The notes under the pieces: model-generated
Database searches by the model: none
Told to the model about the DNA's origin: nothing
What the model saw: only the letters and a program-made list of their open reading frames with translations
Assembly: GCF_900095385.1 (NCBI RefSeq)
Contig: NZ_FMID01000047.1
Location: 1-64,000 of the forward strand
Direction of reading: 5' to 3'
Length of the DNA stretch: 64,000 nt
Origin: Methanoculleus chikugoensis
GTDB taxonomy: Archaea > Halobacteriota > Methanomicrobia > Methanomicrobiales > Methanoculleaceae
Shown here: positions 1 through 64,000 of the stretch, one piece after another
Layout of the letters: each line of letters opens with the position of its first letter
Numbering within the stretch: the stretch's first letter is position 1
Translations under genes and position numbers: made by a program

Positions 1-1269
1 AACGTCACTCCGACTCCGACGGTGAACGTGACCCCGACGCCGACAGTGAACGTCACGCCGACGCCGGCGCCTGAAGCGAACATCACCGAACTGATTGTCA
101 CGGAGCTTTCGGACCAGGAGAATCTGACGACGTTCGTTGAAGCCGTGAACAACTCTACTATCGGCGAGCAACTCGAAGAGAACAGAAGTTACGCGATATG
201 CGCTCCGACCAACGAGGCGTTTGCCGGGCTGGGCAACCAGACGCTCTCGGTGATCATGGGCGACACGGCACTCTTAAACAGATTCCTCGGCTACCATGTC
301 ATCCAGGGTGATTACACGGTTGAAGAACTCGTGCAGCTCTGCGAGGATTCGGCCGACGGGCAGATCTCTCTGCCGACCGTCGAAGGATCGGAGGTTAACG
401 TCTCGCTCACCGAAGACAACCGGTTGATCATCAACAACGTCATCGTTATAACCCAGATCCAGATCACGAACAATATCGTGGTCTACGTGATCGATGGTGT
501 CCTGGTCCCACCGGACATCCCGATCCCAACGCCTACCCCGACTCCGACGGTGAACGTTACGCCGACTCCGACGGTGAACGTCACGCCGACTCCGACAGTG
601 AACGTCACGCCGACTCCGACAGTGAACGTCACGCCGACTCCGACAGTGAACGTCACGCCGACTCCGACAGTGAACGTTACGCCGACGCCGACAGTGAACG
701 TGACTCCGACTCCGACGGTGAACGTTACGCCGACGCCGACGGTGACCCCGCCAATGCCGGAGGAGACCATGGAACTCCAGCTCTATGAAGGCTGGAACTT
801 TGTCTCTATCCCGAGACCTCTCGCTGCGGGCAACGACACGGCAGCATCGGTCTTTGCGGATGTCGAGACCGGCGGCCGGCCGTTCTACACCCACACCCCG
901 GCTGGCGGCTTCGAGCCCCTGGGCGAGAATGAGACCCTGAGGGTCCTTGAAGGCTACTGGGTCTACTCGACCGAGGAGACCACCGTGGAGCTGGTGCTCA
1001 GCACCAATCCGGTGAGGGCACCTGCACTGAAGACGCTCAGCCCGGGATGGAACGCCATCGGCCACTCCGACCTGGTGGAGCGCAGCGCGGATGAGACGCT
1101 CAGGTCGGTGGAAGACACCTGGGTCTACGTCGTCGGCTACAATGCGGATGACCAGACTTATCGGCCGGCGATCGTCAACAACCAGACCGACGATCAAGGA
1201 CTCTCCCCGACCGAGGGCTACTGGCTGTTCGTGCGCGAAGACGGCAGGCTGGCTGCCGTCAGCGCCTGA
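1..1269 (+). CDS. Fasciclin-domain surface protein, 5' end outside window
   Basis: The frame is open from base 1, so the N terminus and any signal peptide lie outside the window. After a short Thr-Pro-Val-Asn linker there is a FAS1 (fasciclin) domain at about 79-510, recognised by AICAPTNEAF, the FLGYHVIQG strand and the VIDGVLVPP end. A run of eight TPTPTVNV units follows, then a C-terminal module (about 775-1269) with the two motifs GWNFVSIPRP and GWNAIGHSD. FAS1 domains mediate adhesion. The linker resembles a Thr-rich stalk that could be O-glycosylated, and there are many N-x-S/T sites, as expected for a secreted archaeal protein. A T-run follows the stop. Domain call is firm; precise role unknown. 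Confidence 0.85.
   Translation, partial: NVTPTPTVNVTPTPTVNVTPTPAPEANITELIVTELSDQENLTTFVEAVNNSTIGEQLEENRSYAICAPTNEAFAGLGNQTLSVIMGDTALLNRFLGYHVIQGDYTVEELVQLCEDSADGQISLPTVEGSEVNVSLTEDNRLIINNVIVITQIQITNNIVVYVIDGVLVPPDIPIPTPTPTPTVNVTPTPTVNVTPTPTVNVTPTPTVNVTPTPTVNVTPTPTVNVTPTPTVNVTPTPTVNVTPTPTVTPPMPEETMELQLYEGWNFVSIPRPLAAGNDTAASVFADVETGGRPFYTHTPAGGFEPLGENETLRVLEGYWVYSTEETTVELVLSTNPVRAPALKTLSPGWNAIGHSDLVERSADETLRSVEDTWVYVVGYNADDQTYRPAIVNNQTDDQGLSPTEGYWLFVREDGRLAAVSA
538..747 (+). repeat. 24-bp coding tandem repeat (TPTPTVNV x 8)
   Basis: Eight near-identical 24-base units each encode Thr-Pro-Thr-Pro-Thr-Val-Asn-Val. The units differ only at synonymous positions, such as acg/act and aca/acg. A second shorter block begins at the window edge (1-66). 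Related TPT/VNV linkers occur in the proteins starting at 8111 and 12168. Such arrays change length by slippage. Confidence 0.95.
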
Positions 1270-1279
1270 CCTTTTTTTG
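1270..1279 (+). terminator. Oligo-T terminator after fasciclin gene
   Basis: The stop codon is followed at once by a run of seven T residues, a typical archaeal transcription termination signal. Confidence 0.5.
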
Positions 1280-1360
1280 GCGGCTCACGGGACGGAACCT
1301 GTTGAAAAAAAGCAACTTCCTGAGGGGTGCGGCGCCGGAGACCGTTCCGGTGCCGACCGC

Positions 1361-1636
1361 TCACTCCTGCGTTCCCTTGTACTCCCGCATCAGGGCGTCG
1401 CCGTAGGCTTCCCGTCTCTTCGTCGGGATGTAGTTGAACTCGCTCGCCCACTTGAGGAGTTCCGCGCGAATCGCGGCATCGTTTTCGAGATGCAGGTTCC
1501 GCACGCCGTCGACGATGAAGTCGAGCTGGTTGATGCCGGTCTCCTTCCCGTTCACGAGGACCGTCTTGATCTTGATCGCGTCCGGCCGGACCCCGCCGCA
1601 GATGGTGCAGTAATCGCCTTCTTTCTCGTTTGTCAC
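1361..1636 (-). CDS. Small conserved-looking protein with CxxC, function unknown
   Basis: A 91-residue soluble protein starting at a GTG preceded by GGAGTGACGGAGAC. The N terminus carries a CTICGG pair of cysteines that could bind metal or act in redox chemistry. The rest is mixed helix/strand with a basic C-terminal stretch, YIPTKRREAYGDALMREYK. I do not recognise the family with certainty. It lies eight bases downstream of a cupin gene on the same strand and is probably cotranscribed with the 1.6-3.2 kb cluster of cupins and a NapH-like ferredoxin, which suggests a redox-related role (inference). Confidence 0.6.
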   Translation of the reverse strand: MTNEKEGDYCTICGGVRPDAIKIKTVLVNGKETGINQLDFIVDGVRNLHLENDAAIRAELLKWASEFNYIPTKRREAYGDALMREYKGTQE

Positions 1637-1643
1637 GTCTCCG

Positions 1644-1979
1644 TCACTCCCGTATCATCGTAAGCGACATCTTGAACCGGGTTATGGCCGAGAGGGCGTG
1701 GGGGACGTTCGCCGGGAAGATGATCGTCTCCCCTTCCTTCATCTGGTGCGTCTCGCCCGCCACCCAGACCTCGCACTCCCCGTCGAGGATCGTCACCACC
1801 GCGTCGTAGGGTGCGGTGTGCTCCGAGAGCCCTTCATCCTCGTCGAACGAGAAGAGGGTGATGCTCCCCGAGGGTTTGTTGATGATCATCCTGCTTGCCA
1901 CGGTCCCGTCCTGGTAGGCGACGAGGTCCGCCAGCCGGAGGACCTTCCCCTGCAACTCTGCACGATTCTCTTTAGCCAT
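1644..1979 (-). CDS. Cupin-domain protein
   Basis: A 111-residue single-domain cupin. The double-stranded beta-helix signature is visible from about residue 58 (DAVVTILDGECEVWVAGE) to 95 (IIFPANVPHAL). Only one of the usual metal-binding histidines of motif 1 is evident, so metal binding is uncertain. The start is supported by GAGGTTGG about eight bases upstream of the ATG. It sits between a NapH-like ferredoxin gene and a small CxxC protein on the same strand. Small cupins of this type in anaerobes are often of unknown substrate. Confidence 0.85.
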   Translation of the reverse strand: MAKENRAELQGKVLRLADLVAYQDGTVASRMIINKPSGSITLFSFDEDEGLSEHTAPYDAVVTILDGECEVWVAGETHQMKEGETIIFPANVPHALSAITRFKMSLTMIRE

Positions 1980-2029
1980 GGTATACCAACCTCTTCTTTA
2001 CTCTGATGCCCTTCGCATATTTACTCTTC

Positions 2030-2803
2030 TCATCTCCCCCGCCCGTACACGAGCGCCCCGTCCACCGGGCAGGCCTCCGTGCACCGGCCGCAGAGGTAGC
2101 ACTCCCCGAGTCCGTCATCGGGTCTCGCCGCTCCGGTCGGGCATGCCCGCTCGCACTTCCGGCATCCGATGCAGGCGTCCGTCCGCCGGAGCCGGTAGGC
2201 GGCCCTTGACGCCGCGGGGGCGAGGAGGGCGCCGTAGGGGCAGACGTAGCGGCAGAACGGCCGGTAGACGACGGCGGAGAGGAGGACGATCGAAAAGAAG
2301 ACGAAGAACGAGACGCTCACGACCGTGAGGTTGAAGAAGTCCGCAAGGCCTATGAGCGCAAGAAGGTTCATCGAGAGCCCGAGGCCGGCGGCGAGGAAGA
2401 CGACGAAGACGCCTGCCCTGACCGCGACCGGGACCCGGCTCTCGGCGCTGCCGCGCTTCTTCACCGGCACGAGGTGCATGAGTTCCTGGACGGCTCCCGC
2501 CGGGCAGATCTGCCCGCAGATGATCCGGCCGAAGACGAGGGCGAGGACGATGAAGGCCAGCAGCCCCCCGATTGCCATCGGGAGCGGCGACCCGAGGGCC
2601 GCCGTGTCCTGGAGGACGACCGCCTGCAGCTGGTAGGGGAAGACCGGCGCAAAGACCAGGAACCCGAAGAATGCCGAGGCTACGAGGAACGGCATCGCGC
2701 GCCGCCGGGTGAACCGGCCGGAATACCAGAGCCAGGCGAGGGCGGCAAATGCGAGGAGGCCGTAGAAGAACCCTACGGCCTTCGGGATCGACTCAACGAC
2801 CAT
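2030..2803 (-). CDS. NapH-like membrane 4Fe-4S protein
   Basis: A 257-residue polytopic membrane protein with about five hydrophobic segments. Two membrane-linked cysteine motifs are present, CGQICPAG (about residue 95) and CRYVCPYG (about residue 190), as in the NapH/RdxA/PceC-like family. Two C-terminal 4Fe-4S ferredoxin motifs follow, CIGCRKCERACP and CYLCGRCTEACP. Such proteins move electrons between the membrane and soluble or extracellular partners. It is flanked by cupin genes on the same strand, and no terminal reductase is adjacent, so its partner is unknown. Confidence 0.85.
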   Translation of the reverse strand: MVVESIPKAVGFFYGLLAFAALAWLWYSGRFTRRRAMPFLVASAFFGFLVFAPVFPYQLQAVVLQDTAALGSPLPMAIGGLLAFIVLALVFGRIICGQICPAGAVQELMHLVPVKKRGSAESRVPVAVRAGVFVVFLAAGLGLSMNLLALIGLADFFNLTVVSVSFFVFFSIVLLSAVVYRPFCRYVCPYGALLAPAASRAAYRLRRTDACIGCRKCERACPTGAARPDDGLGECYLCGRCTEACPVDGALVYGRGR

Positions 2804-2810
2804 TATACTC

Positions 2811-3149
2811 TCACAACAGCCGTGTCCCGGTCGTCGGGCGCGGGACCTTCACCACGAGCACCCGGAAGGTGCCGTCGCTCTCGTTCATCCAGCGGTGCGG
2901 GATCTTTGCCGGGCTGTCGACCAGGTGATCCTTCCCGACCTCGGCGCGCTCGTCGCCGATCTCGACGATCCCCGTCCCCTCGAGGACGTAGAAGAAGACG
3001 TCCACCGGGGTTATGTGCTTCTTGAGCGACTCTCCCGGTGCAAGCGTGATCACCACCGCCGTCGCGTGCTCGGTGTCGTAGACCTTCCGGGCGTCGACGT
3101 GGTGCGGGGTTTCGCTGACCGGTTCTTTTGCTACATCAACAATCTTCAT
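2811..3149 (-). CDS. Cupin-domain protein
   Basis: A second small cupin (about 112 residues) with motif 1 around PGESLKKHITPVDVFFYVLE and motif 2 ending in SPAKIPHRW. Both histidines are kept, so metal binding is more plausible than in the cupin at 1644. I chose the ATG at 3149 because GGAG lies nine bases upstream. An ATG at 3158 and a TTG at 3164 are in frame but too close to that site. The stop lies eight bases before the start of the NapH-like gene, so the two are probably one transcript. Confidence 0.8.
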   Translation of the reverse strand: MKIVDVAKEPVSETPHHVDARKVYDTEHATAVVITLAPGESLKKHITPVDVFFYVLEGTGIVEIGDERAEVGKDHLVDSPAKIPHRWMNESDGTFRVLVVKVPRPTTGTRLL

Positions 3150-3180
3150 ATCATTCATCTCCAAGTCTGTCGTATCGCAT

Positions 3181-3957
3181 TCATCCCTTATAATTCGTCC
3201 AGTAGTTCGCGAGGCTCTCCCGCCGCCGCCGCTCCTGCCGCCGGGCCCGCATCTCGGGGAAGGTCGGCTCCGTGCTCTGGACCGCAGGGCAGTAGGGACA
3301 GAGGGCGAACGCTACGTCGTCGGCCATATCCCTGACCGGGCAGAGGTAGGTTCCCTCCCATTTGTCGACGATCTGCCCGCCGGGGAACGGGGTGCCGACC
3401 GGGTGGGCGGGCTCCTCCATGACGAACATGGTGAACGCGGAGAGGAGGTACTTCAGGTAGAGGTACTTCGGATCTTTCTCCCGCGCTTTTGCCGTGCAGG
3501 CCTCCGCCACCATCGAGCAGTAGCCGTCGAGCGCCGGGGCCGGGGGGTCGTCGGATCCGCCGCCGTTCCGGGAGAGGAGGACCAGCCGGTGGTGCGCCCC
3601 GAAGATCTCTTCCCGGACGCTTTCGAGGAGCCGGTCGCGGTAGCTCTCCGGGAGATGGGCGACCTTACGCTCGAACCGGGCGTTCATCGCCTCGAGGTCG
3701 CGGAGGTCGAATGCCGCCGCTTCGTCCGCGATGATGCGGAGAAGGTCGCCCTTCGTCTTCGCGCTCTGCATCCGGCGGCACGCCGCCCGGATGGCCGCCG
3801 CCGATACCGTCCCTCCGCGTCCCGCCTCCTCTCCGGTGTCTTCGGCGAAGGTGTCGATGAGGAGGGAGCTGACCTCGTCGGGGCCGGTTGCGGTAGGGTT
3901 GCTGTCTTCCCTGCCGACGAACCGCTTGATGCGCTCAAGAATTGCTCGAAGTTGCAT
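3181..3957 (-). CDS. DUF2115 (UPF0305)-family methanogen protein
   Basis: A 258-residue soluble protein whose C-terminal part carries PVGTPFPGG followed by a cysteine cluster, GTYLCPVRD and ALCPYCPAVQ. This pattern fits DUF2115/UPF0305, a family known almost only from methanogens and without an assigned function. The cysteines could bind metal (inference). The ATG at 3957 is the natural start; a TTG six codons upstream is less likely. It is divergent from the TrmB-type regulator at 4027 and the intergenic space is only about 70 bases, so the two may share a control region. Confidence 0.7.
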   Translation of the reverse strand: MQLRAILERIKRFVGREDSNPTATGPDEVSSLLIDTFAEDTGEEAGRGGTVSAAAIRAACRRMQSAKTKGDLLRIIADEAAAFDLRDLEAMNARFERKVAHLPESYRDRLLESVREEIFGAHHRLVLLSRNGGGSDDPPAPALDGYCSMVAEACTAKAREKDPKYLYLKYLLSAFTMFVMEEPAHPVGTPFPGGQIVDKWEGTYLCPVRDMADDVAFALCPYCPAVQSTEPTFPEMRARRQERRRRESLANYWTNYKG

Positions 3958-4026
3958 GGTCGAAGATCTTAACAACTATGCTACTCCCGAAGGTTTAACC
4001 CTCGTGTAACTCTCATAGTAACAACA
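3958..4026. promoter_or_regulatory. Divergent promoter region, DUF2115 / TrmB-type regulator
   Basis: Sixty-nine bases separate two divergent starts and contain the only AT-rich stretch nearby, with AAGGTTTAACCC in the middle. Neither gene has a clear ribosome binding site, which suggests leaderless transcripts. TrmB-family regulators often bind next to their own genes, so autoregulation is plausible but not shown. Confidence 0.4.
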
Positions 4027-4860
4027 ATGGACAACCTGATCCGGAGCCTCAAGGCGCTCGGGTTGACGGAGTACGAAGCACGGGTCTATGCGGCCCTCGT
4101 CGGGATCGGCGAGGGGAGCGCCCGCCAGATCCACGAGGCGAGCGGCGTCCCGCGCCCGAGGGTCTACGACATCGCCGAAGGACTTGCCGGTCGGGGTTTC
4201 ATCACCATCCGGCGGGGGAGCCCGCACGTCTACATCCCGGCCGAGCCCGCCGTCGTCATCCACCACTTGAAGAGTGCCGTGGATGCCGCGGCGACGGCGG
4301 CGGTGCAGGGTCTCGATTCCCTCTCGCTCGACGCCCGGGCGAAGAACTCGCCGATCTGGTACGTGCAGGGGGAGTGGAGCATCCGGCGCCACGCGGAGTC
4401 GCTTGCCGGCGGCGTCGCCCGCGACCTTGCCGTCGTCTGCCTGGACTACCGGGAGATCGGTGAGTTCGCCCGCCTGATCGCCGATGCATCGAAGGAGCAT
4501 CCCGTGAGCGTCCTCCTCCCGAACGGGAAGCGCGGGATCAAAAAGCCGCTCGGGGACGCGTCCCTCTACGTCCCGAAACCCTTCTGCACCTTCTTCCAGG
4601 AGAACATCTTCGAGAAGATCTACTGCGGGCCGATCCCGGTGGACGGGTCGGCGTTCCTGCTCGACTACATCTTCATCGCCGACGACCGCGTCTGCATGAT
4701 CGTCTACCGGGAAGACGGGGTCCGGAACGCCGTCGTCATCACCCTGCCGTTCATCACCTGCGTTCAACGGCAGTTCGTCAACCGGATGATCGCGAACGCC
4801 GACTGTATCGACGGCCCCCTTCCGCGTAACCCCGATCAGACGGAGTCGAGCGGTATGTAG
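4027..4860 (+). CDS. TrmB-family transcriptional regulator
   Basis: A 277-residue protein with an N-terminal winged helix (residues 1-75). LGLTEYEARVYAALV and the recognition helix in ASGVPRPRVYDIAEGLAGRG are classic TrmB/HTH motifs. The C-terminal half (about 105-265) looks like the TrmB effector-binding domain. TrmB proteins bind small ligands, often sugars, and repress or activate nearby transport or metabolic genes. No sugar transporter is adjacent. The neighbours are a siroheme reductase-like gene and cooS, so the ligand may not be a sugar. It converges on the gene at 4836 with a 25-base overlap. Confidence 0.88.
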   Translation: MDNLIRSLKALGLTEYEARVYAALVGIGEGSARQIHEASGVPRPRVYDIAEGLAGRGFITIRRGSPHVYIPAEPAVVIHHLKSAVDAAATAAVQGLDSLSLDARAKNSPIWYVQGEWSIRRHAESLAGGVARDLAVVCLDYREIGEFARLIADASKEHPVSVLLPNGKRGIKKPLGDASLYVPKPFCTFFQENIFEKIYCGPIPVDGSAFLLDYIFIADDRVCMIVYREDGVRNAVVITLPFITCVQRQFVNRMIANADCIDGPLPRNPDQTESSGM

Positions 4861-5522
4861 GGGGCGAAGGTCAGGACGTCCTTTCTGACGGTATCGAACC
4901 CGACCCGCTCGACGAACCGTGCGGTCCGCTCTCCCGGCCGCGCGTTCTCCCGGTAGTACTCGAGCAGCCGGCGGACCAGATCGAGGGCCTGATCTTTCGT
5001 GAGGTCCTTTGCGGCCACGTCGCCGATCCGGGGACGGCCGCCGGAGTTGCCCCCGAAGATGACCGTCCAGCCTTTCGCGTTCCCCATGAGCCCGATGTCG
5101 CGGAGGTAACTCTCGCCGCAGCACCGGGGGCATCCCGAGACCCCCATCTTGAGTTTTGCCGGCAGGTTCATCTCCTGGTAGAGTTCCTCGACTTCGAGCC
5201 CGAGGCCCAGGGAGTCCTGCTTGCCGTACTTGCACGTCACCGTCCCGGGGCATGCCTGGACGTAGTGGACGCAGGGCGCGGTCGCCTGCCCGACGGTCAT
5301 CCCGAGTTCGTTCCAGATGCTCTCAACGTCCTCTTCTTTGATCCCGACGAGCACCATCCGCTGCCCCGACGTCATCTTGATGACGGGGATATCGTAGCGC
5401 CTGACGACCTTGACGATGCTCTCCAGGTGCTCCGGGCTGACGATCCCCGCGGGCGTTCTCGGCACGATCGCGTAGGACGTTTTGTCTCTCTGGAGGATTG
5501 CTCCTCTGGGTCCGTTTTCCAT
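4836..5522 (-). CDS. Small sulfite/nitrite reductase-like siroheme protein
   Basis: A 228-residue protein matching the dissimilatory sulfite reductase-like proteins of methanogens. An N-terminal ferredoxin-like half precedes the siroheme-4Fe-4S cysteine set: CPGTVTC (C-x5-C) and GCPRCC (C-x3-C). At this length it lacks the second reductase repeat and the extra ferredoxin of larger Fsr/Dsr enzymes. The physiological substrate of this small class is not established; sulfite, nitrite or another electron acceptor are all possible. GAGGT lies just upstream of the ATG. It is downstream of cooS on the same strand, about 150 bases away. Confidence 0.85.
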   Translation of the reverse strand: MENGPRGAILQRDKTSYAIVPRTPAGIVSPEHLESIVKVVRRYDIPVIKMTSGQRMVLVGIKEEDVESIWNELGMTVGQATAPCVHYVQACPGTVTCKYGKQDSLGLGLEVEELYQEMNLPAKLKMGVSGCPRCCGESYLRDIGLMGNAKGWTVIFGGNSGGRPRIGDVAAKDLTKDQALDLVRRLLEYYRENARPGERTARFVERVGFDTVRKDVLTFAPYIPLDSV

Positions 5523-5675
5523 GATAGACCTCGCTCCTCCGGCAGGGATGCGCCGGATACAATTCAGCCATCGCCGTCCGGAGGGAAAAGGGTGGTGTCA
5601 CTCTGCGGGGTACACCCGTTCAGGCACTCCTGTAGCCCCGCGAGCGCAGGCGCCGGAGCAGCACATACCGGATCC

Positions 5676-7586
5676 TTAGAGCCCCAGTTTCTCCCGCTTC
5701 CCCTCGATGTGTGCCAGGATCCCATCCGTCGCCGCTTTTGCGTCCGTCTCGACGTGGAGCACGCCGCCCGTGATGCCGGGCAGGTCCTCGGTCAGGAGTT
5801 TGACGAGGTCCGGCCCCCCGGTCACGGTCGGGACCGGGTTGACGTAGGTGTAGACGCCGAGCGCGAGCGCGAAGAGGGCGTCGATCGTCGCTTTCTGCTC
5901 CATGTACTCCGGGGCGGCGACGGCGACCGGGAGGTCGGGGAGGGGGACGCCGCCGAGAGCCTCGGAGACCGCGAGGAGGAGGTCGGCGCACCTGCCGGTG
6001 TCGGTGCAGGTCCCGAAGCCGAGGACCGGCGGCACGCCGAGCGCCGTGCAGAGGCCTTTCAGCCCCGGCCCGGCCTTCTCCTTCGCTTCGGGCGAGCAGA
6101 GCCCGGCGACCTGGAGGGCCGCGACCCCGCAGCCCATCCCGAGCACCAGGACGTCGCGGGCGATCAGGTTCTCCGCGACCGCGACGGTGTGGACGTCCTG
6201 CCCGGAGTCGCGCAGCGTAGTGCAGGAGACGAGCCCCACGATGCCCCGGATGGTGCCGTCCTTGATAGCACCAAGCAACGGGTCGAGGCTCCCGCCGAGC
6301 GCGTCGACGATGCTTTCGGGGGCGAACCCGACGACCGCCTCCCGCATGGGAAGGCCCCGGATCGGCTCCACCTTCTCGCGCCGTCCCCCGAAGTTCTCGA
6401 TCCCCATCGATAGGAGGGCCGCCGCCTGCTCCTTCGCCTCCTCCGGGACGTAATCGAGCCGCTCCGTCCCGCCCTCGAAGACGACGACCTCGCTCACGGG
6501 GATCAGTTTGAAGTGGTACTTCTCGGCGTAGAGGGGGTCGAGGGGGAGCGAGCAGTTCATGTCGGCGGCAAAGACGTCCACCGCCCCGGTGGCAAGGACC
6601 GCCTCCTGCATGATCCAGTTGCCCGTGTAGCCGTAGAAGACGTCGTCCATCTCCCTCCGCTGGATCAGTTCCTGCCCGGTCTCGATGTTCGCGATGATCC
6701 GGAGCCCCTTCGCCCCCGCCGCTCGCGCCTTCTGCTGCCACTCCTCAGTGCGGGCGAGGTCGATGAGGGCGAACCCGAGGAAGGGTTCGTGGCCGTTCGG
6801 GAGGATGTTGACGTAGTCGGGGTCGAGCACGCCGAGGTCGACCCGCATGGGGTGCGGGCGGGGAATACCGTAGAGGATGTCCTGAATGTATTCGAGGACG
6901 ATCTGGCTCTGGTAGGCCATCGCGACACCGAGACGCATCGCCCGCATGGCGTGGCTCGCGAACCAGCCGTCGACGTTCGTGAGGGTCGAGGCGGTATCGA
7001 CGATCGTCTCCCCGTAGATCCCGCCCGGGAAGAGCCCAAGGCGCTTCCAGGTCTCCTTTCGCTCCTCCGGAGCGAGCCGCTCCACGATCCGGCTCGGCTC
7101 GTGGGTGAACCGGTGGAAGTCCTCCTCTACGAAGTCGCAGAGCCGGAGCGCGACCTCGGCGTCGCTCCCGCCGGTATCGATCCCGAGCCGTCCTGCAAAC
7201 GTCCGGAGTTTCTCCGGTTCCGCTATCGAGAACGGGGTCTTCCCCTCCGCGGTTGCCCGGAGGGTCCTGACCGCCTGCTGAGCGTGGAAGTGGTAGTTCG
7301 ACGCGCCCATGACGTTTCGAAGAAGCATCATCCGCATCGCCATGCCGTCGGCGTTGATCCCGCAGACGCCCCGGTGGTTTCGGCTTGCGTCCGCCCGACA
7401 GGGGCCGTTCGAGCAGAAGTCGCATCGTGCTCCCGCCTGGCAGAAGGCGCACCGGCGGTCGGGGTCGGTGCCGAGGCCCTGCGCCTCGTAACGGTCCCAG
7501 ACGTTGGACATGCCGTCCGCTTTGAGCCGCTCGTAGACGGTCCGGACCGAATCGTGGTATGATATCCTGTTGCTCTCCATGGTCAT
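5676..7586 (-). CDS. cooS: Carbon monoxide dehydrogenase, catalytic subunit (CooS type)
   Basis: About 636 residues, the usual CooS length. The N terminus holds the B- and D-cluster cysteines (CAFCQAGARCDFC and NGPCRAD with a later GVCG). Further on are motifs expected for the Ni-Fe-S C-cluster: ADMNCS, LVSCTT, GMGCGV and GTCTDTGRC. CooS oxidises CO to CO2 or runs the reverse, usually passing electrons to a ferredoxin. No CooF ferredoxin or CO-dependent hydrogenase genes are adjacent, and the archaeal Cdh complex is not here, so this is a stand-alone CooS. Starts at 7586 (MTMESN), 7580 (MESN) and 7613 are possible; I prefer 7586. The siroheme reductase-like gene lies downstream. Confidence 0.92.
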   Translation of the reverse strand: MTMESNRISYHDSVRTVYERLKADGMSNVWDRYEAQGLGTDPDRRCAFCQAGARCDFCSNGPCRADASRNHRGVCGINADGMAMRMMLLRNVMGASNYHFHAQQAVRTLRATAEGKTPFSIAEPEKLRTFAGRLGIDTGGSDAEVALRLCDFVEEDFHRFTHEPSRIVERLAPEERKETWKRLGLFPGGIYGETIVDTASTLTNVDGWFASHAMRAMRLGVAMAYQSQIVLEYIQDILYGIPRPHPMRVDLGVLDPDYVNILPNGHEPFLGFALIDLARTEEWQQKARAAGAKGLRIIANIETGQELIQRREMDDVFYGYTGNWIMQEAVLATGAVDVFAADMNCSLPLDPLYAEKYHFKLIPVSEVVVFEGGTERLDYVPEEAKEQAAALLSMGIENFGGRREKVEPIRGLPMREAVVGFAPESIVDALGGSLDPLLGAIKDGTIRGIVGLVSCTTLRDSGQDVHTVAVAENLIARDVLVLGMGCGVAALQVAGLCSPEAKEKAGPGLKGLCTALGVPPVLGFGTCTDTGRCADLLLAVSEALGGVPLPDLPVAVAAPEYMEQKATIDALFALALGVYTYVNPVPTVTGGPDLVKLLTEDLPGITGGVLHVETDAKAATDGILAHIEGKREKLGL

Positions 7587-7633
7587 ACGGGCAGGTAACC
7601 GAACCGGAGCCATAAAGAAAGTATCGGTGCAGC

Positions 7634-7978
7634 CTACCCTTCTTCGGTATATCGCTTCAGCGCCACGGCGTTGTTGTGGGCCTCATCTTTGGCGGCGTAG
7701 AGGAGCGTGACGGTCCCGTCGTTTGCCTCACGCCGGAGTTGGGCAAGTGCCTCCCCCTTCCCCTCGAGTTCGGCCCGGTAACGCTCCAGGAACTCCTCCC
7801 ACTTCGCCGGGTCGTGCCCGAACCAACGGCGCAGCTCGTTCGTCGGCGCAAGATCTTTCTCCCACCGGTCGATCATCGCTTCCTCCTTTGAGATGCCCCT
7901 CGGCCAGAGCCGGTCGACGAGTACCCGGAGCCCGTCGTCCTCCGAGGGTTCTTCGTAGATCCTTTTCGTGCGTATCAT
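7634..7978 (-). CDS. DUF488-family protein
   Basis: A 114-residue protein with the DUF488 hallmark segments: LVDRLWPRGISKEEA near residue 25, LRRWFGHDP in the middle and TLLYAAKDEAHNNAVAL near the end. The family is widespread and cytoplasmic with no firm function. Conserved arginines and histidines hint at an enzymatic or nucleic-acid role. It lies upstream of cooS on the same strand and could share its transcript. Confidence 0.88.
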   Translation of the reverse strand: MIRTKRIYEEPSEDDGLRVLVDRLWPRGISKEEAMIDRWEKDLAPTNELRRWFGHDPAKWEEFLERYRAELEGKGEALAQLRREANDGTVTLLYAAKDEAHNNAVALKRYTEEG

Positions 7979-8110
7979 AGGCGCCGATACGGCGGGCCCC
8001 TACTTAACCTCTCCCCCATGGGGCAGATTCTTGCCTGGCGGACTTTCCCGGGGCGCAGAGGGCAATCCCGCGAAAGGTATATCATGCTCGCTTCCATCCC
8101 CCCGCCCCGT

Positions 8111-8893
8111 ATGACGAGACTGGAAAGACTCCTGATCCTCACTCTGGTGATAGGGTGTGTGGCCCTCTTCTCCGGGGCGGTCGCCCAGGATGGGTATGGG
8201 TATGACACAACTGCGACGCCGACAGCAAACGTGACACCGACTACTGAAGCGAACGTTACGATCATGTCGCCTGCGGAGGGTGCCAGCGTTGCCGCCGGAA
8301 ACGTCACGGTGAGCGTGAACGTTACGAACTTCACGCTGGTGGAGCCGACCGGGCAGGTCAACGCGCCGGGCGAGGGGCACCTGCACTACTATCTGGACGC
8401 CCCGGTGCCGATGAACGCGAGTGAACCCGCCATCCCGCCGACCGGCGGCTACGTCATCTCGACGAACCTCACCCACACCTGGGAGAATGTGACGCCGGGT
8501 GCGCACAACTTCTCGGTCCAGGTGGTCAACAACGACCACACGCCGATAATACCGCTTGTGTTTGATACGGTGAACGTGACGGTCGGCGGGAACGTGACCG
8601 GGAACGCGACGGTGGTGAACCTCGCCGCCGAGAACATCGCCTTCGATACAAATACGATCACAGTGCCCGCGGGGGCGAACGTGACCGTCCACTTCGTCAA
8701 CAAGGATTCTGGCATTCCCCACAACTTCGCGGTCTATGACAGTTCCCTTCGGTCGGAGCAGATATTTGTGGGTGATATCATCACCGGGCCCGCCGAGACG
8801 AACTACACCTTTACGGCACCGTCCGAGCCCGGGACATACTACTTCCAGTGCGACATCCACCCGTCCATGAACGGCGATTTCATCGTGGAGTGA
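8111..8893 (+). CDS. Secreted protein with C-terminal cupredoxin domain
   Basis: A 260-residue exported protein. Residues 1-25 form a signal peptide ending in SGAVAQ. A middle beta domain contains GEGHLHYYLDAPVP, as in small DUF4399-like domains. The C-terminal 95 residues are a plastocyanin-like cupredoxin. All four type-1 copper ligands appear present: His in GIPHNFAVYD, then Cys, His and Met in CDIHPSM. The ATG at 8111 is chosen because it begins the signal peptide; the frame is open further upstream. It probably carries electrons or binds copper outside the cell. Its C terminus is almost identical to that of the protein ending at 14177. Confidence 0.85.
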   Translation: MTRLERLLILTLVIGCVALFSGAVAQDGYGYDTTATPTANVTPTTEANVTIMSPAEGASVAAGNVTVSVNVTNFTLVEPTGQVNAPGEGHLHYYLDAPVPMNASEPAIPPTGGYVISTNLTHTWENVTPGAHNFSVQVVNNDHTPIIPLVFDTVNVTVGGNVTGNATVVNLAAENIAFDTNTITVPAGANVTVHFVNKDSGIPHNFAVYDSSLRSEQIFVGDIITGPAETNYTFTAPSEPGTYYFQCDIHPSMNGDFIVE

Positions 8894-8945
8894 TGCAGGG
8901 CGGAACGGTATGCAGGGACGGAGTAATCTTTGCGCAGGCCCGGCG

Positions 8946-11546
8946 CTACACCAGTTCGTGCCTGCGGAGGAACTCCCGGATCTCCCGTGACTCCACCCAG
9001 CCCCTGTCGAGTTGCCTGACGATATCGTTGATCCGCCAGACCTGCTTGCGGATCCGCTCCGATGCCTGCTCATCGTCCAGGAGCTCCGACGCAGCGAGGA
9101 TGACCTGCAGGGGCAGGCGGATGTGGTCGCCGAGGATAGCGAACTGCTCCATGTTATGCTCGATCTGGGTGAACGCCTGGTGCCGCATCTCCTCAGAGCG
9201 TCTCTGCTCGGTGATATCGTAGGAGAGCACCGCGACCCGCACCACGTTTCCTTCCGCGTCGGCGATCGGAAAGAGGGAGTTGTAGAGGACCATCCCCTGC
9301 CGCTCATCGGCAAACCTGACCGGCCGGCCCGTCGAGAAGACCTCCCCGATGATCTCCCTCCGTCTCGCGGCGACATCCGGGGAAAAGTAGTCAAATATTG
9401 ATGTGCCCATCAGTTCCTGAACGCTCCTCCCGAACCTCTCGGCAGCCACCTCGTTCAGGACAAGGATTGTGCCGTCGCGGTCGATGAGCATCACTGCGTT
9501 TGGCGATGCGTTCATGAGCGCCCGGAACCGTCCTTCGCTCTCTATGATGGTGGCTTCAGCCCGCTTCCGCTCGCGGATGTCGATCCCGATCCCGACACGC
9601 GTATCGTCGGAGAGACGGATGTTGGCCCAGGCGGTCTCGACGATGGAACTGTCCTTTGCGACCAGCAGGAGGTCGCGCCACCCCGGCTTCAGCGACTGCA
9701 TGTAGTCGCCGGCCATCTTCCGGTACTCCGGGTCGGGGAAGAATCTCGCTATCAGGTCACCCCTGGCCCCGTCCTCCTCCGACCAGCCGAGCACCCTCTG
9801 GAACTCACGGTTGAGGTGGAAGAGCCTGAGATCCGGGTCATAGATCGTGATCATCACCGGGATGGCGTCGATGATCCCCTGCAGGAGTTCCTGCTGGTGC
9901 TCCAGCGCCTGCCGGGACTGCTTCTGTCCGGTGATATCCATCGTGACGCCGACGGCCCGGACGACGTCTCCCGCCTCATCCCTCTGGACCTCGCCACGGG
10001 ACTCCAGCCAGACAGCGGCTCCCGTGTCGGGGCGGATGATCCTGTACTCGGTGTGGTAGGGCCCGTTGTGCTCTCCTTCGGCGCGCAAGCGGTCGATATC
10101 GTCGGGGTGGACCAGTGTCAGCCTCTCCTCGGGCCGGGCGAAGGGCGGGCGGCCGTAGATCCCTGCAAAGTCGCCGCTGATCCTGAGACGGCCGGCGGCC
10201 GGCTCCCAGTCCCAGGCAATCATCCTCGCGGCGCTGAGGGCCAGTTCGAGCCGCTGCTGCTGGAGGTGCAGTTCCTCTTCCATCCGTTTCCGGTCGGTGA
10301 TCTCGGTGCTGACACTCCCGAGCAGGTCTTTCCCGATGGGAATGGTGGAGGAGATATAGTAGCGGTTGCCCCAGAAACTGTTCTCATACTTCTGCCCGAC
10401 GCCTGACGCCATGATCTCCCGCGACCTCGTGATATATTCGGCCATCACCCCCGCGCCAAAGAGTTCGGTGACGCGTCTCCCGACGATCTCGTCCAGCCTG
10501 CCGAGGTCGCGCTGTGAGACCGGGTTTGCGTCGCGCAGGATCCAGTCCACGATCTCGCCGTGCTCGTCGCGGACCATCTCGAAGATGTTGATGGCATCAC
10601 CCGTATTCTCGAAGAGTCTCCGGTATTTCTCCTCGCTCGCCTGCAGTTCCTCCTCCATCTGCTTCCGGTCGGTCACATCGGAGAGGACCGCTACCGCATA
10701 GCGCACGATACCGCTCTCGTCGTGGATGGGAGCGGAACTGGCGTTGATGTAGATCCAGGTGCCGTCTGCCCGGAGGAGCCGGATCTCCTCATCTCTCACC
10801 ACCTCCCCACTGGCGACCGACCGGGCAATCGGCCACTCCTCGGGCAGGTAGGGCCGCCCATCAGGGTGAACCCCACGAAACATCCTGAGATCGCGCGGCA
10901 TGTCAGGTCGCCCCCACATCCGGCGTAACTGCTCGTTGTAGTGGATGAGCATTCCCGACGGGGCTTCGGCGATGACGACGCCCTCGGGCATCTGTTCGAT
11001 GATGGCCTGCAGCAGGGTACGCTCTTCCTCAGCTCTTGCAAGGAGCCGGTCCTGCTCTTCGCTCTCCGGGTGCTCCCGGATCAGCCACCGTTTCTCCCCA
11101 ACACCCCTGCCGGCGGCGGTGATCACGACCCTGACCGGGGCGCCGCTCCGGGAGCGCAGGGTTGTCTCCCGCGGTGCGCACGCTTTCCCGGCACGGAGGT
11201 CCGCGAGCATGAGAGCGATCTCCGATTGAACGTCGGGAAAACCGTGCGCCGCAAGGAGCGTGCCCGGCAGCGGCTCCCCGAGGAGGCTCGCCGCCGCCGG
11301 GTTTGCATCGATGATCCTGCCGTCTGCGTCCGTCACCACGAATCTGTCGGGTGAGGACCCGATGAGGTCCAGGAGTTGCTGCCGCTCCTCTTCCACCCGG
11401 GTTGCGGCTGCGGCCAGGCTTTCTGCAGCACGGAGAAGGCTCCCGAGCGAGGCGCTGTCGTCTGAATCTGCCGGCGTCCCGGGAGTGAGTTCACTAATAC
11501 ACTCCCGGACGGCGCAAATCTGCTGGTTTAAGGGGTTTTTCTGCAT
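8946..11546 (-). CDS. Six-PAS sensor protein with degenerate C-terminal kinase dimerisation helix
   Basis: An 866-residue soluble protein. After an N-terminal helical segment (1-50) six PAS/PAC units follow at about 55-165, 180-300, 305-425, 425-545, 545-665 and 665-785. Most end in a PAC signature such as SDVTDRKQMEEEL. The C-terminal 80 residues contain EHNMEQFAILGDHIRLPLQV, resembling a histidine-kinase dimerisation helix pair, but there is no HATPase domain. It therefore cannot phosphorylate by itself as read. Methanogens have many such PAS proteins, thought to sense redox state or ligands and to act through partner proteins (inference). No response regulator is adjacent. Confidence 0.88.
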   Translation of the reverse strand: MQKNPLNQQICAVRECISELTPGTPADSDDSASLGSLLRAAESLAAAATRVEEERQQLLDLIGSSPDRFVVTDADGRIIDANPAAASLLGEPLPGTLLAAHGFPDVQSEIALMLADLRAGKACAPRETTLRSRSGAPVRVVITAAGRGVGEKRWLIREHPESEEQDRLLARAEEERTLLQAIIEQMPEGVVIAEAPSGMLIHYNEQLRRMWGRPDMPRDLRMFRGVHPDGRPYLPEEWPIARSVASGEVVRDEEIRLLRADGTWIYINASSAPIHDESGIVRYAVAVLSDVTDRKQMEEELQASEEKYRRLFENTGDAINIFEMVRDEHGEIVDWILRDANPVSQRDLGRLDEIVGRRVTELFGAGVMAEYITRSREIMASGVGQKYENSFWGNRYYISSTIPIGKDLLGSVSTEITDRKRMEEELHLQQQRLELALSAARMIAWDWEPAAGRLRISGDFAGIYGRPPFARPEERLTLVHPDDIDRLRAEGEHNGPYHTEYRIIRPDTGAAVWLESRGEVQRDEAGDVVRAVGVTMDITGQKQSRQALEHQQELLQGIIDAIPVMITIYDPDLRLFHLNREFQRVLGWSEEDGARGDLIARFFPDPEYRKMAGDYMQSLKPGWRDLLLVAKDSSIVETAWANIRLSDDTRVGIGIDIRERKRAEATIIESEGRFRALMNASPNAVMLIDRDGTILVLNEVAAERFGRSVQELMGTSIFDYFSPDVAARRREIIGEVFSTGRPVRFADERQGMVLYNSLFPIADAEGNVVRVAVLSYDITEQRRSEEMRHQAFTQIEHNMEQFAILGDHIRLPLQVILAASELLDDEQASERIRKQVWRINDIVRQLDRGWVESREIREFLRRHELV

Positions 11547-12167
11547 ATCCAGTTGTTTCTACCAGACCCCGGGTGTGGATAGTTCTCAGGTCACTAAAAG
11601 CGCACCGGGCATGAGCCGGGCCGGCGGACTGAGGGATAACCCGCTTCATAAGATTATCGGGGTTATCATACGCCGGCACATACAGGCTTCCGGCCGCTGA
11701 GGCGGCATTTGAGTGAACCGAGGTCTCATGCGGGGTATTGTGTCACGGGCCAGGGGCTGTTACGCTCAGTGCATGCCGCCTGTTTGAAGATATACTTTCG
11801 CCAACTACCCCCTCCTCTCGTCGGGGGGCATGGTACTCTGCTCCCATACAGGCTTGCGATGCCACCTCTCCCCGTGTTCGGGGTGTGGACCTGTGATATG
11901 AGCCCGGGCAAGCGTCTGGTGCTGCTGAGTTGCCGTTTGCGCTACCTCTCGGTACCGTCATGGGGACTCATCTTCTATGAACCGTCACCATGCGCCGCCG
12001 GATCGATCGGGTGTGCACGTCCCGCCGGGAAAAGGTTACTACCCACGACAGAGAGGAACGGCCCGGCAGAAAGACCACATTCCACAAACCCCGCCCCCAC
12101 ACGTCAGGGGTGTGACCGGGCGATCCGGCATAACTATTATCAGTCCCCGTGTCATGCCCCGATCCGC
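11547..12167. other. Intergenic stretch of 620 bases
   Basis: Lies between the divergent PAS sensor and the sugar dehydrogenase-like gene. Open frames run through it on both strands, but none has a start with a ribosome site or a recognisable product. I see no RNA gene or repeat. An AT-rich patch at about 12131-12140 (TAACTATTAT) may be part of the promoter of the downstream gene. Confidence 0.5.
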
Positions 12168-14177
12168 ATGACAAAAATTAGCATTGTCATAGCATCCTTC
12201 CTGATCCTCGCACTCGTCGCGGGTGCGGGCGCACAGGTAGGATCGAGCAATGTCAGTGGCACCAACGAGAGTTCAAACCAGACGACGGAAAGCATGCAGA
12301 ACGTGAGCGGCAACGTGACGGATCTCACGAACGCCAAATCCGTACTCGCCGCAGAGCTCGTGGACAACACGTCCTGGACGAACCTGACCTCCGCCCCGAA
12401 CGTTACGGCCGATATCGGCCTTGAACTCGTCGCGCAGAACTTCACCTCACCCATGATGGTTGCATCACCCGACGACGGGACGGGCCGGCTCTTCGTCGTG
12501 GACCAGGTCGGCGTGGTCTGGGTCGTCGACGCGAACGGGACCACGCTCCCCGAGCCGTTCCTGGACGTTCGGGACAGTATGGTCGAACTCCGGCCAGCCT
12601 ACGACGAGCGCGGCCTGCTCTCGATCGCGTTCCACCCGAACTTCTCGGAGAACGGCAAGGTCTATGCATTCTACAGCGCACCTCTGAGGCAGGAGGCCCC
12701 CGAGGGGTGGAACTGCACCAACCACATCTCCGAGTTCCAGGTTGATCCCGGGAACCCGAACCAGGTGAACCCGACCTCCGAGAACGTGCTGATGTACATC
12801 GACAAGCCCTACCAGAACCACAACGGCGGCCAGCTGGTCTTCAGTCCCGCCGACGGCTACCTGTATGTGGCGCTCGGGGATGGCGGGCGGGCGAACGACG
12901 TCGGGAACGCCCACACCCCCGGCATCGGGAACGGCCAGGATCTCACGAAGATCTATGGCAAGATCCTCAGGATCGACGTGGACAATGTCACTGCCGGAAA
13001 CCTGACGACTCCACAGAACGTGACCCCGACGGGGAACCAGACAGAGAATGCAGGCGTCAACCGGACGGAGAACCCGCCCGAGCCGACATGGACGACGTTT
13101 GCCGGCAGCCTCTACGGGATACCCGCCGACAACCCGTTCGCGGAGAACCGGACCGAGATCCTCGACACCTACGCTTACGACTCCGTCCCGCCCGAGATCT
13201 ACGCCTACGGGTTTAGGAACCCGGCCTACATGTCGTTTGACTCCGGCGGCAACAACGCGCTCTTCGTCGCCGACGCGGGCCAGAATCTCTTTGAGGAGGT
13301 GGACGTCGTCTACAACGGCGGAAACTACGGCTGGAATATCCGCGAGGGCACGCACTGCTTCGACCCGAACGCCACCACCGACCCGCCGGAGTCCTGCAAC
13401 GTCACCGGCTATCTAGGAGAGCCGCTGATCGGCCCGATATTCGAGGGCGGCCGTGACCTCGGCATCGTCGTCGTCGGCGGCAACGTCTACCGCGGCACCG
13501 CCGTTCCGGAGCTCGAAGGGAAGTACGTCTTCGGCTACTGGAGCGACAGCCGGACGGTCGGGAACGGCACTCTCCTCGTCGCGACGCCCCCGGAGGGGTG
13601 GATCGCACCGGAGTCCGCCGCGAACCTGACCGCTGACGCGAACGCCATGTGGGAGGTCCAGCCGGTGAACATCACCGGCGGCGAGAACGAGACCCTGGGG
13701 ATGTTCCTGCGCGGGTTCGGCGAGGATGCCGGGGGTGACCTCTACGTGCTGACGAACGATGTGGGCGGTCCGGACAACGCCACCAGCACCGGCAGGGTCT
13801 GGAGGGTCGTGGCGCCCGCACCGACCTCAACGATCGCACCGACCCCGACGGTGAACGTGACGCCGACCCCGACGACGAACCTGACGCCTGGAGCGACGGT
13901 GAACATCGTCGCACAGGACTTTGCCTTCGACACTGAGACGATCACGGTGCCCGTCGGGGCGGAGGTGACGATGGTCTTTGACAACCGGGACCAGGGCATC
14001 CCCCACAATGTCGCGGTCTACGACAGTTCGCTCAGGGCGGAGCAGATCTTCGTGGGCGATATCATCACCGGGCCCGCCGAGACCACCTACACCTTCACGG
14101 CTCCTTCCGAGCCGGGGACCTACTACTTCCAGTGCGACGTTCATCCCGACATGAACGGCGAGTTCATCGTGGAGTAA
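12168..14177 (+). CDS. Secreted PQQ-type sugar dehydrogenase-like protein with C-terminal cupredoxin
   Basis: A 669-residue exported protein. The signal peptide (1-23, ending GAGAQ) is followed by a glucose/sorbosone dehydrogenase-type beta-propeller at about 80-560. Its motifs include DERGLLSIAFHPNF, LYVALGDGG and a GFRNP strand. A TPT-rich linker leads to a plastocyanin-like domain (about 580-669) with His in GIPHNVAVYD and Cys-His-Met in CDVHPDM. Family members oxidise sugars with PQQ, but PQQ synthesis is not expected in methanogens, so it may act as a binding or electron-transfer protein. Many N-x-S/T sites suggest heavy glycosylation. I start at the ATG opening the signal peptide. Confidence 0.85.
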   Translation: MTKISIVIASFLILALVAGAGAQVGSSNVSGTNESSNQTTESMQNVSGNVTDLTNAKSVLAAELVDNTSWTNLTSAPNVTADIGLELVAQNFTSPMMVASPDDGTGRLFVVDQVGVVWVVDANGTTLPEPFLDVRDSMVELRPAYDERGLLSIAFHPNFSENGKVYAFYSAPLRQEAPEGWNCTNHISEFQVDPGNPNQVNPTSENVLMYIDKPYQNHNGGQLVFSPADGYLYVALGDGGRANDVGNAHTPGIGNGQDLTKIYGKILRIDVDNVTAGNLTTPQNVTPTGNQTENAGVNRTENPPEPTWTTFAGSLYGIPADNPFAENRTEILDTYAYDSVPPEIYAYGFRNPAYMSFDSGGNNALFVADAGQNLFEEVDVVYNGGNYGWNIREGTHCFDPNATTDPPESCNVTGYLGEPLIGPIFEGGRDLGIVVVGGNVYRGTAVPELEGKYVFGYWSDSRTVGNGTLLVATPPEGWIAPESAANLTADANAMWEVQPVNITGGENETLGMFLRGFGEDAGGDLYVLTNDVGGPDNATSTGRVWRVVAPAPTSTIAPTPTVNVTPTPTTNLTPGATVNIVAQDFAFDTETITVPVGAEVTMVFDNRDQGIPHNVAVYDSSLRAEQIFVGDIITGPAETTYTFTAPSEPGTYYFQCDVHPDMNGEFIVE

Positions 14178-14294
14178 CCAGGAGCGCACCGGCGTGGGAA
14201 GAGCGGGATTCCCCCGCTCCTCCCCGCCCATTTTTCCTGTGCGGGCCCCTCCGCGCAGACAGGTATACATAGCATGTACGGGATCGTTTCGCTC

Positions 14295-14774
14295 ATGAGA
14301 CCCAACGCAGCCCTTCTTGTGGCGCTGCTCATCGTGAGCGCCGGCATGCTGGCCGCAGGGTGCACCGCGCCGGGCGGAGACGGCACCCAGCCGACCCCCA
14401 CGGGGACGATAACGACGCCGGCCGAGACCGGAACCCCGGCCGCCACAGAGACAACGGCAGCGACGACCGCATCGGACGGAGAGATAGCGACGGTCGATCT
14501 CTCCGCCGAGAATTTGGCCTTCGATACGAGCACCATCACGGTGCCTGCAGGGGCGAACGTGACGGTGAACTTCGACAACATGGACGACGGCATCCCGCAC
14601 AACGTCGCGGTCTACACGAACGCCTCGGCGGCAGAGGAGATCTTCGTGGGCGAGACCATCACCGGCCCGGCCCAGACGACCTACACCTTCACGGCGCCGG
14701 ATGAGCCCGGGACGTACTTCTTCCGGTGCGACGTCCATCCGCAGCAGATGACCGGCGACTTCATCGTGGAGTGA
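14295..14774 (+). CDS. Cupredoxin lipoprotein
   Basis: A 159-residue lipoprotein. The signal peptide ends in the lipobox LAAGC with Cys23 as lipidation site. A Thr/Pro/Ala linker (about 24-65) precedes a plastocyanin-like domain (about 66-159) with His in GIPHNVAVYT and Cys-His in FRCDVHP, followed by QQM instead of the usual spacing to Met. It is probably membrane-anchored outside the cell and binds copper. It follows the sugar dehydrogenase-cupredoxin gene by about 120 bases and may be expressed with it. The leader resembles that of the small lipoprotein at 14904. Confidence 0.88.
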   Translation: MRPNAALLVALLIVSAGMLAAGCTAPGGDGTQPTPTGTITTPAETGTPAATETTAATTASDGEIATVDLSAENLAFDTSTITVPAGANVTVNFDNMDDGIPHNVAVYTNASAAEEIFVGETITGPAQTTYTFTAPDEPGTYFFRCDVHPQQMTGDFIVE

Positions 14775-14903
14775 TGCCTTTACAGGACGTTCTCCCTCTT
14801 GCCGTGTTCCGGGTGGCCCCTCTGCCCTGAACGGCGGTTCTGCCGGCAGCGGCCCGAACGGGTGAGCAAATTATAAGTAACATGTGCGTGATGGCCCCCT
14901 CCC

Positions 14904-15110
14904 ATGAGGTATATCACAGTCCTTCTGGCGGTGCTCCTCATCGTGGGCGCGGGCATACTGGCGGCAGGATGCACCATGCCGGAGGGAGACGGCACCCAGC
15001 AGACTCCGATGGAAGAAGAGACTCCGATGGAAGAAGAGACGCCCCCGGGCATGGACGAAGAGACCCTGATTGGAGGAGAAGAGACCCTGGGCGGTCAGGC
15101 AGGGTACTGA
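14904..15110 (+). CDS. Small acidic lipoprotein
   Basis: A 68-residue protein whose first 23 residues are a lipoprotein signal with LAAGC, nearly the same leader as the cupredoxin lipoprotein just upstream. The mature part is short, acidic and repetitive (two TPMEEE units) with no fold recognised. It may be the remnant of a larger lipoprotein or a small surface-charge protein. I cannot assign a function. Confidence 0.6.
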   Translation: MRYITVLLAVLLIVGAGILAAGCTMPEGDGTQQTPMEEETPMEEETPPGMDEETLIGGEETLGGQAGY

Positions 15111-15221
15111 CGCAGTAAGACCGTTGAACGGCTGCATCGCGATGCAGTTCCCCCACTTTTTTCTTATAGATCCCGTGGAAGAAGCGCGAAGGCACGTATC
15201 GGACACCGCCCCCGGCGCATC

Positions 15222-15231
15222 AAAAAAAAAA
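15222..15231 (-). terminator. Oligo-T terminator for the Ig-repeat surface protein
   Basis: A run of ten A residues on the plus strand, thus T-tract RNA about 14 bases past the minus-strand stop. It fits archaeal U-tract termination. Confidence 0.6.
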
Positions 15232-15244
15232 GAGTCAGGGTTTT

Positions 15245-18200
15245 TCAGCGCCGCTTCCTCGCCCAGAGGAGGAAGGCCAGCGGTGCAAGGAAGGGCGCGT
15301 AGACGAGCGGTGCCGCAGGCGTCGTCGTCGCCGCGACGGTCGGCGCGGTCGTCATCGTCTCCGTCCCTTCGGGCGTCGCGGTAGCCTCTGTCGTGACGTT
15401 CGTCTCCGTCGTCATGGTGACGTTCTCCGGCATCGCGGCGATGGCGAAGGTGGAGAACCCGGGGGTGGTCGCCCGGAAGCGATACTTCCCGCTCTCTTCA
15501 CCGACGACCTCGGTCTCCAGGATCTGCCAGCCCCCGTTGACGTAGCGCATGAGCCTGACGTCCTCCGGGAGCATGTCGTGCTCCTCAAGCCACTTCGCCG
15601 GGATGGTGAAGGTCAACGTTGCGCCGCCGATCTGGTTCGGGTTCGCCCATGAGACGGCGATCTCAACGTACTCGTAGGTGCTGCCGCCGGGAGGCGCCGC
15701 CAGGTTGGGGCACCCCGTCTCCTTCACGGTCATCAGCAGCCGCGGGATGTTGTCGGCCGCCGTGATGGCGATGCTGCCGACCGACGTGACGTCGATACCC
15801 GAGAACGTGTGCGTCTCGCCGCCTTTCAGGTTCTCGCAGATTCCTGCGAAGAAGGTGGGGCCGGTGTCGCCGCCGCCGTCACTATAGGCGCGTTTGTTCG
15901 ATCCGGGGTTAGTCGGGGTCTGTGTGGGATCTGGTGTTGGATCGGGTGTAGGGTCGGTCGTGGGCGCCGCCGTGACGGTGACCGTGGCTGTTCCTTCAAC
16001 GCCCCCGGCACACGCCGTCACGTCCGTGGAGCCCAGTGAGAACGCCGCGAAGAGGCCCGAGCGGTCGATCGTGCCGACATCATCGTCGGAGCACGACCAC
16101 CTGACCCTGACCCAGTCCATCTCGTTCTCGCACTGGTCGAAGACCGTGGCCGTGAACTCCCGGGTTCCTCCGGGCGCGAGCGTGTCTTCAGACGGGTCGA
16201 CCTCGATGCAGGCCGGAACCGGGAGCGAGGGCTCGACGGTCACGCAGGCGGAGCCGGAGACCCCGTTCGCCGATGCGGTGAGAGTCACTTCGCCGTCGCT
16301 GAGAGCGGTGAAGGCGCCGCTGCAGAGATCGATCTCGCCGACGCAATCGTCGCTGCTCTCCCAGTCGATTATGACGTCGGGCATTTCGTAGCCGTACTGG
16401 TCGAATGCGGTTGCGGTGAGCGTCAGGCAGTTCCCGGCCGGGATGCAGAAGTCGGACGGGCTGACCTCGATCCGCGCAAGCTCCGGCGCCGTCGACCGGA
16501 CGGTCACCGTCGCGGTCCCGGATGCGTCGCCCGCTGTTGCGGTGACGGTCGTGCTGCCTTCGCCGCGCGCGGTGAAGAGGCCGTCATCGGTGATCTCGCC
16601 GACTCCCGGGTCGACGCACGACCAGCCAATCAGGGAGCCTGCGTTGTCCTGCAGGTCATACACGGCCGTGAACTGCCACTCGTCCCCACAGTTCAGGGTG
16701 ATCGCCGACGGGGAGACCACGACACCTGCGGATTCATCGGTGACCCCTACCTCCGCCGTCCCGGTGACCCCTTCGGCCGATGCGGTGACGGTCGCCGTGC
16801 CGCAATCAAGGGCGGAGAAGGCGCCGCTGCAGAGATCGATGGTTCCGACAGCTTCGTTGCTGCAGCACCAGTCGATCTCGACGTCGGGCATCTCGCAACC
16901 GTCCTGGTCAAGAGCGGTCGCGGTGAACGTCGCGGTGTCGCCGGCGGCGAGCGTTATCGCGACCGGGGTGACGACGATGCGGGAGAGGACGGGGTCGTTG
17001 CAGTTCACGGTGATGGTTGCGGTTCCTTCAGCACCGTCTCCGTATGCGGTGATGGTTGCCGTGCCGCCGTCAAGGGCGGTGAAGACGCCGCACTCATCGA
17101 TGGTGCCGACGTTCTCATCGCTGCACTCCCAGGTGATCTCGGCGTCCTCGACGATGTCGCCGAACCGGTCGAACGCGACGACTTCGAACTCCAGTTCGTC
17201 GCCGGTCTCGAGCGTTGCCGTGGACGGCACGACCGCGATCTTCGCGAGCGCAGGCCATTCGTTGACGGTGACGGTTACCCCCGCAGAGCAGTTTCCTGCC
17301 GTTGCGGTTACGGTCGCCGTACCCGCGGTGAGAGCGGTGAAGCATCCTTCCCCGTCGATGGTGCCGACGGTTTCGTCGCTGCAGGCCCAGTCGACCTCAC
17401 CGGCGGGCATGGCGTTGCCGTTCCGGTCGTGGCCCGTCACCATGAACCTCTGGATGTCATCGACGTCCAGTGTGGCCCGGGGCGGTGTGAGCGTGATACT
17501 CGTGAGCACCGGTTCAGCGGGGTCTTCTGCGTTGACGGTGACGGTCGCGGTCCTGGACACGTTGCCCGCCGACGCGGTGACGTTCGCGGTACCTTCGGCA
17601 AGGGCGGTGAAGCAACCGGTGTCGTCGATCTCGCCGACGGTTTCGTTGTCGCACGACCAGTTGAACACAATGCCGGTCATCTCAAGGCCGTTCTGGTCGA
17701 GAGCGGTTGCCGTGAACTGCTCGGTGTCGCCGACATCCAGGGTGGCCGTGTCCGGTTCGACCTCGATGCGTTCGAGGGCCGGTTCTTCGTGCTCATCAGC
17801 GGTGACCGTGACGGTCGCGGTTTCGGAGAGGTCGCCTGCCGTTGCGGTTACGGTCGTCGTGCCCGCGGCGAGAGCGATGAAGAGGCCGCTGGCATTGTCG
17901 ATGGTTCCGACGGTCTCGTTATCGCTCGCCCAGGTGACCGCAACGCCGGACATCTCGCCGCCGAACTGGTCGCGGACGGTTGCTTCGAACGTCACCGTGC
18001 CGTCGACCTCAAGTGTGGGCGTGGGCGGGTCGATCACGATGTCTTTTGCGATCAGTGCCTCAGTAGTGACCGTGACGGTAGCTTCTCCGGATTTGTCGCC
18101 TGCCGACGCGGTGATGGTCGCGGTACCTGCGCTCTTCGCGGTGAAGAGACCGGTGGAATTATCGATGGTCCCGACGGTTTCGTTGTCGCACGACCAGTTG

Positions 18201-19639
18201 AATGCAATGCCGGTCATCTCTTCTTCGAACTGGTCGAAGGCGGTTGCGGTGAACAGCTCGGTGTCGCCGATCTCCAGGGGGCCTGTGGACGGTTTAACCT
18301 CGATGCGATCGAGGGCCGGTTCCTCGGGCTCATCAGCGTTGACCGTGACGGTCGCGGTTCCGTTGATACCTTCGGCGGTCGCGGTAATGGTCGCGGTGCC
18401 CGCGGCATGGGCGGTGAAGAGACCGGTGCCATCGATGGTGCCGACGGTCGTGTTGCTGCACGTCCAGTCGAACTCGACGTCGGTCATCTCTTCTCCGGAC
18501 TGGTCAAGGGCGGTTGCGGTGAACAGCTCGGTGTCGCCGATCTCCAGGGGGCCTGTGGACGGTTTAACCTCGATGGTCGTCAGTTCCGGTGCTCCAGGAT
18601 CGTAGACGAATATGTAGAGGTTCGAGTCCGGGCCACGGCCCCTCTGCCAGACGATGGTGTTTCCGCTGACGGCGGGGTAGAGGTGTTCGTCACGTGTGTC
18701 TTTGGCCAGAACAACGGACATCTCTTCTCCACTGGAGACGTGGTCGTACATAAAGATGCTCCGCGCCGGAACCCGCATGTCCTCCCAGGCGATGATGCTC
18801 GCGCTGATTGCCGGCGAGACCTGTTCGGAAGTGTCGAACGTGATCCTTCGCTCTTCTCCGGACGGATCGTCGAGATCAGTCATGTAAATGTCGGCGTTCA
18901 CCCGGCGATCTTCCCAGGTGACGATGCTCCCGTACAGCGACGGCCAGGATTGTGTCACCTTGTTCGTGGATACCGGGCCGGATGTTCCTGCCTCGATATC
19001 GTAGTACCAGACTCTCTCACCGTCCGACGCATTTACCCAGGCGACATACCTCTCAGAGAGAGCGGGCTTGAACTCAGTGCTCCCGCCAGAAATCGTCGTC
19101 TTTGCGTCAGCGTCGATGGTGGCCTTCACGGCCCCCTCGCGGATGTCGTAGAGGACGATGTTTGTGCTGCCGGTACTGTCGTCGTACCAGGCAACGTAGT
19201 TCCCGCGGACGATGGGCATCCACTGTTTGCCCGGGTCGGTTGTGAGCTGTGTCTCTTCACCCGTCGAGCGCCGGTGGAGGTAGATATCCCAGTTCCCGTT
19301 CCGGTTGTCCTGCCAGACGATGTAGTCTCCTGAGATGGACGGTTTCTCCTGCGAGGCAGGGTTATCCGTTATACTCTCGCCCGAGTAGGAAGGATACTGC
19401 ATACCCCGATATGGATCTGCCCTGAATTTGTCTACCGTCCCAAAGTAGATGTCCTTGTTACCGTTCCTGTCGTCTTCCCAGACGATCATGTTGCCGTCGA
19501 TATCAGGCCATTCCTGCGCTTTATTGAAGGGAGAATAGAGATCCTCTCCCAGCGCAGCCTCTACCGCCATGACCGGCGGTACCAGCATCCCGATCGCGAC
19601 GACTGCGCACAATAGTAGCAGATATGTGTGTTTTGTCAT
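15245..19639 (-). CDS. Giant surface protein: beta-propeller plus ten Ig-like repeats
   Basis: A 1464-residue exported protein. The ATG at 19639 is chosen because AGGGGG lies five bases upstream and a signal peptide (to VMAVEA) starts there. Residues about 25-350 form a TolB/WD40-like propeller with repeated IVWEDDRNGN and IVWQDNRNGNWDIY blades. Ten bacterial Ig-like (Big_2-type) repeats of about 85-90 residues follow, each with the pattern W-C-S-D-x-x-VGTID then GxATVTA. A module resembling the PGF-pre-PGF domain, a Thr-rich stalk and a C-terminal membrane segment ending ARKRR complete it. It is likely anchored in the membrane and extends through the S-layer as an adhesin (inference). Confidence 0.85.
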   Translation of the reverse strand: MTKHTYLLLLCAVVAIGMLVPPVMAVEAALGEDLYSPFNKAQEWPDIDGNMIVWEDDRNGNKDIYFGTVDKFRADPYRGMQYPSYSGESITDNPASQEKPSISGDYIVWQDNRNGNWDIYLHRRSTGEETQLTTDPGKQWMPIVRGNYVAWYDDSTGSTNIVLYDIREGAVKATIDADAKTTISGGSTEFKPALSERYVAWVNASDGERVWYYDIEAGTSGPVSTNKVTQSWPSLYGSIVTWEDRRVNADIYMTDLDDPSGEERRITFDTSEQVSPAISASIIAWEDMRVPARSIFMYDHVSSGEEMSVVLAKDTRDEHLYPAVSGNTIVWQRGRGPDSNLYIFVYDPGAPELTTIEVKPSTGPLEIGDTELFTATALDQSGEEMTDVEFDWTCSNTTVGTIDGTGLFTAHAAGTATITATAEGINGTATVTVNADEPEEPALDRIEVKPSTGPLEIGDTELFTATAFDQFEEEMTGIAFNWSCDNETVGTIDNSTGLFTAKSAGTATITASAGDKSGEATVTVTTEALIAKDIVIDPPTPTLEVDGTVTFEATVRDQFGGEMSGVAVTWASDNETVGTIDNASGLFIALAAGTTTVTATAGDLSETATVTVTADEHEEPALERIEVEPDTATLDVGDTEQFTATALDQNGLEMTGIVFNWSCDNETVGEIDDTGCFTALAEGTANVTASAGNVSRTATVTVNAEDPAEPVLTSITLTPPRATLDVDDIQRFMVTGHDRNGNAMPAGEVDWACSDETVGTIDGEGCFTALTAGTATVTATAGNCSAGVTVTVNEWPALAKIAVVPSTATLETGDELEFEVVAFDRFGDIVEDAEITWECSDENVGTIDECGVFTALDGGTATITAYGDGAEGTATITVNCNDPVLSRIVVTPVAITLAAGDTATFTATALDQDGCEMPDVEIDWCCSNEAVGTIDLCSGAFSALDCGTATVTASAEGVTGTAEVGVTDESAGVVVSPSAITLNCGDEWQFTAVYDLQDNAGSLIGWSCVDPGVGEITDDGLFTARGEGSTTVTATAGDASGTATVTVRSTAPELARIEVSPSDFCIPAGNCLTLTATAFDQYGYEMPDVIIDWESSDDCVGEIDLCSGAFTALSDGEVTLTASANGVSGSACVTVEPSLPVPACIEVDPSEDTLAPGGTREFTATVFDQCENEMDWVRVRWSCSDDDVGTIDRSGLFAAFSLGSTDVTACAGGVEGTATVTVTAAPTTDPTPDPTPDPTQTPTNPGSNKRAYSDGGGDTGPTFFAGICENLKGGETHTFSGIDVTSVGSIAITAADNIPRLLMTVKETGCPNLAAPPGGSTYEYVEIAVSWANPNQIGGATLTFTIPAKWLEEHDMLPEDVRLMRYVNGGWQILETEVVGEESGKYRFRATTPGFSTFAIAAMPENVTMTTETNVTTEATATPEGTETMTTAPTVAATTTPAAPLVYAPFLAPLAFLLWARKRR

Positions 19640-20905
19640 TTTTCCCCCTTGACAATCGCTCCCTGTCCGCAGGACGGCGGCGCAGACCTTCCGGTAGCAC
19701 AAACAGGCTGGCTAAAGCAGGTGCTCGCCGGAGCGTCCGGCAGGCGGAGAGCGAATTCCGATTTAAGACCCGGTCATATGGTAGCCGGTGAGTGGGTGGA
19801 TAGCGGTATAAATATATATCCTTTACGGTGATTTATTCTCAAATTTTTATAATAAAAACAGGGATCTCTTATGCATCCTTATGGGCAGAGGGAGATCCGG
19901 AGGGAGCTTTTTCAAACTGCTTCCTGCCGGCGGGGAGGAGGCCGGTGGCCGCGTATATTCTCCCCCGGACCATTCCTGCCGCGATTTTTTCGTTAAATCT
20001 CTTGCAGAAGGACCGGGTGCCCGACCGGGCGGCACATCGCCGCAAGGTCCCGCCGGTTCCTCAGCCGGGTGACCCACACCATGGCGTCGTCGCGGGTTCG
20101 TCGGGGCGTTCGTGTAATAGCGGGCGGACGCATCAAGCCTGCCCGGCTCCTTTTCCCGGTCAAGGCCCGAGTGGGAGAGCGGAACCATTTCATCCCGACA
20201 ATATTTCCGGCAGTGTCTGCAGAAACGCTGCTGATTTTCTGCGAAACTCTTCCCATACGGGTAAGGCGGTAAGCATTCGACCGGGGCACACCCTATCGGG
20301 GAAGAGGAAAGGTCGATCCTGGTCTCCGTCGCAGACCGTCCTGTTTGCCAATCAACCCCGCGGGGAGTTGAGCATATCTATGTTACTATATTAATGGTTG
20401 AATATTCCGAACAAAGTATTATATATTCCAGGTGCCAGCATGAAACTCAACACCTAAGGGGGGAGTGATATTCGGCGACACGCTCACCTACTGGAGTTTT
20501 GCTCGATCGATACGAAATGTAGGCCTCCTCGGCATCCAGACATAGGGTGCCGGCGGTTGAGCGGTACCTACCCTGCAGAGGCTGTCGGATGACGTCGGTA
20601 CGGCTGCAGGATGTTGGGAAAAATCCGTTTGCGAGGGTGCGGGAGGAACCTCAGCGGAGCGACCGGATTTCCGGAGACCCGGTGACGGTCCACTTCGACG
20701 CCGGCAGCCGGAGCCGGAACCACCGGCTTACTACAGGCGGTGAGGAGGCACTCACCTGCACCCCTGCAGCCTGCCCGCACCGCATCGGAGAGCATGGGCT
20801 CGCATCCCTCGCCGAATGCGGGATCCGGCTCCTCCCTTTGTTCCGCCGGAACTACTACGCCGGCATAATCAGACAACGGCTCAAGCAGCAGGTTTGTGAT
20901 CGCGT
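19640..20905. other. Long intergenic region with AT-rich promoter patches
   Basis: About 1.27 kb without a gene I can support. It contains AT-rich patches at about 19795-19860 (ATAAATATATAT) and at 20385-20430. A plus-strand frame at 20589-20909, which ends in an ATGA overlap with the glycosyltransferase start, could encode about 106 residues with several cysteines, but I do not recognise it. It may be a decayed gene. No RNA gene or clear repeat was seen. Confidence 0.5.
20416..20429 (+). promoter_or_regulatory. Possible TATA element upstream of glycosyltransferase operon
   Basis: AGTATTATATATTC stands out in otherwise GC-rich DNA and would suit an archaeal TATA box. It is far (about 480 bases) from the first recognised start, so it fits only if the leader is long or if the small frame at 20589 is real. 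Confidence 0.3.
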
Positions 20906-22084
20906 ATGAAGATCCTCCAGGTGACACCGTTCTTCAAGCCGAGCTGGGAGTCCGGGGGTGTGGCACGTGCGGCATATGAGATCTCAAAGCGTCTCCAGAG
21001 AGCAGGCCACGACGTCACCGTATATACGACGAATCGGAGCACCTACCCGACCGGGCTTCCCACGAACAGACCCCTCAATGTCGACGGGATGAAGGTTTAC
21101 TATTTTGAAAATTTACGGAAGTATTTTCCGGGCACAGCAGCACTCCCCATAGTCCCGTACTATTTACCGTTCGTTGCACACCGGGATCTGCAGAATTATG
21201 ATATAATTCACATCCACGAGCACAGGACACTCCTTGCGGCCATGGTAAGTCATTATGCCAGGGAGTACGGCGTTCCCTACGTCCTGCAACCGCACGGATC
21301 GCTCCCGAAGAACAAAACCCTGGGTAAGGCAAGGGTGAAAAATGTCTTTGATTTTATCTTCGGCTCTGCCATTTTAGATGCTGCATCAAGGCTGATCGTC
21401 ATGAACAGCATGGAAAAGGAACAGAATATGCTGATGGGCATTCATGAGGATAAGATCGCCGTTATTCCCAACGGCATCAGTTTCGAGAGGTGCGTTACCG
21501 CCAGGAGCAAAGGGGAGTTCCGGAAATTTTGCGGAATAGAGAACGGAAGCAATCTCATTCTATACCTGGGCAGAATCGATAAAATCAAGGGGATCGATTT
21601 TCTGATAGAAGCGTTTTACCGGCTGGTGCAGGAACAAAAAGACGCCATCCTGGTCATTGTCGGGCCGGAATGGGGTTACAAACGGGAACTCGAGGAGAAA
21701 GTACGGGCTCTCGGCATTCAGGATCGGGTACGGTTTGTCGGGTATATCGATGACGTCGGCTTTGCCTACCAGGATGCCGATCTGCTTGTCTATCCGGGAA
21801 AGTATGAGATATTCGGGCTTGTTCCGTTCGAGGCGATCATAAGCGGAACCCCGGTGATTGTGACAGACGGCAACGGCAGCGGAGAGCTCATCAGGAAAGG
21901 CGACTGCGGCCTGACGGTACGATACGGAGACTGTGCGGATCTGGCGGAGAAAATGGCATTCTGCCTTGAAAATCCCGGGGAAGGGAGAAAAATGATTCAG
22001 CGAGGACAGGAGTTCGTTCGAAAGAATCTGACATGGGACCGGGTCGTGGAAAAACTCGAACAGGAATACCGGAAGTGCCTATGA
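20906..22084 (+). CDS. GT4-type glycosyltransferase
   Basis: A 392-residue GT-B fold glycosyltransferase. The N terminus MKILQVTPFFKPSWESGGVA is typical of family 4. The C-terminal nucleotide-sugar site shows EIFGLVPFEA (the E-x7-E pair) and SGTPVIVTDGNGSGELI. It transfers a sugar from an activated donor to a lipid-linked or protein glycan. Its stop overlaps the next start as ATGA, so it is translationally coupled to the glycosyltransferase at 22081. Codon use looks more AT-rich than in the flanking genes, hinting at acquisition by transfer. Confidence 0.92.
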   Translation: MKILQVTPFFKPSWESGGVARAAYEISKRLQRAGHDVTVYTTNRSTYPTGLPTNRPLNVDGMKVYYFENLRKYFPGTAALPIVPYYLPFVAHRDLQNYDIIHIHEHRTLLAAMVSHYAREYGVPYVLQPHGSLPKNKTLGKARVKNVFDFIFGSAILDAASRLIVMNSMEKEQNMLMGIHEDKIAVIPNGISFERCVTARSKGEFRKFCGIENGSNLILYLGRIDKIKGIDFLIEAFYRLVQEQKDAILVIVGPEWGYKRELEEKVRALGIQDRVRFVGYIDDVGFAYQDADLLVYPGKYEIFGLVPFEAIISGTPVIVTDGNGSGELIRKGDCGLTVRYGDCADLAEKMAFCLENPGEGRKMIQRGQEFVRKNLTWDRVVEKLEQEYRKCL

Positions 22085-23283
22085 ACATACTGGCGATCCC
22101 GACAACCGTCGGGTTGTCAAAACCCCAGAGCGGGGGCCAGAACAGGTTCTGCAACCTCGTCAAGTGCCAGGCCGCAAATAACCGTATCGTTGTGCTCGAA
22201 CCGGCTCACCTGTATGATGAGAGCGATGACGATGTCGCGCAGGTATACACCTATCACGATATCGAGGCGCTCCGGAGAAGACTATCCATATTCAGGGACA
22301 TCAATCCCGATTTCATCCGTAAGGCGGCACAGATCATCAGGGACGAAGAGATCGATCTCATCCAGATCACCCATCCCAGCGGAGCGTTAGCGGCCAGGCT
22401 GCTCGGTCTCGTTACGCGCAGGAAGATAACGGTAGTCTACGATGCTCACAATGTCGAATCTGATTTCATTCAACAGACCTTTGCGAACCATAACCACTAC
22501 TCCCTGGTGGAGCGGAAACTCATACCCGCCTATACGAATTTACTGGAGAGGGTCTCATGCAAGTATCTCGTCGACCACATCACCGCCGTGAGCGACAATG
22601 ATGCAGGTACGTTCAGGAGAAGGTATCATCTCAAAGACGGGACGATCAGTGTCGTTCCTTCGGGCTGCACCATTTGTCCGCGGATATCTGATGAAGCAAG
22701 AACCAGGATTCGCGAAGAGATGGGGCTGCATCCCACGGATATTGCCGTATTCTTCCACGGCCTCTACAGGCATCCGCCGAACCGGGAAGGGTTCGATCTT
22801 ATTCAATCGTATATCGCCCCTCGTTTTGCCGATACAAACCCGGACGTATCATTTGTCATCGGTGGAACGCAGGTTCCGGAGTTTGAAGAAGCAAATGTCA
22901 GGTCGCTTGGATTCATCAGCGATATGCAGAATGTTGCCGGCGCCGATATCGCCATCGTACCTCTGAGAAGCGGAGGAGGAACAAGACTGAAGATATTCGA
23001 TTATATGAGCGCCGGTCTCCCCATCGTGACCACGAAGAAAGGAATCGAAGGAATCGATGCCGAACATCACGAGCATGCGATCATCGTCGACGACATCGAC
23101 GAAGAGTTCATAGCGGGGATCAGGTATCTGATCGAAGATAAAGACGAACGGAAGAGAATCGGAGATAATGCTCGAGCACTGGCCGAAGCGAAATATGACT
23201 GGCGAATAATCGGAGGGAACCTGGAAGACCTGTACCGGACGCTGGTTTCGGGGTCAGGTGCCCGTCATACCGGTTTCGCATAG
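22081..23283 (+). CDS. Glycosyltransferase
   Basis: A 400-residue GT-B type glycosyltransferase. The N-terminal half has a VVYDAHNVESDFI acceptor-side segment. The C-terminal half has PLRSGGGTRLKIFDYMSAG followed by LPIVTTKKGIEGI, the usual donor-binding region. The ATG at 22081 is set by the ATGA overlap with the preceding gene and gives a good N terminus (MNILAIPTTVG). It probably acts on the same surface glycan as its neighbour. The DUF2206 membrane protein gene starts nine bases after its stop. Confidence 0.9.
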   Translation: MNILAIPTTVGLSKPQSGGQNRFCNLVKCQAANNRIVVLEPAHLYDESDDDVAQVYTYHDIEALRRRLSIFRDINPDFIRKAAQIIRDEEIDLIQITHPSGALAARLLGLVTRRKITVVYDAHNVESDFIQQTFANHNHYSLVERKLIPAYTNLLERVSCKYLVDHITAVSDNDAGTFRRRYHLKDGTISVVPSGCTICPRISDEARTRIREEMGLHPTDIAVFFHGLYRHPPNREGFDLIQSYIAPRFADTNPDVSFVIGGTQVPEFEEANVRSLGFISDMQNVAGADIAIVPLRSGGGTRLKIFDYMSAGLPIVTTKKGIEGIDAEHHEHAIIVDDIDEEFIAGIRYLIEDKDERKRIGDNARALAEAKYDWRIIGGNLEDLYRTLVSGSGARHTGFA

Positions 23284-23291
23284 ATGGTGCC

Positions 23292-25553
23292 ATGCAGATC
23301 CGAAACCCCATTACGCTAAACGACTGGAGGATCCGGAGTTATTTCATTGCGATCCTGGTGTTCCAGCTGGGGCTGCTGGTTATACAACTCTTGGGGAGTG
23401 CGAACTCGCATATCCTGGTTCTGCAGGCGATCCTGGGATTTGCCTTCTTCTCATTCATTCCGGGCATAATCGTCCTCAGAATCATGAGGGTACATCATCT
23501 GAGCACCATCGAAACGCTTCTCTACGCAGTTGGATTGAGTATAGCAATCCTCATGTTCACCGGATTGCTCATGAGCGTGCTTTATCCCCTCGTTGGGATC
23601 TCCCGGCCGCTGTCACCCGGTTCAACCCTGATGACGATCAACGTCGCGACATCGATCCTGCTCTTGCTCAGCCTCGTCCGAGATAAAGAACCCGTCGAAC
23701 CGGGCTATATCGATACGGAGATGGTTCTCTCGAGACCTGCGCTTCTCCTGTACCTGGTGCCGCTACTGACAATTATCGGGACCTATGTTGTAAACCAGTA
23801 TCACAGCAACGGAGTTCTCATGCTGGTGATCGCGTTCATCGCGGTTATCCCTATACTGGTTGGATTCGACCGGGTGATCCCGGAAGCGTTATACCCTCTG
23901 GCGGTTTTATCCATTTCCGTCTCGCTGTTGCTTCACACGTCGCTCGTATCCCCGTATCTCTGGGGCTATGATATCCACTATGAGACGTTCCTTGCAAACC
24001 TCGTCATGGACAACGCATTCTGGGACTCCACAAGTCCCGGAAACGTGAACGCAATGCTCTCCGTCGTCCTGCTGGCTCCGATCTACTCGTATGTCACGGG
24101 ACTGGACCTGACATGGGTGTTCAAACTGGTCTATCCGCTTACGTTCGCCCTGGTGCCCCTGGGACTGTATCATGTTTTCCGAAGGCAGGTGGAGGCAAAG
24201 AGCGCTTTCCTCGCATGCTTTTTCTTCGTCTCGTTCATCATATTTTACGCGGAGATGGCCTCTCTGGCGCGTCAGGAGATTGCAGAACTCTTTCTCGTCC
24301 TGCTCATCATGCTCATGGTCGCGAGGAATATACCCAGAACAACGAATTTCACGTTATTTGTTGTATTCGGTGCCTCTCTGGCTGTCTCGCATTATGGAAC
24401 ATCGTATATCTACCTGTTCGCCCTCATCGCGGTCTGGCTCTATATAACGCTCTCCTCGATCGCCGCAACCCGCGGCGATACTATGCTCAACCGTTCGCGA
24501 ACAGCAGCAGGGGAGAGATCATCAGGCGGAGGCTCCCTGAGCCGGAGAGACGATGGAAGGACGGTAACGTTCGCCCACGTCCTCTTCTTTACCGGGTTCA
24601 CGCTCGGGTGGTATATGCTCGTCGCGGGAGGGACATCCTTCGATACAATCGTATCGATCATCGATCATATCGGCAGTACGATCGTTGTCGACCTGCTGAA
24701 CCCCGAGGCGACCGAAGGGCTGGATCTCCTCATCAGTACTCCTCAATCGCCCCTGCATACCGTCGCCAAGGGCCTCCACCTCATAACTCTGGCACTCATC
24801 GTCGTCGGGTTCATCGCCATCTGTTCCCGGCGCGCCGACACCAACATTTCACGGGAATACGTTACGTTTTCTTTTATTGCGCTCCTTTTCGGAGTTGCGG
24901 GCGTCCTCGTACCGAACTTTTCCAGCACACTCAACACCTCAAGACTCTACCAGATTGTGCTCATCTTCCTTGCCCCGCTCTGTGTTATCGGCGGCATCAG
25001 CATACTTACAGCACCGGGAACATACATCGCTAAACTCCGGAGCGGATGGCTCACGGGACGGACGCCGCTGGTACTGCTCTCGGTTTTCTTCTCACTGCTG
25101 TTCCTCTTCAGTACGGGTTGGATCTACGAGTGCGCCAACGATCAGCCGTCATCCATCGCGCTGAGCCAGGATTCGATCAAGAAATACGGGGGCGATACAC
25201 CGAAAAATGTCTTCTATGGAACGTTCATACCGGAGCACGACGTTTTTGGTGCCCGCTGGCTGGGTGAGTACATGAGGGACGGTTCGATCGTCTATGCGGA
25301 TAGAACACGGAAAGATAATGTACTGACTTCCTACGGCAACCTCGCGAGGAACCCTCCCTTTTTGCCAAAAACAGATTTCAAACCGGTTTGGGGCGCATAT
25401 ACCTATCTGGGCACATATAACGTCGTCGAGCGCTCCGCAAGCGGTCCTGAGGAGTATTATGATTACTGGAGCATCGAAGAGATATATCCCGCGATCCGCC
25501 GCAACAACAAGGTGTATTCAAACGATCAGAGCGAGATCTATCGGAACGGGTGA
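23292..25553 (+). CDS. DUF2206-like polytopic membrane protein
   Basis: A 753-residue integral membrane protein with more than a dozen hydrophobic segments and a soluble C-terminal tail of about 120 residues. The arrangement resembles archaeal DUF2206 proteins, which look like GT-C type glycosyltransferases using lipid-linked sugars on the outer face. No conserved DxD pair was pinned down with confidence. It is the third gene of the glycosyltransferase run and likely contributes to the same glycan. Role inferred from context. Confidence 0.75.
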   Translation: MQIRNPITLNDWRIRSYFIAILVFQLGLLVIQLLGSANSHILVLQAILGFAFFSFIPGIIVLRIMRVHHLSTIETLLYAVGLSIAILMFTGLLMSVLYPLVGISRPLSPGSTLMTINVATSILLLLSLVRDKEPVEPGYIDTEMVLSRPALLLYLVPLLTIIGTYVVNQYHSNGVLMLVIAFIAVIPILVGFDRVIPEALYPLAVLSISVSLLLHTSLVSPYLWGYDIHYETFLANLVMDNAFWDSTSPGNVNAMLSVVLLAPIYSYVTGLDLTWVFKLVYPLTFALVPLGLYHVFRRQVEAKSAFLACFFFVSFIIFYAEMASLARQEIAELFLVLLIMLMVARNIPRTTNFTLFVVFGASLAVSHYGTSYIYLFALIAVWLYITLSSIAATRGDTMLNRSRTAAGERSSGGGSLSRRDDGRTVTFAHVLFFTGFTLGWYMLVAGGTSFDTIVSIIDHIGSTIVVDLLNPEATEGLDLLISTPQSPLHTVAKGLHLITLALIVVGFIAICSRRADTNISREYVTFSFIALLFGVAGVLVPNFSSTLNTSRLYQIVLIFLAPLCVIGGISILTAPGTYIAKLRSGWLTGRTPLVLLSVFFSLLFLFSTGWIYECANDQPSSIALSQDSIKKYGGDTPKNVFYGTFIPEHDVFGARWLGEYMRDGSIVYADRTRKDNVLTSYGNLARNPPFLPKTDFKPVWGAYTYLGTYNVVERSASGPEEYYDYWSIEEIYPAIRRNNKVYSNDQSEIYRNG

Positions 25554-25820
25554 GGCTTCCTCCATCCGGGGATCGGCGTTCGCTCTTTGACGCCCGGGTG
25601 TGCACGGGAGAGCGGATCACAGGTAGTGCTCCGGCATATAACTGATAAATTCCCCGTATCGAGCTCTGGTAACGCCCTATTCCGACTGTCATTCATGCCT
25701 GCATGCCGCGGACCGTGGCGGCTCGCGGGGAGGGGTGGGGGTAATGACAGGATGACAGGCAAGCGCGGGAACACCCGGAGGGGGTCTCAGACTACCGGGT
25801 GTTCGCAGGGCACTACCGGA

Positions 25821-27056
25821 TCACAGAACGTACCGCCTGGCCATGGACAGCACGACAACGATGCCGATCGACGCGTATGTCAGGATCCATGCATACCCCA
25901 CACCGAGGATCCCGTACTGCAGCATCAAGGCATAACTGGATCCCAGAAGCAGGATGAAGATGATGGCGCTGATAGCGATCAGGCTTTTCAGCCCGTACTG
26001 GACTTTCTTGATTGCAATAAATACTTCTGAAAACGAGAAGAAAAAACTTGAAATTGCCAGAACCTTGACTAGTTCGAGCCCTGCTACATAATCCGGACCG
26101 ATCAAACCGAGGATATACTCTCCAAATACGAAGAGGCCCACAACCGCCGGAACGAGCAGCGCAAAAATTCCGGCGAGCGATTTCAGCACGTTTCTCTTCA
26201 GTGCTTCGCCGTGGCTCCCCTCGACAAAGAGCGATGTCGTAAATGACGTGGGTATGAGGAATAAGAACATGACAATCGCATACGCAATGAAGTACTGAGC
26301 GGCTTGTTCTGCACCGAGAATGTTCAACACAAGGATCGGGAGGATCGTGCTCGGGGCCGCAATGAGCAATCCGGAAACGTAGTTCCCTGCAGAGAAACGA
26401 AACGAATCGAGCAAAAATTCCCGATCAATGCCGGAAAGACGAATCCCCGACCTGTAGAGCAGGAAGACCGAAACTATGAGGGCGATGATGAACGAGAGAC
26501 CCAGCGAACTGAAGATGCCGAGTGCTCCGAGAAAAACCAGGGGGATGAGGATAAGGAGCCTTGAACCGAAAAGGAGGCTCTGAAGGAAGTAGAACTCGGA
26601 TTTCCGCAGTGCAATGAATGCTGCACCGATGAAGGCCGTTACGGAGTTGGCTATCAGAAAGGCGATGTAGAGGAGCGCATAGTCCTTGACCTGGTGCAAC
26701 CCGGGCGACCAGATATCCACCGTAGCTATGAACAGAACTCCCAGGACAAGCCCGAATAGTGTCGTGACGGTTATTGCCGTCCCGAGGACTCTGGATTTAT
26801 CCCGCGTCGGAAAAAACCGTATGATCGATTGATCGAACCCGAGCTTCGATAAGAGGATCAGCATCCCCATGGATGAGATAAGCGCCGTTGCAACTCCTAC
26901 GTCTTCTTGCGGGTAGAACCGTGCTGCAAGCATCCAGAAGATGAAACCAAAGCCTGCACTTGAGATTGATGTGATGATGATGAAGAACGTATTCCTGTAC
27001 AGCGGGTCTACAAGATAGGTCTTCAGCTCAATGGGGCTTTTCGGGAACGCGTGCAT
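25821..27056 (-). CDS. Polysaccharide flippase-like membrane protein (Wzx/MATE type)
   Basis: A 411-residue membrane protein with about 12 hydrophobic segments, typical of lipid-linked oligosaccharide flippases of the MOP superfamily. The N-terminal NTFFIIITSISSAGFGFIFW and WMLAARFYPQEDVGVATALI match the conserved first two helices of the family. It would move glycan-lipid units across the membrane for surface glycosylation. It converges on the DUF2206 gene with about 270 bases between them. A GGGGGG tract just before the ATG may act as ribosome site. Confidence 0.85.
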   Translation of the reverse strand: MHAFPKSPIELKTYLVDPLYRNTFFIIITSISSAGFGFIFWMLAARFYPQEDVGVATALISSMGMLILLSKLGFDQSIIRFFPTRDKSRVLGTAITVTTLFGLVLGVLFIATVDIWSPGLHQVKDYALLYIAFLIANSVTAFIGAAFIALRKSEFYFLQSLLFGSRLLILIPLVFLGALGIFSSLGLSFIIALIVSVFLLYRSGIRLSGIDREFLLDSFRFSAGNYVSGLLIAAPSTILPILVLNILGAEQAAQYFIAYAIVMFLFLIPTSFTTSLFVEGSHGEALKRNVLKSLAGIFALLVPAVVGLFVFGEYILGLIGPDYVAGLELVKVLAISSFFFSFSEVFIAIKKVQYGLKSLIAISAIIFILLLGSSYALMLQYGILGVGYAWILTYASIGIVVVLSMARRYVL

Positions 27057-27395
27057 TACCCCCCCAATGGATGTATCGCGTATATCAAATTATCCGTCCT
27101 GACGGCTCTCCTGCACCGGTATCGCCATATCGAGGGGTCCTATTCCGGCAAAAAAGGATCCAGAACGGTCGGCATGTCCACGCATTCTCCTGTTCTGCAA
27201 GAGGCGCGAAGTGCGGTGTCTCCGTAGCCCAAAAGAGAATAGGCTGTTACTAACGACGGATCCGGGCATCCCCGGATCAGGTGAAAAAACCTGTCCATAA
27301 TCAATATGACCACGTACTGTACAGGTGTTACGGGGCGGCACCCGTGGCAAAACCCGGAGGAGAGGAGGGATCAACCGCTCCTCCCGGTAGACGCT
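27057..27395. other. Intergenic stretch of about 340 bases
   Basis: Lies between two minus-strand genes. I see no gene, repeat or RNA. It presumably holds the terminator of the beta-helix protein and the promoter of the flippase gene. Confidence 0.4.
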
Positions 27396-29966
27396 TTAGA
27401 GAGAAGAGGTCCTGCCGAAGAAGAAGTCGGCGATCAGGGCAACATCCTTCCAGTCCACGGTGCCGTCACCATTAACGTCGGCAGCCGGGTCGGACGGCGT
27501 TGTTTTCTGCGCCATCTCGGCAGCGATCGTCACGTCGACCCAATCGACGTTGCCGTCTCCGTTGAGGTCGCCCCTGACGGGGGCGGGGGTGCCGACGACG
27601 ATCGCTTTGCTCATGACGTTGTTGTTCTCGTTCGACTCGGCGATCCGGTTGACGTCGTCGACGGTGGCCTTCACGGTGTGGGTGCCCTCAATGGCCTTCC
27701 AGGTTGCACCGGCCGAGCCGCCGTTCGCGGTCAGGATGATTGACGCACCGGGAGCGATCGCCGTGGCGTGGGTGTCGGACCAGACGCCGGGACCTGCCGC
27801 GCCGTCATCGAACGTGAAGAGGACGCCGTGCTTGGTGCCCGCAGGCGTCGCTGCGGTGCCCTGGTTCTTGATCGTGGCCTTCAGCGTCACCGCATCCCCG
27901 GTGGCCGGGTTTGCCGGCGTCCAGGAGATGTCGGTCACCACAAGGTCCGGCTTCCCGGAGGGGGCCGGCGTGGTGGGGGTGGGGGTCGGGGTGGACCCCG
28001 ACGCGGCCTTCGAGACCGCGATCTGCTCGGTGCGAACGTTGTTGGCATCGTTCGACTCAGCAATCCGGTTGACGTCGTCGACGGTGGCCTTCACGGTGTG
28101 CGTACCCTCGACGGCCGTCCAGGTTGCACCGGCCGAGCCGCCGTTCGCGGTCACGGTGACCCAGGAGCCGGGGGCGATCGATGCCGTGTGGGCGTCGGAC
28201 CAGACCCCGGGGCCGGCGGCACCGTCATCGAACGTAAAGAGGACGCCGTGCCGGGTGCCCGCAGGCGTGGGGGCGCCGCCCTGGTTCTTGATCGTTGCCT
28301 TCAGCGTCACCGCATCCCCGGAGGCGGGCTTCGCCGGCGTCCAGGCGATGTCGGTCACCACAAGGTCCGGCTTCCCGGAGGGAGCCGGGGTGGTCGGGGT
28401 CGGGGTCGGGGTCGGGAGCGGAGCGCTGCCGGGCCTGACGACCGTACAGTCGGTGATCCTGACCGCCCCTGAGTTGACGCTGCTCGTCGTGATTCCCGAC
28501 GAACCCACCGGAAGCGTATTCGAAACCGTCTTGATACCTTCAACGACGACGTTGTTGGTCCCTCCTCCCGCTACGGTGAACGGCGTCGCCACGTCGGATA
28601 CAATGCTCCCGGTGAATTTCGAATTGGATGCACTGTTCACCGTGACAAGTCTGGACGCGCTGTTCCCTGAGGCATGGATGTCGAGGTTTGAAGAGACAAA
28701 ACCCACTCCCAGTGCGGGGTCTCCTATCAGAGCGCCGACACCGTCGATGCCTCTTGGGTTGGTCATCGTGAAGTTCTTGATCTGGACGTAGTCGACGAGC
28801 GTTGCGTAGAGACCGCGACCGTGGGAGTTGATGCTCGCGCAGTTCTCCATGACGATCGAGGGGTTGGCGTTCGTCAACTGCGACTGTACGATGAAGAACG
28901 ATGTCGGCTTCACCGCCGAGTAGTCGGTCTTCCCCCGGCCCGTCTCGAAGTCCGTGCAGTCGTACAGGTAGACGCCGTCGGGGTAGCTGAAGAAGAACCC
29001 GTAGGCACTGTTCCCTTCTGCGGTGCAGTTGTTGAACGTGTACGAGCCCTTCGGCGCGTAGTAACCGGAACCGAAGTAGTCCTCGCCGCCCAGGCTGTAG
29101 GTCTTCGGGAACGGCTTCTGGCCGTTGTTTCTGCTGATGCAGTCGGTGAGAACGATATCCTTCTTGGTTGGACCGTACTCGAAGTGGAACCCGGACTCAA
29201 GCGTGCCTTCGGCGACACACCGGGTCACCCGCAGGTTCTCGATGTCGTTGAGTTCCGCAAAGTCGAACCCGGTAACCCAGGGGTTGTAGGCGCTGTATCG
29301 ACCGCAGTCGATTGCCTTGCAGTCGGTATACCGTACGTTCTTGTGCACCTTGTAGTTGGTGCCCCATGAACTGTGGAGAAACCCGTAGGTTCCGGGGCTG
29401 TCTGCAACCACCCGGGTGAACTCGATGTCCTCGATGTTCTTGTTGCCGAGACCGACGGAGCGCACATAGAAGAGCCCCTGGATGGTCCGGTCGGCAGTTC
29501 CGGTGACGTCCCGGACAGCGTTGTGACCTGCACGGATGTACACCACGCCGAAGTCGCGCGATGCGCTGTAGCCGGTGCCTTTGACATGGAAGTTCTCCAG
29601 CGTCACGTATTCGGCATCGACCCGGAGAATCCCGTCGTTCGTGAACCGAATAGAGGTCTTATCGTCGCCCTGGCCGGAGAGAGTCGTATGTGCCCTGGGC
29701 AGAATACTTCCGGTGCAATTGAACGTCCCTTCCGTCAACCGGACGGTTCCGCCGCTGGCGGGGAGGGCGTTGATAGCGTTCTGAATCTCCGCCTGATCGT
29801 TTGATCCGTCACAGACATAGTCGGCCTGAGCCTTCGCTGTGCTGGTGCTGTCACTTGCAGCCACGGTTACTGTGGCCGTGCCGGGCTCAAGTGCTCCGAC
29901 AAACGGCACCATGCCGAATACCAGAAACACTGCAATAATTAGCCTCGTTGTTCTTTTGACTATCAC
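27396..29966 (-). CDS. Secreted beta-helix protein with two CARDB domains and a dockerin
   Basis: An 856-residue exported protein. The start is a GTG with GAGGTGA upstream. A signal peptide (1-25) leads into a right-handed parallel beta-helix (about 35-510) that opens with the pectate-lyase-like segment ASGGTVRLTEGTFNC. Two CARDB repeats follow (about 530-645 and 665-785), separated by Thr/Pro linkers. The C terminus is a type I dockerin with two Ca-binding loops, GDLNGDGNVDWVDV and DVNGDGTVDWKDV. Beta-helix domains bind or cleave polysaccharide; the dockerin would dock on a cohesin. It is a paralogue of the protein at 30540. Confidence 0.88.
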   Translation of the reverse strand: MIVKRTTRLIIAVFLVFGMVPFVGALEPGTATVTVAASDSTSTAKAQADYVCDGSNDQAEIQNAINALPASGGTVRLTEGTFNCTGSILPRAHTTLSGQGDDKTSIRFTNDGILRVDAEYVTLENFHVKGTGYSASRDFGVVYIRAGHNAVRDVTGTADRTIQGLFYVRSVGLGNKNIEDIEFTRVVADSPGTYGFLHSSWGTNYKVHKNVRYTDCKAIDCGRYSAYNPWVTGFDFAELNDIENLRVTRCVAEGTLESGFHFEYGPTKKDIVLTDCISRNNGQKPFPKTYSLGGEDYFGSGYYAPKGSYTFNNCTAEGNSAYGFFFSYPDGVYLYDCTDFETGRGKTDYSAVKPTSFFIVQSQLTNANPSIVMENCASINSHGRGLYATLVDYVQIKNFTMTNPRGIDGVGALIGDPALGVGFVSSNLDIHASGNSASRLVTVNSASNSKFTGSIVSDVATPFTVAGGGTNNVVVEGIKTVSNTLPVGSSGITTSSVNSGAVRITDCTVVRPGSAPLPTPTPTPTTPAPSGKPDLVVTDIAWTPAKPASGDAVTLKATIKNQGGAPTPAGTRHGVLFTFDDGAAGPGVWSDAHTASIAPGSWVTVTANGGSAGATWTAVEGTHTVKATVDDVNRIAESNDANNVRTEQIAVSKAASGSTPTPTPTTPAPSGKPDLVVTDISWTPANPATGDAVTLKATIKNQGTAATPAGTKHGVLFTFDDGAAGPGVWSDTHATAIAPGASIILTANGGSAGATWKAIEGTHTVKATVDDVNRIAESNENNNVMSKAIVVGTPAPVRGDLNGDGNVDWVDVTIAAEMAQKTTPSDPAADVNGDGTVDWKDVALIADFFFGRTSSL

Positions 29967-30539
29967 TAAGTCACCTCGTTCAGGCGATACCCAGTATCAG
30001 AAAATCGTAATATATAAAAATATTTAAATTCATTAGAGATATATAATACGTGGTATTTTTAATCGGATTGATTACAACTGCGATAAACCTAAAATAAAAT
30101 TAAATTGACTCTTTAATATAATAATAACTTATTTATCTTGCTATTTAAACTATGGGCGTGGACGACGCGAACTCGCACGCAGCCGTATGGCTGTTCGGAA
30201 GAACGGCCGGTGTACAAGATAATGGTTTTGTGCAGTCCGATAGTAATTTCATGCGTTTAAATCGGAGTAAAGATCCGGTGGAGATCACGTTCCCGCAACC
30301 GTCGTCGCCGGACACCGTGCCCGCAGGTGTCGAACGGCTCTATCCCCGGCCGGTGAAAAGGCCGTCGGTCGGAAGAGGCGGAATAAGCCCTGAAACCGGA
30401 TCCCGGACGACAGGAGCGATCGGGACGAATCGAATCCGGAGATCTTTTGTGCCGGAGAGTGGAGAGGAGGAGTGCGGATACGGCTCAAACGGATGTTCTG
30501 TATATTCAGCGGGCGATTCTCGTGTCTGCCGAACACGTG
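29967..30539. other. Intergenic AT-rich promoter region
   Basis: About 570 bases, strongly AT-rich at 29998-30150 with several TATA-like runs (ATATATAAAAATATTTAAAT). It probably holds the promoter for the minus-strand dockerin protein and the 3' flank of the next paralogue. No gene recognised. Confidence 0.6.
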
Positions 30540-32144
30540 TCACGACTTCACGATCGTCACTGCACCCTCGGGTACATCCTGTGTCAACGTTATGCCCGCT
30601 GAGCCGACCGGTAACATCTGCATGTTCTGTACCCGTACATTGCTGGTCCCGTACCCGTCGATAACAAATGGATGCGCCGCGTTTGAATTTATCTGCCCGG
30701 AGTATATAACATTCCTGTTACCCATCGCGTATACCAGAGTGGAGACCCGATCCCCCGTTGCATGGATGTCGATGCTGGAATCCACAAATAACGCTCCTCG
30801 CGGCGAACCCCCCACCACAGCGCCCTTGCCGTCGATCCCGGCCGGATCAGTCAACCGGAAGTTGTTGATCTGTACGTGATCCATCAGCGCAATATGCAGA
30901 CCGTATCCGAAAGATTCGATGCTTTCACAGTTCTCCATGACGATCGAGGGGTTGGCGTTCGTCAATAGCGACTGCACGATGAAGAACGACGTCGGTTTCA
31001 CCTGCGAGTAGTCGGTCTTCCCCCGGCCCGTCTCGAAGTCCGTGCAGTCGTACAGGTAGACGCCGTCGGGGTAGCTGAAGAAGAACCCGTAGGCGCTGTT
31101 CGCTTCCGCGGTGCAGTTGTTGAACGTGTACGAGCCCTTCGGCGCGTAGTAGCCGGCACCGAAGTAGTACTCGCCGCTTGTGTCGTAATAGTCGGGGTAG
31201 GGTTTCCGGCCGTTGTTTCTGCTGATGCAGTCGGTGAAGACGACGTCGTTCTTGTTGGGTGCCCATTCGAGGTGAAACCCGGATTCCCAGTTGCCTTCGG
31301 CGATACACCGGGTCACCCGCAGGCTCTCGATGTCGTTGAGTTCCGCAAAATCGAATCCTGTGACCCAGTTATTGAATCTGGAATGCCGGCCGCAGTCGAT
31401 TGCCCTGCAATCGGTATACTGGACGTATCTGTGTACCGTATTGTCGGTATCCTGCGAACTATGGAGAAATCCGTACGTTCCGGGACTATCGGCCACACAG
31501 CCGATGAACGCAATGTACTCGATATCCCTGGTATAGCCTTCGATGGACTGCACGTAAAAAACGGCCTGGATGGACCGATCAGCCGTGGCCGTGACGTCTT
31601 TGATCCACATATGGCTTGCAGTGATGTAGATCACACCCCTGTGCGCCGATTTCCCGGAGTAGCCGGAGCCGGTTGCCCGGAACCCTTCCAGCGCAATAGA
31701 ATCGCTTTTCATCCAGATCAGGCCGTTATCTGTAAATATCAGGTGGGTAGACTCATCACCCTGTCCTTTCAGGGTCGTGTAGGATCCGGGCAGGATGTTT
31801 CCGGAACACTTGAACGTCCCTTCCGTCAGCTGGACGGTTCCGCCGCGGGCGGGGAGGGCATCGATCGCAGCCTGAATCTCATATTGGTCGTCGATACCGT
31901 CACAGATATAATCTGCTCCGGCTTTCGATGCCGCACTGCTGTCGCTCGCTGCGACGATGATGGTGGGCTCTGTCACCGTCGGCACCACGGGAGCCGGTAT
32001 TGCCGGCACCGGCGGGCCGGACGGAGCCGGTTTCCACGGCTGTAAATGCAATGCCAGCACAACGGCACACACGGCTGCTATCACGATGATTATGGCAATA
32101 AGCGTGCGTTTGCCTCTCTTTTGGGGATATGGTATCGCCGGCAT
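30540..32144 (-). CDS. Membrane-anchored beta-helix protein, paralogue of the dockerin protein
   Basis: A 534-residue protein with a short basic N terminus and one hydrophobic anchor (about 14-33) instead of a cleavable signal. It then has a proline-rich linker and a parallel beta-helix (about 65-530). The helix core closely matches that of the protein at 27396, including DFETGRGKTDYS and VKPTSFFIVQS. It lacks CARDB and dockerin. It is probably a cell-attached glycan-binding or lyase-like protein. The two genes look like a local duplication with different C-terminal fates. Confidence 0.85.
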   Translation of the reverse strand: MPAIPYPQKRGKRTLIAIIIVIAAVCAVVLALHLQPWKPAPSGPPVPAIPAPVVPTVTEPTIIVAASDSSAASKAGADYICDGIDDQYEIQAAIDALPARGGTVQLTEGTFKCSGNILPGSYTTLKGQGDESTHLIFTDNGLIWMKSDSIALEGFRATGSGYSGKSAHRGVIYITASHMWIKDVTATADRSIQAVFYVQSIEGYTRDIEYIAFIGCVADSPGTYGFLHSSQDTDNTVHRYVQYTDCRAIDCGRHSRFNNWVTGFDFAELNDIESLRVTRCIAEGNWESGFHLEWAPNKNDVVFTDCISRNNGRKPYPDYYDTSGEYYFGAGYYAPKGSYTFNNCTAEANSAYGFFFSYPDGVYLYDCTDFETGRGKTDYSQVKPTSFFIVQSLLTNANPSIVMENCESIESFGYGLHIALMDHVQINNFRLTDPAGIDGKGAVVGGSPRGALFVDSSIDIHATGDRVSTLVYAMGNRNVIYSGQINSNAAHPFVIDGYGTSNVRVQNMQMLPVGSAGITLTQDVPEGAVTIVKS

Positions 32145-32682
32145 CGTGTTCTCTCATCTACCGTCGGTCACTCAAAGGTCATCACGAACCGTGTGTACTC
32201 TCGCCCGCATCCTCCCCGACCCGAACCTCCGGGATATCGGGATACGCCTGCGGTCGCCGGATCGCTGGTGCGGGTTATCGTCGCCGGAAAGCAACTCCCT
32301 GCCGAAGGGGAGGACCCGGATATCATCCGTTCCGCCGAGAATGTCCGTCTCCCGCATCGTGCCGACACCACGGCCGGGGCGTTCAATGCCGGAGTTCTGT
32401 CCCACCCGCAGGGACCGGGTTGAAAGGCCCCGTACAACGCCGCCAACCGGGCTCATACCCCTTATGATGCACAGGTACCATTTAATGATTTAGGGCGGAG
32501 GAGGCTGTTCTTCCTCGCTATGACGGGAAAACGGGTACGTCCATTTCGGTTCACGGCGCCCCCGGCAAGCCGGCCCGTGCCGGGGGATCGCTGCGTGTTC
32601 TGGGAGACAATGACCGGGGGCGAAGATGGAAGTCGGCCCATGGCAGACGGGATGTTCGAATCCCAAAACCCGCCTGGACCCG

Positions 32683-32896
32683 GTACTTCGGTAAAACGGT
32701 TGAGGTAATCTTGAAGAGGTCAAACCATCGACCTCCCTTCGCGTTCTTCGCGCTCTTCGCGTGAGACTATATCGCTATCTTCACCCATTAGCTCACGCGA
32801 AGACGCGAAGTCCGGTGCCCGGGTGCCGCTGATCCCGTTTCAGATCGCTATGCGAGGCTGCATTGTTCGATTTCAGATGCCGAAATTAGTGAAGTT
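32683..32896 (+). mobile_element. Family-1 inverted-repeat element, copy A (about 214 bp)
   Basis: The left end reads GTACTTCGGTAAA and the right end AATTAGTGAAGTT, an imperfect terminal inverted repeat. The centre is a strong hairpin: TTCGCGTTCTTCGCGC then TCGCGTGAG, paired with CTCACGCGAAGACGCGAAG. It shares more than 70 bases of left flank with copy C, and its right half (GTGCCCGGGTGCCGCTGATC) matches copy B in inverse. There is no coding capacity, so it is non-autonomous. Confidence 0.8.
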
Positions 32897-33052
32897 CCGG
32901 GACCGGGTCGGAGCGATCGGGACGTCAACGCCGCAATCCGTATCGGTTTGCACTTGCAGGCGGCGGAGCAGCGCCGCCGAGCCTGTGGATTCGCTCCCGG
33001 CGGGAGAGGGGATGATAGCCGGGAAGCCCCATCCGTAAGGGCGGGTTAGTTC

Positions 33053-33088
33053 ACTGTGTCATACCGAATCATCGTACTATGAGACAGT
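33053..33088. promoter_or_regulatory. Inverted repeat upstream of AlbA_2 gene fragment
   Basis: ACTGTGTCAT and ATGAGACAGT form a 9-of-10 inverted repeat with a 16-base loop, about 50 bases before the start of the decayed gene. It could be an operator or a leader hairpin. The downstream GTGTCACAGTAGTTTACAGT repeats related motifs. Confidence 0.35.
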
Positions 33089-33136
33089 AGCCCGTTTACC
33101 GTAGCATTTTTTGTGTCACAGTAGTTTACAGTAACT

Positions 33137-33260
33137 ATGGATCTCGATCGCCTCCTCGCCCTCATCCGGGGTGGAGAATCCGAGCGAGTTGAGTTCAAGA
33201 GGCACCCTCGAGAACCCTCCACCATGAGGTTGCCGCGTTTACCAATTCGGAAGGAGGGTG
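33137..33260 (+). pseudogene. Decayed AlbA_2-domain gene fragment
   Basis: The first frame reads MDLDRLLALIRGGESERVEFKR and, after a frameshift near 33215, a second frame reads LHHEVAAFTNSEGG. Together they match the start of an AlbA_2 (Schlafen-type) domain, the same domain that opens the intact gene at 39217-40905. Nothing further is preserved, so this is a truncated, frameshifted remnant. Confidence 0.75.
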
Positions 33261-33409
33261 CCAGGGGCTCACGTCCACTATGTGACGGTTCGATGATCCT
33301 GGGCCGGGATGCCGCCGCAGAGACGGGTTGCGATGGCCCGCAGAATGATGGAGCATGCCGACCGTTATAATGACCGGTCCGGGGGATAGGCCCTGAGCGA
33401 CACCCCGGA

Positions 33410-33505
33410 TTACTCTATCTCCAGATCCCGTTTCAGCGCTTCATGGGTCACGAACGCGCCCCGCCGGATCTCATTGAGCGACGCCCGGATGCCGGTGAGT
33501 ATCCC
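33410..33505 (-). pseudogene. 3' remnant of a DUF7557-like antitoxin gene
   Basis: This segment aligns base by base with the 3' end of the intact antitoxin gene at 34386 (CTCCAGATCCCGTTTCAGCG against CCCCAGATCCCGCTTCAACT). It ends with the same D-L-x-I-E-stop. The rest of the gene and its toxin partner are absent. Confidence 0.75.
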
Positions 33506-33631
33506 CGGACACCTCCCGTCCCTGTTCCGCTCAAGGAGTGTTCTCCGCACATCTCTCGAACGGGGAAGCATCCCTGCCGTCCGGTTCGAAATGAGCAGCC
33601 TTTTATCCGGTTAAACGGCATATTTCCATTT

Positions 33632-34012
33632 ATGGCAGGCGCGGATATCGAGGGCGGGGTCTCGGAGGTGCTGAGCGCGATCCTGATGGTGGCGGTCGCG
33701 GTCATCCTCGCGGCAATCGTGGCATCGCTGGTCTTCGGGATCGGGCTCCCGGAGGAGCCGAAGACCGTCGCGGTGACGGCGACACGGTCCGGGGATAACG
33801 TCACATTCATGGTGCACGGCGGGATGAACATGGACCGGGTCGCGGAGATCCGGTGCTGGATCGGCGGGGTCGGGGAGGGGAACGAGAACTTCAAACTCGA
33901 CGTCCGGGCCGGGGCGACCAATACATCCAGCATCTCGGACGCGACGCGGGTTGTTATCGTCGGGACGTCTGGTGATAACGAGTCGTGGATACTGCTTGAT
34001 AAGACGCTCTAA
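33632..34012 (+). CDS. Archaeal type IV pilin-like protein
   Basis: A 126-residue protein with the archaeal pilin N terminus: a short leader MAGADIEGG, then a hydrophobic helix with SEVLSAILMVAVAVILAA. Prepilin peptidase would cut just before or within EGG. The remainder is a small beta domain. Such proteins assemble into adhesive pili after signal removal. The motif differs from the usual AVSPVIG of the pilin at 47270 (here GVSEVLSA). No pilus assembly genes are nearby, so it depends on machinery elsewhere. Confidence 0.82.
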   Translation: MAGADIEGGVSEVLSAILMVAVAVILAAIVASLVFGIGLPEEPKTVAVTATRSGDNVTFMVHGGMNMDRVAEIRCWIGGVGEGNENFKLDVRAGATNTSSISDATRVVIVGTSGDNESWILLDKTL

Positions 34013-34125
34013 CGCGCCGGGTGGTCTGCCTCTACAGGCAGAGCCGCCGGTCTCTTATTCCGGTGGAGGGGCCTCGATTGTCCGGGTTCCGGCACGGGTT
34101 CGAGGGCATGAGCATCAGCGGTATC

Positions 34126-34389
34126 TCACAGGTTATCATAGGCGTTCTTTCGATGATCGAGAGCGACCGCCATAATAACGAGTTGGCGGTGCTCAAATGC
34201 CAGGATGACCCGGTGCGTTCCTACCCGCAGGGAGAATAGCGGTAAGTTCGTCAGGCGCTTCACCTGCAGGTGAGGGTATTCTTCTTCAGCCAGCAGTTCA
34301 AGTGCCCTGACGATCCGGGCGGCAGCCTCCTCTGGGAGACGCTTTAATTTACGCTGGGCTCTTTTCGAGTAGATGAGCGTGTATCTCAC
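34126..34389 (-). CDS. RelE/ParE-family toxin
   Basis: An 87-residue protein with the RelE fold pattern: YSKRAQRKLKRLPEEAAARI at the start, a central LFSLRVGTHRVIL strand pair and the C-terminal VALDHRKNAYDNL. RelE toxins cut mRNA on the ribosome and ParE toxins block gyrase; the sequence does not decide between these. Its start overlaps the stop of the antitoxin gene at 34386 (ATGA), the usual antitoxin-first order. Complete and apparently intact. Confidence 0.88.
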   Translation of the reverse strand: MRYTLIYSKRAQRKLKRLPEEAAARIVRALELLAEEEYPHLQVKRLTNLPLFSLRVGTHRVILAFEHRQLVIMAVALDHRKNAYDNL

Positions 34390-34625
34390 TCAATCCCCAG
34401 ATCCCGCTTCAACTCCTCGTGCGTCACAAACTCGCCTCGCCTGATCTCATCGAGCGACGCCTGGATGTCGGCGATCGTCTCAGGGCTCAGGGGCTCAGGG
34501 TCTTCGCTCTGGTCCAGCAGCCGGCGGACTATGGTCCGGTATGGCTCTCTGGGGTAGCGGCGCAGGCGGTTCAGCCGGTCCCGGTCGGATCTGGCGATCT
34601 CGATCGTGGTCGTCTCTTCGGCCAT
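34386..34625 (-). CDS. DUF7557/RelB-like antitoxin
   Basis: A 79-residue protein. The N-terminal half (TIEIARSDRDRLNRLRRYP) looks like a ribbon-helix-helix-like DNA-binding segment. The C-terminal half, with PLSPETIADIQASLDEIRRG, would wrap the toxin. Close relatives in this window are at 50922 and 52100, each beside a RelE gene. It overlaps the toxin start by four bases. Antitoxins of this kind usually repress their own operon. Confidence 0.85.
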   Translation of the reverse strand: MAEETTTIEIARSDRDRLNRLRRYPREPYRTIVRRLLDQSEDPEPLSPETIADIQASLDEIRRGEFVTHEELKRDLGIE

Positions 34626-34701
34626 AACGAGTTATGGGTCATTATGAGTTATAAAAGCGTGGCTATGGATTAGGCTGAGGGGTCACGCCGGCGAGCGTCC
34701 C

Positions 34702-34825
34702 GGGGCTCGGAGTCCTCGCTCGGACCCGGGAGTCGGCGTACGATGACCGGGTAGGGCTCGTCCGGGTAGTGGCGGAGTTCGTCCAGCCGATCCCGGTCGG
34801 ATTTGAGGATCTCGATCGTGGCCAT
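34702..34825 (-). pseudogene. 5' remnant of a DUF7557-like antitoxin gene
   Basis: Reads MATIEILKSDRDRLDELRHY then PDEPYPVIVRRL, clearly homologous to the start of the intact antitoxin at 34386. It then loses frame and stops being recognisable. The 5' end lies about 30 bases from family-1 element copy B. No toxin is present. Confidence 0.75.
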
Positions 34826-34857
34826 CCCCTTGTTCGGTCACTTGAGTCTCAGCCTCA

Positions 34858-35118
34858 ATACTTCGCTAATTCAGACATCTGCAATCGAGCAATGCAGCCT
34901 CGTCTAACGACCTCGAACGGGATCAGCAGCACCCGGGCACCGGACTTCGCACCTTGCGGTGCTCATGCTCCTGCCCTTCGGCCAGTCGCGCTTCGCGGCT
35001 TCGCGCTCTTCGCGCGAGGCTCTCTTGAGTCGTACACTGAAACCTCACGCGAAGACGCGAAGGGAAGTCGAGGGGTTGGCTCCCAGAGTGTGGTCTCAAC
35101 CAAATTTAGCGAAGTACT
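34858..35118 (-). mobile_element. Family-1 inverted-repeat element, copy B (about 261 bp, inverted)
   Basis: Ends read AATACTTCGCTAA and TTTAGCGAAGTACT, the clearest terminal inverted repeat of the family. It extends outward as GCCTCA/TGAGCC. The central CG-rich hairpin (GCGCTTCGCGGCTTCGCGC to CTCACGCGAAGACGCGAAG) is conserved. It lies in the opposite orientation to copies A and C. No coding capacity. Confidence 0.85.
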
Positions 35119-35244
35119 GAGCCTCTTCGAGCACAGGCTCAGGCAGATTCTGTTCCTCTGCCTCGTCTAGAATGCGGCGAAACCCGCTCCCCCTGCTCGA
35201 TCGGACCCTTTCGCCGGTCTGTCAACCAGGGGCCGCTCCCCCCT

Positions 35245-35375
35245 CACAGCGGGAAGATCGCGTACTGATGTACCAGATGTACTGCACCACCGGTATCCAG
35301 AAGTGATACCCCTCCCAGCAATTCGTCGCGAACCGGAAGTCGATGACGACCTCCCACGCAAGCGGGAAGAGTCTT
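35245..35375 (-). pseudogene. Fragment 1 of repeated 3' end of the 45.5 kb membrane-protein gene
   Basis: About 130 bases match the last 40 codons of the intact gene at 45512 (GAACCGGAAGTCGA, TCCAGAAGTGATACCCCTCC), with indels and lost frame. It starts at the same point as the other copies, just before the stop codon (CACAGCGGGAAGATCGCG). Confidence 0.85.
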
Positions 35376-35416
35376 CACCAACCATTGTAAATATGGTCAG
35401 CACTTACAGTATTATC

Positions 35417-35620
35417 ATGGTTGCAACCAAGCGGATACCGGTCTCAGAAGGTGTATGGGAGGACATCTCCGATCTCAAGCGCCCGGGACAGACGTTCGAT
35501 GAGCTCCTCTCCCACATGGTGGAACTGGAGAAAAAGCGCCGGTTCATCGAGGATTTGGATCGTATCGAGGCGGAGGGAGATTTTGTGGAGCTGAATTTTG
35601 ACGTTCCGGATACTGATTAA
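35417..35620 (+). CDS. Small antitoxin-like protein
   Basis: A 67-residue protein. Its N terminus (MVATKRIPVSEGVWEDISDL) and acidic C terminus fit DUF7557/VapB-like antitoxins. I choose the ATG at 35417; an upstream in-frame start would read through a decayed segment. It overlaps the RelE-type toxin at 35598 by 23 bases, the usual antitoxin-first arrangement. Proposed role: neutralise that toxin and repress the pair. Confidence 0.75.
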   Translation: MVATKRIPVSEGVWEDISDLKRPGQTFDELLSHMVELEKKRRFIEDLDRIEAEGDFVELNFDVPDTD

Positions 35621-35888
35621 CCGCAAGGTTCTTGAGAGTATCCAGAGTTTCCGCCCGAAGAGCCGGCGGATCGTCATGGAGAAACTGAAGACGCTTCAAG
35701 AAGATCCGTTCCCCGGTGGCGGAAGCGATAAGGAACGTCTGTATGTTCAGGGACGGGAGGACACTTATCGCCTTCATATAAGCCATACCATAACGGCATT
35801 CTATCGCATTCATGAGGCAGAGCAGGAGGTTCATGTTCTCGCCGTGATGCCGATCGAGCGAGCGCACAAGTGGTATGGGCGTTTCTAA
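35598..35888 (+). CDS. RelE/ParE-family toxin
   Basis: A 96-residue protein with FRILINRKVLESIQSF, KSRRIVMEKLKTLQEDPFPG and the strand pair TYRLHISHTITAFYRIHEAE, all typical of RelE/ParE toxins. The C terminus differs from the other toxins here (ERAHKWYGRF). Its gene starts inside the end of the antitoxin gene, so the two are translationally coupled. It appears complete. Confidence 0.85.
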   Translation: MTFRILINRKVLESIQSFRPKSRRIVMEKLKTLQEDPFPGGGSDKERLYVQGREDTYRLHISHTITAFYRIHEAEQEVHVLAVMPIERAHKWYGRF

Positions 35889-36102
35889 CCCCCCGGGTCA
35901 ACTGTTACCTCTATCGTGCAACTATTCAGCCCGAGTGAATCAGCCGCTCTCCGGTGTACGGATCGTTCCGGAGGACGAGGCTGAACCCAAGGGACGTGTA
36001 ATCAAACACCGGCGGAACACCGTTCATCCCGATCGTCGCTCACTGCAGAGCCTGAACCGCCACCCAAAAACTTGTATAATTTGCGTGACCAACGGTATAA
36101 TC

Positions 36103-36327
36103 ATGAAATATACGGTAGTGCTCGAACCGCAGGAAGAGGGCGGGTTCACCGTCCAGTGCGTTGAAATCCCGGGAGCGATCAGCCAGGGCGAGACACGGGA
36201 AGAAGCACTTGCCAACATCAAAGAAGCGATAGAACTTGTTCTTGAGGTGCAGTGGAAAGAGGTGCGTCGGCAGGCATCAACTGTCCGTCACGAGATATCG
36301 ACGGTTGACGTAGCTGATGTCGCATAA
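36103..36327 (+). CDS. hicB: HicB-family antitoxin
   Basis: A 74-residue protein with the HicB partial RNase-H-like fold: MKYTVVLEPQEEGGFTVQCV, EIPGAISQGETREEALANIK and EAIELVLEV. HicB neutralises the HicA mRNase. The short form here lacks an added DNA-binding domain. It overlaps hicA by 11 bases. An AT-rich stretch CTTGTATAATTTGCG about 30 bases upstream could be the promoter. Confidence 0.92.
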   Translation: MKYTVVLEPQEEGGFTVQCVEIPGAISQGETREEALANIKEAIELVLEVQWKEVRRQASTVRHEISTVDVADVA

Positions 36328-36538
36328 GCTGCCGGTTGTCTCCGGGGAAGAGATGGTGAAGTACCTTGCCCGGCATGGTTTCGTTCCGCAACGGCAGACC
36401 TCGTCCCATGTTGTCGTGCAGAAGGGGTGGCGAGTCTTTTCTGTACCTCTGCACCAGGAATTGAAGAGAGGCACCCTGAATGCCATCCTCAAACAGGCCG
36501 GGATTGATGGGGAAGAGTTCAGGCGCACCTTCAGGTGA
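36317..36538 (+). CDS. hicA: HicA-family toxin
   Basis: A 73-residue double-stranded-RNA-binding-fold toxin. LPVVSGEEMVKYLARHGFV, the catalytic region QTSSHVVVQK (with His) and GTLNAILKQAGID are all standard HicA motifs. HicA cleaves mRNA and tmRNA. It is intact and coupled to hicB. Two other HicA genes in the window (51.7 and 57.9 kb) are broken. Confidence 0.92.
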   Translation: MSHKLPVVSGEEMVKYLARHGFVPQRQTSSHVVVQKGWRVFSVPLHQELKRGTLNAILKQAGIDGEEFRRTFR

Positions 36539-36858
36539 TGACCTGAGTTATATTCAACCACCTCGGGGGAACTGCCACGCCCTGAATGATGCGGCATTTC
36601 ATCCAGATCACATCCCAGGAGAACCTGATGTGTCGAGGGTATACTTTCCTAAGGTAGCGGTATGTATCGGAGTTCCTCTGTTCCACCACACTGACGGCAG
36701 GAGGCTTCTCCGGGAGAAAGAGAGAGTCCGCCTCGGGGCGAAGGGTTACGGAGGAGCCACGTCTGCTCGCCTGGGGCTTGCAGAACCGTGAACGTCTCCC
36801 GCCCGTCCTGACGATGAAGGAGGGCGGCGCTGTTTCGTTCTTTGTCGGCCCCTCTCCC

Positions 36859-37510
36859 TCACAGCGGGAAGACCGCGTACTGGATGTACCAAATATACTG
36901 CACCACCGGTATCCAGAAGTGATAGCCCTCCCAGCAACCCGTTGCGAACCGGAAGTCGACGACGAGTTCCCAGGCAAGCGGGAAGAGCATCAGCACCGGG
37001 ACGGCATAGGCGAGGAGGCGGGGGGAGGCGCGTTTGGCGAGGACGGCGATATACAGCACCGCGGCTCCGGCGAGGAAGATGCAGGTGAGGGTCGTGACGA
37101 ACGTGACCTGCCCGCCGGGGCTCCGGCCGGCGATGACCTGGAGGACGACGAAGATGAGCGGGAGTTCGATGACCGCGAGCCAGAAGAGGGTCCGGAGCGC
37201 CTCTTTCACCCTGTCACCGTCGAGACCGGCGTGTTTCAGGGCGTAGACGCCGATGACGAGCATGGGGAGGTAGGCCGGAGAGAGGTAGCGCATGTCAGGG
37301 ATGATCCCGGGGCTTGCCGACATCCCCGGGATGGAGCGGGCGTAGGTGAGCACTACGAGGAGGGCGGACGGAGAAGAGGCCTCCGGGTGGGAAGGCGTAA
37401 TGGGCGACCACGGCGCTCCAGGGGCTCTCTATCCCGGAGGGGAGCGTGTTTGCTCCGGTGGTGGTATAGCCTGCCACATAGGCGTAGGGGAAGAGAAAAT
37501 GTCTGACTAT
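36859..37510 (-). pseudogene. Fragment 2 of repeated 3' end of the 45.5 kb membrane-protein gene
   Basis: Translation of 36859-37353 (RSIPGMSASPGIIPDMRYLS to the YAVFPL end) matches the last third of the intact protein at 45512. Further upstream, in another frame, a segment (AGYTTTGANTLPSGIESPW then SAVVAHYAFPPGGLF) aligns with the region around AGYASAAGKAPQGFLSTVAG of the intact protein. An internal deletion and a frameshift separate them. It is a decayed, truncated paralogue, not a functional gene. Confidence 0.85.
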
Positions 37511-37547
37511 AAGGGTTATGCCGGGCGCAGAAAATAGCCTGTTACTC

Positions 37548-38033
37548 TCATCCCGGTGACCCTTCCAGGAGCCGCGCTGCTTCCTCCCTGAGGCGTGAGA
37601 TATCTCCCTGGTGCAACCGCTCCATGTAATCGAGCAGGTCTGCATAGAACGCTTCCGTCTCTTCTATGGAGTCGCGGACATCTTCTACCGTGATCGCGAA
37701 ATCTACGTAGTACTGTTTATCGATGCGTTCTCGTTTGGCGGCAGCAATCCGGGTGTTGTCGATACCATATAGGTTCTCAAGGAGGATTATTGCGCCGGAG
37801 TGGTTCTCGCATTTTATGCCCGTCGCAAAGAGGAGGGCCAGCACCATGTAGTACATGCTATAGTATGCCATCGATACGGTCTCCTCAAGCCGCCCGTTCT
37901 CGAACAGGATCTTTGCCGAGGCGAGGTAACTTTCCGACTTTTTCCGGTATGCCTCCTGGACCTGAACGCTGGGCTCAACAATCTGGATCTTTCCCTCATG
38001 ATGGAGTTTATTCAAAAAACCCTGTTTTCTCAT
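37548..38033 (-). CDS. HEPN-domain protein, partner of MNT nucleotidyltransferase
   Basis: A 161-residue helical protein with the HEPN layout: KKSESYLASAKILFENGRLE, then EETVSMAYYSMYYMVLALLF and KCENHSGAIILLE. HEPN proteins are often RNases paired with a minimal nucleotidyltransferase that inactivates them by adding nucleotides. Here the gene overlaps the nucleotidyltransferase gene by 26 bases. The canonical R-x4-6-H pair is not clear in this subfamily, so catalysis is uncertain. Confidence 0.85.
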   Translation of the reverse strand: MRKQGFLNKLHHEGKIQIVEPSVQVQEAYRKKSESYLASAKILFENGRLEETVSMAYYSMYYMVLALLFATGIKCENHSGAIILLENLYGIDNTRIAAAKRERIDKQYYVDFAITVEDVRDSIEETEAFYADLLDYMERLHQGDISRLREEAARLLEGSPG

Positions 38034-38562
38034 AAAATCGCTCGACTCCTTTCACGATGACATGGTTCTTTACGATCTCCTGGATCAATAGATTCTCCGG
38101 GTCCCAGAGCCCGATCTTCACGCTGAGCTTTGAATGGCACCGCTCCAGATCCCGTTTCGTCTCCCTATCCTCCGTCTCGATATAGAGATCGATATCGCTC
38201 TTTTTATCTGCGGTCCCCTTCGCATAACTGCCGAAGATTACGGCGAGCGGGAAATCCTCTCGCTCCTGAACCGCCTTGATGATGGATCGCAGATGTGGGG
38301 CCTCCTGTATCAGGTTTTCGAGAGCGTACCATTCTGCCACATAGACGTGCACCCGTGCTTCAAGGGTTTTCTTCAGGAAATAGGTCTTGTTCTTCCCCTC
38401 CATCCTGAAGTCGACGATATTTCCATCTAATAGGCCCTTGAGTTTCCGGAGCACAGTGGTATGCGAGAGGCCCAGATCCTGTGCAAGTTTGCGGGGATGA
38501 GAGTCGCTCCTGAGCAGGAGAGCAACGATCTGAATGGACACATTCTGTTCCACATGGTTCAT
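38008..38562 (-). CDS. MNT nucleotidyltransferase with N-terminal winged helix
   Basis: About 184 residues from the ATG at 38562. The N-terminal 60 residues form a winged helix (RKLAQDLGLSHTTVLRKLKG). The rest is a minimal nucleotidyltransferase with the GS motif FGSYAKGTADKKSDIDLYIE, giving the two Asp of DxD. It would act as antitoxin to the HEPN protein it overlaps, and the winged helix suggests it also regulates the operon. The same reading frame is open upstream through a zinc-binding segment to 39084, so a longer start cannot be excluded. Confidence 0.85.
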   Translation of the reverse strand: MNHVEQNVSIQIVALLLRSDSHPRKLAQDLGLSHTTVLRKLKGLLDGNIVDFRMEGKNKTYFLKKTLEARVHVYVAEWYALENLIQEAPHLRSIIKAVQEREDFPLAVIFGSYAKGTADKKSDIDLYIETEDRETKRDLERCHSKLSVKIGLWDPENLLIQEIVKNHVIVKGVERFYEKTGFFE

Positions 38563-39039
38563 ATTTGAACCAATGGGTGAAAAAGGTTCTGGAGCAACGA
38601 TATGCCAGCCTCCGGGACATCCTCTGTCCCCGGGGTGTCTGATATCCGGTGTTGAGGGGATACTCTGGTTCGTGGAGGATTGCAACGCCACGAGTTCGTC
38701 GCACTCCTCCATCGCGTTCCACTCCCGGACCAACCAGGCGTAGCATCCTTCGCAGATATCCGCCTCCTGCAACCGATACACCGCCTTTCCCATCCCGTAG
38801 ACGTCGCACCGGCCGAGTTCAACCTTCGTCCGGGTAAACGTCCGGTGGTCGAGGACCCCGGGGAGCGACTGCACCTTTGCCGGCCGCTTTGCCGTGATAA
38901 GACAGTCGTAGCAGAGGTAGACCCCTCCACCGCCCCGCCTCACCGATGATGTCGGCCGGCGGCCGCAGAGGTGGCAGGGCTCGTCCTTTGCCGCCGGGAG
39001 AGGGATGTAGTCGGCGGGGTTGACCGCAGTTGCCATCAT
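38563..39039 (-). other. Zinc-binding-domain reading frame joined in frame to the MNT gene
   Basis: This frame continues directly into the MNT gene without a stop. It encodes four cysteine pairs or singles: CHLCGRRP, YLCYDCLITAK, GRCDVYGMGKAVYR and CEGCYAWLVREWN. It looks like a small zinc-ribbon protein whose stop has been lost. The join (about 38570-38660) is low-complexity and unlike a domain linker. A decayed relative lies at 41300-41555. It could be a separate gene, a remnant or a true fusion. Confidence 0.55.
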
Positions 39040-39216
39040 TCTGCTGAAAATCGCTGTCATTGCCGTCACTCGTCGGGTCGTCATCCAGCCAGACTGAGGT
39101 TCCTCCGCTTCGCCACTTCAACCCCGCGAGATAAAAGTGCAGATATGAACGCGATATGAACGCGTTCATAATGTCACTTCATCGTTATGAACGCGTTCAT
39201 AACTATGTACACACGT

Positions 39217-40905
39217 TCATACCTCAGGTTCTCTCCAGACATAGCGAGTTCCTCGTCGTACTCCGATCTGCTCAAACCGGGGATACTTCCCGGCAATCCG
39301 GCGAAGCAGACGGGTTGCCTGCGGTCCACTGATGCGGCAGAGGTCAGCAGCTTCCGATCGCCGGATCGACCCGTGCTCCCGAACGTACCCGATAACCATC
39401 TGTTCCTGCTGGAGAGGCTCGAATCCTTTAGCCCTGACGTATTCAGCCTCCATATGGAACCGCCGGTACACTGATGTGGAAAGGTGGTAGACGCGTCCCC
39501 GGCCTTCCCCCCGCCCCTCCACGAGGCCACGCTCATGCAACCGCTCCAGCACGCGTCGGGCCGCTGTCTGGTTCTTCTGAATCAGGCCTGCGGCGGCACG
39601 GGCCGTGATGCGCCGGTCAAAGAATAGCGCATTCATGATGAGCAATTCGTCAAGCGAGAGCGACTTGCCGTCTCGGTCCTGCTCGAAGACAAATGCCGCG
39701 AAATTCAGGGACGACTCTCCTCCCGGCAGTTCGACCCTGACCGTCGCACCATCACTGGCATGATAATCCGGTGGAGGTCGCCCGTACCTGAGTTGTCCCA
39801 TGTAGATCTTATCGACACCACGACCGGTCTGCTCGGTGATGCCTACCCGCTTAAACGCCTCTGCGAGACGGGGATTCCTGGGTTTCGGTTCGTGGACAAG
39901 AATGTTGTCCGCCGTAATCCCTTCTAGGAACCCACCGGGGTTGGTGATGTAGAGGTGGTCGTGGTGCCACTGGATATACACGGCATCCGGCCGGGAATAA
40001 TCCCGATGAAGCACCGCATTATTGACTGCCTCGCGGAAAGCCTCAAGCGAATAGTCCGGGATCGGTACCCTGAACAGTCCGACAAGGACTTCTCGCTCTT
40101 CATTCCTGGCTAAAAACCGTGACCCGACCTCCTGTATTATTCGGATGAGCGGAAAATGAAACGTGTCGTTGACCCGCACGTTGCCCTGATCATCAAGCAC
40201 CTGAAAGTGGACCTCGTGGGTTGGGAGTTGTTCGCGGAGAACCGACTCCCTCCCAAGCAGAAGCAGTCCGGCAATCGTCGGCACTAATTGGCCGTTCTTC
40301 GTCTCCACTAGCCGCAGGGCTTTTGCGAGTTCCTCATTTGGAAGATCGAGAAGGCTTCGATCACCTCCGGGTTGGGTCACCGTCTGCCGCAGGCGCTCAA
40401 ACTCAAGAGGGTCGAGACACTCAAAGGAGAGATGCCCCAGAGGTTGAGCCGTAAAATCAAACAGCCCGAGATCGATCCGGCGTGACCGCTGATCCCGGGG
40501 ATAAAAGGGAGCCGATGCAGGTTTCCCATCCCCTCCGATGACCCGCCGGAGCGCTTTCCCCTGTGCGGTCGCACAGACCTCCGGGTACGGCTCGACCTCA
40601 ATGACAATGACTTCGCCATTTGAGTGATCGGCGACCGAAACACGCGCGAGGATGTTCGGAACCGTATTGTGGAAGATCGCAGACCTTACCTTCATCGGAT
40701 CGGTAACCCTGCCATGCCGGTGATGTGCGCCGGTCACCCGCCCGTCATCCTCGACACCGATGAGGATGGTGCCCCCGTCGGTGTTTGCCATGGCAACGAC
40801 TTCTTCATAAATTTCTTTGTCTGAAAACGCCCGCCTATCTGATTTGAACTCCACATCGAGCCGTTCACCTTTTGCGATGAGTCCTTGCAATCCGCTCAGA
40901 TCCAT
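39217..40905 (-). CDS. AlbA_2 / HATPase-like ATP-binding protein with C-terminal winged helix
   Basis: A 562-residue protein. Residues 1-115 form an AlbA_2 (Schlafen-type) domain with ERLDVEFKSDRRAFSDKEIY and VVAMANTDGGTILIGVEDDG. The middle has a HATPase_c_4-like domain with FREAVNNAVLHRDYSRPDAV and YITNPGGF. The C-terminal 150 residues contain two winged-helix-like units. Such proteins are annotated as putative transcriptional regulators and often sit in defence or toxin islands. GGAGGCATCGAAGGA precedes the ATG. It is intact, unlike the fragment at 33137. Confidence 0.88.
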   Translation of the reverse strand: MDLSGLQGLIAKGERLDVEFKSDRRAFSDKEIYEEVVAMANTDGGTILIGVEDDGRVTGAHHRHGRVTDPMKVRSAIFHNTVPNILARVSVADHSNGEVIVIEVEPYPEVCATAQGKALRRVIGGDGKPASAPFYPRDQRSRRIDLGLFDFTAQPLGHLSFECLDPLEFERLRQTVTQPGGDRSLLDLPNEELAKALRLVETKNGQLVPTIAGLLLLGRESVLREQLPTHEVHFQVLDDQGNVRVNDTFHFPLIRIIQEVGSRFLARNEEREVLVGLFRVPIPDYSLEAFREAVNNAVLHRDYSRPDAVYIQWHHDHLYITNPGGFLEGITADNILVHEPKPRNPRLAEAFKRVGITEQTGRGVDKIYMGQLRYGRPPPDYHASDGATVRVELPGGESSLNFAAFVFEQDRDGKSLSLDELLIMNALFFDRRITARAAAGLIQKNQTAARRVLERLHERGLVEGRGEGRGRVYHLSTSVYRRFHMEAEYVRAKGFEPLQQEQMVIGYVREHGSIRRSEAADLCRISGPQATRLLRRIAGKYPRFEQIGVRRGTRYVWREPEV

Positions 40906-41299
40906 TCCTTCGATGCCTCCAGTATCGCATTCGCCCTGATGTGATAGCGCTCAACCCGGACCAGGGGTTCCCACCCGGGCCTCGATTGGTCCCGGGGAGA
41001 ATGGGCCGGTAACGGTGGTATCAGGCACAATTTTTGAGATCTTCTCTCCCGGTTCCATGTAACAGCACCCACAGACACCGCCCTTCACACGAGAAGAACA
41101 CGGTATATCCAGTATAAGTGATACATGAGATTCAAGCAAAAGCGTTACCATTCTCAACGGCGGATAATATGGCACTGTTTTACGATCAGATAATTTTCGG
41201 GCTTTGATCTGCCCTGAGGCGGCACCTTTCTGCGATTCACAGCTCACAAATCCCGCAGCCCCTCCATTAAGAGGAGAGAGATCACATCACCCCCGCCCG

Positions 41300-41555
41300 C
41301 CCGTTCCACTCCCGGACCATTCTTGCATAACACCCTTCACAGGTCTTCACGTGCGGTCTCCCGCGATCGATACACCGCTTTCCCATGGTCACGGATATCG
41401 CACCGGCCGGGCTCGACCTCCACCTGCTCGAACTCGTGGCGATCGGGTATGTTGGCCGGGGGGTGATCCCGGAGTGTTTTCTCCCGGGCTCCCGTCATTC
41501 CGATTCTTAACCCGGAGAAACTCCCGGTGGTCGAGGGTTCCCGATAGAGGTTTTT
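41300..41555 (-). pseudogene. Remnant of a zinc-binding-domain gene
   Basis: Three short pieces in different frames read LSGTLDHREFLR, EVEPGRCDIRDHGKAVYRSR and KTCEGCYARMVREWNG. They match, in order, the zinc-domain frame at 38563-39039. Frameshifts between them show it is dead. Confidence 0.8.
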
Positions 41556-41695
41556 GCATCATGGGCCCTCGTCTCACATCACTTTTCAGCGCCTTACAGC
41601 CGGCGATGTCACCCAAAGGGCGGTTATATGATGTTTTATTGAAGTTTCCGCCCCGTAATGTTGGTATCCGGGGATCGGTTCCGGCATTCTGGGTT

Positions 41696-41719
41696 TCACA
41701 CACACACATGCACACACAC
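41696..41719. repeat. CA-rich microsatellite
   Basis: A short run of CA dinucleotides interrupted once by TG (about ten CA units) in non-coding DNA. Likely prone to slippage; no function seen. Confidence 0.7.
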
Positions 41720-42043
41720 CACGGAGCCGGTATCGGTGACTGTGGGTATGTTCTGCTGTACTTCAGTACTAAGAGGGAGACGCCTCTCTCTATCTGTACA
41801 AACATCGGCCAATTCAACATCGTTTTGGGTCGATTGGCTGTTGCACTCAGTGCTGAAATCCTGCTGTAAATCTGCTGTAATGCTGCAACATGCCATGCTC
41901 CCGCTCCGGTCCCGCCCGGCCGCGACCCGCAGTATCAGGTAGGGCGGGATGGCGCCGGCGCATCGCTCCCCGGCAACCGCTCGTATCACCCTGGAGGGAG
42001 AAGGGTTGCCGGCCGCCCCGTGTGAATCGATGCTGGCGCATGT

Positions 42044-42091
42044 TTCATCCCGTGGGCTGCCGCCTGTTTCATCCCGTGGGCTGCCGCCTGT
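42044..42091. repeat. 24-bp tandem duplication
   Basis: Two exact copies of TTTCATCCCGTGGGCTGCCG plus CCTG lie head to tail, followed by a partial third start (TTCTGTCTC). Non-coding. Confidence 0.85.
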
Positions 42092-42207
42092 TCTGTCTCT
42101 GCGCTACACCCTGTTCCCTCGCTCTGGAACGTTATCAATCTGACTTTACCGCTGGCGGGCCGGGCCCGTGTGCAAGAGGGGGTCCGGTGCGGAGACCTTC
42201 CCGCCCT

Positions 42208-42540
42208 TCAGAGCGGGAAGATCGCGTACTGGATGTACCAGATGTACTGCACCACCGGTAGCCAGAAGTGATACCCCTCCCAGCAGGCCGTCGCGAACCG
42301 GAAGTCGACGACGAGTTCCCAGGCGAGCGGGAAGAGCATCAGCACCGGGACGGCGTAGGCGAGGAGGCGGGGGGAGGCGCGGCGGGCGAGGACGGCGACA
42401 TAGAGCACCACTGTCCCGGCGAGGAAGAGGTAGGTGAGGGTCGTGACGAACGTGACCTGCCCAGCGAGGTTCTGGCCGGCGATGACCTGGAGGGCGATGA
42501 AGATGAGCGGAAGATCGATGACCGCGAGGCAGGAGAGGGC
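42208..42540 (-). pseudogene. Fragment 3 of repeated 3' end of the 45.5 kb membrane-protein gene
   Basis: About 330 bases in an open frame encode DLPLIFIALQVIAGQNLAGQ, then a stretch ending YIWYIQYAIFPL, highly similar to the last 110 residues of the intact protein at 45512. The frame is uninterrupted, suggesting this copy is younger than those at 35.2 and 36.9 kb. It lacks any start and most of the gene. Confidence 0.88.
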
Positions 42541-42830
42541 GCACCCGGCCGCTGGGGTGAGGAGGAAGGCGTTGTCGGGCGAAGGTCCGCGTCCTGACCC
42601 CGGCTATGGTCCTGGTGGCGGAAGCCCCATATGGTAACCGGAAATTCGCAAACTGTTTTGGGCGAACTTGTGATGACCGCCGACTTCGGGGCGGGCAGTC
42701 CCGGGATGGGAGAACACGCCTGCTTCTCCAACCCTGCGAGCGGGCGGCCGCTCACGGGTTCCTGAAGGGTGTGCCTGGTGCCATGAAAAACCTCATACAG
42801 GATCGGGTAAGATGTATCTTACTAGGATCT

Positions 42831-43097
42831 ATGGATATCGGTATCACCAGACTGAGTTCAAAGGGGCAGATTGTCATTCCGGCATTCATGCGAAGGGGGT
42901 TTCCTGAGGGTACACAACTGCTCATCGTCAGGGAGGGGGACCGCTTTATCGTAAAACCGCTTGATGAACTGGAGCCGGAGCTGAAAGAGGATATCCTCTT
43001 TGCAGAAAGGACAGAGCGGGCGCTCCAGGAGTTTAAAGAGGGCAAATTTGTCAAGAAGGACCATGCCGATTTTGTTCGTGATCTTGAATCATGGTGA
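42831..43097 (+). CDS. AbrB/MazE-type antitoxin
   Basis: An 88-residue protein. The N terminus (ITRLSSKGQIVIPAFMRR then GFPEGTQLLIVREGD) is a swapped-hairpin AbrB DNA-binding fold. The C-terminal half is charged and helical and would bind a toxin. It is followed with overlap by a truncated RelE-type gene at 43091. The ATG at 42831 gives the family's normal N terminus. Confidence 0.85.
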   Translation: MDIGITRLSSKGQIVIPAFMRRGFPEGTQLLIVREGDRFIVKPLDELEPELKEDILFAERTERALQEFKEGKFVKKDHADFVRDLESW

Positions 43098-43294
43098 CCG
43101 TTGCCTACGGCGCGTCCTTTGAGAGGACGATCAAGAAGATCCGTGACGGCAGGATAACCGCATCCGTCATCGGGAACAGAGGGTATCTCACCGCCACGTT
43201 TATCGGTTCTCCTCCCGATCTCCTATTCATGGGGCGAGACCGGCGATGCCAGTGGGAGGAACTGTTCGGGGCAAGATCCCCCGGCATACGCTGA
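43091..43294 (+). pseudogene. Truncated RelE-type toxin gene
   Basis: The first 20 residues (VTVAYGASFERTIKKIRDGR) match the start of RelE-like toxins that pair with AbrB-type antitoxins. After about residue 22 the sequence no longer resembles the family, and the frame ends at 67 residues, short of the usual 85-90. The gene overlaps the antitoxin by seven bases. I read it as inactivated by deletion or recombination. Confidence 0.65.
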
Positions 43295-43371
43295 TGAGGA
43301 CCTCGAACGAGACAATCCCGGGGCCTGGCCCCGATGGAGCCTCAACCGCCTGTCTTGAACGGGAACGGATA

Positions 43372-43380
43372 GAGGAGGAG
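43372..43380 (+). promoter_or_regulatory. Strong ribosome binding site before TTG start
   Basis: GAGGAGGAG followed by a short ATACA spacer decides the TTG at 43386 as the DUF1016 start. No ATG or GTG nearby has a comparable site. Confidence 0.7.
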
Positions 43381-43385
43381 ATACA

Positions 43386-44504
43386 TTGGAAAAGCCAGCA
43401 GGAAGAACGGCCGGAAGAGAACTGGAAATAGTCATCTCTCCTCTCATCAGGGAGATCCGGGATATCGTCCAGAAAGCCCGCCTGGCCGTAGCACAGAACG
43501 TCAACTCGATACAGGTCGTCACCAACTTCGAGATCGGCAGGCGGATCGTCGAACATGAGCAGCAAGGGAAGCCGAAGGCGGGGTATGGGAAACAGACCAT
43601 GCAGGAGCTTTCACGCCAGCTGACCGAAGAGTTTGGGAGAGGGTTTTCCAAAAGAAATCTTGAGTATATGCGCCGATTTTACCTTGAATACCGTGAGTTG
43701 ACTCCTCAGACAGTGCCCGACGGGTCCGATACGGCCGTTTCTGCCGGGCAACCAATTGCGCAAACACTGTCTGCGCAATTCACCCCCTGGGTTGCTCTCA
43801 GCTGGTCTCACTACGTCTTCCTGATGAACATCGGCCACCGGGAAGAGCGCCGGTTCTACGAGATCGAGGCTCAACAGAACCGCTGGTCGCTCTCGGAACT
43901 CAAACGGCAGTTCAACACCGGCCTGTATGAGCGGCTTGCGCTCAGCCGGGACAGGAGCGGTGTGAGAGCCCTCGCCCGCACCGGCCACGTCATTGAGAAG
44001 CCACAGGATATGCTCAAAGACCCATATGTTCTTGAATTTCTCGGCCTTGACGAGAAGGTCAGCTACAGAGAGATCGATCTCGAATCGGCCATCATCGACA
44101 AACTGGAGACGTTTCTCCTTGAGCTGGGCAAAGGGTTCCTCTTCGAAGCGCGACAGAAGCGGCTTACCTTCGATGCCGACCACTACTTCGTAGACCTCGT
44201 CTTCTACAATCGTATCCTCCGGTGTTACGTCCTGATCGACCTCAAAATTGGAAAGATTTCCCACAGCGACCTCGGCCAGATGCAAATGTATGTCAACTAC
44301 TATGACAGGGAAGTCAAACTCGATGACGAAAACCCGACCGTCGGGATCATCCTGTGCAAAATCAAGAACGACGCACTGGTAGAGCTCACTCTCCCGAAAG
44401 ACGCCAATGTCTACGCTTCCCGGTATCAGGTCTATCTTCCCTCAAAAGAGGAACTCAAGAAAAGACTGATCGAATGGTCGAAAGACACGCCGGAGACAGA
44501 GTGA
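43386..44504 (+). CDS. DUF1016 / PDDEXK nuclease-domain protein (YhcG-like), intact
   Basis: A 372-residue protein of the DUF1016 family. The N-terminal domain has a VNSIQVVTNFEIGRRIVEHE helix and the FSKRNLEYMRRFYLEY motif. The C-terminal PDDEXK-like domain has LELGKGFLFEARQKRLTFDA, then YFVDLVFYNRILRCYVLIDL and KIGKIS, giving the D-x(n)-E/D-x-K core. The start is a TTG set by a strong GAGGAGGAG site six bases upstream. Family members are thought to be nucleases linked to mobile elements or restriction loci. Two other copies in the island are broken. Confidence 0.88.
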   Translation: MEKPAGRTAGRELEIVISPLIREIRDIVQKARLAVAQNVNSIQVVTNFEIGRRIVEHEQQGKPKAGYGKQTMQELSRQLTEEFGRGFSKRNLEYMRRFYLEYRELTPQTVPDGSDTAVSAGQPIAQTLSAQFTPWVALSWSHYVFLMNIGHREERRFYEIEAQQNRWSLSELKRQFNTGLYERLALSRDRSGVRALARTGHVIEKPQDMLKDPYVLEFLGLDEKVSYREIDLESAIIDKLETFLLELGKGFLFEARQKRLTFDADHYFVDLVFYNRILRCYVLIDLKIGKISHSDLGQMQMYVNYYDREVKLDDENPTVGIILCKIKNDALVELTLPKDANVYASRYQVYLPSKEELKKRLIEWSKDTPETE

Positions 44505-44576
44505 TCGCATGATGATGCTGACCGGGTTCACCAGGGTCGCACGGGGCTGAGATCGAGAGGGGGCAAAAGCCCTCTC

Positions 44577-45160
44577 AGTCCAGCGCGGGGACGGCGTCGG
44601 CCCAGGTCTCGACCCTGCCTTTGATCGCGTCGTCCTGGTAGGACGAGAGCCGGACGGTCTTCCGGGTGAAGGTGACGTAGTAGTCGTCACTGGACGGGTC
44701 GTGGCACTTGAGCTGAGCGTAGTAGGACTCGCGGGCGTTGTCGCGCTCGGCCACTCCGCCCATCGCGGTTGCGAAGGTCGCGTTGGCGAGGGCCTCCGCG
44801 GCGTTCGCCTCATACGCGGCGATCGAGGGGGACTGCAGGGAGACGGTCCCGACCTTCTTGCCCTCGTCGTTGAGGAAGTTCACTCATCAAGGTGTAGTGC
44901 TCGCGGTTCCGGACGATCGGGGCGATGGTCTCGCTGGCTTTGGTCGTATACCCGACGCACCCGAAGGGGTTGTCGTTGATGACGGCCTGGATGAGGTTGG
45001 TGAACGCCGTTACGGTGGCAGATCGATGTCGTCATGAGGGACGTCCACAGCGGCAGGCTCTGCTGCCGGCCCCTTGCTGCAGGCGAGGTTGAGCTCACCG
45101 GGTGAGGGAAGAGGCTGGGAGGCGGGATGGTGGCGGTGATCGTGAAGGCACTCGGCGGGG
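44577..45160 (-). pseudogene. Frameshifted remnant of an unrecognised gene
   Basis: Three frames in series look coding. One reads TITATIPPPSLFPHPV near the 5' end, the next AFTNLIQAVINDNPFGCVGY (about 44940-45015) and the last NFLNDEGKKVGTVSLQSPSI to the stop at about 44577. Frameshifts near 44885 and 45016 break it. I do not recognise the family. The last 100 residues could still be a small protein from the GTG at 44883, but it begins mid-domain. Confidence 0.55.
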
Positions 45161-45183
45161 GATAACGACAATCCCTTTACCCT

Positions 45184-45408
45184 TTATTCTTCTCTCTCTA
45201 TCTCTTCGTCGTCGTCGGGTTCGTCTTCCGTATTCTCATCCTTTGCTTTCAGAACGCGATACAGGCGGCACGATAGGCGCCACCTCTGCCTCTCCTGCAA
45301 GGAGTGCGAATTTCCGTATAACGCATAGCCCTTCTGCCGTCTGGCGACAGAATAGATAACTGCAACGATGAGAAGGAGAGCACCACAGGCTCTGAGACCG
45401 CGGAGCAT
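45184..45408 (-). CDS. Small membrane protein with acidic tail, unknown
   Basis: A 74-residue frame with one N-terminal hydrophobic segment (ACGALLLIVAVIYSVARRQK) and a very acidic C terminus (DENTEDEPDDDEEIEREE). No family recognised. It has no close operon partner and only a weak ribosome site, so it may be spurious or a small single-span protein. Confidence 0.4.
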   Translation of the reverse strand: MLRGLRACGALLLIVAVIYSVARRQKGYALYGNSHSLQERQRWRLSCRLYRVLKAKDENTEDEPDDDEEIEREE

Positions 45409-45511
45409 TGGAGACTCTTGCCGGAGAATACCGTCGGCGTTTTTAGTGCGTTAGAGCGGCATCCTGCGCCTCCTTTCACCGGCCGGTCAAAAAGGAACTC
45501 TCCCACCCCCT

Positions 45512-47260
45512 TCACAGCGGGAAGATCGCGTACTGGATGTACCAGATGTACTGCACCGCCGGTATCCAGAAGTGATAGCCCTCCCAGCAGCTGGTGGCGA
45601 ACCGGAAGTCGACGACGAGTTCCCAGGCAAGCGGGAAGAGCATCACCACCGGGACGGCGTAGGCGAGAAGGCGGGGGGAAGCGCGGCGGGCGATGACGGC
45701 GACGTAGAGCACCGCGGCACCGGCGAGGAAGAGGTAGGTGAGGGTCGTGATGAACGTTATCTGCCCTGCATGGTTCTGGCCGGCGATGACCTGGAGGATG
45801 ACGAAGATGAGCGGGAGGTCGATGACCGCGAGCCAGAAGAGGGTCTTGAGGGATTCCCGCACCCCATCGCCGTCGAGGCCGGCGTACTTTAGCGCGTAGA
45901 CCCCGATGACGAGCATGGGCAGGTAGGCCGGGGAGAGGTAGCGCATGTCGGGGATAATCCCGGGGCTTGCCGGCATCCCGGGGATGGAGCGGGCGTAGGT
46001 GAGCACCACCAGGACGGCGGCGAGGGCGAAGAAGGCGAGGAGCCGAGCGTCCCGTGAGTCGATCCCGGTCGATCTCCGGCGGATGATGGCGTAGCCGATT
46101 ACTCCGGCGAGGAGGAGGGCGAAGAACGAGACCGGCGAGACCTGGAAGAATGCGGCGGCTCCGGCCCTGACCGGCTCGAAGAAGGCGCCGTAGAGGCCGG
46201 TGAGGAGGTCGCCGGGCGGCGGGGCGTAGTGCCCGGCGACGGTGCTCAGGAAACCCTGCGGCGCCTTCCCCGCGGCGGAGGCATACCCCGCCGTCCAGGG
46301 GAGGACGAGGGGGCTGCCGGAGAGCCCCCAGTTGTTCACGAAGAGCGGGAGGGCGCCGAGCGGGACCCCGACGGCGGCGAGCACGGCCTTCCCGACCTCC
46401 CGCCGCCCCTTCGAGGCCGCGACGGCGACCCCGAAGAGGAAGAACCCGGCGGCGAGCGCCGGGCCGAGTTCAGGCCGCGCAAACGCCGTCCACCCGACGG
46501 CGATAAACGACCCAAAGAGGTAGAGGATGTTCTCCCGCGAGAGGTAGAGGGTGAAGCAGTAGAGCGCGACGGTGAAGAGGAGGGCGACGAGCGCGTGGTC
46601 CTTGGCGTTCCCCGACCAGAAGAGGTACGAGGAGCAGCAGACCGTCGCGGCGAGCCCGAAGAGCCCCCAGAGGTCTGACCCGAGGACTTCGCGGAAGATC
46701 AGGAAGGCGACGACGGCGAGGAGGGCGAAGGCAATGCTGTTTGTAAAGACGATTGCGGCGACCTCGGGGTAGACCCCCACGTCGTAGGGGTGCACCCCCC
46801 GCACGAACCAGAACGGACGGTAGAGTGCGGCGTTGAGGATCAGGAGTATGCCGGAGGAGATGATCCCGGCCCACGTCCAGGGGACTCCCCGCCAGCGGGC
46901 ATATCGCGGGAACCAGAACTCGACCATGAGGAGCAGGGCGAGGAGGAGGGCGGACCAGAGGAGGATGACGACGAGGCGGAAGTCGTCGCCGAAGAGCGAG
47001 AAGAGGTAGTAGGCCGGGAGCGAGACGATGGGGAGGGCGAGGGTGTAGCAGAGGGTGTCGTGGTGGTTGGCGGCGTAGTCAGCTGCTCCATAGGGCGAGT
47101 AGCCGTAGAGGAGGTCGTTTCCGGTGACGAGGTGGTTCAACTGGTCGGCGGTGATCCACTCGTCGGTGAGGTAGAGGAGGGGATAACCGAGCGTCAGGGA
47201 GAGAAGGAAGCAGAGAAATGTGATGAATAGCGTTTTCTTTAAAAAAAGGGGATTGTTCAT
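45512..47260 (-). CDS. GT39-like polytopic membrane protein, probable glycosyltransferase
   Basis: A 582-residue membrane protein with about 12 hydrophobic segments. Its first luminal loop after helix 1 (YLTDEWITADQLNHLVTGND) and topology resemble GT-C (ArnT/PMT-type) glycosyltransferases that use lipid-linked sugars. It would act in surface glycosylation (inference). The gene starts nine bases after the stop of a type IV pilin gene, so the pilin may be its substrate. Its 3' end has been copied three times within 10.3 kb downstream in the direction of transcription, at 42.2, 36.9 and 35.2 kb. Confidence 0.78.
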   Translation of the reverse strand: MNNPLFLKKTLFITFLCFLLSLTLGYPLLYLTDEWITADQLNHLVTGNDLLYGYSPYGAADYAANHHDTLCYTLALPIVSLPAYYLFSLFGDDFRLVVILLWSALLLALLLMVEFWFPRYARWRGVPWTWAGIISSGILLILNAALYRPFWFVRGVHPYDVGVYPEVAAIVFTNSIAFALLAVVAFLIFREVLGSDLWGLFGLAATVCCSSYLFWSGNAKDHALVALLFTVALYCFTLYLSRENILYLFGSFIAVGWTAFARPELGPALAAGFFLFGVAVAASKGRREVGKAVLAAVGVPLGALPLFVNNWGLSGSPLVLPWTAGYASAAGKAPQGFLSTVAGHYAPPPGDLLTGLYGAFFEPVRAGAAAFFQVSPVSFFALLLAGVIGYAIIRRRSTGIDSRDARLLAFFALAAVLVVLTYARSIPGMPASPGIIPDMRYLSPAYLPMLVIGVYALKYAGLDGDGVRESLKTLFWLAVIDLPLIFVILQVIAGQNHAGQITFITTLTYLFLAGAAVLYVAVIARRASPRLLAYAVPVVMLFPLAWELVVDFRFATSCWEGYHFWIPAVQYIWYIQYAIFPL

Positions 47261-47269
47261 GGAAGGTGC

Positions 47270-47740
47270 TTACACGTAAGTGTCGAGCACGACATTCTCA
47301 GAGCCGTCGGCGAAGTGACCAACGACAACAACATGGTCTCTCTGCGGGGTGCCCATCTCCTCGATCTTCATCGTTGAACCGACACTGAGGGTTGCACCAC
47401 TTGCAGGTACGTCGGGTCCAAGGGTTCCACTGGCGCCCTGAGTGTACTCTGTAACTTTCGCAGCTGGTACGGGGTCACCTGCAGCGTTGTGAGTGGCACC
47501 TGCCTCAATTGTGATCGCCAGGTACTGCAGAGTTGATGCATCGGCACCACCCTGGTAGGTCAGGGAAATGTCCGGTCCATTCTGACTGGCGGTAACTGCA
47601 ACCGACTTCGTCGTCTGCACGTTCCCGGTCATTCCAAACACAAACGCCGCAATAACCGCGGCGAGGATCACCGTGATCGCGACCATCAGGATGACCCCGA
47701 TGACCGGCGACACTGCTTCTTCATTCTTGAAGTTCATCAT
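47270..47740 (-). CDS. Archaeal type IV pilin-like protein
   Basis: A 156-residue pilin. The leader MMNFKNEEA precedes the signature EEAVSPVIGVILMVAITVIL, typical of archaeal class III signal peptides cut by EppA/PibD-type peptidases. A beta-rich domain with many Thr and Gly residues follows. GGTG lies six bases before the ATG at 47740, and a TATA-like CTTTATATATCTTG lies about 60 bases upstream. It is followed by the membrane glycosyltransferase-like gene and the two are likely one transcript. Adhesive pilus subunit is the probable role. Confidence 0.88.
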   Translation of the reverse strand: MMNFKNEEAVSPVIGVILMVAITVILAAVIAAFVFGMTGNVQTTKSVAVTASQNGPDISLTYQGGADASTLQYLAITIEAGATHNAAGDPVPAAKVTEYTQGASGTLGPDVPASGATLSVGSTMKIEEMGTPQRDHVVVVGHFADGSENVVLDTYV

Positions 47741-47801
47741 ACACACCTCTAGACTCCGAGCCCCGATGGGACAGGCAGTCAATAAAATAAACTGATTTTG
47801 C

Positions 47802-47815
47802 AAGATATATAAAGA
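47802..47815 (-). promoter_or_regulatory. TATA box for pilin gene
   Basis: On the minus strand this reads CTTTATATATCTTG, a good archaeal TATA element in an AT-rich stretch about 62-75 bases before the pilin start. Confidence 0.6.
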
Positions 47816-48366
47816 TATTGGAGTGATTCTTTCCAGAATGATTTTATGTCCCTGTCGCCGGTTGTGTGAAAGAATCTTTCATGGAATACATGGTTTGCCG
47901 AAAAGAACCAACAGGCTCAGAATGCCGTTTTATGGGTAATACGAATTCATCGGTATGCACATATAAAAAAGGCCCCCTTCCGGCGTGCCGCCCGGGTGCG
48001 GCGGGGTGGGGCGGTATGGTGGTTCGAGCGGGCCGGATCCGGGGCGGCGTGCAGCCGCAGCCGTCTCCGGGGAGATGTGCCTGTGCGTCGTGGGGCGGGA
48101 CGGTGCCCGTGGATCATGCCGGGCATTGATGGATATCGGTAAGACGGGAAACGGTACCCGCTCCCGAACCCCCGGCTAACCCCGTTCACCGGCGAGGAAC
48201 GTCCCGGATTCCCTGACGGTGATCCCGGAGAGGATCCCCTCATCCGGTCGCTCAGGATAGGTGTCGGTGAAAGCAGACCCCTTCCCGGATCACGGAGACC
48301 GGCGGGAAGTGCGCATCCGGCACCACAGGGATATCCAGGGTTTCGACCGGGGCATTCTCCTCTCCC
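47816..48366. other. Intergenic stretch with decayed duplicate of the 50.5 kb region
   Basis: No intact gene. From 48231 it matches 50464 onwards (AGGATCCCCTCATCCGGT and CAGACCCCTTCCCGGATCA), the sequence downstream of the relE gene at 50665. The first 400 bases show nothing I can name. Confidence 0.55.
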
Positions 48367-48637
48367 AGTACTTCGCTAAAATGGCTGAGGTAGTCTTCAA
48401 GAGGTCGATCCATCGACTTCTCTTCGCGTTCTTCGCGCCTTCGCGTGAGTTGATAGGCGAAGATACCAATACGGTCTCACGCGAAGAACGCGAAGCCGCG
48501 AAGCGCGACTGGCCGAAAGGCAGGAACGTGAGCACCATCAGGTGCGAAGTCCGGTTTCCGAGTGCTGTCAACTCCTCGTTTCCGTATTGTACGAGGCCGC
48601 ACTGCTCAGTCTCGGGTGCCGAAACGAGTGAAGTACT
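48367..48637 (+). mobile_element. Family-1 inverted-repeat element, copy C (271 bp)
   Basis: Ends read AGTACTTCGCTAAA and GAGTGAAGTACT. The centre has the family hairpin (TTCGCGTTCTTCGCGC, then CTCACGCGAAGAACGCGAAG). It lies in the same orientation as copy A. It interrupts a sequence that is present without the element at 50464-50704, so this copy has a visible empty-site counterpart. Confidence 0.85.
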
Positions 48638-48668
48638 GTCTCCCCGGGACATGGGCATCGCAGTCTCC

Positions 48669-48765
48669 GGGGGCGGTAGAAGTGGCAGAGGGGCGGGGTC
48701 GTCCGCGTTCTTAACGGTAGATGCTGCTCCGGTGCCCCGCCTCGACCATAATCCGGAGCCGCTAC
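48669..48765 (-). pseudogene. 3' tip of a relE-type gene plus flank (duplicate)
   Basis: The minus strand reads IMVEAGHRSSIYR then stop, the same end as the intact RelE gene at 50665 (LVLEAGHRSSIYR). Bases 48669-48715 match the spacer downstream of that gene. The rest of the toxin gene is missing. Confidence 0.75.
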
Positions 48766-48780
48766 TCCAGGGTCAAGGAC

Positions 48781-48890
48781 CCTTCAGCGCCAGCAGGTCA
48801 TCTTCGACCACGTTCCAGACTGCATCCCGGTCGATCCCGAAATAGTGGTGGATGAGGATGTTCCTCATCCCGATGATGGGAGATGAGCGG
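48781..48890 (-). pseudogene. HepT-like (DUF86) C-terminal remnant
   Basis: The minus strand encodes IIGMRNILIHHYFGIDRDAV then WNVVEDDLLALKG, nearly the same as the C-terminal half of the HepT-like gene at 52742. The R-x4-H HEPN motif (RNILIH) is present, but the N-terminal half is missing. Confidence 0.8.
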
Positions 48891-48948
48891 ATCACCCCGG
48901 ACGCACAAAGCGATCCCGAACATCATCCGATACGCTCTTATTTCCGTC

Positions 48949-50296
48949 TCAAACTCCCGAACGGATTTGTTCTTCAATAAAAGCCTGCATTTCATCTTTT
49001 CCCGGCAGTTTTAGCAGATACCTGGAGACGAAGAGATTGTTGTCCATGCCTGCCAGAGCGTATTCCACCAGCGCCTGATTTTTATGGGTGCAGAGCAGGA
49101 TACCCACCGGCGGGTTATCTCCTTCAGTCATCATGTTCTCTCTATACCAGCTCACATAGGTGTTAAGTTGGCCAATGTTTTCATGACTGAAACCGTCCAG
49201 TTTCATCTCTACCAGTACATGGCATTTAAGAATACGGTGGTAAAAAACCAGGTCCACAAAAAAGTGCTCGTCACCAATGAGTATGCGTTTCTGCCGGGCT
49301 TCGAAACAGAATCCGTGGCCTAACTCGAGAAGAAATGCTTCCAACCTTTTGAGGAGTTGACTTTCCAGATGTGATTCGCTCATCACTTCTTCAGGCGAAG
49401 TTATCCCAAAACGCTATTGCTGGGAGGGGGACACCCCCTCCCAGACCCTCCCCCAAGTGGCGATATCCAGTGGAAAGCCGTTTCACCCCCCTGGCTCAGG
49501 ATGTGGCTCAGATGGCGGATACCGGGTAATTAAGGGCTCCGATCAGGGTGTGCCGGAGGTTCGGAGATCTTTTTGGGATGACCTCGGCTTGAGTCCCAGA
49601 AATTCGAAAATGTAGGGGTCACGGATAGCCAGATTAGGCTCGGCCTGATCCGCATTCTGCTGTGCCACCTCTGAAAGTTTCTTTTTATCGGTCGAGAGCC
49701 CGGAGCGTTCATAATATAGACTGTTAATCTGACGTTTCAACTCGCGCACCGACCAATTACCGCGGATGCACTCGACTTCGTAAAAAGCGCGCCTGGTTTC
49801 GTCCTCCAGATTGATGAGTTCCGCGAGATGGGTAAAGGAGAGTCTGGAGATCAATATCTTACCTGCAATGCGGGATTGTGGAGTCGCTGACTCCACAATC
49901 AGAGATCCGCTATCCTGGGAGTCAATCCCCGATCCAGCGAAAAGTCTCTGTCGAATCGATGCAATCAGGAACTGCGTCAATTGTGGAGGCAGTGCCTCCA
50001 CAATCTGTGGATAGGTGAGATAGAACCGCCGATATCGGTACAACTCCCGACGGTCGCAACGTGATATCCCCTGAGCCGTCAGGATTTCTGCAAGCCTGTC
50101 CATTAGCCTGTCTCCATAATCCGCACGATCAATGCCGGAACGCTCGTATTCCTCAATGTAGCAACCAATGAGCCAGTTTCTGAGCGTCAGGCTGATATTG
50201 ACTGCACGACTGGCCTGAGCAACCAGTTCATCATGAACGTGGCGGATAAGACCCTACCAGTCCATCAAAATTGAATGTCTGTTCTTCCGTACTCAT
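48949..50296 (-). pseudogene. DUF1016 / PDDEXK nuclease gene, interrupted
   Basis: Three parts of one gene. The start (MSTEEQTFNFDGLV) at 50296 loses frame near 50255. The N-terminal body is open from 50103 to about 49586 (to YIFEFLGLKPR). The PDDEXK half resumes at 49386 (MSESHLESQLLKRLEAFLLE, then HFFVDLVFYHRILKCHVLVE). Between the last two lies family-2 element copy 1 (49397-49585). Without the insertion the frame would continue LKPR-EVMSESHL, as in the intact paralogue at 43386. Either half might still be translated, but not a full protein. Confidence 0.85.
49397..49585 (-). mobile_element. Family-2 inverted-repeat element, copy 1 (189 bp)
   Basis: The plus-strand ends read GAAGTTATCCCAAAA and TTTTGGGATGACCTC, a 15-base imperfect terminal inverted repeat. 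An inner hairpin, GGGAGGGGGACACCCCCTCCC, is also present. About 180 bases align in inverse with 57660-57836. It sits inside the DUF1016 gene. No coding capacity. Confidence 0.85.
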
Positions 50297-50463
50297 CTGT
50301 AGTGCCTCATAACCTTAGATCATCCCCTGCAGATGATCGTTGAATCGCATGACGGAGAAGTGCTGCTCTTACGAATCCTCCCATCCCCTCATCTGCTCAT
50401 ATCTGTGTAGGATTACATAATTCATTTGATTAACCAGCCCGGAAGACCGGATAAAACACCGGC

Positions 50464-50704
50464 AGGATCCCCTCATCCGGTCACGGTTGCTCAGGATATG
50501 GACGTTATCGGTGGTGACAAAACAGACCCCTTCCCGGATCATGGGGGCCGGCAGGAAATACGCGTCCGGCACCACAAGGGTATCCAGGGTTTCGACCGGG
50601 GCGTTCTCCTCCCCGGGGGCGACAGAAGTGGCGGAGGGCCGGGGGGGCGGGGTCGTCCGCGTTCTTAACGGTAGATGCTGCTCCGGTGCCCCGCCTCCAG
50701 TACA
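50464..50704. repeat. Element-free copy of the copy-C insertion locus
   Basis: Matches 48231-48366 and 48669-48765 closely but lacks the roughly 300 bases in between that hold family-1 copy C. On the minus strand it reads VETLDTLVVPDAYFLPAPMI, then REGVCFVTTDNVHILSNRDR, possibly the tail of an unrecognised gene. It directly follows the relE stop. Confidence 0.75.
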
Positions 50705-50925
50705 AGAATCAGGAGGCGTTCATCCTCGATCGTAAGCACGACCCGGTACTGGCCCACCCTGAGCCGGTAGACGGGAGTCCTGGAAAACCCGGCCAGTTTC
50801 CGGACGTGCCGGTAGGGGTTCTCCCGAATCCCGGCGACTGAACGGATGATCCGGCGGGCTGCCTCGGGCGGGAGGTTCTGGAGATCCCGCCGTGCCCGGG
50901 CGGTGTAGGTGACCGTATAGGTCAT
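50665..50925 (-). CDS. RelE/ParE-family toxin
   Basis: An 86-residue toxin: TYTARARRDLQNLPPEAARR at the start, then VYRLRVGQYRVVLTIED and the tail LEAGHRSSIYR, all standard RelE/ParE features. It overlaps the antitoxin gene by four bases (ATGA). The complete length and clean motifs suggest it is functional. Its 3' tip and downstream flank are duplicated at 48.7 kb. Confidence 0.9.
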   Translation of the reverse strand: MTYTVTYTARARRDLQNLPPEAARRIIRSVAGIRENPYRHVRKLAGFSRTPVYRLRVGQYRVVLTIEDERLLILVLEAGHRSSIYR

Positions 50926-51158
50926 TCCTCTACACCAAACTCCTTTTTGATATCGTCCTCGGAGTAGAGCCGGCCGGCCTTGATGTCCTCCAGGGCTTCC
51001 TCGATACCCCGGATGGCCTCCTCCGAGAGGGGCTCGTCGTCGACGGTCATGTCGAGCAGGCGGCCGATAACGTCGTTATAGGACTCCCTGGGGTGCCGTT
51101 TCAGGCCCTCCAGGCGGTCTTTGTTCGCCAGTGTGATCCAGACGGTAGTGGCGGACAT
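50922..51158 (-). CDS. DUF7557/RelB-like antitoxin
   Basis: A 78-residue antitoxin (VWITLANKDRLEGLKRHPRE, then PLSEEAIRGIEEALEDIKAG). It belongs to the same family as those at 34386 and 52100: an N-terminal DNA-binding segment and a C-terminal amphipathic helix that would cover the toxin. It is coupled to the RelE gene. A palindromic stretch just upstream of the start (CTATAAGTCATTATAGG) could be its operator. Confidence 0.88.
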   Translation of the reverse strand: MSATTVWITLANKDRLEGLKRHPRESYNDVIGRLLDMTVDDEPLSEEAIRGIEEALEDIKAGRLYSEDDIKKEFGVEE

Positions 51159-51294
51159 GTAAATCCCTATAAGTCATTATAGGATATGAAACATGTGATG
51201 GGGCAGCGTTAGACTCTCTCCTGTAACGTGAGCTGTGTACTGGCAACCCTGCCTATGCAAGCCGCTACTTCCGGATCAAGGGCAAGAGTTATTC

Positions 51295-51345
51295 CTTCAG
51301 CGCCGGCGGGTCGCGTTCGACCACGTTCCAGGTTCCTGATCGCCT
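51295..51345 (-). pseudogene. Tiny HepT-tail remnant
   Basis: The minus strand reads WNVVERDPPALKE, the same tail as the HepT-like sequences at 48781 and 52742. Only about 15 codons survive. Confidence 0.5.
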
Positions 51346-51452
51346 CCCTACCGATTTTTGGACGTGCCGCCCCGCCCCCTTCACCCCCGTAAAATAACTA
51401 CAACAAAAATCATTATTCCTCAAGTTCCATACTCGTCCCGGGAGTTCACATC

Positions 51453-51677
51453 ATGATCATCCGATTTGAAACGGTCTATGAAGACGGCCGTTGATCTGCT
51501 CGCGCAGTCGGACACAGCATCTTCACCGATGGGAGGGACTTTGAAGAACTCCTCAAGAAGATCGAAGAAGCCGTTCTTCTGTATTTCGAGGATGAACTCG
51601 AACCGGAAGAAGAGATCACAATCCTGACGCAGACAGAGTTGCAGGTGCATTCCGCTGCCAGAGCTTCCGGTTGTTAG
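51453..51677 (+). pseudogene. HicB-like antitoxin gene with in-frame stop
   Basis: Seventy-four codons in one frame read MIIRFETVYEDGR, stop, SARAVGHSIFTDGRDFEELL, then KKIEEAVLLYFEDELEPEEE. This is a HicB-like fold in which a TGA sits where many relatives have Trp (TGG). The rest of the frame is intact to its own stop. It is followed by the start of a hicA gene. Confidence 0.8.
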
Positions 51678-51708
51678 TAGCGCAGATATCGTCAGGATTC
51701 TTGAGATG
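51661..51708 (+). pseudogene. HicA N-terminal fragment
   Basis: In the frame overlapping the end of the hicB-like gene, ELPVVSSADIVRILEM matches the first 16 residues of HicA (compare KLPVVSGEEMVKYLARHG at 36317). It then runs into a DUF1016 fragment on the other strand, so the gene was cut by a rearrangement. Confidence 0.75.
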
Positions 51709-51950
51709 GAAACCGGGTGGAAGACCTGTTCATCCGCCAGAGATTTTTGTCGCTGTATCCCGGCCCGTACTCTGCCATCAATTCTCGCGACAATGTCGAG
51801 ACTATTTTTCTCCCGTAGGCGGCACGCTGTTCCCCCGGGGCATCCCTCAGGATTCGGCCGCCGATATGTCGGTACAGCAGGACCGGCTCGACATTCACCG
51901 CAGTCGCGGTGCGGCTCTTTGCCGTGCAGATCTGGTCCGGCGATATGGTG
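51692..51950 (-). pseudogene. DUF1016 N-terminal domain fragment
   Basis: NVEPVLLYRHIGGRILRDAP, then KIVSTLSRELMAEYGPGYSD and KNLWRM, form the DUF1016 N-terminal helices. The frame before and after is broken and no PDDEXK half follows. This is the third copy of the family in the island. Confidence 0.8.
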
Positions 51951-52099
51951 TATGTGGCGCCGGATCCACGAAGGGTTCACCGGAATCCACGCAGAAGTAT
52001 GCATGGACCGGAACGTTCCGGATAGCCTCCGCGATCGCCGGGGCGCTCTGTGTAATGTGACCCAAAATCCTTATACCTCTCATGAACCTATGGTTTATC

Positions 52100-52330
52100 A
52101 TGTCCACGACGATCCAGATTCAACCGGAGACCAAGTCCCGCCTGGACGCCCTGAAAGTTCACCCTCAGGAGAGTGATGACGAGACGCTCAACCGCATCAT
52201 GGACGTATTATTCGATCCGGAACCGCTCTCCGAAGAGACGCTGCAGCGTATCGAAGAAGGGCTTGCAGACATGCGGTCCGGTCGCTGCCGCTCGCTTGAG
52301 GAGATCGCTCAGGAACTGGGCCTGGAATGA
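52100..52330 (+). CDS. DUF7557/RelB-like antitoxin
   Basis: A 76-residue antitoxin (MSTTIQIQPETKSRLDALKV, then PLSEETLQRIEEGLADMRSG). It belongs to the same family as those at 34386 and 50922. The ATG at 52100 gives the family's N terminus. It overlaps the toxin gene at 52327 by four bases. A CCTTATACCTCTCATGAACCTATGG stretch upstream may hold a promoter. Confidence 0.85.
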   Translation: MSTTIQIQPETKSRLDALKVHPQESDDETLNRIMDVLFDPEPLSEETLQRIEEGLADMRSGRCRSLEEIAQELGLE

Positions 52331-52599
52331 TCTGGCGGATCGAATTCACCCGCGGAGCGGAACGTGATCTGAAACATCTCCCGAAATCTGATGGAAAACG
52401 GATCAAAGACGAATTAACCTCTCTCGCAGAAGAACCGTTTCCCCGTTTACATGTCAAAAAACTGAAAGGACACCAGAGTAGCCCGCTGTATTCTCATCGT
52501 GTGGGGCCGTACCGGATCATTCTCGCCATCGAGAACGGGGTGATGACCATAACCGTGATCGAGGTCGGAAACCGGAGTAACGTCTATCGGAAGTATTGA
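52327..52599 (+). CDS. RelE/ParE-family toxin
   Basis: A 90-residue toxin: FTRGAERDLKHLPKSDGKRI, then LYSHRVGPYRIILAIENG and the C-terminal IEVGNRSNVYRKY. It is complete and translationally coupled to the antitoxin at 52100. This is the fourth intact toxin of this fold in the island (with 34126, 35598 and 50665). Confidence 0.9.
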   Translation: MIWRIEFTRGAERDLKHLPKSDGKRIKDELTSLAEEPFPRLHVKKLKGHQSSPLYSHRVGPYRIILAIENGVMTITVIEVGNRSNVYRKY

Positions 52600-52741
52600 T
52601 GTGTCGCGAAAACTGCGAAACGAATAGATCAATCCCAACTCATGAGCCGGCACGCGACACCAGTGCGGTCCCCTGCTTAATATTGTAGGGGTGGCAGAAG
52701 AGCGTGGCGGTGGGAGCCAGGAACCTTCTCCTCAATGGGTC

Positions 52742-53073
52742 CTATTCCCGAATCCGGGATAGAAGTTGTTCTTTCAACATCGGGAGATCGTGTTCGGCCA
52801 CGTTCCAGACCGCATCCCGGTCGATCCCGAAGTAGTGGTGGATAAGAACGTTCCTCATCCCGATGATGTCCGACCAAGGGATACCCGGGTTTGCGGCCCT
52901 GAACTCCGGAGAGATCCCTCGCACCGCTTCCCCGACGATCTGGAGGTGGTGGATGACCCAAGACGCTGTGCCATTTCGCCATTGTAGAAGTGCTCACGGC
53001 CCCGCACCGACACCCGTTCAATCCGCTCGATGGCTTCGATAATATCCAGTAACCGTTCGCGATCGTCTCTCAT
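52742..53073 (-). pseudogene. HepT-like (DUF86) toxin gene with frameshift
   Basis: The N-terminal frame reads [20 protein letters not shown] to MAQRLG. The gene then continues in a second frame as IHHLQIVGEAVRGISPEFRA and IIGMRNVLIHHYFGIDRDAV to the stop at 52742. The R-x4-H motif (RNVLIH) of HEPN RNases lies in the second part. One base near 52965 breaks the frame. It overlaps the upstream nucleotidyltransferase gene by four bases, the normal MNT-HepT layout. Confidence 0.82.
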
Positions 53074-53371
53074 AAGGGCCGCGCTTCCCGTATCACCCTT
53101 GAGCGGTTCCGCTCCCGGAGTCCCGCTTCGGTCACGACGTCGACCGGGCGATCGAGCAGGAGGGATAGATCCATGGCAAGGCCCCCCACATCAAGAAGAC
53201 TCCGATCGGGGTCAAGGTCGATCAGGATATCGATATCGCTGTCTGCCCGGGCCTCGTTCCGTGCCACGGATCCGAAAACCCGGACGTTCTTTGCACCCTC
53301 CGGTGTGCGAGGGCGAGGATCTCGTCCCGTTTCTGGATGAGAAGGGTGTGGATGTCGGTTCCCGGTTTCAT
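53070..53371 (-). pseudogene. MNT nucleotidyltransferase gene with frameshift
   Basis: It starts [20 protein letters not shown]. Near 53300 one missing G in a GGGG run shifts the frame, and the true product resumes as [20 protein letters not shown] and [11 protein letters not shown], containing the GS and DxD motifs. It would have been the antitoxin partner of the HepT-like gene. Both genes of this pair carry a single-base frameshift. Confidence 0.82.
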
Positions 53372-53422
53372 GTCCTGTAATAGCTACACTAATATCGGAT
53401 ATATAGATGTCATCCTGCCCCC

Positions 53423-53950
53423 TTACTCCCGCCACCTCGGCAGCGTCGAGAGGTACTGGCCGACCATCTCCTTCGCCTTCTCAAGCGGCATCCCGAGGTT
53501 CTCGGCCATCATCGGCGCGTACTGCTCGACCGCCCCCTCCCGCGTCAGATCGGGTTCCGTGAATCCCCCGTCGCGGTAGCAGTAGGTGCAGTATCTCACC
53601 GAGAGCGACCCGTCCGCCTCCGTCCCGGCGTCCTCGTCGCGGGCAAGGGGCATCCCGCAGCTCTCGCAGAGCGCGATCTCCCGGCCGGCCCACCGCTTCA
53701 GGCACGATATCTGTTCCTTCGTGAACGCTATCGCCTTCTCGGGGGGAATCGCATACATCTGCGCCATCATCCCCCCGCCAAGTTTCGCCATCTCATCGAT
53801 GGTGATATCGGGCGCCGTGAACGCCCCTTCCTGGTAGCAGTAGGTGCAGTAATCCTTCGAGAGTGCGCCGTCCGCTTCCGTCCCGAACTGCTCCTTCTCG
53901 CTCATCGGCATCCCGCAGCTCTGGCACGTACGTGTCCCGTCCGTCTTCAT
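53423..53950 (-). CDS. Double zinc-ribbon protein
   Basis: A 175-residue protein made of two copies of a zinc-ribbon domain (PF12674-like). The first has [20 protein letters not shown] and [11 protein letters not shown], the second [20 protein letters not shown] and [11 protein letters not shown]. Each has the C-x2-C...C-x2-C pattern. AAGGAG lies seven bases before the ATG. The family is common in anaerobes and of unknown role, perhaps regulatory. The two halves clearly arose by internal duplication. Confidence 0.85.
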
Positions 53951-54065
53951 ACAATCTCCTTGTAAATAAGCAAGCCGACCGCACGGGAGATAAAGATTTG
54001 CAAAAACGCTCGTGAAAAGATGCGGCTGCACTCGCCGGCTCCCCGGCCGAAGAACGAGCCGCCGC

Positions 54066-54518
54066 CTACCCGTTTCGGGGCGGGAACCGGATCGTCATCC
54101 TGCCGCCGCCGCCGTGCTCGAGCACCGCGTCGCGCTGGAGCGCCCGGGCGTAGCCCTCAAGGTAGGGCTCGGCCACCCGGACGTCCGCGAAGGCTTCCCG
54201 GACCGCCGTTGCCGCGCCGTCGATCGCGATAGCCACGCCACCGTCGGCGGCGTCCGAGGACTCGCAGGGGATCCCCCACGTCAGGAGGAGCCCCTCCATC
54301 AGGGTTGGGGGATTGAGCTGCTCCTCAGCGTGAGTGAGGAGTTCCGTTCCGTTCTCTTCGCCGAGCCGCCTGGCGATGGCGGCGATCCGCTCCGTGAGCC
54401 CGGCCGGGGCGTCCGCAAGGAGTTTCTGCACGAGCGATCCGGTGACGTCGTGCCGCTGCAGCGACCGTGCCACCTTGATCAGCTGCCAGTCCCGGGCAAA
54501 CGAAGTACCGGTGCGCAT
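54066..54518 (-). CDS. Hypothetical soluble protein in Lrp operon
   Basis: A 150-residue protein, mostly helical in the first half (QLIKVARSLQRHDVTGSLVQ) with a mixed C-terminal half. No family recognised. GAGAGGG precedes the ATG. It starts one base after the stop of the small membrane protein gene and is the last gene of an Lrp regulator-membrane protein-unknown run. Confidence 0.6.
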   Translation of the reverse strand: MRTGTSFARDWQLIKVARSLQRHDVTGSLVQKLLADAPAGLTERIAAIARRLGEENGTELLTHAEEQLNPPTLMEGLLLTWGIPCESSDAADGGVAIAIDGAATAVREAFADVRVAEPYLEGYARALQRDAVLEHGGGGRMTIRFPPRNG

Positions 54519-54519
54519 A

Positions 54520-54807
54520 TTACCCTCTCAGGATACCGTAAGCCATCACGCAGAGGCCGAGGATCACCACGATGCGGGAGAAGATCGCCGACCAGGCGAC
54601 GATGAAGGCATCGGGCGTGAAGATGCTCACGAGATCGGCGAACGTGATCCCTACCACCAGCGTAAACAGCCCGTAGATGAAGAGAAGCAGGGTAGGCTGC
54701 CTCACGATCCGGTAGGCATTGAAGATGATGCCGATGAGGAGCGCTCCCAAAAGAAGCGTCACGATCGCAAGCATCTGCTGTATGGTCTCAACTTCCATTC
54801 CGTTCAT
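54520..54807 (-). CDS. Small three-helix membrane protein, unknown
   Basis: A 95-residue protein with three hydrophobic segments (about 12-30, 40-60 and 68-92). Its start overlaps the stop of the Lrp regulator by four bases. No family recognised. Co-expression with the regulator suggests a linked function, for example a sensor or transporter accessory (inference). Confidence 0.7.
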   Translation of the reverse strand: MNGMEVETIQQMLAIVTLLLGALLIGIIFNAYRIVRQPTLLLFIYGLFTLVVGITFADLVSIFTPDAFIVAWSAIFSRIVVILGLCVMAYGILRG

Positions 54808-55235
54808 GTCTGTTCCTTGACCTTCCTCACCGAGATGATCGTCTGGATATCCCTCACTCCCGGAAGGCCGGAGAGGGGGACGAGCACGCTCCGTTTCAGC
54901 TCGGATATGTTCTGCACCCGGACCTTGACGAAGAAGTCGCCGGGCTCAAGAACCTCGTAGAGTTCAAGGATGCTCGGGAGACTCCGCATAAACTCTTCGA
55001 CCTCCGGTTTCCCGTCGGGGTGAACCCTGACGTTCAGAAAAGCGACCAGAGTATGCTCGAAGCACTTCTGGTTGATGACGATCGTGAACCGCTCGAGGAT
55101 ACCGGCGTTCTTCAGCTTCTCGATCCGTTTAAAGACCGTCGACGGCGCGATACCCAGCATTGAGCCGAGTTCTGCCATAGACATTCGCCCGTCTTTCTGC
55201 AGTTCCCGAAGGATCGCGTCGTCGATCTCATCCAT
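54804..55235 (-). CDS. Lrp/AsnC-family transcriptional regulator
   Basis: A 143-residue regulator. The N-terminal winged helix reads ILRELQKDGRMSMAELGSML, then GIAPSTVFKRIEKLKNAGIL. The C-terminal RAM domain (about 65-140) includes FLNVRVHPDGKPEVEEFM and LPGVRDIQTIISV. Such proteins control amino-acid or energy genes in archaea, with small effector molecules. The first gene of a three-gene run; an AT-rich promoter (ACAAGTTTTTATTAATAACA) lies just upstream. Confidence 0.92.
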   Translation of the reverse strand: MDEIDDAILRELQKDGRMSMAELGSMLGIAPSTVFKRIEKLKNAGILERFTIVINQKCFEHTLVAFLNVRVHPDGKPEVEEFMRSLPSILELYEVLEPGDFFVKVRVQNISELKRSVLVPLSGLPGVRDIQTIISVRKVKEQT

Positions 55236-55434
55236 TCATACAGTAGTTACAAGTTTTTATTAATAACAATTCCGCATTTGTTTTTATAATCTGAGTGGAT
55301 TGTTTTTCGTTTCTACCGTATAATGAGGAGTATCTGGGAGTTTTGTCGGGGCTTCGCCAGGTGATTAAATGCATGTTTCCCCGGGGAAGGAGGAAACAAA
55401 ATTCAGATGATCTCGGTAATGTGGAAATATCGTT
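55236..55434. promoter_or_regulatory. Promoter region of the Lrp regulator operon
   Basis: About 200 AT-rich bases between two minus-strand genes, with TTTTTATTAATAA and TTGTTTTTATAATC. It would carry the TATA element for the Lrp gene and the end of the thiD transcript. Confidence 0.5.
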
Positions 55435-56220
55435 TCAAACCCTGTAAAAGGTTGTTCCTCCCGGATTGACGATCCTGACCGGCCCGGATCCTCCCGCTGC
55501 TTCCCGGATGGCCGTATCGATGAACCCCCTTGCCGCGCGGAACCCCTCCTCCACGGGCATCCCCCGGGCAAGGCAGGCAGCGAGCGCCGCCGAGAAGCAG
55601 CATCCCGACCCGTGTACCGAGTAGGGGTATCGCTCCCCGGAGAGCTGTAACCCACCGTCCCGGTCGACCAGGATATCGACCGCTGCACCGCCGGTGAGAT
55701 GTCCGCCCTTCACCACCACGGCACGGGCGCCGAGGTCGAGGATCCGTTGCCCGGCGTCAGCCATCTCCTCGACGGTCGTGACCCGCATCCGGCTGAGCAC
55801 CTCCGCCTCCGGGATGTTCGGGGTGACGACCGCCGCCCGGGGGATGAGGAGTTCCGCGAGGTCCCTGACGGCATTCTCCGCAAGCAGCCGGTGGCCCGAC
55901 GTCGAGATCATCACTGGATCGATCACGAGCGCGGCATCCTCCGGCAGGGTCTTTGCGACCGCACGGACGTTTGCGGCGTTCCCGAGCATCCCGGTCTTCC
56001 ACGCCCCTATCGAGAAACCGTCGGCGACCGCCTCCATCTGCGCCCGGACCGCGTCGGGCGGGAGCATCCAGGTCCCCCGCACCTCGCGGGTGTTCTGGGC
56101 CGTCACCGCCGTAACGACCGTCAGTCCATAGACCCCGAGCGCCGTGAACGTCTTCAAGTCCGCCTGGATGCCTGCCCCTCCCCCCGAGTCCGAACCGGCG
56201 ATGGAGCAGGCGGCGATCAT
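55435..56220 (-). CDS. thiD: Hydroxymethylpyrimidine/phosphomethylpyrimidine kinase
   Basis: A 261-residue ribokinase-like enzyme. It has the ThiD opening AACSIAGSDSGGGAGIQADL, the IDPVMISTSGHRLL segment, VVVKGGHLTGGAAVDIL and the catalytic VHGSGCCFSAALAACLA anion hole. It phosphorylates HMP and HMP-P in thiamine synthesis. It is a stand-alone ThiD without the ThiN domain found in some archaea. I prefer the ATG at 56220 (GGTGGAG upstream) over 56235. It is divergent from the AIR-synthase-related gene. Confidence 0.92.
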   Translation of the reverse strand: MIAACSIAGSDSGGGAGIQADLKTFTALGVYGLTVVTAVTAQNTREVRGTWMLPPDAVRAQMEAVADGFSIGAWKTGMLGNAANVRAVAKTLPEDAALVIDPVMISTSGHRLLAENAVRDLAELLIPRAAVVTPNIPEAEVLSRMRVTTVEEMADAGQRILDLGARAVVVKGGHLTGGAAVDILVDRDGGLQLSGERYPYSVHGSGCCFSAALAACLARGMPVEEGFRAARGFIDTAIREAAGGSGPVRIVNPGGTTFYRV

Positions 56221-56321
56221 CTCTCCACCCGTCATCCATCAGGTGTCGCCCGGGATCTGCTTGAATCTTTGCCTCTCCTGCGCCACTCCCTTTATCTCGT
56301 TCTGCACCGACCACTCTTACA
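56221..56321. promoter_or_regulatory. Divergent promoter, thiD / AIR-synthase-related gene
   Basis: About 100 bases between two divergent starts. CCCTTTATCTCG on the plus strand at about 56288 is the best TATA-like candidate for the AIR-synthase-related gene. Confidence 0.4.
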
Positions 56322-57650
56322 ATGGATGTAGAAGAGATCAGCCGCCGGCACCTCGCCGCCGGCACCCCTGACGACGAGATCGTGCGCCTTCTCTCCCGGG
56401 ATATCCTCTCGATCAAGCACCACCGCGTAACACCCGCATACGCCGAGGCATTTGCCCGGGCGGTCGTTGCCGAAGCGAAGAACTCGACCGGGCTCTCCGG
56501 CGACCTCTTCGCGTTCGAGCCCTCCGGTTCGACGATGGGCGAGTTCGGCGTCGGTTCACGAGGGTCGGGCGACTTCTTCGCCCACCGGCAGCTCGCCCGG
56601 ATCATCGGCCGGACGGAGGCAGCGGTCGGCGTCGACGAGATGGACGATGCCGGCGCCGTCCGTGCCGGCGGAGACTACATCATCACCACCGTCGACGGGA
56701 TGCACTCCCGCCTCTCCGACTTCCCCTTCCTCGCCGGATTCCACGTCACCCGGGCGACGCTCCGTGACGTCTACGTCATGGGCGCAAAACCCGTCGCGCT
56801 CCTCTCCGATATCCACGTCGCCGACGACGGCGACGTTGCGAAGATATTCGACTACACGGCAGGCGTCTCCGCCGTCGGCGAGGCGATGGGCGTCCCGCTC
56901 GTCACCGGCTCCACCCTCCGCATCGGCGGGGACATGGTGCTCGGCTCCCGGATGACCGGGTGCGTCGGCGCCGTCGGTGTCGCGAACCACCTCACCGCGA
57001 GGAAGCAGATCGCCCCCGGCGACGTCCTCCTCATGACCGAGGGGGCAGGCGGCGGGACGATCGCCACCGCCGCGATCTACTCCGGGTTCCCCGAGGTCGT
57101 CGAGGAGACGATCAACCTTCACTTCCTCAAGGCCTGCGAGGCGCTGCTTGCGAGCAGTGTCCTCAATAGCATCCACGCCATGACCGACGTCACGAACGGC
57201 GGGCTCCGGGGCGACGCCTACGAGATGGCCGAGACCGCCGGCTGCCGGATCGTCGTCGTCGAGGACGACCTCCGTACCCTTGTCCGGCCGAAGGTGCTTG
57301 AGATGCTCGACGCGCTCGAGATCGACTACCTCGGTGTCTCGCTCGATGCCCTCCTGGTCGTCGCGCCGCCGGAGGTTGCGCCGGAGATCCGGCGGGTCGT
57401 CGAGTCCGCGGGCGTCGCGATGAAAGAGGTCGGCTACGTCGAGGAAGGAGCGCCCGAGTCCGTCCTCTCGGTCGGCGGCGAGATCCGGGACTTCACCCCC
57501 CGGTTCCGGGAGTCGGCATACACCCCGGTGAAGAAGGTCGTGGACGAAGACAAACGGGACTTCGAGGAGATGAAGGTCGGGGTCGAGCGGGCGGCGGAGG
57601 CGGCGCTCGCGAAGAAGGAGCGGATCCTCTCCCGGCTCCGGTCTTCGTGA
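56322..57650 (+). CDS. AIR synthase-related (PurM/HypE/SelD-superfamily) protein
   Basis: A 442-residue protein of the PurM superfamily. The N-terminal ATP-binding half has VGVDEMDDAGAVRAGGDYII, then TVDGMH and ATLRDVYVMGAKPVALLSD. The C-terminal half has the glycine-rich LLMTEGAGGGTIATAAIY and MTDVTNGGLRGDAYEMAE. Enzymes of the family activate acyl or amide groups with ATP; members include HypE, SelD and ThiL. This version has an extended helical C terminus and no clear SelD catalytic Cys/Sec. Its product is not known. A family-2 element follows the stop by ten bases. Confidence 0.82.
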   Translation: MDVEEISRRHLAAGTPDDEIVRLLSRDILSIKHHRVTPAYAEAFARAVVAEAKNSTGLSGDLFAFEPSGSTMGEFGVGSRGSGDFFAHRQLARIIGRTEAAVGVDEMDDAGAVRAGGDYIITTVDGMHSRLSDFPFLAGFHVTRATLRDVYVMGAKPVALLSDIHVADDGDVAKIFDYTAGVSAVGEAMGVPLVTGSTLRIGGDMVLGSRMTGCVGAVGVANHLTARKQIAPGDVLLMTEGAGGGTIATAAIYSGFPEVVEETINLHFLKACEALLASSVLNSIHAMTDVTNGGLRGDAYEMAETAGCRIVVVEDDLRTLVRPKVLEMLDALEIDYLGVSLDALLVVAPPEVAPEIRRVVESAGVAMKEVGYVEEGAPESVLSVGGEIRDFTPRFRESAYTPVKKVVDEDKRDFEEMKVGVERAAEAALAKKERILSRLRSS

Positions 57651-57659
57651 GGAGGTCGG

Positions 57660-57836
57660 GAGGTCATCTCAAAAAGATCTCTGAATCTTCGGTATACCTG
57701 AATCGGAGCCCTAAATTCTCAGGTGTCCACCATTCTGAACAAGAAGGGTGAACGGCTTTCCATTGGATATCGCCGTTCGGGGGAGGGTCCGGGAGGGGGT
57801 GTCCCCCTCCCGGTAACAGCGTTTTGGGACAACTTC
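57660..57836 (+). mobile_element. Family-2 inverted-repeat element, copy 2 (177 bp)
   Basis: Ends read GAGGTCATCTCAAAAA and TTTTGGGACAACTTC. The inner hairpin GGGAGGGGGTGTCCCCCTCCC matches copy 1. It lies between the stop of the AIR-synthase-related gene and a hicA gene on the other strand, which it truncates. It may also serve as a terminator for the upstream gene. Confidence 0.85.
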
Positions 57837-57950
57837 CCCCACAACGTTACGCATCTGAACGTGACTCCCGGTCTGCCGAAGAAAAGAAGATCCAGGTTTT
57901 TCGAGGACTTCGATCGTCTTGAAACCACTAACAACCGGGTGCCGCGGCAA
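57837..57950 (-). pseudogene. HicA toxin gene truncated by family-2 element
   Basis: From a TTG overlapping the HicB-like stop, the frame reads PRHPVVSGFKTIEVLEKPGS, then RQTGSHVQMRNVVG, a HicA N-terminal half with the catalytic GSH motif. It then enters the family-2 element. The C-terminal half is lost. The antitoxin partner upstream is intact. Confidence 0.8.
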
Positions 57951-58203
57951 TGATCTCGGCCTTGAATTCGAAATTTGACAGGATCGGGCTCTCCTGTTCG
58001 GGTGTCTCTGATGTATACCTGGTTACAATGGTGATCCGTTCTCCCGCTTCGAGCTCTTCCGCGTAATGGAGCGACGTTGCTTCCAGGATATTGTTGATGA
58101 GGTCTCCGACGCTCTTACCCCGGGCATAGATGGCAATTTCAGGTGCATGTGCGCTGGCGCTCCACCATCCTTCGGCATACGTTACTTCAAATGCGACCAG
58201 CAC
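57928..58203 (-). CDS. HicB-like antitoxin, partner of truncated HicA
   Basis: A 91-residue protein with the HicB-like fold: VAFEVTYAEGWWSASAHAPE, then RGKSVGDLINNILEATSLHY. I start at the GTG at 58203 because AGAGGTG lies seven bases upstream; an ATG 28 codons earlier has none. It overlaps the truncated hicA gene. With the toxin gone it is an orphan antitoxin, perhaps still a regulator. Confidence 0.7.
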   Translation of the reverse strand: MLVAFEVTYAEGWWSASAHAPEIAIYARGKSVGDLINNILEATSLHYAEELEAGERITIVTRYTSETPEQESPILSNFEFKAEIIAAAPGC

Positions 58204-58431
58204 GACGTTGCACCTCTGTATGACCGTGATGTTGGTTTTTCCAGAGATAAGATTAATGGGATACGGTTGTCGCACAACGGCATGCAACCTTCCTGCTATC
58301 GTCCACGCTAAAGTACGGTCTCAACGTGCGGCCGGGTCGCTATGCCCCCACCTCCAGTTGGAACGGGGGGACACCCCGGCTGCGGCAACTGGCCTGTTCG
58401 GGGGCCGGTCTGCCGCAGGGTAAGGCGTAAC

Positions 58432-59148
58432 CTAATCTTTTGGTTTCTTCCCCGCCGCACAGACGTTATACGCCAGGTACGGCAGTTTCTCCTCGATGAT
58501 CGGCTCCACCTTCCGTGCAAGGTTGAAGACCGGGTCGGCGAGGTTCAAGTGTGCAAACGAGCATCGGCCGACCGAGACATCCTCGAACCCGGCCTCGCGG
58601 AAGAGCGAGGCGATCTCGGCGTTGGTGTAGTAGTGCTCGTCGAAGTCCCCGACGCCCACCTTCTTCAGACCGACCTTCTCCCCCATCTGGTAGACGACGG
58701 GAACGATGCTCGTAAAGACCGTCCGTGAGAGGGTGCAGACAGCGATCCGACCACCGGGCTTCAGGACCCGGTAGCACTCCCGGAGCATCCCCTCCGGGTC
58801 GGGAACGTAACTGAAGGCGAGCAGGCTTGCAAGGGCGTCGAACGTGCCGTCCCGGAACGGGAGGACGTCGGCCGTACCGACGCAGAACCCGCTCTCCGGG
58901 CACCGCTGCCGCCCGTGCCTGACCATTCCCGGGCTGATATCGAGCCCCACCGCCCGGCCGCCCTCCTCGACGTAGCGTTGCACGAAGAGTCCGGTTCCGC
59001 ATCCGACGTCGAGAAGGAACCCATCTTTCGGGAGCTCCCGCATCACGTGGTCGGAGATGTGCCCGTGATAATATTTCCCGCGGCTGCCGTCGTAACGCTC
59101 GTCGTAGATATCCGCGACCTCGTCATAATGCTGTTGTACTTTCTTCAC
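58432..59148 (-). CDS. Class I SAM-dependent methyltransferase
   Basis: A 238-residue methyltransferase. The GTG start is set by GGGAGGTG four bases upstream. Motif I is FLLDVGCGTGLFVQRY, followed by the acidic AVGLDISPGM and the post-motif VLKPGGRIAVCTLSR. It resembles the UbiE/BioC-like group; the substrate is unknown. It overlaps the end of the RfcS-like gene by 26 bases and is the last gene of the CoA-biosynthesis operon. Confidence 0.88.
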   Translation of the reverse strand: MKKVQQHYDEVADIYDERYDGSRGKYYHGHISDHVMRELPKDGFLLDVGCGTGLFVQRYVEEGGRAVGLDISPGMVRHGRQRCPESGFCVGTADVLPFRDGTFDALASLLAFSYVPDPEGMLRECYRVLKPGGRIAVCTLSRTVFTSIVPVVYQMGEKVGLKKVGVGDFDEHYYTNAEIASLFREAGFEDVSVGRCSFAHLNLADPVFNLARKVEPIIEEKLPYLAYNVCAAGKKPKD

Positions 59149-60133
59149 TGAACACCTCCCGGGCGATCCGGGCAAGCAGTGCATTGATCTGCACGAAATC
59201 GTTTGCGTTGTGGGTGAGCCGGAGATCCGCATCGGCGAGCGCGACGGCAAGGGCCGGATGGTTGTACTCGCGCCTGACCGCCTGCCGGAGTTCGCCGACG
59301 ACCTCCCGCGCCGAGAGACCGTACTCGATCATCAGCGACTCGGCGATCCGGCGGGCGGCGCCGAAGTTGCCGTCCCGGAGGGCGACGAACGCCGACGTAG
59401 CGACGTTCGCGGTCTCGGAACGCGAGATCTCCGCGAGGTCGAAGTCCTTCTCCGCTCTCGCGGCGATCTGCAGGTACATGATCGCACGCCGCAGGTCTCC
59501 CTGCGCGGTATACACGATCAGGTCGATGTCGTCGGCCGGAACCGCAGCCCCTTCCGCGGCCAGGATCTCATCGAGCCGGGCCCGGACGAGCGCGCTCTCG
59601 ATCGGGGCGAAGAAGAGCGGCAGGCAGCGCGACGCGATGGCCGGGATGATCGTCGAGGGGCGGACGGTGACGAAGATGAACCGGCAAGTGGCGCTGTATC
59701 GCTCCATCGTCCGACGGAGCGCCTGCTGCGCCTCGAACGTCAGGCCGTGCGCGTCCTCAAAGACCATCAATTTGAAGTCGGCGTCGAGCGGGCGCATCGA
59801 GGCGTACCACTTCACGATCTGTTTGAAGTTGACGATCAGGCTCCGGTCCTTGCGGTAGACCATGCTGAACCGCTCGTCCGACTCGAGCGCGCTCCTCCCT
59901 CTCCCGAGAAGGTCGGTCGCGCTGAAGACGGTCGTGTTCGCCTTCCAGTTCTCGCCGTAGAGCCTTCGCGCAAGGCACTCGACGGCCGCGGTCTTCCCGG
60001 TGCCGTGCGGGCCGGAGATGAGCATGTGGGGCACGCTCCCCGAATCCGCGAACGCCGTTATGTGGCGAACGACCTCGTCCTGTCCGATGATATCGTCGCA
60101 CCGCTTCGGGCGGTAGACCTCACTCCAGAGCAT
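59123..60133 (-). CDS. Replication factor C small-subunit-like AAA ATPase
   Basis: A 336-residue clamp-loader-like ATPase. It has the RFC box EVYRPKRCDDIIGQDEVVRH, Walker A GPHGTGKT, sensor FEAQQALRRTMERYSATCRF and the IASRCLPLFF arginine-finger SRC motif. The usual Walker B DEAD is changed to VFEDAHGL, and the segment before SRC is FVTVRPSTIIPAI. It is a diverged paralogue of RfcS rather than the main subunit. It may form an alternative clamp-loader or have lost full activity. It overlaps its upstream neighbour by 14 bases. Confidence 0.85.
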   Translation of the reverse strand: MLWSEVYRPKRCDDIIGQDEVVRHITAFADSGSVPHMLISGPHGTGKTAAVECLARRLYGENWKANTTVFSATDLLGRGRSALESDERFSMVYRKDRSLIVNFKQIVKWYASMRPLDADFKLMVFEDAHGLTFEAQQALRRTMERYSATCRFIFVTVRPSTIIPAIASRCLPLFFAPIESALVRARLDEILAAEGAAVPADDIDLIVYTAQGDLRRAIMYLQIAARAEKDFDLAEISRSETANVATSAFVALRDGNFGAARRIAESLMIEYGLSAREVVGELRQAVRREYNHPALAVALADADLRLTHNANDFVQINALLARIAREVFSEESTTAL

Positions 60134-60851
60134 GGGCCAGTCTCTCTCTCATCTCATCTATTGCCGCCCGAAGGAGATAGGTATTGTCCAGTGAGGCGAT
60201 CAGTCGTTCGGCCTCGCCGGGCTCGAGGGAGGCGCACGCCGCGGTGATCGCGGGGAGGGCGCGGGTCACCTCGTCGACGATCGTCAGCGTCGCCGTGCGG
60301 GAGGTCCGGGAGAGCGGGTTCAAGTCGATCGTGATGACCGCCTTCCCCATCTCCCGGAGCGCGGCGCACCGGTCCCCGTCCTCGAGCGGCACGAGTACCA
60401 CGTCGGCGTCCCCGATACCCTCCGGGAGCGAGAGCGCCCGGTCGTGGGAGAGCGGGACGATCCGCTCCGGCGTTCCCGTGAGGACACGGGCGCCGTGCTC
60501 CGTAAGGAGCCGATTGATCCGCTCGATCCGCTCCTCTGTCCGGTGGAAGAGGTTCACCTCGACGTCCGCGCCGCTCGCCCGCTGGAGCGCTGCGATCTCC
60601 GCCGCCGCAAGCGCCGCGGTGTTGCCGTTCACCGATATCACCGCGTGCCGGGCGGAGAGCAGCATCGCCGCAGCCGTCCGGGCGGCGAGGGCGGCGCTTT
60701 CGATCGTCTTCTCGCCGATCAGGTAGTCGAACGCTTCTCCGCGCCCGTGGGCGGCGAGCCCTTCCGGTGCGACGATACCCTCGCGGGCGCACCGGGCAAT
60801 CCGTTCGCGGGCGACAAGAGAACGGTAGCGTGGATGGTCTTTCGGAATCAT
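60120..60851 (-). CDS. 4-phosphopantoate--beta-alanine ligase
   Basis: A 243-residue archaeal phosphopantothenate synthetase. The segments HPRYRSLVARERIARCAREG, ISVNGNTAALAAAEIAAL and TIDLNPLSRTSRTATLTIVD are typical of the family. It joins phosphopantoate to beta-alanine with ATP in the archaeal route to CoA. It overlaps the pantoate kinase gene by four bases, the enzyme that makes its substrate. Confidence 0.92.
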   Translation of the reverse strand: MIPKDHPRYRSLVARERIARCAREGIVAPEGLAAHGRGEAFDYLIGEKTIESAALAARTAAAMLLSARHAVISVNGNTAALAAAEIAALQRASGADVEVNLFHRTEERIERINRLLTEHGARVLTGTPERIVPLSHDRALSLPEGIGDADVVLVPLEDGDRCAALREMGKAVITIDLNPLSRTSRTATLTIVDEVTRALPAITAACASLEPGEAERLIASLDNTYLLRAAIDEMRERLAHALE

Positions 60852-61690
60852 GGTTTCACCTCGATCAGGTATGCGCCGTTGCGGGCGACGCGGAGGGTGT
60901 AGACCTCCCCGAACGGAGAGAGCACCTGCTCCGCAGTCTCACCGCAGGCAAAGACGCCGTTCCCGAGCATTGTCATGCTCGCCGGGACCCTCTCGGCGTC
61001 GCAGGCGTCGAGCACCCGCCGGACCTCCGGCGCAATAAGCCCGCTCTTCTCGGCGAACCCCCGCGAGAGGTGGCAGAAGTCGGGGAGGTCACGGGGGCAG
61101 CGGTCCGGGTATGCGGCGGCTATCCGTGCCATCGCCCCGGGAGACGAGAGGACCGAAGCGGTCGGGAGCGGACCGAGGCTCACGGCATAGAGGGGCTCTT
61201 GTGGGTAGATGCGGGTGATCTCCGCGTGGATCCCCGGCCCCTTCCGGCAGACGACCCCGCCGGATCTGCTCGCGGCGACATCCCCGAGCCCGGTGCGGTG
61301 GAGAACCTCGGCCTCGTGCGCCCGTGCGGCCACCTCGTTCTCGGAGAGGTCGAGGTCGAAGAGATGGTTTACGGCCGTGAGCGTCGCAAGCAGCGCCGCC
61401 GCCGAGAGGCCGAACCCGGCGCCGATGGGGAGCCGGCACTCCGTCGTGACGCGGGCTGCGACCCCCAGCCGTTCGAGGGCGTACTCGACCGGCGGCGACC
61501 CGGCGCTCGCGTGACCCTGCCGGATGACCCGGACGCTTGTTTCGCGGGCGGGTTCGACCGTCGAGCGCACCCCTTCACTGATGACCACGCCGGCCCCGAC
61601 GCTCCCGGTCTTCTCCGGGCCGGCCCCCTCGACGCGCTTGAAGTAGCCGGATATATGCCCGGGTGAGAACGCTATAGCAGTCCGGACCAT
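60848..61690 (-). CDS. Pantoate kinase (GHMP family)
   Basis: A 280-residue GHMP kinase. The opening AFSPGHISGYF and the glycine-rich ATP loop PIGAGFGLSAAALLA are characteristic, and MTMLGNGVFA fits the third motif. It phosphorylates pantoate before beta-alanine is added, the archaeal order. It overlaps both neighbours: the ligase downstream by four bases and CoaBC upstream by 19 bases. Confidence 0.92.
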   Translation of the reverse strand: MVRTAIAFSPGHISGYFKRVEGAGPEKTGSVGAGVVISEGVRSTVEPARETSVRVIRQGHASAGSPPVEYALERLGVAARVTTECRLPIGAGFGLSAAALLATLTAVNHLFDLDLSENEVAARAHEAEVLHRTGLGDVAASRSGGVVCRKGPGIHAEITRIYPQEPLYAVSLGPLPTASVLSSPGAMARIAAAYPDRCPRDLPDFCHLSRGFAEKSGLIAPEVRRVLDACDAERVPASMTMLGNGVFACGETAEQVLSPFGEVYTLRVARNGAYLIEVKP

Positions 61691-62802
61691 ATCGCCCTGG
61701 CGACCTCCTCTTTGCTCCCGGAGACGTCGGTGACGCTATCTGCCGTCACGATCCGGAACGATCCCTCCTCCGCGCCCATCGTCGGGGGAGCGTTCACGAC
61801 GACCATCCGCACACCCCCTTCAAGCATCGCTCTCGCCCGCTCCTCCTCATCCCAGCCCAGTTTGAACGCCACCGTCACGGGGCTGCATGCCGCCATCACC
61901 TCGTCGATGACCTTCGGGAGGGGCTCGAGCCGGACGGTCAGGGGCGAACCGCTCGGGATCTTCCCTTCGTGCCGTTCAGGGGCGAAGTCCGATATCGCGG
62001 CCGCGCTGACGTAGATGTCGACTCCGGTGTCGCGGCAGACCGAGAGAACAGCACCCCGCATCTCCGCGGCGGTCGTCGCACGGATGTTTCGGACGCAGGG
62101 GATCGACCCCGCGTGCACCACCGTCACCTCCGCCCCGAGCCGGAAGGCCTCGAGTGCGAGCGCTCTTCCCATCCGCCCGGTCGAGCGGGTGGTGAGAACC
62201 CGGACGTCGTCGAGGGGCTCCGCGCACGCCCCGCTCGTGACGAGCACCCGTCTCCCCGCGAGCGGCCGGCCCGAGACCGCCCGTTCGGCGTGGAGAACGA
62301 TCGTATCGGTATCGGCGATCTTCGCCTTCCCTTCCTCGATCCGGGGGTCGACGACGTCGATCTCCCAGGAGCGGAGTCGCTGGAGGTTCTCCGCAACCCC
62401 CGGGTGGCGGTACATGCTCTCGTGCATCGCCGGCACGACTACCACCGGCATCCCCCGACCGAGCGCCGTCGTCGCGAAGGTGGTCACCGGAGTATCGTCG
62501 ATCCCGCAGGCGATCTTGCCGATGGTGTTCGCCGTAGCGGGCGCAATGAGAAGGAGATCCGCCTCTCCGCCCTCCCCGCAGTAGAGGACGTGCTCCACCA
62601 TACCGGTGATCGCCGTGATCGCCGGCCGCCCCGTTGCGTAGGTCAGGGCGTCGGGGTGGACGATCCCGGCCGCCGCCCCCGTCATCACCGCCTGCACCGT
62701 CGCGCCCCGGCGGCGCAGGGCGTGGGCGAGTTTCACTGTCTCGACGGCTGCGATGCTCCCCGTCACGGCAAGCACCACCGTCTTTCCCGAAAGCGTCTTC
62801 AC
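61672..62802 (-). CDS. coaBC: Bifunctional phosphopantothenoylcysteine decarboxylase/synthetase
   Basis: A 376-residue flavoprotein with two domains. The N-terminal CoaC part (about 5-180) has VTGSIAAVETVKLAHALRRR, the active-site histidine in VVVPAMHESMY and the substrate clamp region. The C-terminal CoaB part has VTSGACAEPLDDVRVLTTRS and AFKLGWDEEERARAML. It makes phosphopantetheine from phosphopantothenate and cysteine. The GTG at 62802 forms a GTGA overlap with the upstream stop, so I prefer it to an ATG ten codons earlier. Confidence 0.93.
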   Translation of the reverse strand: MKTLSGKTVVLAVTGSIAAVETVKLAHALRRRGATVQAVMTGAAAGIVHPDALTYATGRPAITAITGMVEHVLYCGEGGEADLLLIAPATANTIGKIACGIDDTPVTTFATTALGRGMPVVVVPAMHESMYRHPGVAENLQRLRSWEIDVVDPRIEEGKAKIADTDTIVLHAERAVSGRPLAGRRVLVTSGACAEPLDDVRVLTTRSTGRMGRALALEAFRLGAEVTVVHAGSIPCVRNIRATTAAEMRGAVLSVCRDTGVDIYVSAAAISDFAPERHEGKIPSGSPLTVRLEPLPKVIDEVMAACSPVTVAFKLGWDEEERARAMLEGGVRMVVVNAPPTMGAEEGSFRIVTADSVTDVSGSKEEVARAIWSGLL

Positions 62803-63668
62803 GATATCGTCACATCCTGCACCATATGCCACGCGTGCGGGCCGTACTTCTTCACCCGGCGAGAGGTCACCGCCGCCGAAAAGCCGGCTTCGTCCACCCG
62901 TTCCCGGATCGTCTCGCCCGCGTCCCCGATGCTGTGGACGTGGAGCACGCTTCCCGCCCGGACGTGGGCGAGGGCGTCGGCGAGCATCGAGGGGGCGTCG
63001 AAATGCCCCATCAGGACCCGGTCGTAGACCCCGGAGAGGAGTTCCCGGCAGTCGCCGAGTTCGCCCGAGGCTCTGTCCGCGACGTGGTTTGCCATAATGT
63101 TACGTTGCAGGTATTCAAAGGCTATTGGGTTGATCTCCATCGCGTGGACCCGTCCACCGCTCATGGCCGCCGGTATGGTGAAGTAGCCGATCCCGGCAAA
63201 CATATCGGCGATCCGCTCGCCGGGCCGGACGAGAGCGGCGATCCTCGCCTTCTCGTCGCGGTTTCCCTGCGAAAACATCACCTTCGTCGGGTCGAGGAAG
63301 AACGTGCAGCCCTGCTCGCGGTGCCGCACCTCGCCTGCGCTCCCGTAGAGGATCTCAGTCTCCGGGACGCGCATCTCACTCAAAAATCCCTTCACCCGGA
63401 CGACGCCCCGGGGACGGCAGTGCTCCACGATCGCCCTGAGTTCCTCCTCCGTCGGCGCGTCGCCGTGGAGCACCGCGACGTCGCCGATGAGGTGGTAGCC
63501 CCGGCCCCGGTAGGTCTCCCGCTCGGGAAGATCCGTATCGGCAGAATAGCCCTCCCTGACCGGAACCCAGGCGATGCCGCCCTCGACATACGGCCGGCGG
63601 GAGGTGTCCACCCACTCCGCGTCCGCGATATCGGCAAGGGCGGCCGCCGGCACCTTCCGTGCACGCAT
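62799..63668 (-). CDS. Trm5/Taw2-like tRNA methyltransferase
   Basis: A 289-residue class I methyltransferase. An N-terminal tRNA-recognition half leads to the core: DPTKVMFSQGNRDEKARIAA, motif I ADMFAGIGYFTIPAA, and VHAMEINPIAFEYLQRNI. This layout matches the Trm5/Tyw2 group; it fits best with Taw2, the aminocarboxypropyl transferase of wyosine synthesis, though Trm5 is not excluded. GGTGAG lies eight bases before the ATG at 63668. Confidence 0.85.
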   Translation of the reverse strand: MRARKVPAAALADIADAEWVDTSRRPYVEGGIAWVPVREGYSADTDLPERETYRGRGYHLIGDVAVLHGDAPTEEELRAIVEHCRPRGVVRVKGFLSEMRVPETEILYGSAGEVRHREQGCTFFLDPTKVMFSQGNRDEKARIAALVRPGERIADMFAGIGYFTIPAAMSGGRVHAMEINPIAFEYLQRNIMANHVADRASGELGDCRELLSGVYDRVLMGHFDAPSMLADALAHVRAGSVLHVHSIGDAGETIRERVDEAGFSAAVTSRRVKKYGPHAWHMVQDVTIS

Positions 63669-63676
63669 GGCAGGAC

Positions 63677-64000
63677 TCACCCGACGATGACCAGCCGGTC
63701 CTGCTCCTCGTCGCGAAGCACCCGGATCGGCTGCCCCTCCACCGGGAACGTCCAGGGGACCGTATTGAGTTCCCGTGTCCGGTAGGTTCTCGGGTCCATC
63801 AGCCCCACGACGCCCGGCTGCGTGAAGACGACGAGCGCGGACTCGGCCTCGCGCACGTTCCCGATGAGGCGCTCGACCTCGGCCTCGGTGAGCGTCCGGG
63901 CAACGCCGGCCGCGAGATCGAAGACCCGGAGGCGCTGTCCGTCGATCTCGCGCACCTCGAAGTAGTTGCCGCGGGATACCACCACGTCGCCTTTCTGGTA
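63677..64000 (-). CDS. NMD3-like protein, 5' end outside window
   Basis: The last 107 residues of a gene that runs off the right edge. It has two beta-rich segments (KGDVVVSRGNYFEVREIDGQ and VVGLMDPRTYRTRELNTV) like the C-terminal SH3/OB region of archaeal NMD3 homologues, which bind large ribosomal subunits. With so little visible the call is tentative. It is the first visible gene of the overlapping operon. Confidence 0.55.
   Translation of the reverse strand, partial: YQKGDVVVSRGNYFEVREIDGQRLRVFDLAAGVARTLTEAEVERLIGNVREAESALVVFTQPGVVGLMDPRTYRTRELNTVPWTFPVEGQPIRVLRDEEQDRLVIVG

Follow-up and report, generated by a model that had tools for sequence, protein, structure and literature searches.

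Beta-helix proteins and the adjoining glycan cluster

The window analysed here, a 64,000-nucleotide stretch of a Methanoculleus genome of 99.7% completeness, encodes two paralogous beta-helix proteins, one secreted (D) and one membrane-anchored (N). With moderate confidence, they are interpreted as a pair of extracellular glycan-editing enzymes belonging to a glycan cluster, D having an exchangeable tail whose partner would be something other than a recognisable cohesin of the organism itself.

Both open reading frames lie on the reverse strand where the original prediction had placed them (D, 27396-29966, 856 aa, ORF list and Pfam; N, 30540-32144, 534 aa, ORF list, Pfam and BLASTP), and its reading of their anatomy was borne out. 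Above the Pfam cut-offs, D matched Beta_helix, CARDB (two stretches) and Dockerin_1 (6e-07), and N matched Beta_helix. The D core (residues 30-505; 28452-29879, reverse strand; Pfam and BLASTP, with the fold taken from the paralogous N core) shared 298 of 475 residues with the N core (63% identity, BLASTP). D begins with a signal-peptide-like segment, judged by eye from the sequence, and its core is followed, on the same strand, by a first CARDB domain (approximately residues 533-646; 28029-28370; Pfam, limits set by eye), a second one (residues 672-786; 27609-27953; Pfam) and the C-terminal dockerin (27432-27572; Pfam and tail alignment). N possesses a hydrophobic N-terminal anchor (about residues 13-33; 32046-32108, reverse strand) followed by a proline-rich linker; the anchor region was modelled as a helix and was the best-scored part of a single-sequence AlphaFold model that was poor overall (pLDDT 37.8).

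The D dockerin is of type I (PF00404), with a profile match above the curated cut-off and two intact calcium-loop repeats, each carrying a VDWxDV motif. Across the tail set (26 sequences, weak matches left out), positions 1 and 12 of both loops were Asp and positions 3 and 5 were Asp or Asn in 26/26 tails. Searching solved structures by sequence with the dockerin half brought up cellulosomal dockerins, 2y3n being the best at 4.2e-06, as well as two chains named serine protease (8x39 and 8x3a), for which the literature search found no describing publication. Genome-wide, the Pfam search returned two dockerins, each in a paralogous beta-helix protein. A third candidate on contig 63 (E 0.9) was discarded, as its ORF encodes a glycoside hydrolase with MGH1-like and GH63 domains.

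Glycan genes adjoin the pair, as predicted. According to domain searches, they encode two GT4 glycosyltransferases (GTa, 20906-22084; GTb, 22033-23283) and a DUF2206 multi-spanning membrane protein (23292-25553) on the forward strand, and a Polysacc_synt (Wzx-like) flippase (25821-27056) on the reverse strand. Together with D and N, they form the second copy (B) of a cluster common in Methanoculleus. Copy A is widespread and usually carries two additional secreted cores, while copy B occurs in a subset of species. Counting marker genes, D was adjoined by the flippase in 20/21 A loci and by an intact N in 20/21, the exceptions being a contig end in G004 and an interrupted N in G028; four B loci kept an identical order from GTb to N. 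Contig ends apart, the dockerin neighbourhood was alike in 15 cohesin-less and 6 cohesin-bearing genomes. Relatives possessed alternative tails (CBM6/35, golvesin-C, PEGA or CARDB only), the C-type relatives retaining CARDB without the dockerin.

Distribution of cohesins and conservation of the dockerin

The original prediction had also held that the dockerin implies a cohesin partner, none being visible in the window. The profile search for PF00963 returned no match at E<=0.001, either within the window or elsewhere in the genome, and a lineage-specific cohesin model (A1) returned none at E<=1 in the host genome. With zero cohesins detected by either profile, the genome contains neither a detectable cognate cohesin, as a cohesin-dockerin system would have, nor a detectable multi-cohesin scaffoldin, as a cellulosome would; absence from the genome was half of what the prediction had named as counting against it. 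The lineage model gave no match at E<=1 in 11 further genomes either (completeness 96-99%; picked because the Pfam search had shown no cohesin in them), and in six congeners its scores were 6.7e-23 or better; G011 and G016 had supplied rows to the model, and the other four had not.

A close dockerin was present in 27/35 Methanoculleus genomes, 18 without a detectable cohesin and 9 with one, contrary to the expectation of a cohesin in the same organism. In three of these 27 (G007, G027 and G034) the dockerin lay in a short frame for which no D protein was traced, and in G018 it belonged to a C-type protein. On the A-locus tree, cohesin presence changed at least four times and the dockerin was kept in 18/18 scored species (G020 and G022, unscored for cohesin in this count, were later found cohesin-negative). 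Purifying selection acts on the dockerin across 12 genomes that lack a detectable cohesin, with an omega of 0.19 compared to 0.20 for CARDB in the same 12 A tails; where a cohesin is present, dockerin omega was slightly higher (0.25), not lower. These omega groups exclude G020, G022 and G028, all three later cohesin-negative. The only dockerins examined from cohesin clusters (L049, L050 and L053) were without the paired W motif.

Gene conversion of the D tail

A comparison of the D and N cores at the DNA level had been proposed as a check for recent gene conversion. Near-identity was restricted to about 60-80 codons (D residues about 311-370, 28857-29036; N residues about 341-400, 30945-31124; both reverse strand; 94-97% DNA identity), and much of this patch was also common between genomes (0.88-0.90 cross-genome), ruling out recent conversion as the main link between D and N. 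The strong signal instead connected the D tail to the paralogous locus on contig 11. DNA comparison delimited a tract of ~1.13 kb (27293-28419, reverse strand; 95.8% identical) covering the linker, both CARDB domains, the dockerin and about 100 bp of 3' UTR, so that host D and its contig 11 paralogue were about 96% identical in DNA over the CARDB-dockerin-3' UTR tract but 60% over their cores.

Core identity between the A and B loci was 0.59-0.61 in 5/5 genomes having both loci, whereas tail identity reached 0.971, 0.962 and 0.984 in 3/5. In the remaining two (G006 and G033), the A and B tails were no closer to each other (0.875 and 0.869) than to their orthologues, so conversion is episodic. 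The tail tree grouped A with B within G000 (99/98) and within G003 (89/77, not starred), and joined the A tail of G004 to the B tails of G004 and G006, which are identical to each other (100/99); a single clade of B tails was rejected (p-AU 0.0015). Grouping in the core tree followed locus and class. As tails cluster by species and cores by locus, these alignments and trees show ectopic gene conversion of the D tails between the A and B loci.

Strong constraint was ruled out as the source of the tail likeness by third-position identities far higher in the tail (85-100%) than in the core (about 28-62%). An assembly collapse is likewise contradicted, since the copies differ by 3-4% and lie on separate contigs, and since G003, a one-contig genome, showed the identical pattern. 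Concerning direction, the A tails of G004 and its sister G030 were 0.935 identical, equal to the remaining A locus (93.5%); in G004 the tail was therefore probably copied from A into B, and not from B into A.

Predicted fold and conserved residues

The N core, modelled from a 10-row alignment (mean pLDDT 81.6, pTM 0.85), was predicted to be a right-handed beta-helix of the pectate-lyase-like superfamily, in line with its Pfam Beta_helix match above cut-off. Structure comparison gave Z-scores of 23.6-30.9 across the 50 matches listed, including the AlgE4 C5-epimerase (Z 30.9, rmsd 2.5 over 327 aligned), an alginate epimerase/lyase (Z 29.4) and the VPS lyase RbmB (Z 28.4). Phage tailspikes were level with AlgE4 (Z about 30, a difference of <1 Z), so the match to the AlgE A-module fold does not single out epimerases, and Foldseek TM-scores to AlgE4 were only 0.26-0.49. 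The non-enzymatic adhesins PfbA and pertactin, and NosD, which use this fold too, were also among the matches listed.

The core had no sequence match among solved structures, AlgE-type epimerases included, so fold and conservation are the grounds for its putative activity. Across 89 near cores (those with <400 aligned residues left out) and 26 more distant ones, twenty polar or Cys columns were conserved, W230, E238, E257, E263 and N281 among them. Judging from the model and these columns, D and N probably edit the organism's own surface sugars.

Discussion

In the proposed scheme, the GT4/DUF2206/flippase cluster would assemble a glycan inside the cell and flip it outward, where D and N would epimerise, cleave or trim it at the surface. 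N would be retained by its membrane anchor, and D, once released, would be kept in the envelope or glycan layer via its CARDB-CARDB-dockerin tail. This tail may be an interchangeable targeting module: ectopic conversion has repeatedly overwritten one D tail with that of the other, so that both D enzymes would retain a common address even as their cores drift apart. The dockerin itself would be a functional, putatively calcium-binding module.

Conventional pairing would instead require a cohesin that is too divergent, lies in an assembly gap or comes from a partner microbe. Intact calcium loops and the cohesins of 9/27 dockerin-bearing congeners fit that idea, and a passage of PMC9012536, citing Bayer 1999 and Haimovitz 2008, reports that archaeal pairs bind; yet it appears unlikely given a lineage model that is silent in the host and 11 other genomes and strong in six congeners, cohesin turnover beside a constant dockerin, and the lack of the paired W motif in the three cohesin-cluster dockerins examined. 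A dockerin that is a relic with no function of its own, carried along on a conserved CARDB tail and homogenised by conversion, is very unlikely: conversion could keep tails alike where both loci are present, and C-type relatives do have CARDB without a dockerin, but single-copy, cohesin-less genomes also conserve the dockerin, as constrained as CARDB by omega, with its loop positions held in every tail.

Non-catalytic adhesins, with CARDB and dockerin merely stalk and tip, would agree with the adhesins PfbA and pertactin among the fold matches listed, and CARDB is called an adhesion domain in a section of PMC5244752. This reading is nevertheless rather improbable, as invariant Trp, Glu and Asn columns run through 115 cores of three families, linkage with glycan assembly genes is tight, and carbohydrate-active proteins such as epimerases, lyases and tailspikes make up most of the top fold matches. 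Within the favoured glycan-editing interpretation, we tentatively suggest that the Methanoculleus dockerin may have become uncoupled from cohesin as a calcium-loaded address tag for these enzymes, binding itself or a non-cohesin envelope component and kept uniform between glycan clusters by recurrent conversion of a ~1.1 kb tail cassette.

With a close dockerin in 18 cohesin-less and 9 cohesin-bearing genomes, the genus amounts to a clean experiment of nature, which makes the binding target of an orphan dockerin directly testable. It also shows a family of putative archaeal surface enzymes in which loci exchange and homogenise their proposed targeting tails, and do so independently of the putative catalytic cores. 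No prior account of this locus was found among the titles and abstract openings covered by the literature search. In the available part of a table in PMC5244752, which lacks the column header, one genome column gives 17 dockerins and 0 cohesins, so archaeal dockerins without cohesins are already in print; a section of the same paper states that what dockerin proteins do outside the cellulosome is unknown.

Type I cohesin-dockerin modules, archaeal non-cellulosomal ones included, resemble D in having a C-terminal Dockerin_1 with two calcium loops on a secreted putative carbohydrate-active enzyme; they differ in that here the genome yielded no cohesin, the loops carry paired VDWxDV motifs and both Pfam dockerins sit in paralogous beta-helix proteins. 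AlgE-type C5-epimerases and alginate or VPS lyases have a similar fold, and their post-export editing of exopolysaccharide is the role proposed here, but the present proteins are archaeal, bear other tails and have no sequence match to them. The same modules occur on archaeal surfaces in the dockerin, cohesin and CARDB proteins of ANME and methanogens, as far as the available sections of PMC9012536 and PMC5244752 describe them; there, ANME-1 and ANME-2a are said to abound in dockerins and cohesins alike, whereas here the dockerin is uncoupled from cohesin and linked to a glycan cluster.

Two beta-helix proteins in a duplicated glycan cluster

The genome carrying the window (G000; 2.65 Mb, 99.7% complete) holds it on contig 26. 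The dockerin protein D (27396-29966, reverse strand) possessed a signal-like segment, a beta-helix core and a tail of two CARDB repeats and a dockerin. Its neighbor N (30540-32144, reverse strand), whose 91% identity to matches in Methanoculleus sp. FWC-SCC3 and MH98A places the genome in Methanoculleus, had a hydrophobic anchor, a proline-rich linker and a beta-helix. Both ORFs, their domains and the anchor were as originally predicted, with cores sharing 63% identity across 475 residues, and the proposed glycan context was correct, a flippase, glycosyltransferases and DUF2206 being encoded in the same cluster.

Just past the N gene lay an archaeal type IV pilin gene (Pilin_N; 33443-34012, forward strand); an ORF resembling it also occurred near the window-type locus in the relatives G003 and G033, with a weaker counterpart in G004. 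Elsewhere in the window were genes for a surface-type protein of 1485 aa with about ten Big_2 Ig-like domains (15245-19702, reverse strand) and for a protein joining a glucose/sorbosone dehydrogenase-like domain to a C-terminal cupredoxin domain (11709-14177, forward strand), which we consider unexpected for a strict anaerobe.

The window locus (B) belongs to a conserved cluster that this genome carries twice. Six beta-helix cores were present in this genome, two in the window and four on contig 11, where the other, widespread copy (A) showed the same order (glycosyltransferase, DUF2206, flippase, D, N). This copy had two additional secreted cores, T following N and F flanking the glycosyltransferase at the opposite end. 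An Orc1/Cdc6 gene adjoined T. Across 21 A loci compared through similarity to marker genes, several missing markers being contig ends, the flippase was the marker next to D in 20 and an intact N lay next to D in 20; G004, where the contig ends, and G028, where N is interrupted, were the exceptions. DUF2206 and F were each found at 19 of the 21 loci, T and Orc1 each at 17, and a GT4-like match to GTa, a window GT4 glycosyltransferase, at 13. An example of the Orc1/Cdc6 gene near the A cluster is L055:7720-8868, and some A loci lacking it were cut by contig ends; its proximity suggests that the cluster may lie in a replication-origin neighborhood. The B locus was present from the second GT4 gene, GTb, through N in G000, G003, G006 and G033 (the stretches analyzed in the last three start inside GTa or GTb), and truncated by contig ends in G004, G025, G022 and G009. 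B-related genes were also found in G036, from a different genus of the same family, with no flippase among the marker matches there.

Gene conversion of the D tails

Between the two D genes of this genome, DNA identity was 46-73% per 40-codon window in the core and leapt to 92-100% from about codon 520, across both CARDB repeats and the dockerin. The shared tract (window 28419..27293; 1131 columns, 95.8% identity) ended about 100 bp past the stop codon, and tracts of near-equal extent joined A and B in G003 (95.7%), G004 (98.1%), G006 (88.3%) and G033 (87.0%). All five genomes had a core A-B identity of 0.59-0.61, against 0.92-0.98 for orthologous D cores compared with those of G000. In G000 and G003, tail A-B identity (0.971 and 0.962) exceeded that of the orthologous tails compared between these two genomes (0.944 and 0.948), with cross-locus values of at most 0.950. 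The tail tree grouped loci within species and a clade of B tails was rejected (p-AU 0.0015), whereas the core tree separated A from B with full support, the G036 protein falling on the B side.

Tail A-B identity was 0.984 in G004. There, B probably received its tail from A, since the A tail was as close to its counterpart in the sister G030 (0.935) as was the remainder of the A locus (93.5%). The B loci of G004 and G006 (L058, L057) were 99.9% identical over 7.2 kb, compared to 89% over 10 kb for their A loci (98.8% in the adjoining 1.8 kb); the B locus, tail included, was thus probably exchanged horizontally between these lineages recently. No recent A-B tail event was seen in G006 and G033 (tail identity 0.875 and 0.869). 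Recent conversion had been raised as a question for the neighbors D and N, which shared only a smaller core patch (identity 0.88-1.00 within genomes vs 0.88-0.90 between genomes, clearest in G033); the main conversion partner lies on another contig.

A conserved dockerin without a detected cohesin

The original prediction that the dockerin implies a cohesin was not borne out for this genome, where neither PF00963 nor a lineage cohesin model (E≤1) found a match; its two Pfam dockerins both lie within D proteins. PF00963 was detected in 32 of 100 relatives (E≤0.01). The lineage model, built from ten lineage cohesins (two rows from Methanoculleus, G011 and G016) and run in two batches, matched 11 of the 35 Methanoculleus genomes at E 2.5e-7 or better and G026 marginally (E 0.27), with nothing at E≤1 in 23, including G000. 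Dockerins sharing 69% identity or more with that of the window occurred in 27 of the 35, of which 18 lacked cohesin and nine had it, while G002 and G023 had a cohesin and no such dockerin. On the A-locus tree, used as a stand-in for the species tree, cohesin presence changed at least four times and the dockerin was kept in all 18 species scored, which were chosen for having an A locus.

Across 26 tails, each of the two dockerin loops without exception had Asp at positions 1 and 12 and either Asp or Asn at 3 and 5, along with an invariant Trp. For the dockerin, pooled NG86 omega, descriptive as pairs are not independent, was 0.19 in 12 genomes lacking cohesin and 0.25 in six that have it; CARDB gave 0.20 in either group.

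A cohesin within large proteins, whose frames spanned roughly 1,200-2,000 aa, was seen in some Methanoculleus species (G016, G011, G013, G010, G029, G009; L037, L039, L088-L093), in several cases with dockerins close by; G000 yielded none.

Interchangeable tails, fold and putative role

The tails of these beta-helix proteins are interchangeable. Of 14 additional loci whose cores were more distant, 12 had a pair and eight a GT4-like neighbor match. The longer partner carried three golvesin-C domains in G059, CBM6/35 in G039 and G044, PEGA with or without CARDB in G001 and G029, and CARDB only in G030, G027, G009 and G043; no tail domain was recognized in G054. The G018 protein, of the same class as that of G030, had CARDB and a dockerin with the same VDW motif, scoring 20.7 bits over the whole protein, slightly below the 22.9 cut-off. 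This third kind of pair (C type; dockerin in G018, CARDB alone in G030, G027 and G009) was seen next to GT4 genes (L103, L104, L105, L106, L101).

The AlphaFold model of the N core (10-row alignment; mean pLDDT 81.6, pTM 0.85) best matched the C5-epimerases AlgE4 (Z 30.9) and AlgE6 (Z 30.6), tied with phage tailspikes (Z about 30), then an alginate epimerase/lyase (Z 29.4) and the Vibrio polysaccharide lyase RbmB (Z 28.4). As NosD and adhesins also matched at lower scores, the fold alone does not settle activity. Conservation reached at least 97% at 102 columns in a set of 89 Methanoculleus-type cores, one of them from a neighboring genus; D57, W230, E238, E263, N281 and a series of Cys columns (D numbering) were kept when 26 more distant cores were added (three families in all), and E257 in 25 of those 26. 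From sequence, the acidic cluster close to the invariant Trp looks catalytic. Encoded beside a flippase and glycosyltransferases, these proteins most likely edit the glycan once it has been exported: N would act tethered to the membrane, F and T would be soluble, and D would be targeted through its tail.

Comparison with known systems

The module kinds of D and N are all known already, and archaeal dockerins without cohesins are visible in a published table (PMC5244752). The literature searched yielded no description of an enzyme from a glycan cluster that bears an orphan dockerin under selection and a tail homogenized between loci; this combination is a variant.

Follow-up and report, generated by a model that had tools for sequence, protein, structure and literature searches.

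The window analysed here, a stretch of 64,000 nucleotides from a Methanoculleus chikugoensis contig (NZ_FMID01000047.1), contains three copies of a gene-less element, at positions 32681–32899 (219 bp), 34856–35119 (264 bp), and 48366–48638 (273 bp). These copies are very probably MITE derivatives of a Methanoculleus ISH3-family insertion sequence that enclose a palindrome as a passenger. The ISH3-derived MITE family is new; the kind of element it represents is already known and ordinary. The hairpin in its interior is a palindrome family separate from the ISH3-type MITE. It is a less understood repeat than the MITE and merits its own study, the manner of its spread being the interesting part.

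Structure and insertion sites of the copies

Copy 1 is on the forward strand and is bounded by terminal inverted repeats (TIRs) at 32681–32694 and 32886–32899 that match at 11 of 14 positions. It is flanked by the target-site duplication (TSD) GGACC at 32676–32680 and 32900–32904. Copy 2, on the reverse strand, has TIRs at 34856–34869 and 35106–35119 (13/14 matches) and the TSD AGCCT at 34851–34855 and 35120–35124, while copy 3, on the forward strand, has TIRs at 48366–48379 and 48625–48638 (11/14) and the TSD TCTCC at 48361–48365 and 48639–48643. The duplications, to which no strand is assigned, are exact over 5 bp at all three copies. An earlier note, made from the letters of the window, had recognised the three copies and had described two as lying one way and one as inverted. 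The inverted copy is that at 34856, and the true ends lie a base or two further out than the note had placed them. Inverted repeats are indeed present, but the note's description of them as perfect-looking does not hold in the window. The family-wide end consensus is CAGTACTTCGCTAA, which forms the 14-bp TIRs, and perfect TIR pairs are found elsewhere in the same genome (contigs C10 and, twice, C30) and in relatives. The copies have no conserved coding capacity, in line with the note, which had proposed none: the ORFs across them are mechanical, and copy lengths vary.

The genome of the window (G000; 2.65 Mb in 70 contigs) has about nine near-complete copies of the ISH3-type MITE in total. Those beyond the window are located at C10:4188–4460, C30:5705–6072, C30:39460–39689, C70:68915–69128, C67:23372–23659, and C28:15803–16139. 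The sequence GTACTTCGCTAA, with at most one mismatch, occurs 23 times in G000 compared with once for a reversed control. A search of the whole genome and of relatives for the ends and the hairpin found further copies of both, and a DNA-level search of a plasmid collection for the element gave no match. A lone ISH3-type end can be seen at C10:4075–4088 in G000, about 110 bp from a complete MITE, and also in G011 (C1:573970) and G003 (C1:706051). This end, common to the three genomes, is either an older relic or a composite.

Duplications were compared across 32 elements, comprising MITEs and insertion sequences, several of them from relatives. Identical 5-bp flanks were found on both sides of 22 of the 32, against about 0.03 expected by chance, and five more matched at four of the five positions. 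The target duplications of these elements fit a symmetrical preference, NGNCN. For the empty-site test, the element was removed, one duplication was kept, and the joined flanks were compared with sister genomes. The site of copy 2 is represented by continuous DNA with a single AGCCT in G016, G027, and G003, and that of copy 3 by continuous DNA with a single TCTCC in G033. The site of copy 1 is probably empty in G006, though the right flank is divergent there, and in G025 copy 1 is represented by a relic that has lost internal sequence but retains the mutated left end. The copy 3 insertion is also present, with a longer interior, in G030 (locus L308, contig C9). In this ortholog, tandem small-hairpin units of about 47 bp surround a run of N. 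The units are possibly related to the 45-nt satellite family that has been reported for M. marisnigri (PMC6749651).

The probable ISH3-family partner

Exact matches to CAGTACTTCGCTAA were sought across 61 relatives. Inverted pairs of this sequence are found 1318 bp apart in G029 (two pairs), G011, G027, and G010, and they delimit an insertion sequence with perfect ends. Three of its five copies, two in G029 and one in G027, are flanked by 5-bp TSDs (AATAG, ACGCA, and ACACC). It encodes a single 386-aa gene. The protein is an ISH3-family transposase according to NCBIfam (269.5 bits against a cut-off of 225; E 3.1e-80), while its match to Pfam DDE_Tnp_1 falls under the cut-off of that model. When the protein is aligned with annotated ISH3 transposases (from Methanomethylovorans, Halobacterium, and Nostoc plasmids), residues D116, D198, and E298 show no variation. 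An element annotated as ISH3 in the Methanomethylovorans hollandica plasmid pMETHO01 has an identical left end over 14 bases, a right end with 13/14 matches, and the TSD aatgt. ISH3 insertions in Halobacterium salinarum likewise produce 5-bp duplications (PMC10264941). A transposase-bearing element with the same ends, which the earlier note had suggested looking for, is thus found in other Methanoculleus genomes. The TIRs, the target duplications, the empty sites, and this autonomous partner with identical ends bear out that note's comparison of the copies with a MITE. G039 belongs to another genus of the order. Several of its ISH3-type left ends (L302, L304, and L305) lead into a transposase gene, whose reading frame in L302 breaks after about 95 codons.

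The window copies share with ISH3-family insertion sequences (NCBIfam NF033541; e.g., the pMETHO01 element) their CAGTACTTCGCTAA ends and a 5-bp duplication, but the DDE transposase is on the insertion-sequence side; the copies are without a transposase gene and have an unrelated interior. Ungapped sequence shared between MITE and insertion sequence amounts to the 14–18 terminal bases only. Because homology to the parent is limited to these bases, the family corresponds to a type II MITE, which is defined by sequence shared with the parent insertion sequence being confined to the TIRs (PMC10969869). We rejected an origin as an internal-deletion product of the insertion sequence, since the ends alone match. 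Prokaryotic type II MITEs are similar also in being multicopy, gene-less, and about 200–370 bp in length (PMC10969869). The family differs from them in that its interior is one repeat module, found also alone and in another MITE family.

We propose that an ISH3 DDE transposase, supplied in trans, would recognise the 14-bp ends and move the element by cut-and-paste chemistry. It would insert the element by a 5-bp staggered cut, preferring NGNCN-type sites, and 5 bp would be duplicated as a result. The interior is a separate palindromic module, with CTTCGCG arms and a loop of about 26 nt, enclosed between ISH3 ends, as opposed to a deleted transposase gene.

No ISH3 transposase was found in G000 with the family model and protein searches, so the copies there look like orphans. 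They probably date from earlier activity and would stay stranded without a return of the enzyme. With G000 assembled into 70 contigs, an insertion sequence could have been collapsed and lost from it, though no fragment was found. Perfect-ended MITEs also occur in the transposase-free genomes G001, G004, G015, and G032, and we therefore infer the partner from shared ends and not from co-residence. Methanogens gain an ISH3-derived MITE family with clear ends, a target preference, and a partner enzyme, and this family accounts for several mosaic intergenic repeats in Methanoculleus.

The palindromic core within and outside the element

Between its left and right subterminal segments, the interior of the MITE holds the palindromic core and, optionally, small-hairpin add-ons. 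The core comprises CTTCGCG-like units around the loop and is located at 32737–32810 in copy 1 (forward strand), 34991–35062 in copy 2 (reverse), and 48422–48503 in copy 3 (forward). The earlier note had called this hairpin unusually strong, and in DNA folding it does exceed dinucleotide shuffles, with z-scores of −5.9, −3.0, and −5.6, respectively. Alignment places small-hairpin add-on modules, which occur in some copies only, at 34946–34990 in copy 2 (reverse strand; GCACC..GGTGC and CCTTCGG) and at 48504–48551 in copy 3 (forward). An Rfam search at the gathering score gave no match within the window.

With respect to the ends, the loop can lie either way round (the C70 copy versus the C10 copy, and copy 1 versus copy 3), which could be explained by an inversion between the arms, through recombination or template switching. 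Loops were also similar across elements, with a score of 21 between L102 and L202 (shuffle maximum 8) and of 14 between copy 1 of the window and L173 (shuffle maximum 5). Since some loops of ISH3-type MITEs match those of other elements well beyond shuffles, the cores either share a source or are exchanged.

The earlier note had also suspected that the hairpin is more than a passive spacer. This is borne out insofar as it belongs to a separate repeat family, but not as regards help in the movement of the element, and copies with damaged arms appear to have moved. A palindrome that is functional in the element and kept by selection, either by shortening the distance between the ends through cruciform extrusion or through a regulatory or RNA-stability role, would be in keeping with its occurrence, intact or rearranged, in every near-complete ISH3-type MITE examined, and with the presence of the same palindrome in bacteria and in a second MITE family whose ends differ. 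We nevertheless regard such a function as unlikely. L095 and L300, at different sites in G029, have a common rearranged right arm and weaker folds (z −3.2 and −2.7), with TSDs that match at 5/5 and 4/5 positions, so movement does not seem to require an intact hairpin; this dispensability is weakly tested by two copies whose arms can still pair partly. Moreover, copies differ freely in loop length, loop orientation, and add-on modules, and the autonomous insertion sequence has no core, yet is mobile. We favour instead the reading in which the core would be carried as a passenger.

Many cores are found outside the ISH3-type MITE. Among the cores examined, a recognisable ISH3 end is absent from both sides of 10 of 15 in G000, 14 of 20 in G013, and 16 of 17 in G029, the control being an ISH3-like end at about 0–1% of random positions. 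Exact cores number 17 in G000, 51 in G013, and 42 in G029, and several complete genomes of the genus have none. Stand-alone cores in L187 and L202 form tandem units of 105–107 bp, with arms of alternating orientation and a pair of alternating spacers. G029 also contains a second MITE family of about 167–343 bp, with TGGACCATTTCACCTTAT ends and 4-bp CTAG/CTAC duplications (L290–L295, L194, L196, L198, L200, and L201), some copies of which are arranged head to tail with CTAG between units. Several copies of this family carry the same CGCGAAG/CTTCGCG material in opposite phase. Among the pattern matches listed, none was an autonomous partner of this CTAG-type family.

A generic search for TIRs and duplications around stand-alone palindromes performed no better than its control, recognisable families aside, and the extended core pattern had no match in viral contigs. 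The intergenic region from prefoldin to a leuA-type gene in G000 (C58:34370–34690; L214) has orthologous loci in L251–L254, L258, and L274. It is empty in many relatives and holds different palindrome-bearing elements in others, and is thus a repeated insertion site. Where the region is filled, the block exceeds the palindrome in length and resembles another element, so that insertion ends of the palindrome itself are unreadable there.

The exact palindrome was also sought in one genome per species. Among the matches listed, most are from Methanoculleus, and others are from bacteria. The match continues into extra CTTCGCG-type units that were not part of the query in Planctomyces, Opitutaceae, Novosphingobium, Parasphingorhabdus, a Desulfuromonadales, and an alphaproteobacterium. 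The matches in Kytococcus, Leptolyngbya, Kapaibacterium, and Polyangiaceae have no extra units and look like chance. The longer pattern has about ten occurrences in the Planctomyces genome and five in that of the Opitutaceae, with differing loops. Loci with the extended palindrome come from several bacterial phyla and include L324, L335, L369, and L389 (Planctomyces), L346 (Opitutaceae), and L337, L379, L329, and L375. We rejected a gene constantly linked to the core, as the bacterial neighbours are ordinary and varied (nuoF-nuoG, sufB, dnaA-like, and others). Six 15-mers of the CTTCGCG repeat had no match in the literature text searched, a weak result given that sequences often sit in figures.

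Tentatively, the CTTCGCG palindrome might be an independent family across archaea and bacteria (Methanoculleus, Planctomyces, Opitutaceae, sphingomonads, and others), with near-fixed arms and freely varying loops, spread by a not-yet-identified enzyme or recombination process and repeatedly taken up into MITEs of unrelated transposons as their core. The archaeal-bacterial sharing could stem from common descent, transfer, or convergence. If one palindrome does occupy the MITEs of unrelated transposons and also stand alone in distant phyla, the current list (REP/RAYT and MITE/insertion sequence) lacks a repeat-spreading process, and such a process would be testable in already sequenced genomes.

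Comparison with other repeats and remaining alternatives

The enclosure of a core between non-autonomous ends recalls TIMEs, the mosaic Tn3-derived miniature elements in which such ends surround swapped cores (PMC4133298). TIMEs, however, have Tn3 ends and occur in Pseudomonas, and what is swapped in them is a resolvase or plasmid module, whereas the core here is a palindrome. The stand-alone cores resemble BIMEs and REP elements (PMC2817692, PMC3733652) in their alternating palindromic units, two recurring spacers, intergenic location, and tandem expansion.

This likeness raises the question of whether the core is the true mobile unit, a REP/REPIN-like element served by a Y1/RAYT transposase, with the ISH3-like ends incidental. 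The many cores without ISH3 ends and the BIME layout of the units in L187 and L202 would suit such a unit, but we consider it highly improbable. The ISH3 ends are accompanied by 5-bp TSDs, and the empty sites are cut exactly at these ends. A REP carries a GTAG or CGTC tag at one end of its palindrome (PMC3733652), and no such tag recurs in 52 core contexts read by eye; the arms of CTTCGCG units are also longer than those of REP elements. No Y1 transposase, and hence no RAYT, is found in the hairpin-rich genomes G013, G029, G003, G006, G030, G032, G011, and G000, and Y1 genes over the cut-off occur only in the hairpin-poor genomes G010, G020, G022, G023, G002, and G014. With Y1 and hairpin distributions opposite, mobilisation of the core by RAYT/Y1 was rejected.

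An origin of the copies as pieces of a larger duplicated block, a possibility the earlier note had raised, is excluded by the empty sites in relatives and the copy-specific duplications; some short flanking stretches do recur in the island (query 1006–1146), but the flanks of the copies differ and similarity stops at the TIRs.

Two further features of the window were observed. A stretch of about 140 bp at 35255–35395 has matches at 36847–36987, 42204–42336, and 45472–45648, and is also present in most relatives. Beside MITE copy 3, at 48949–50103, YhcG_C and DUF1016_N domains are split over two ORFs, and this region appears to be a disrupted copy of the gene that is intact at 43386–44504.
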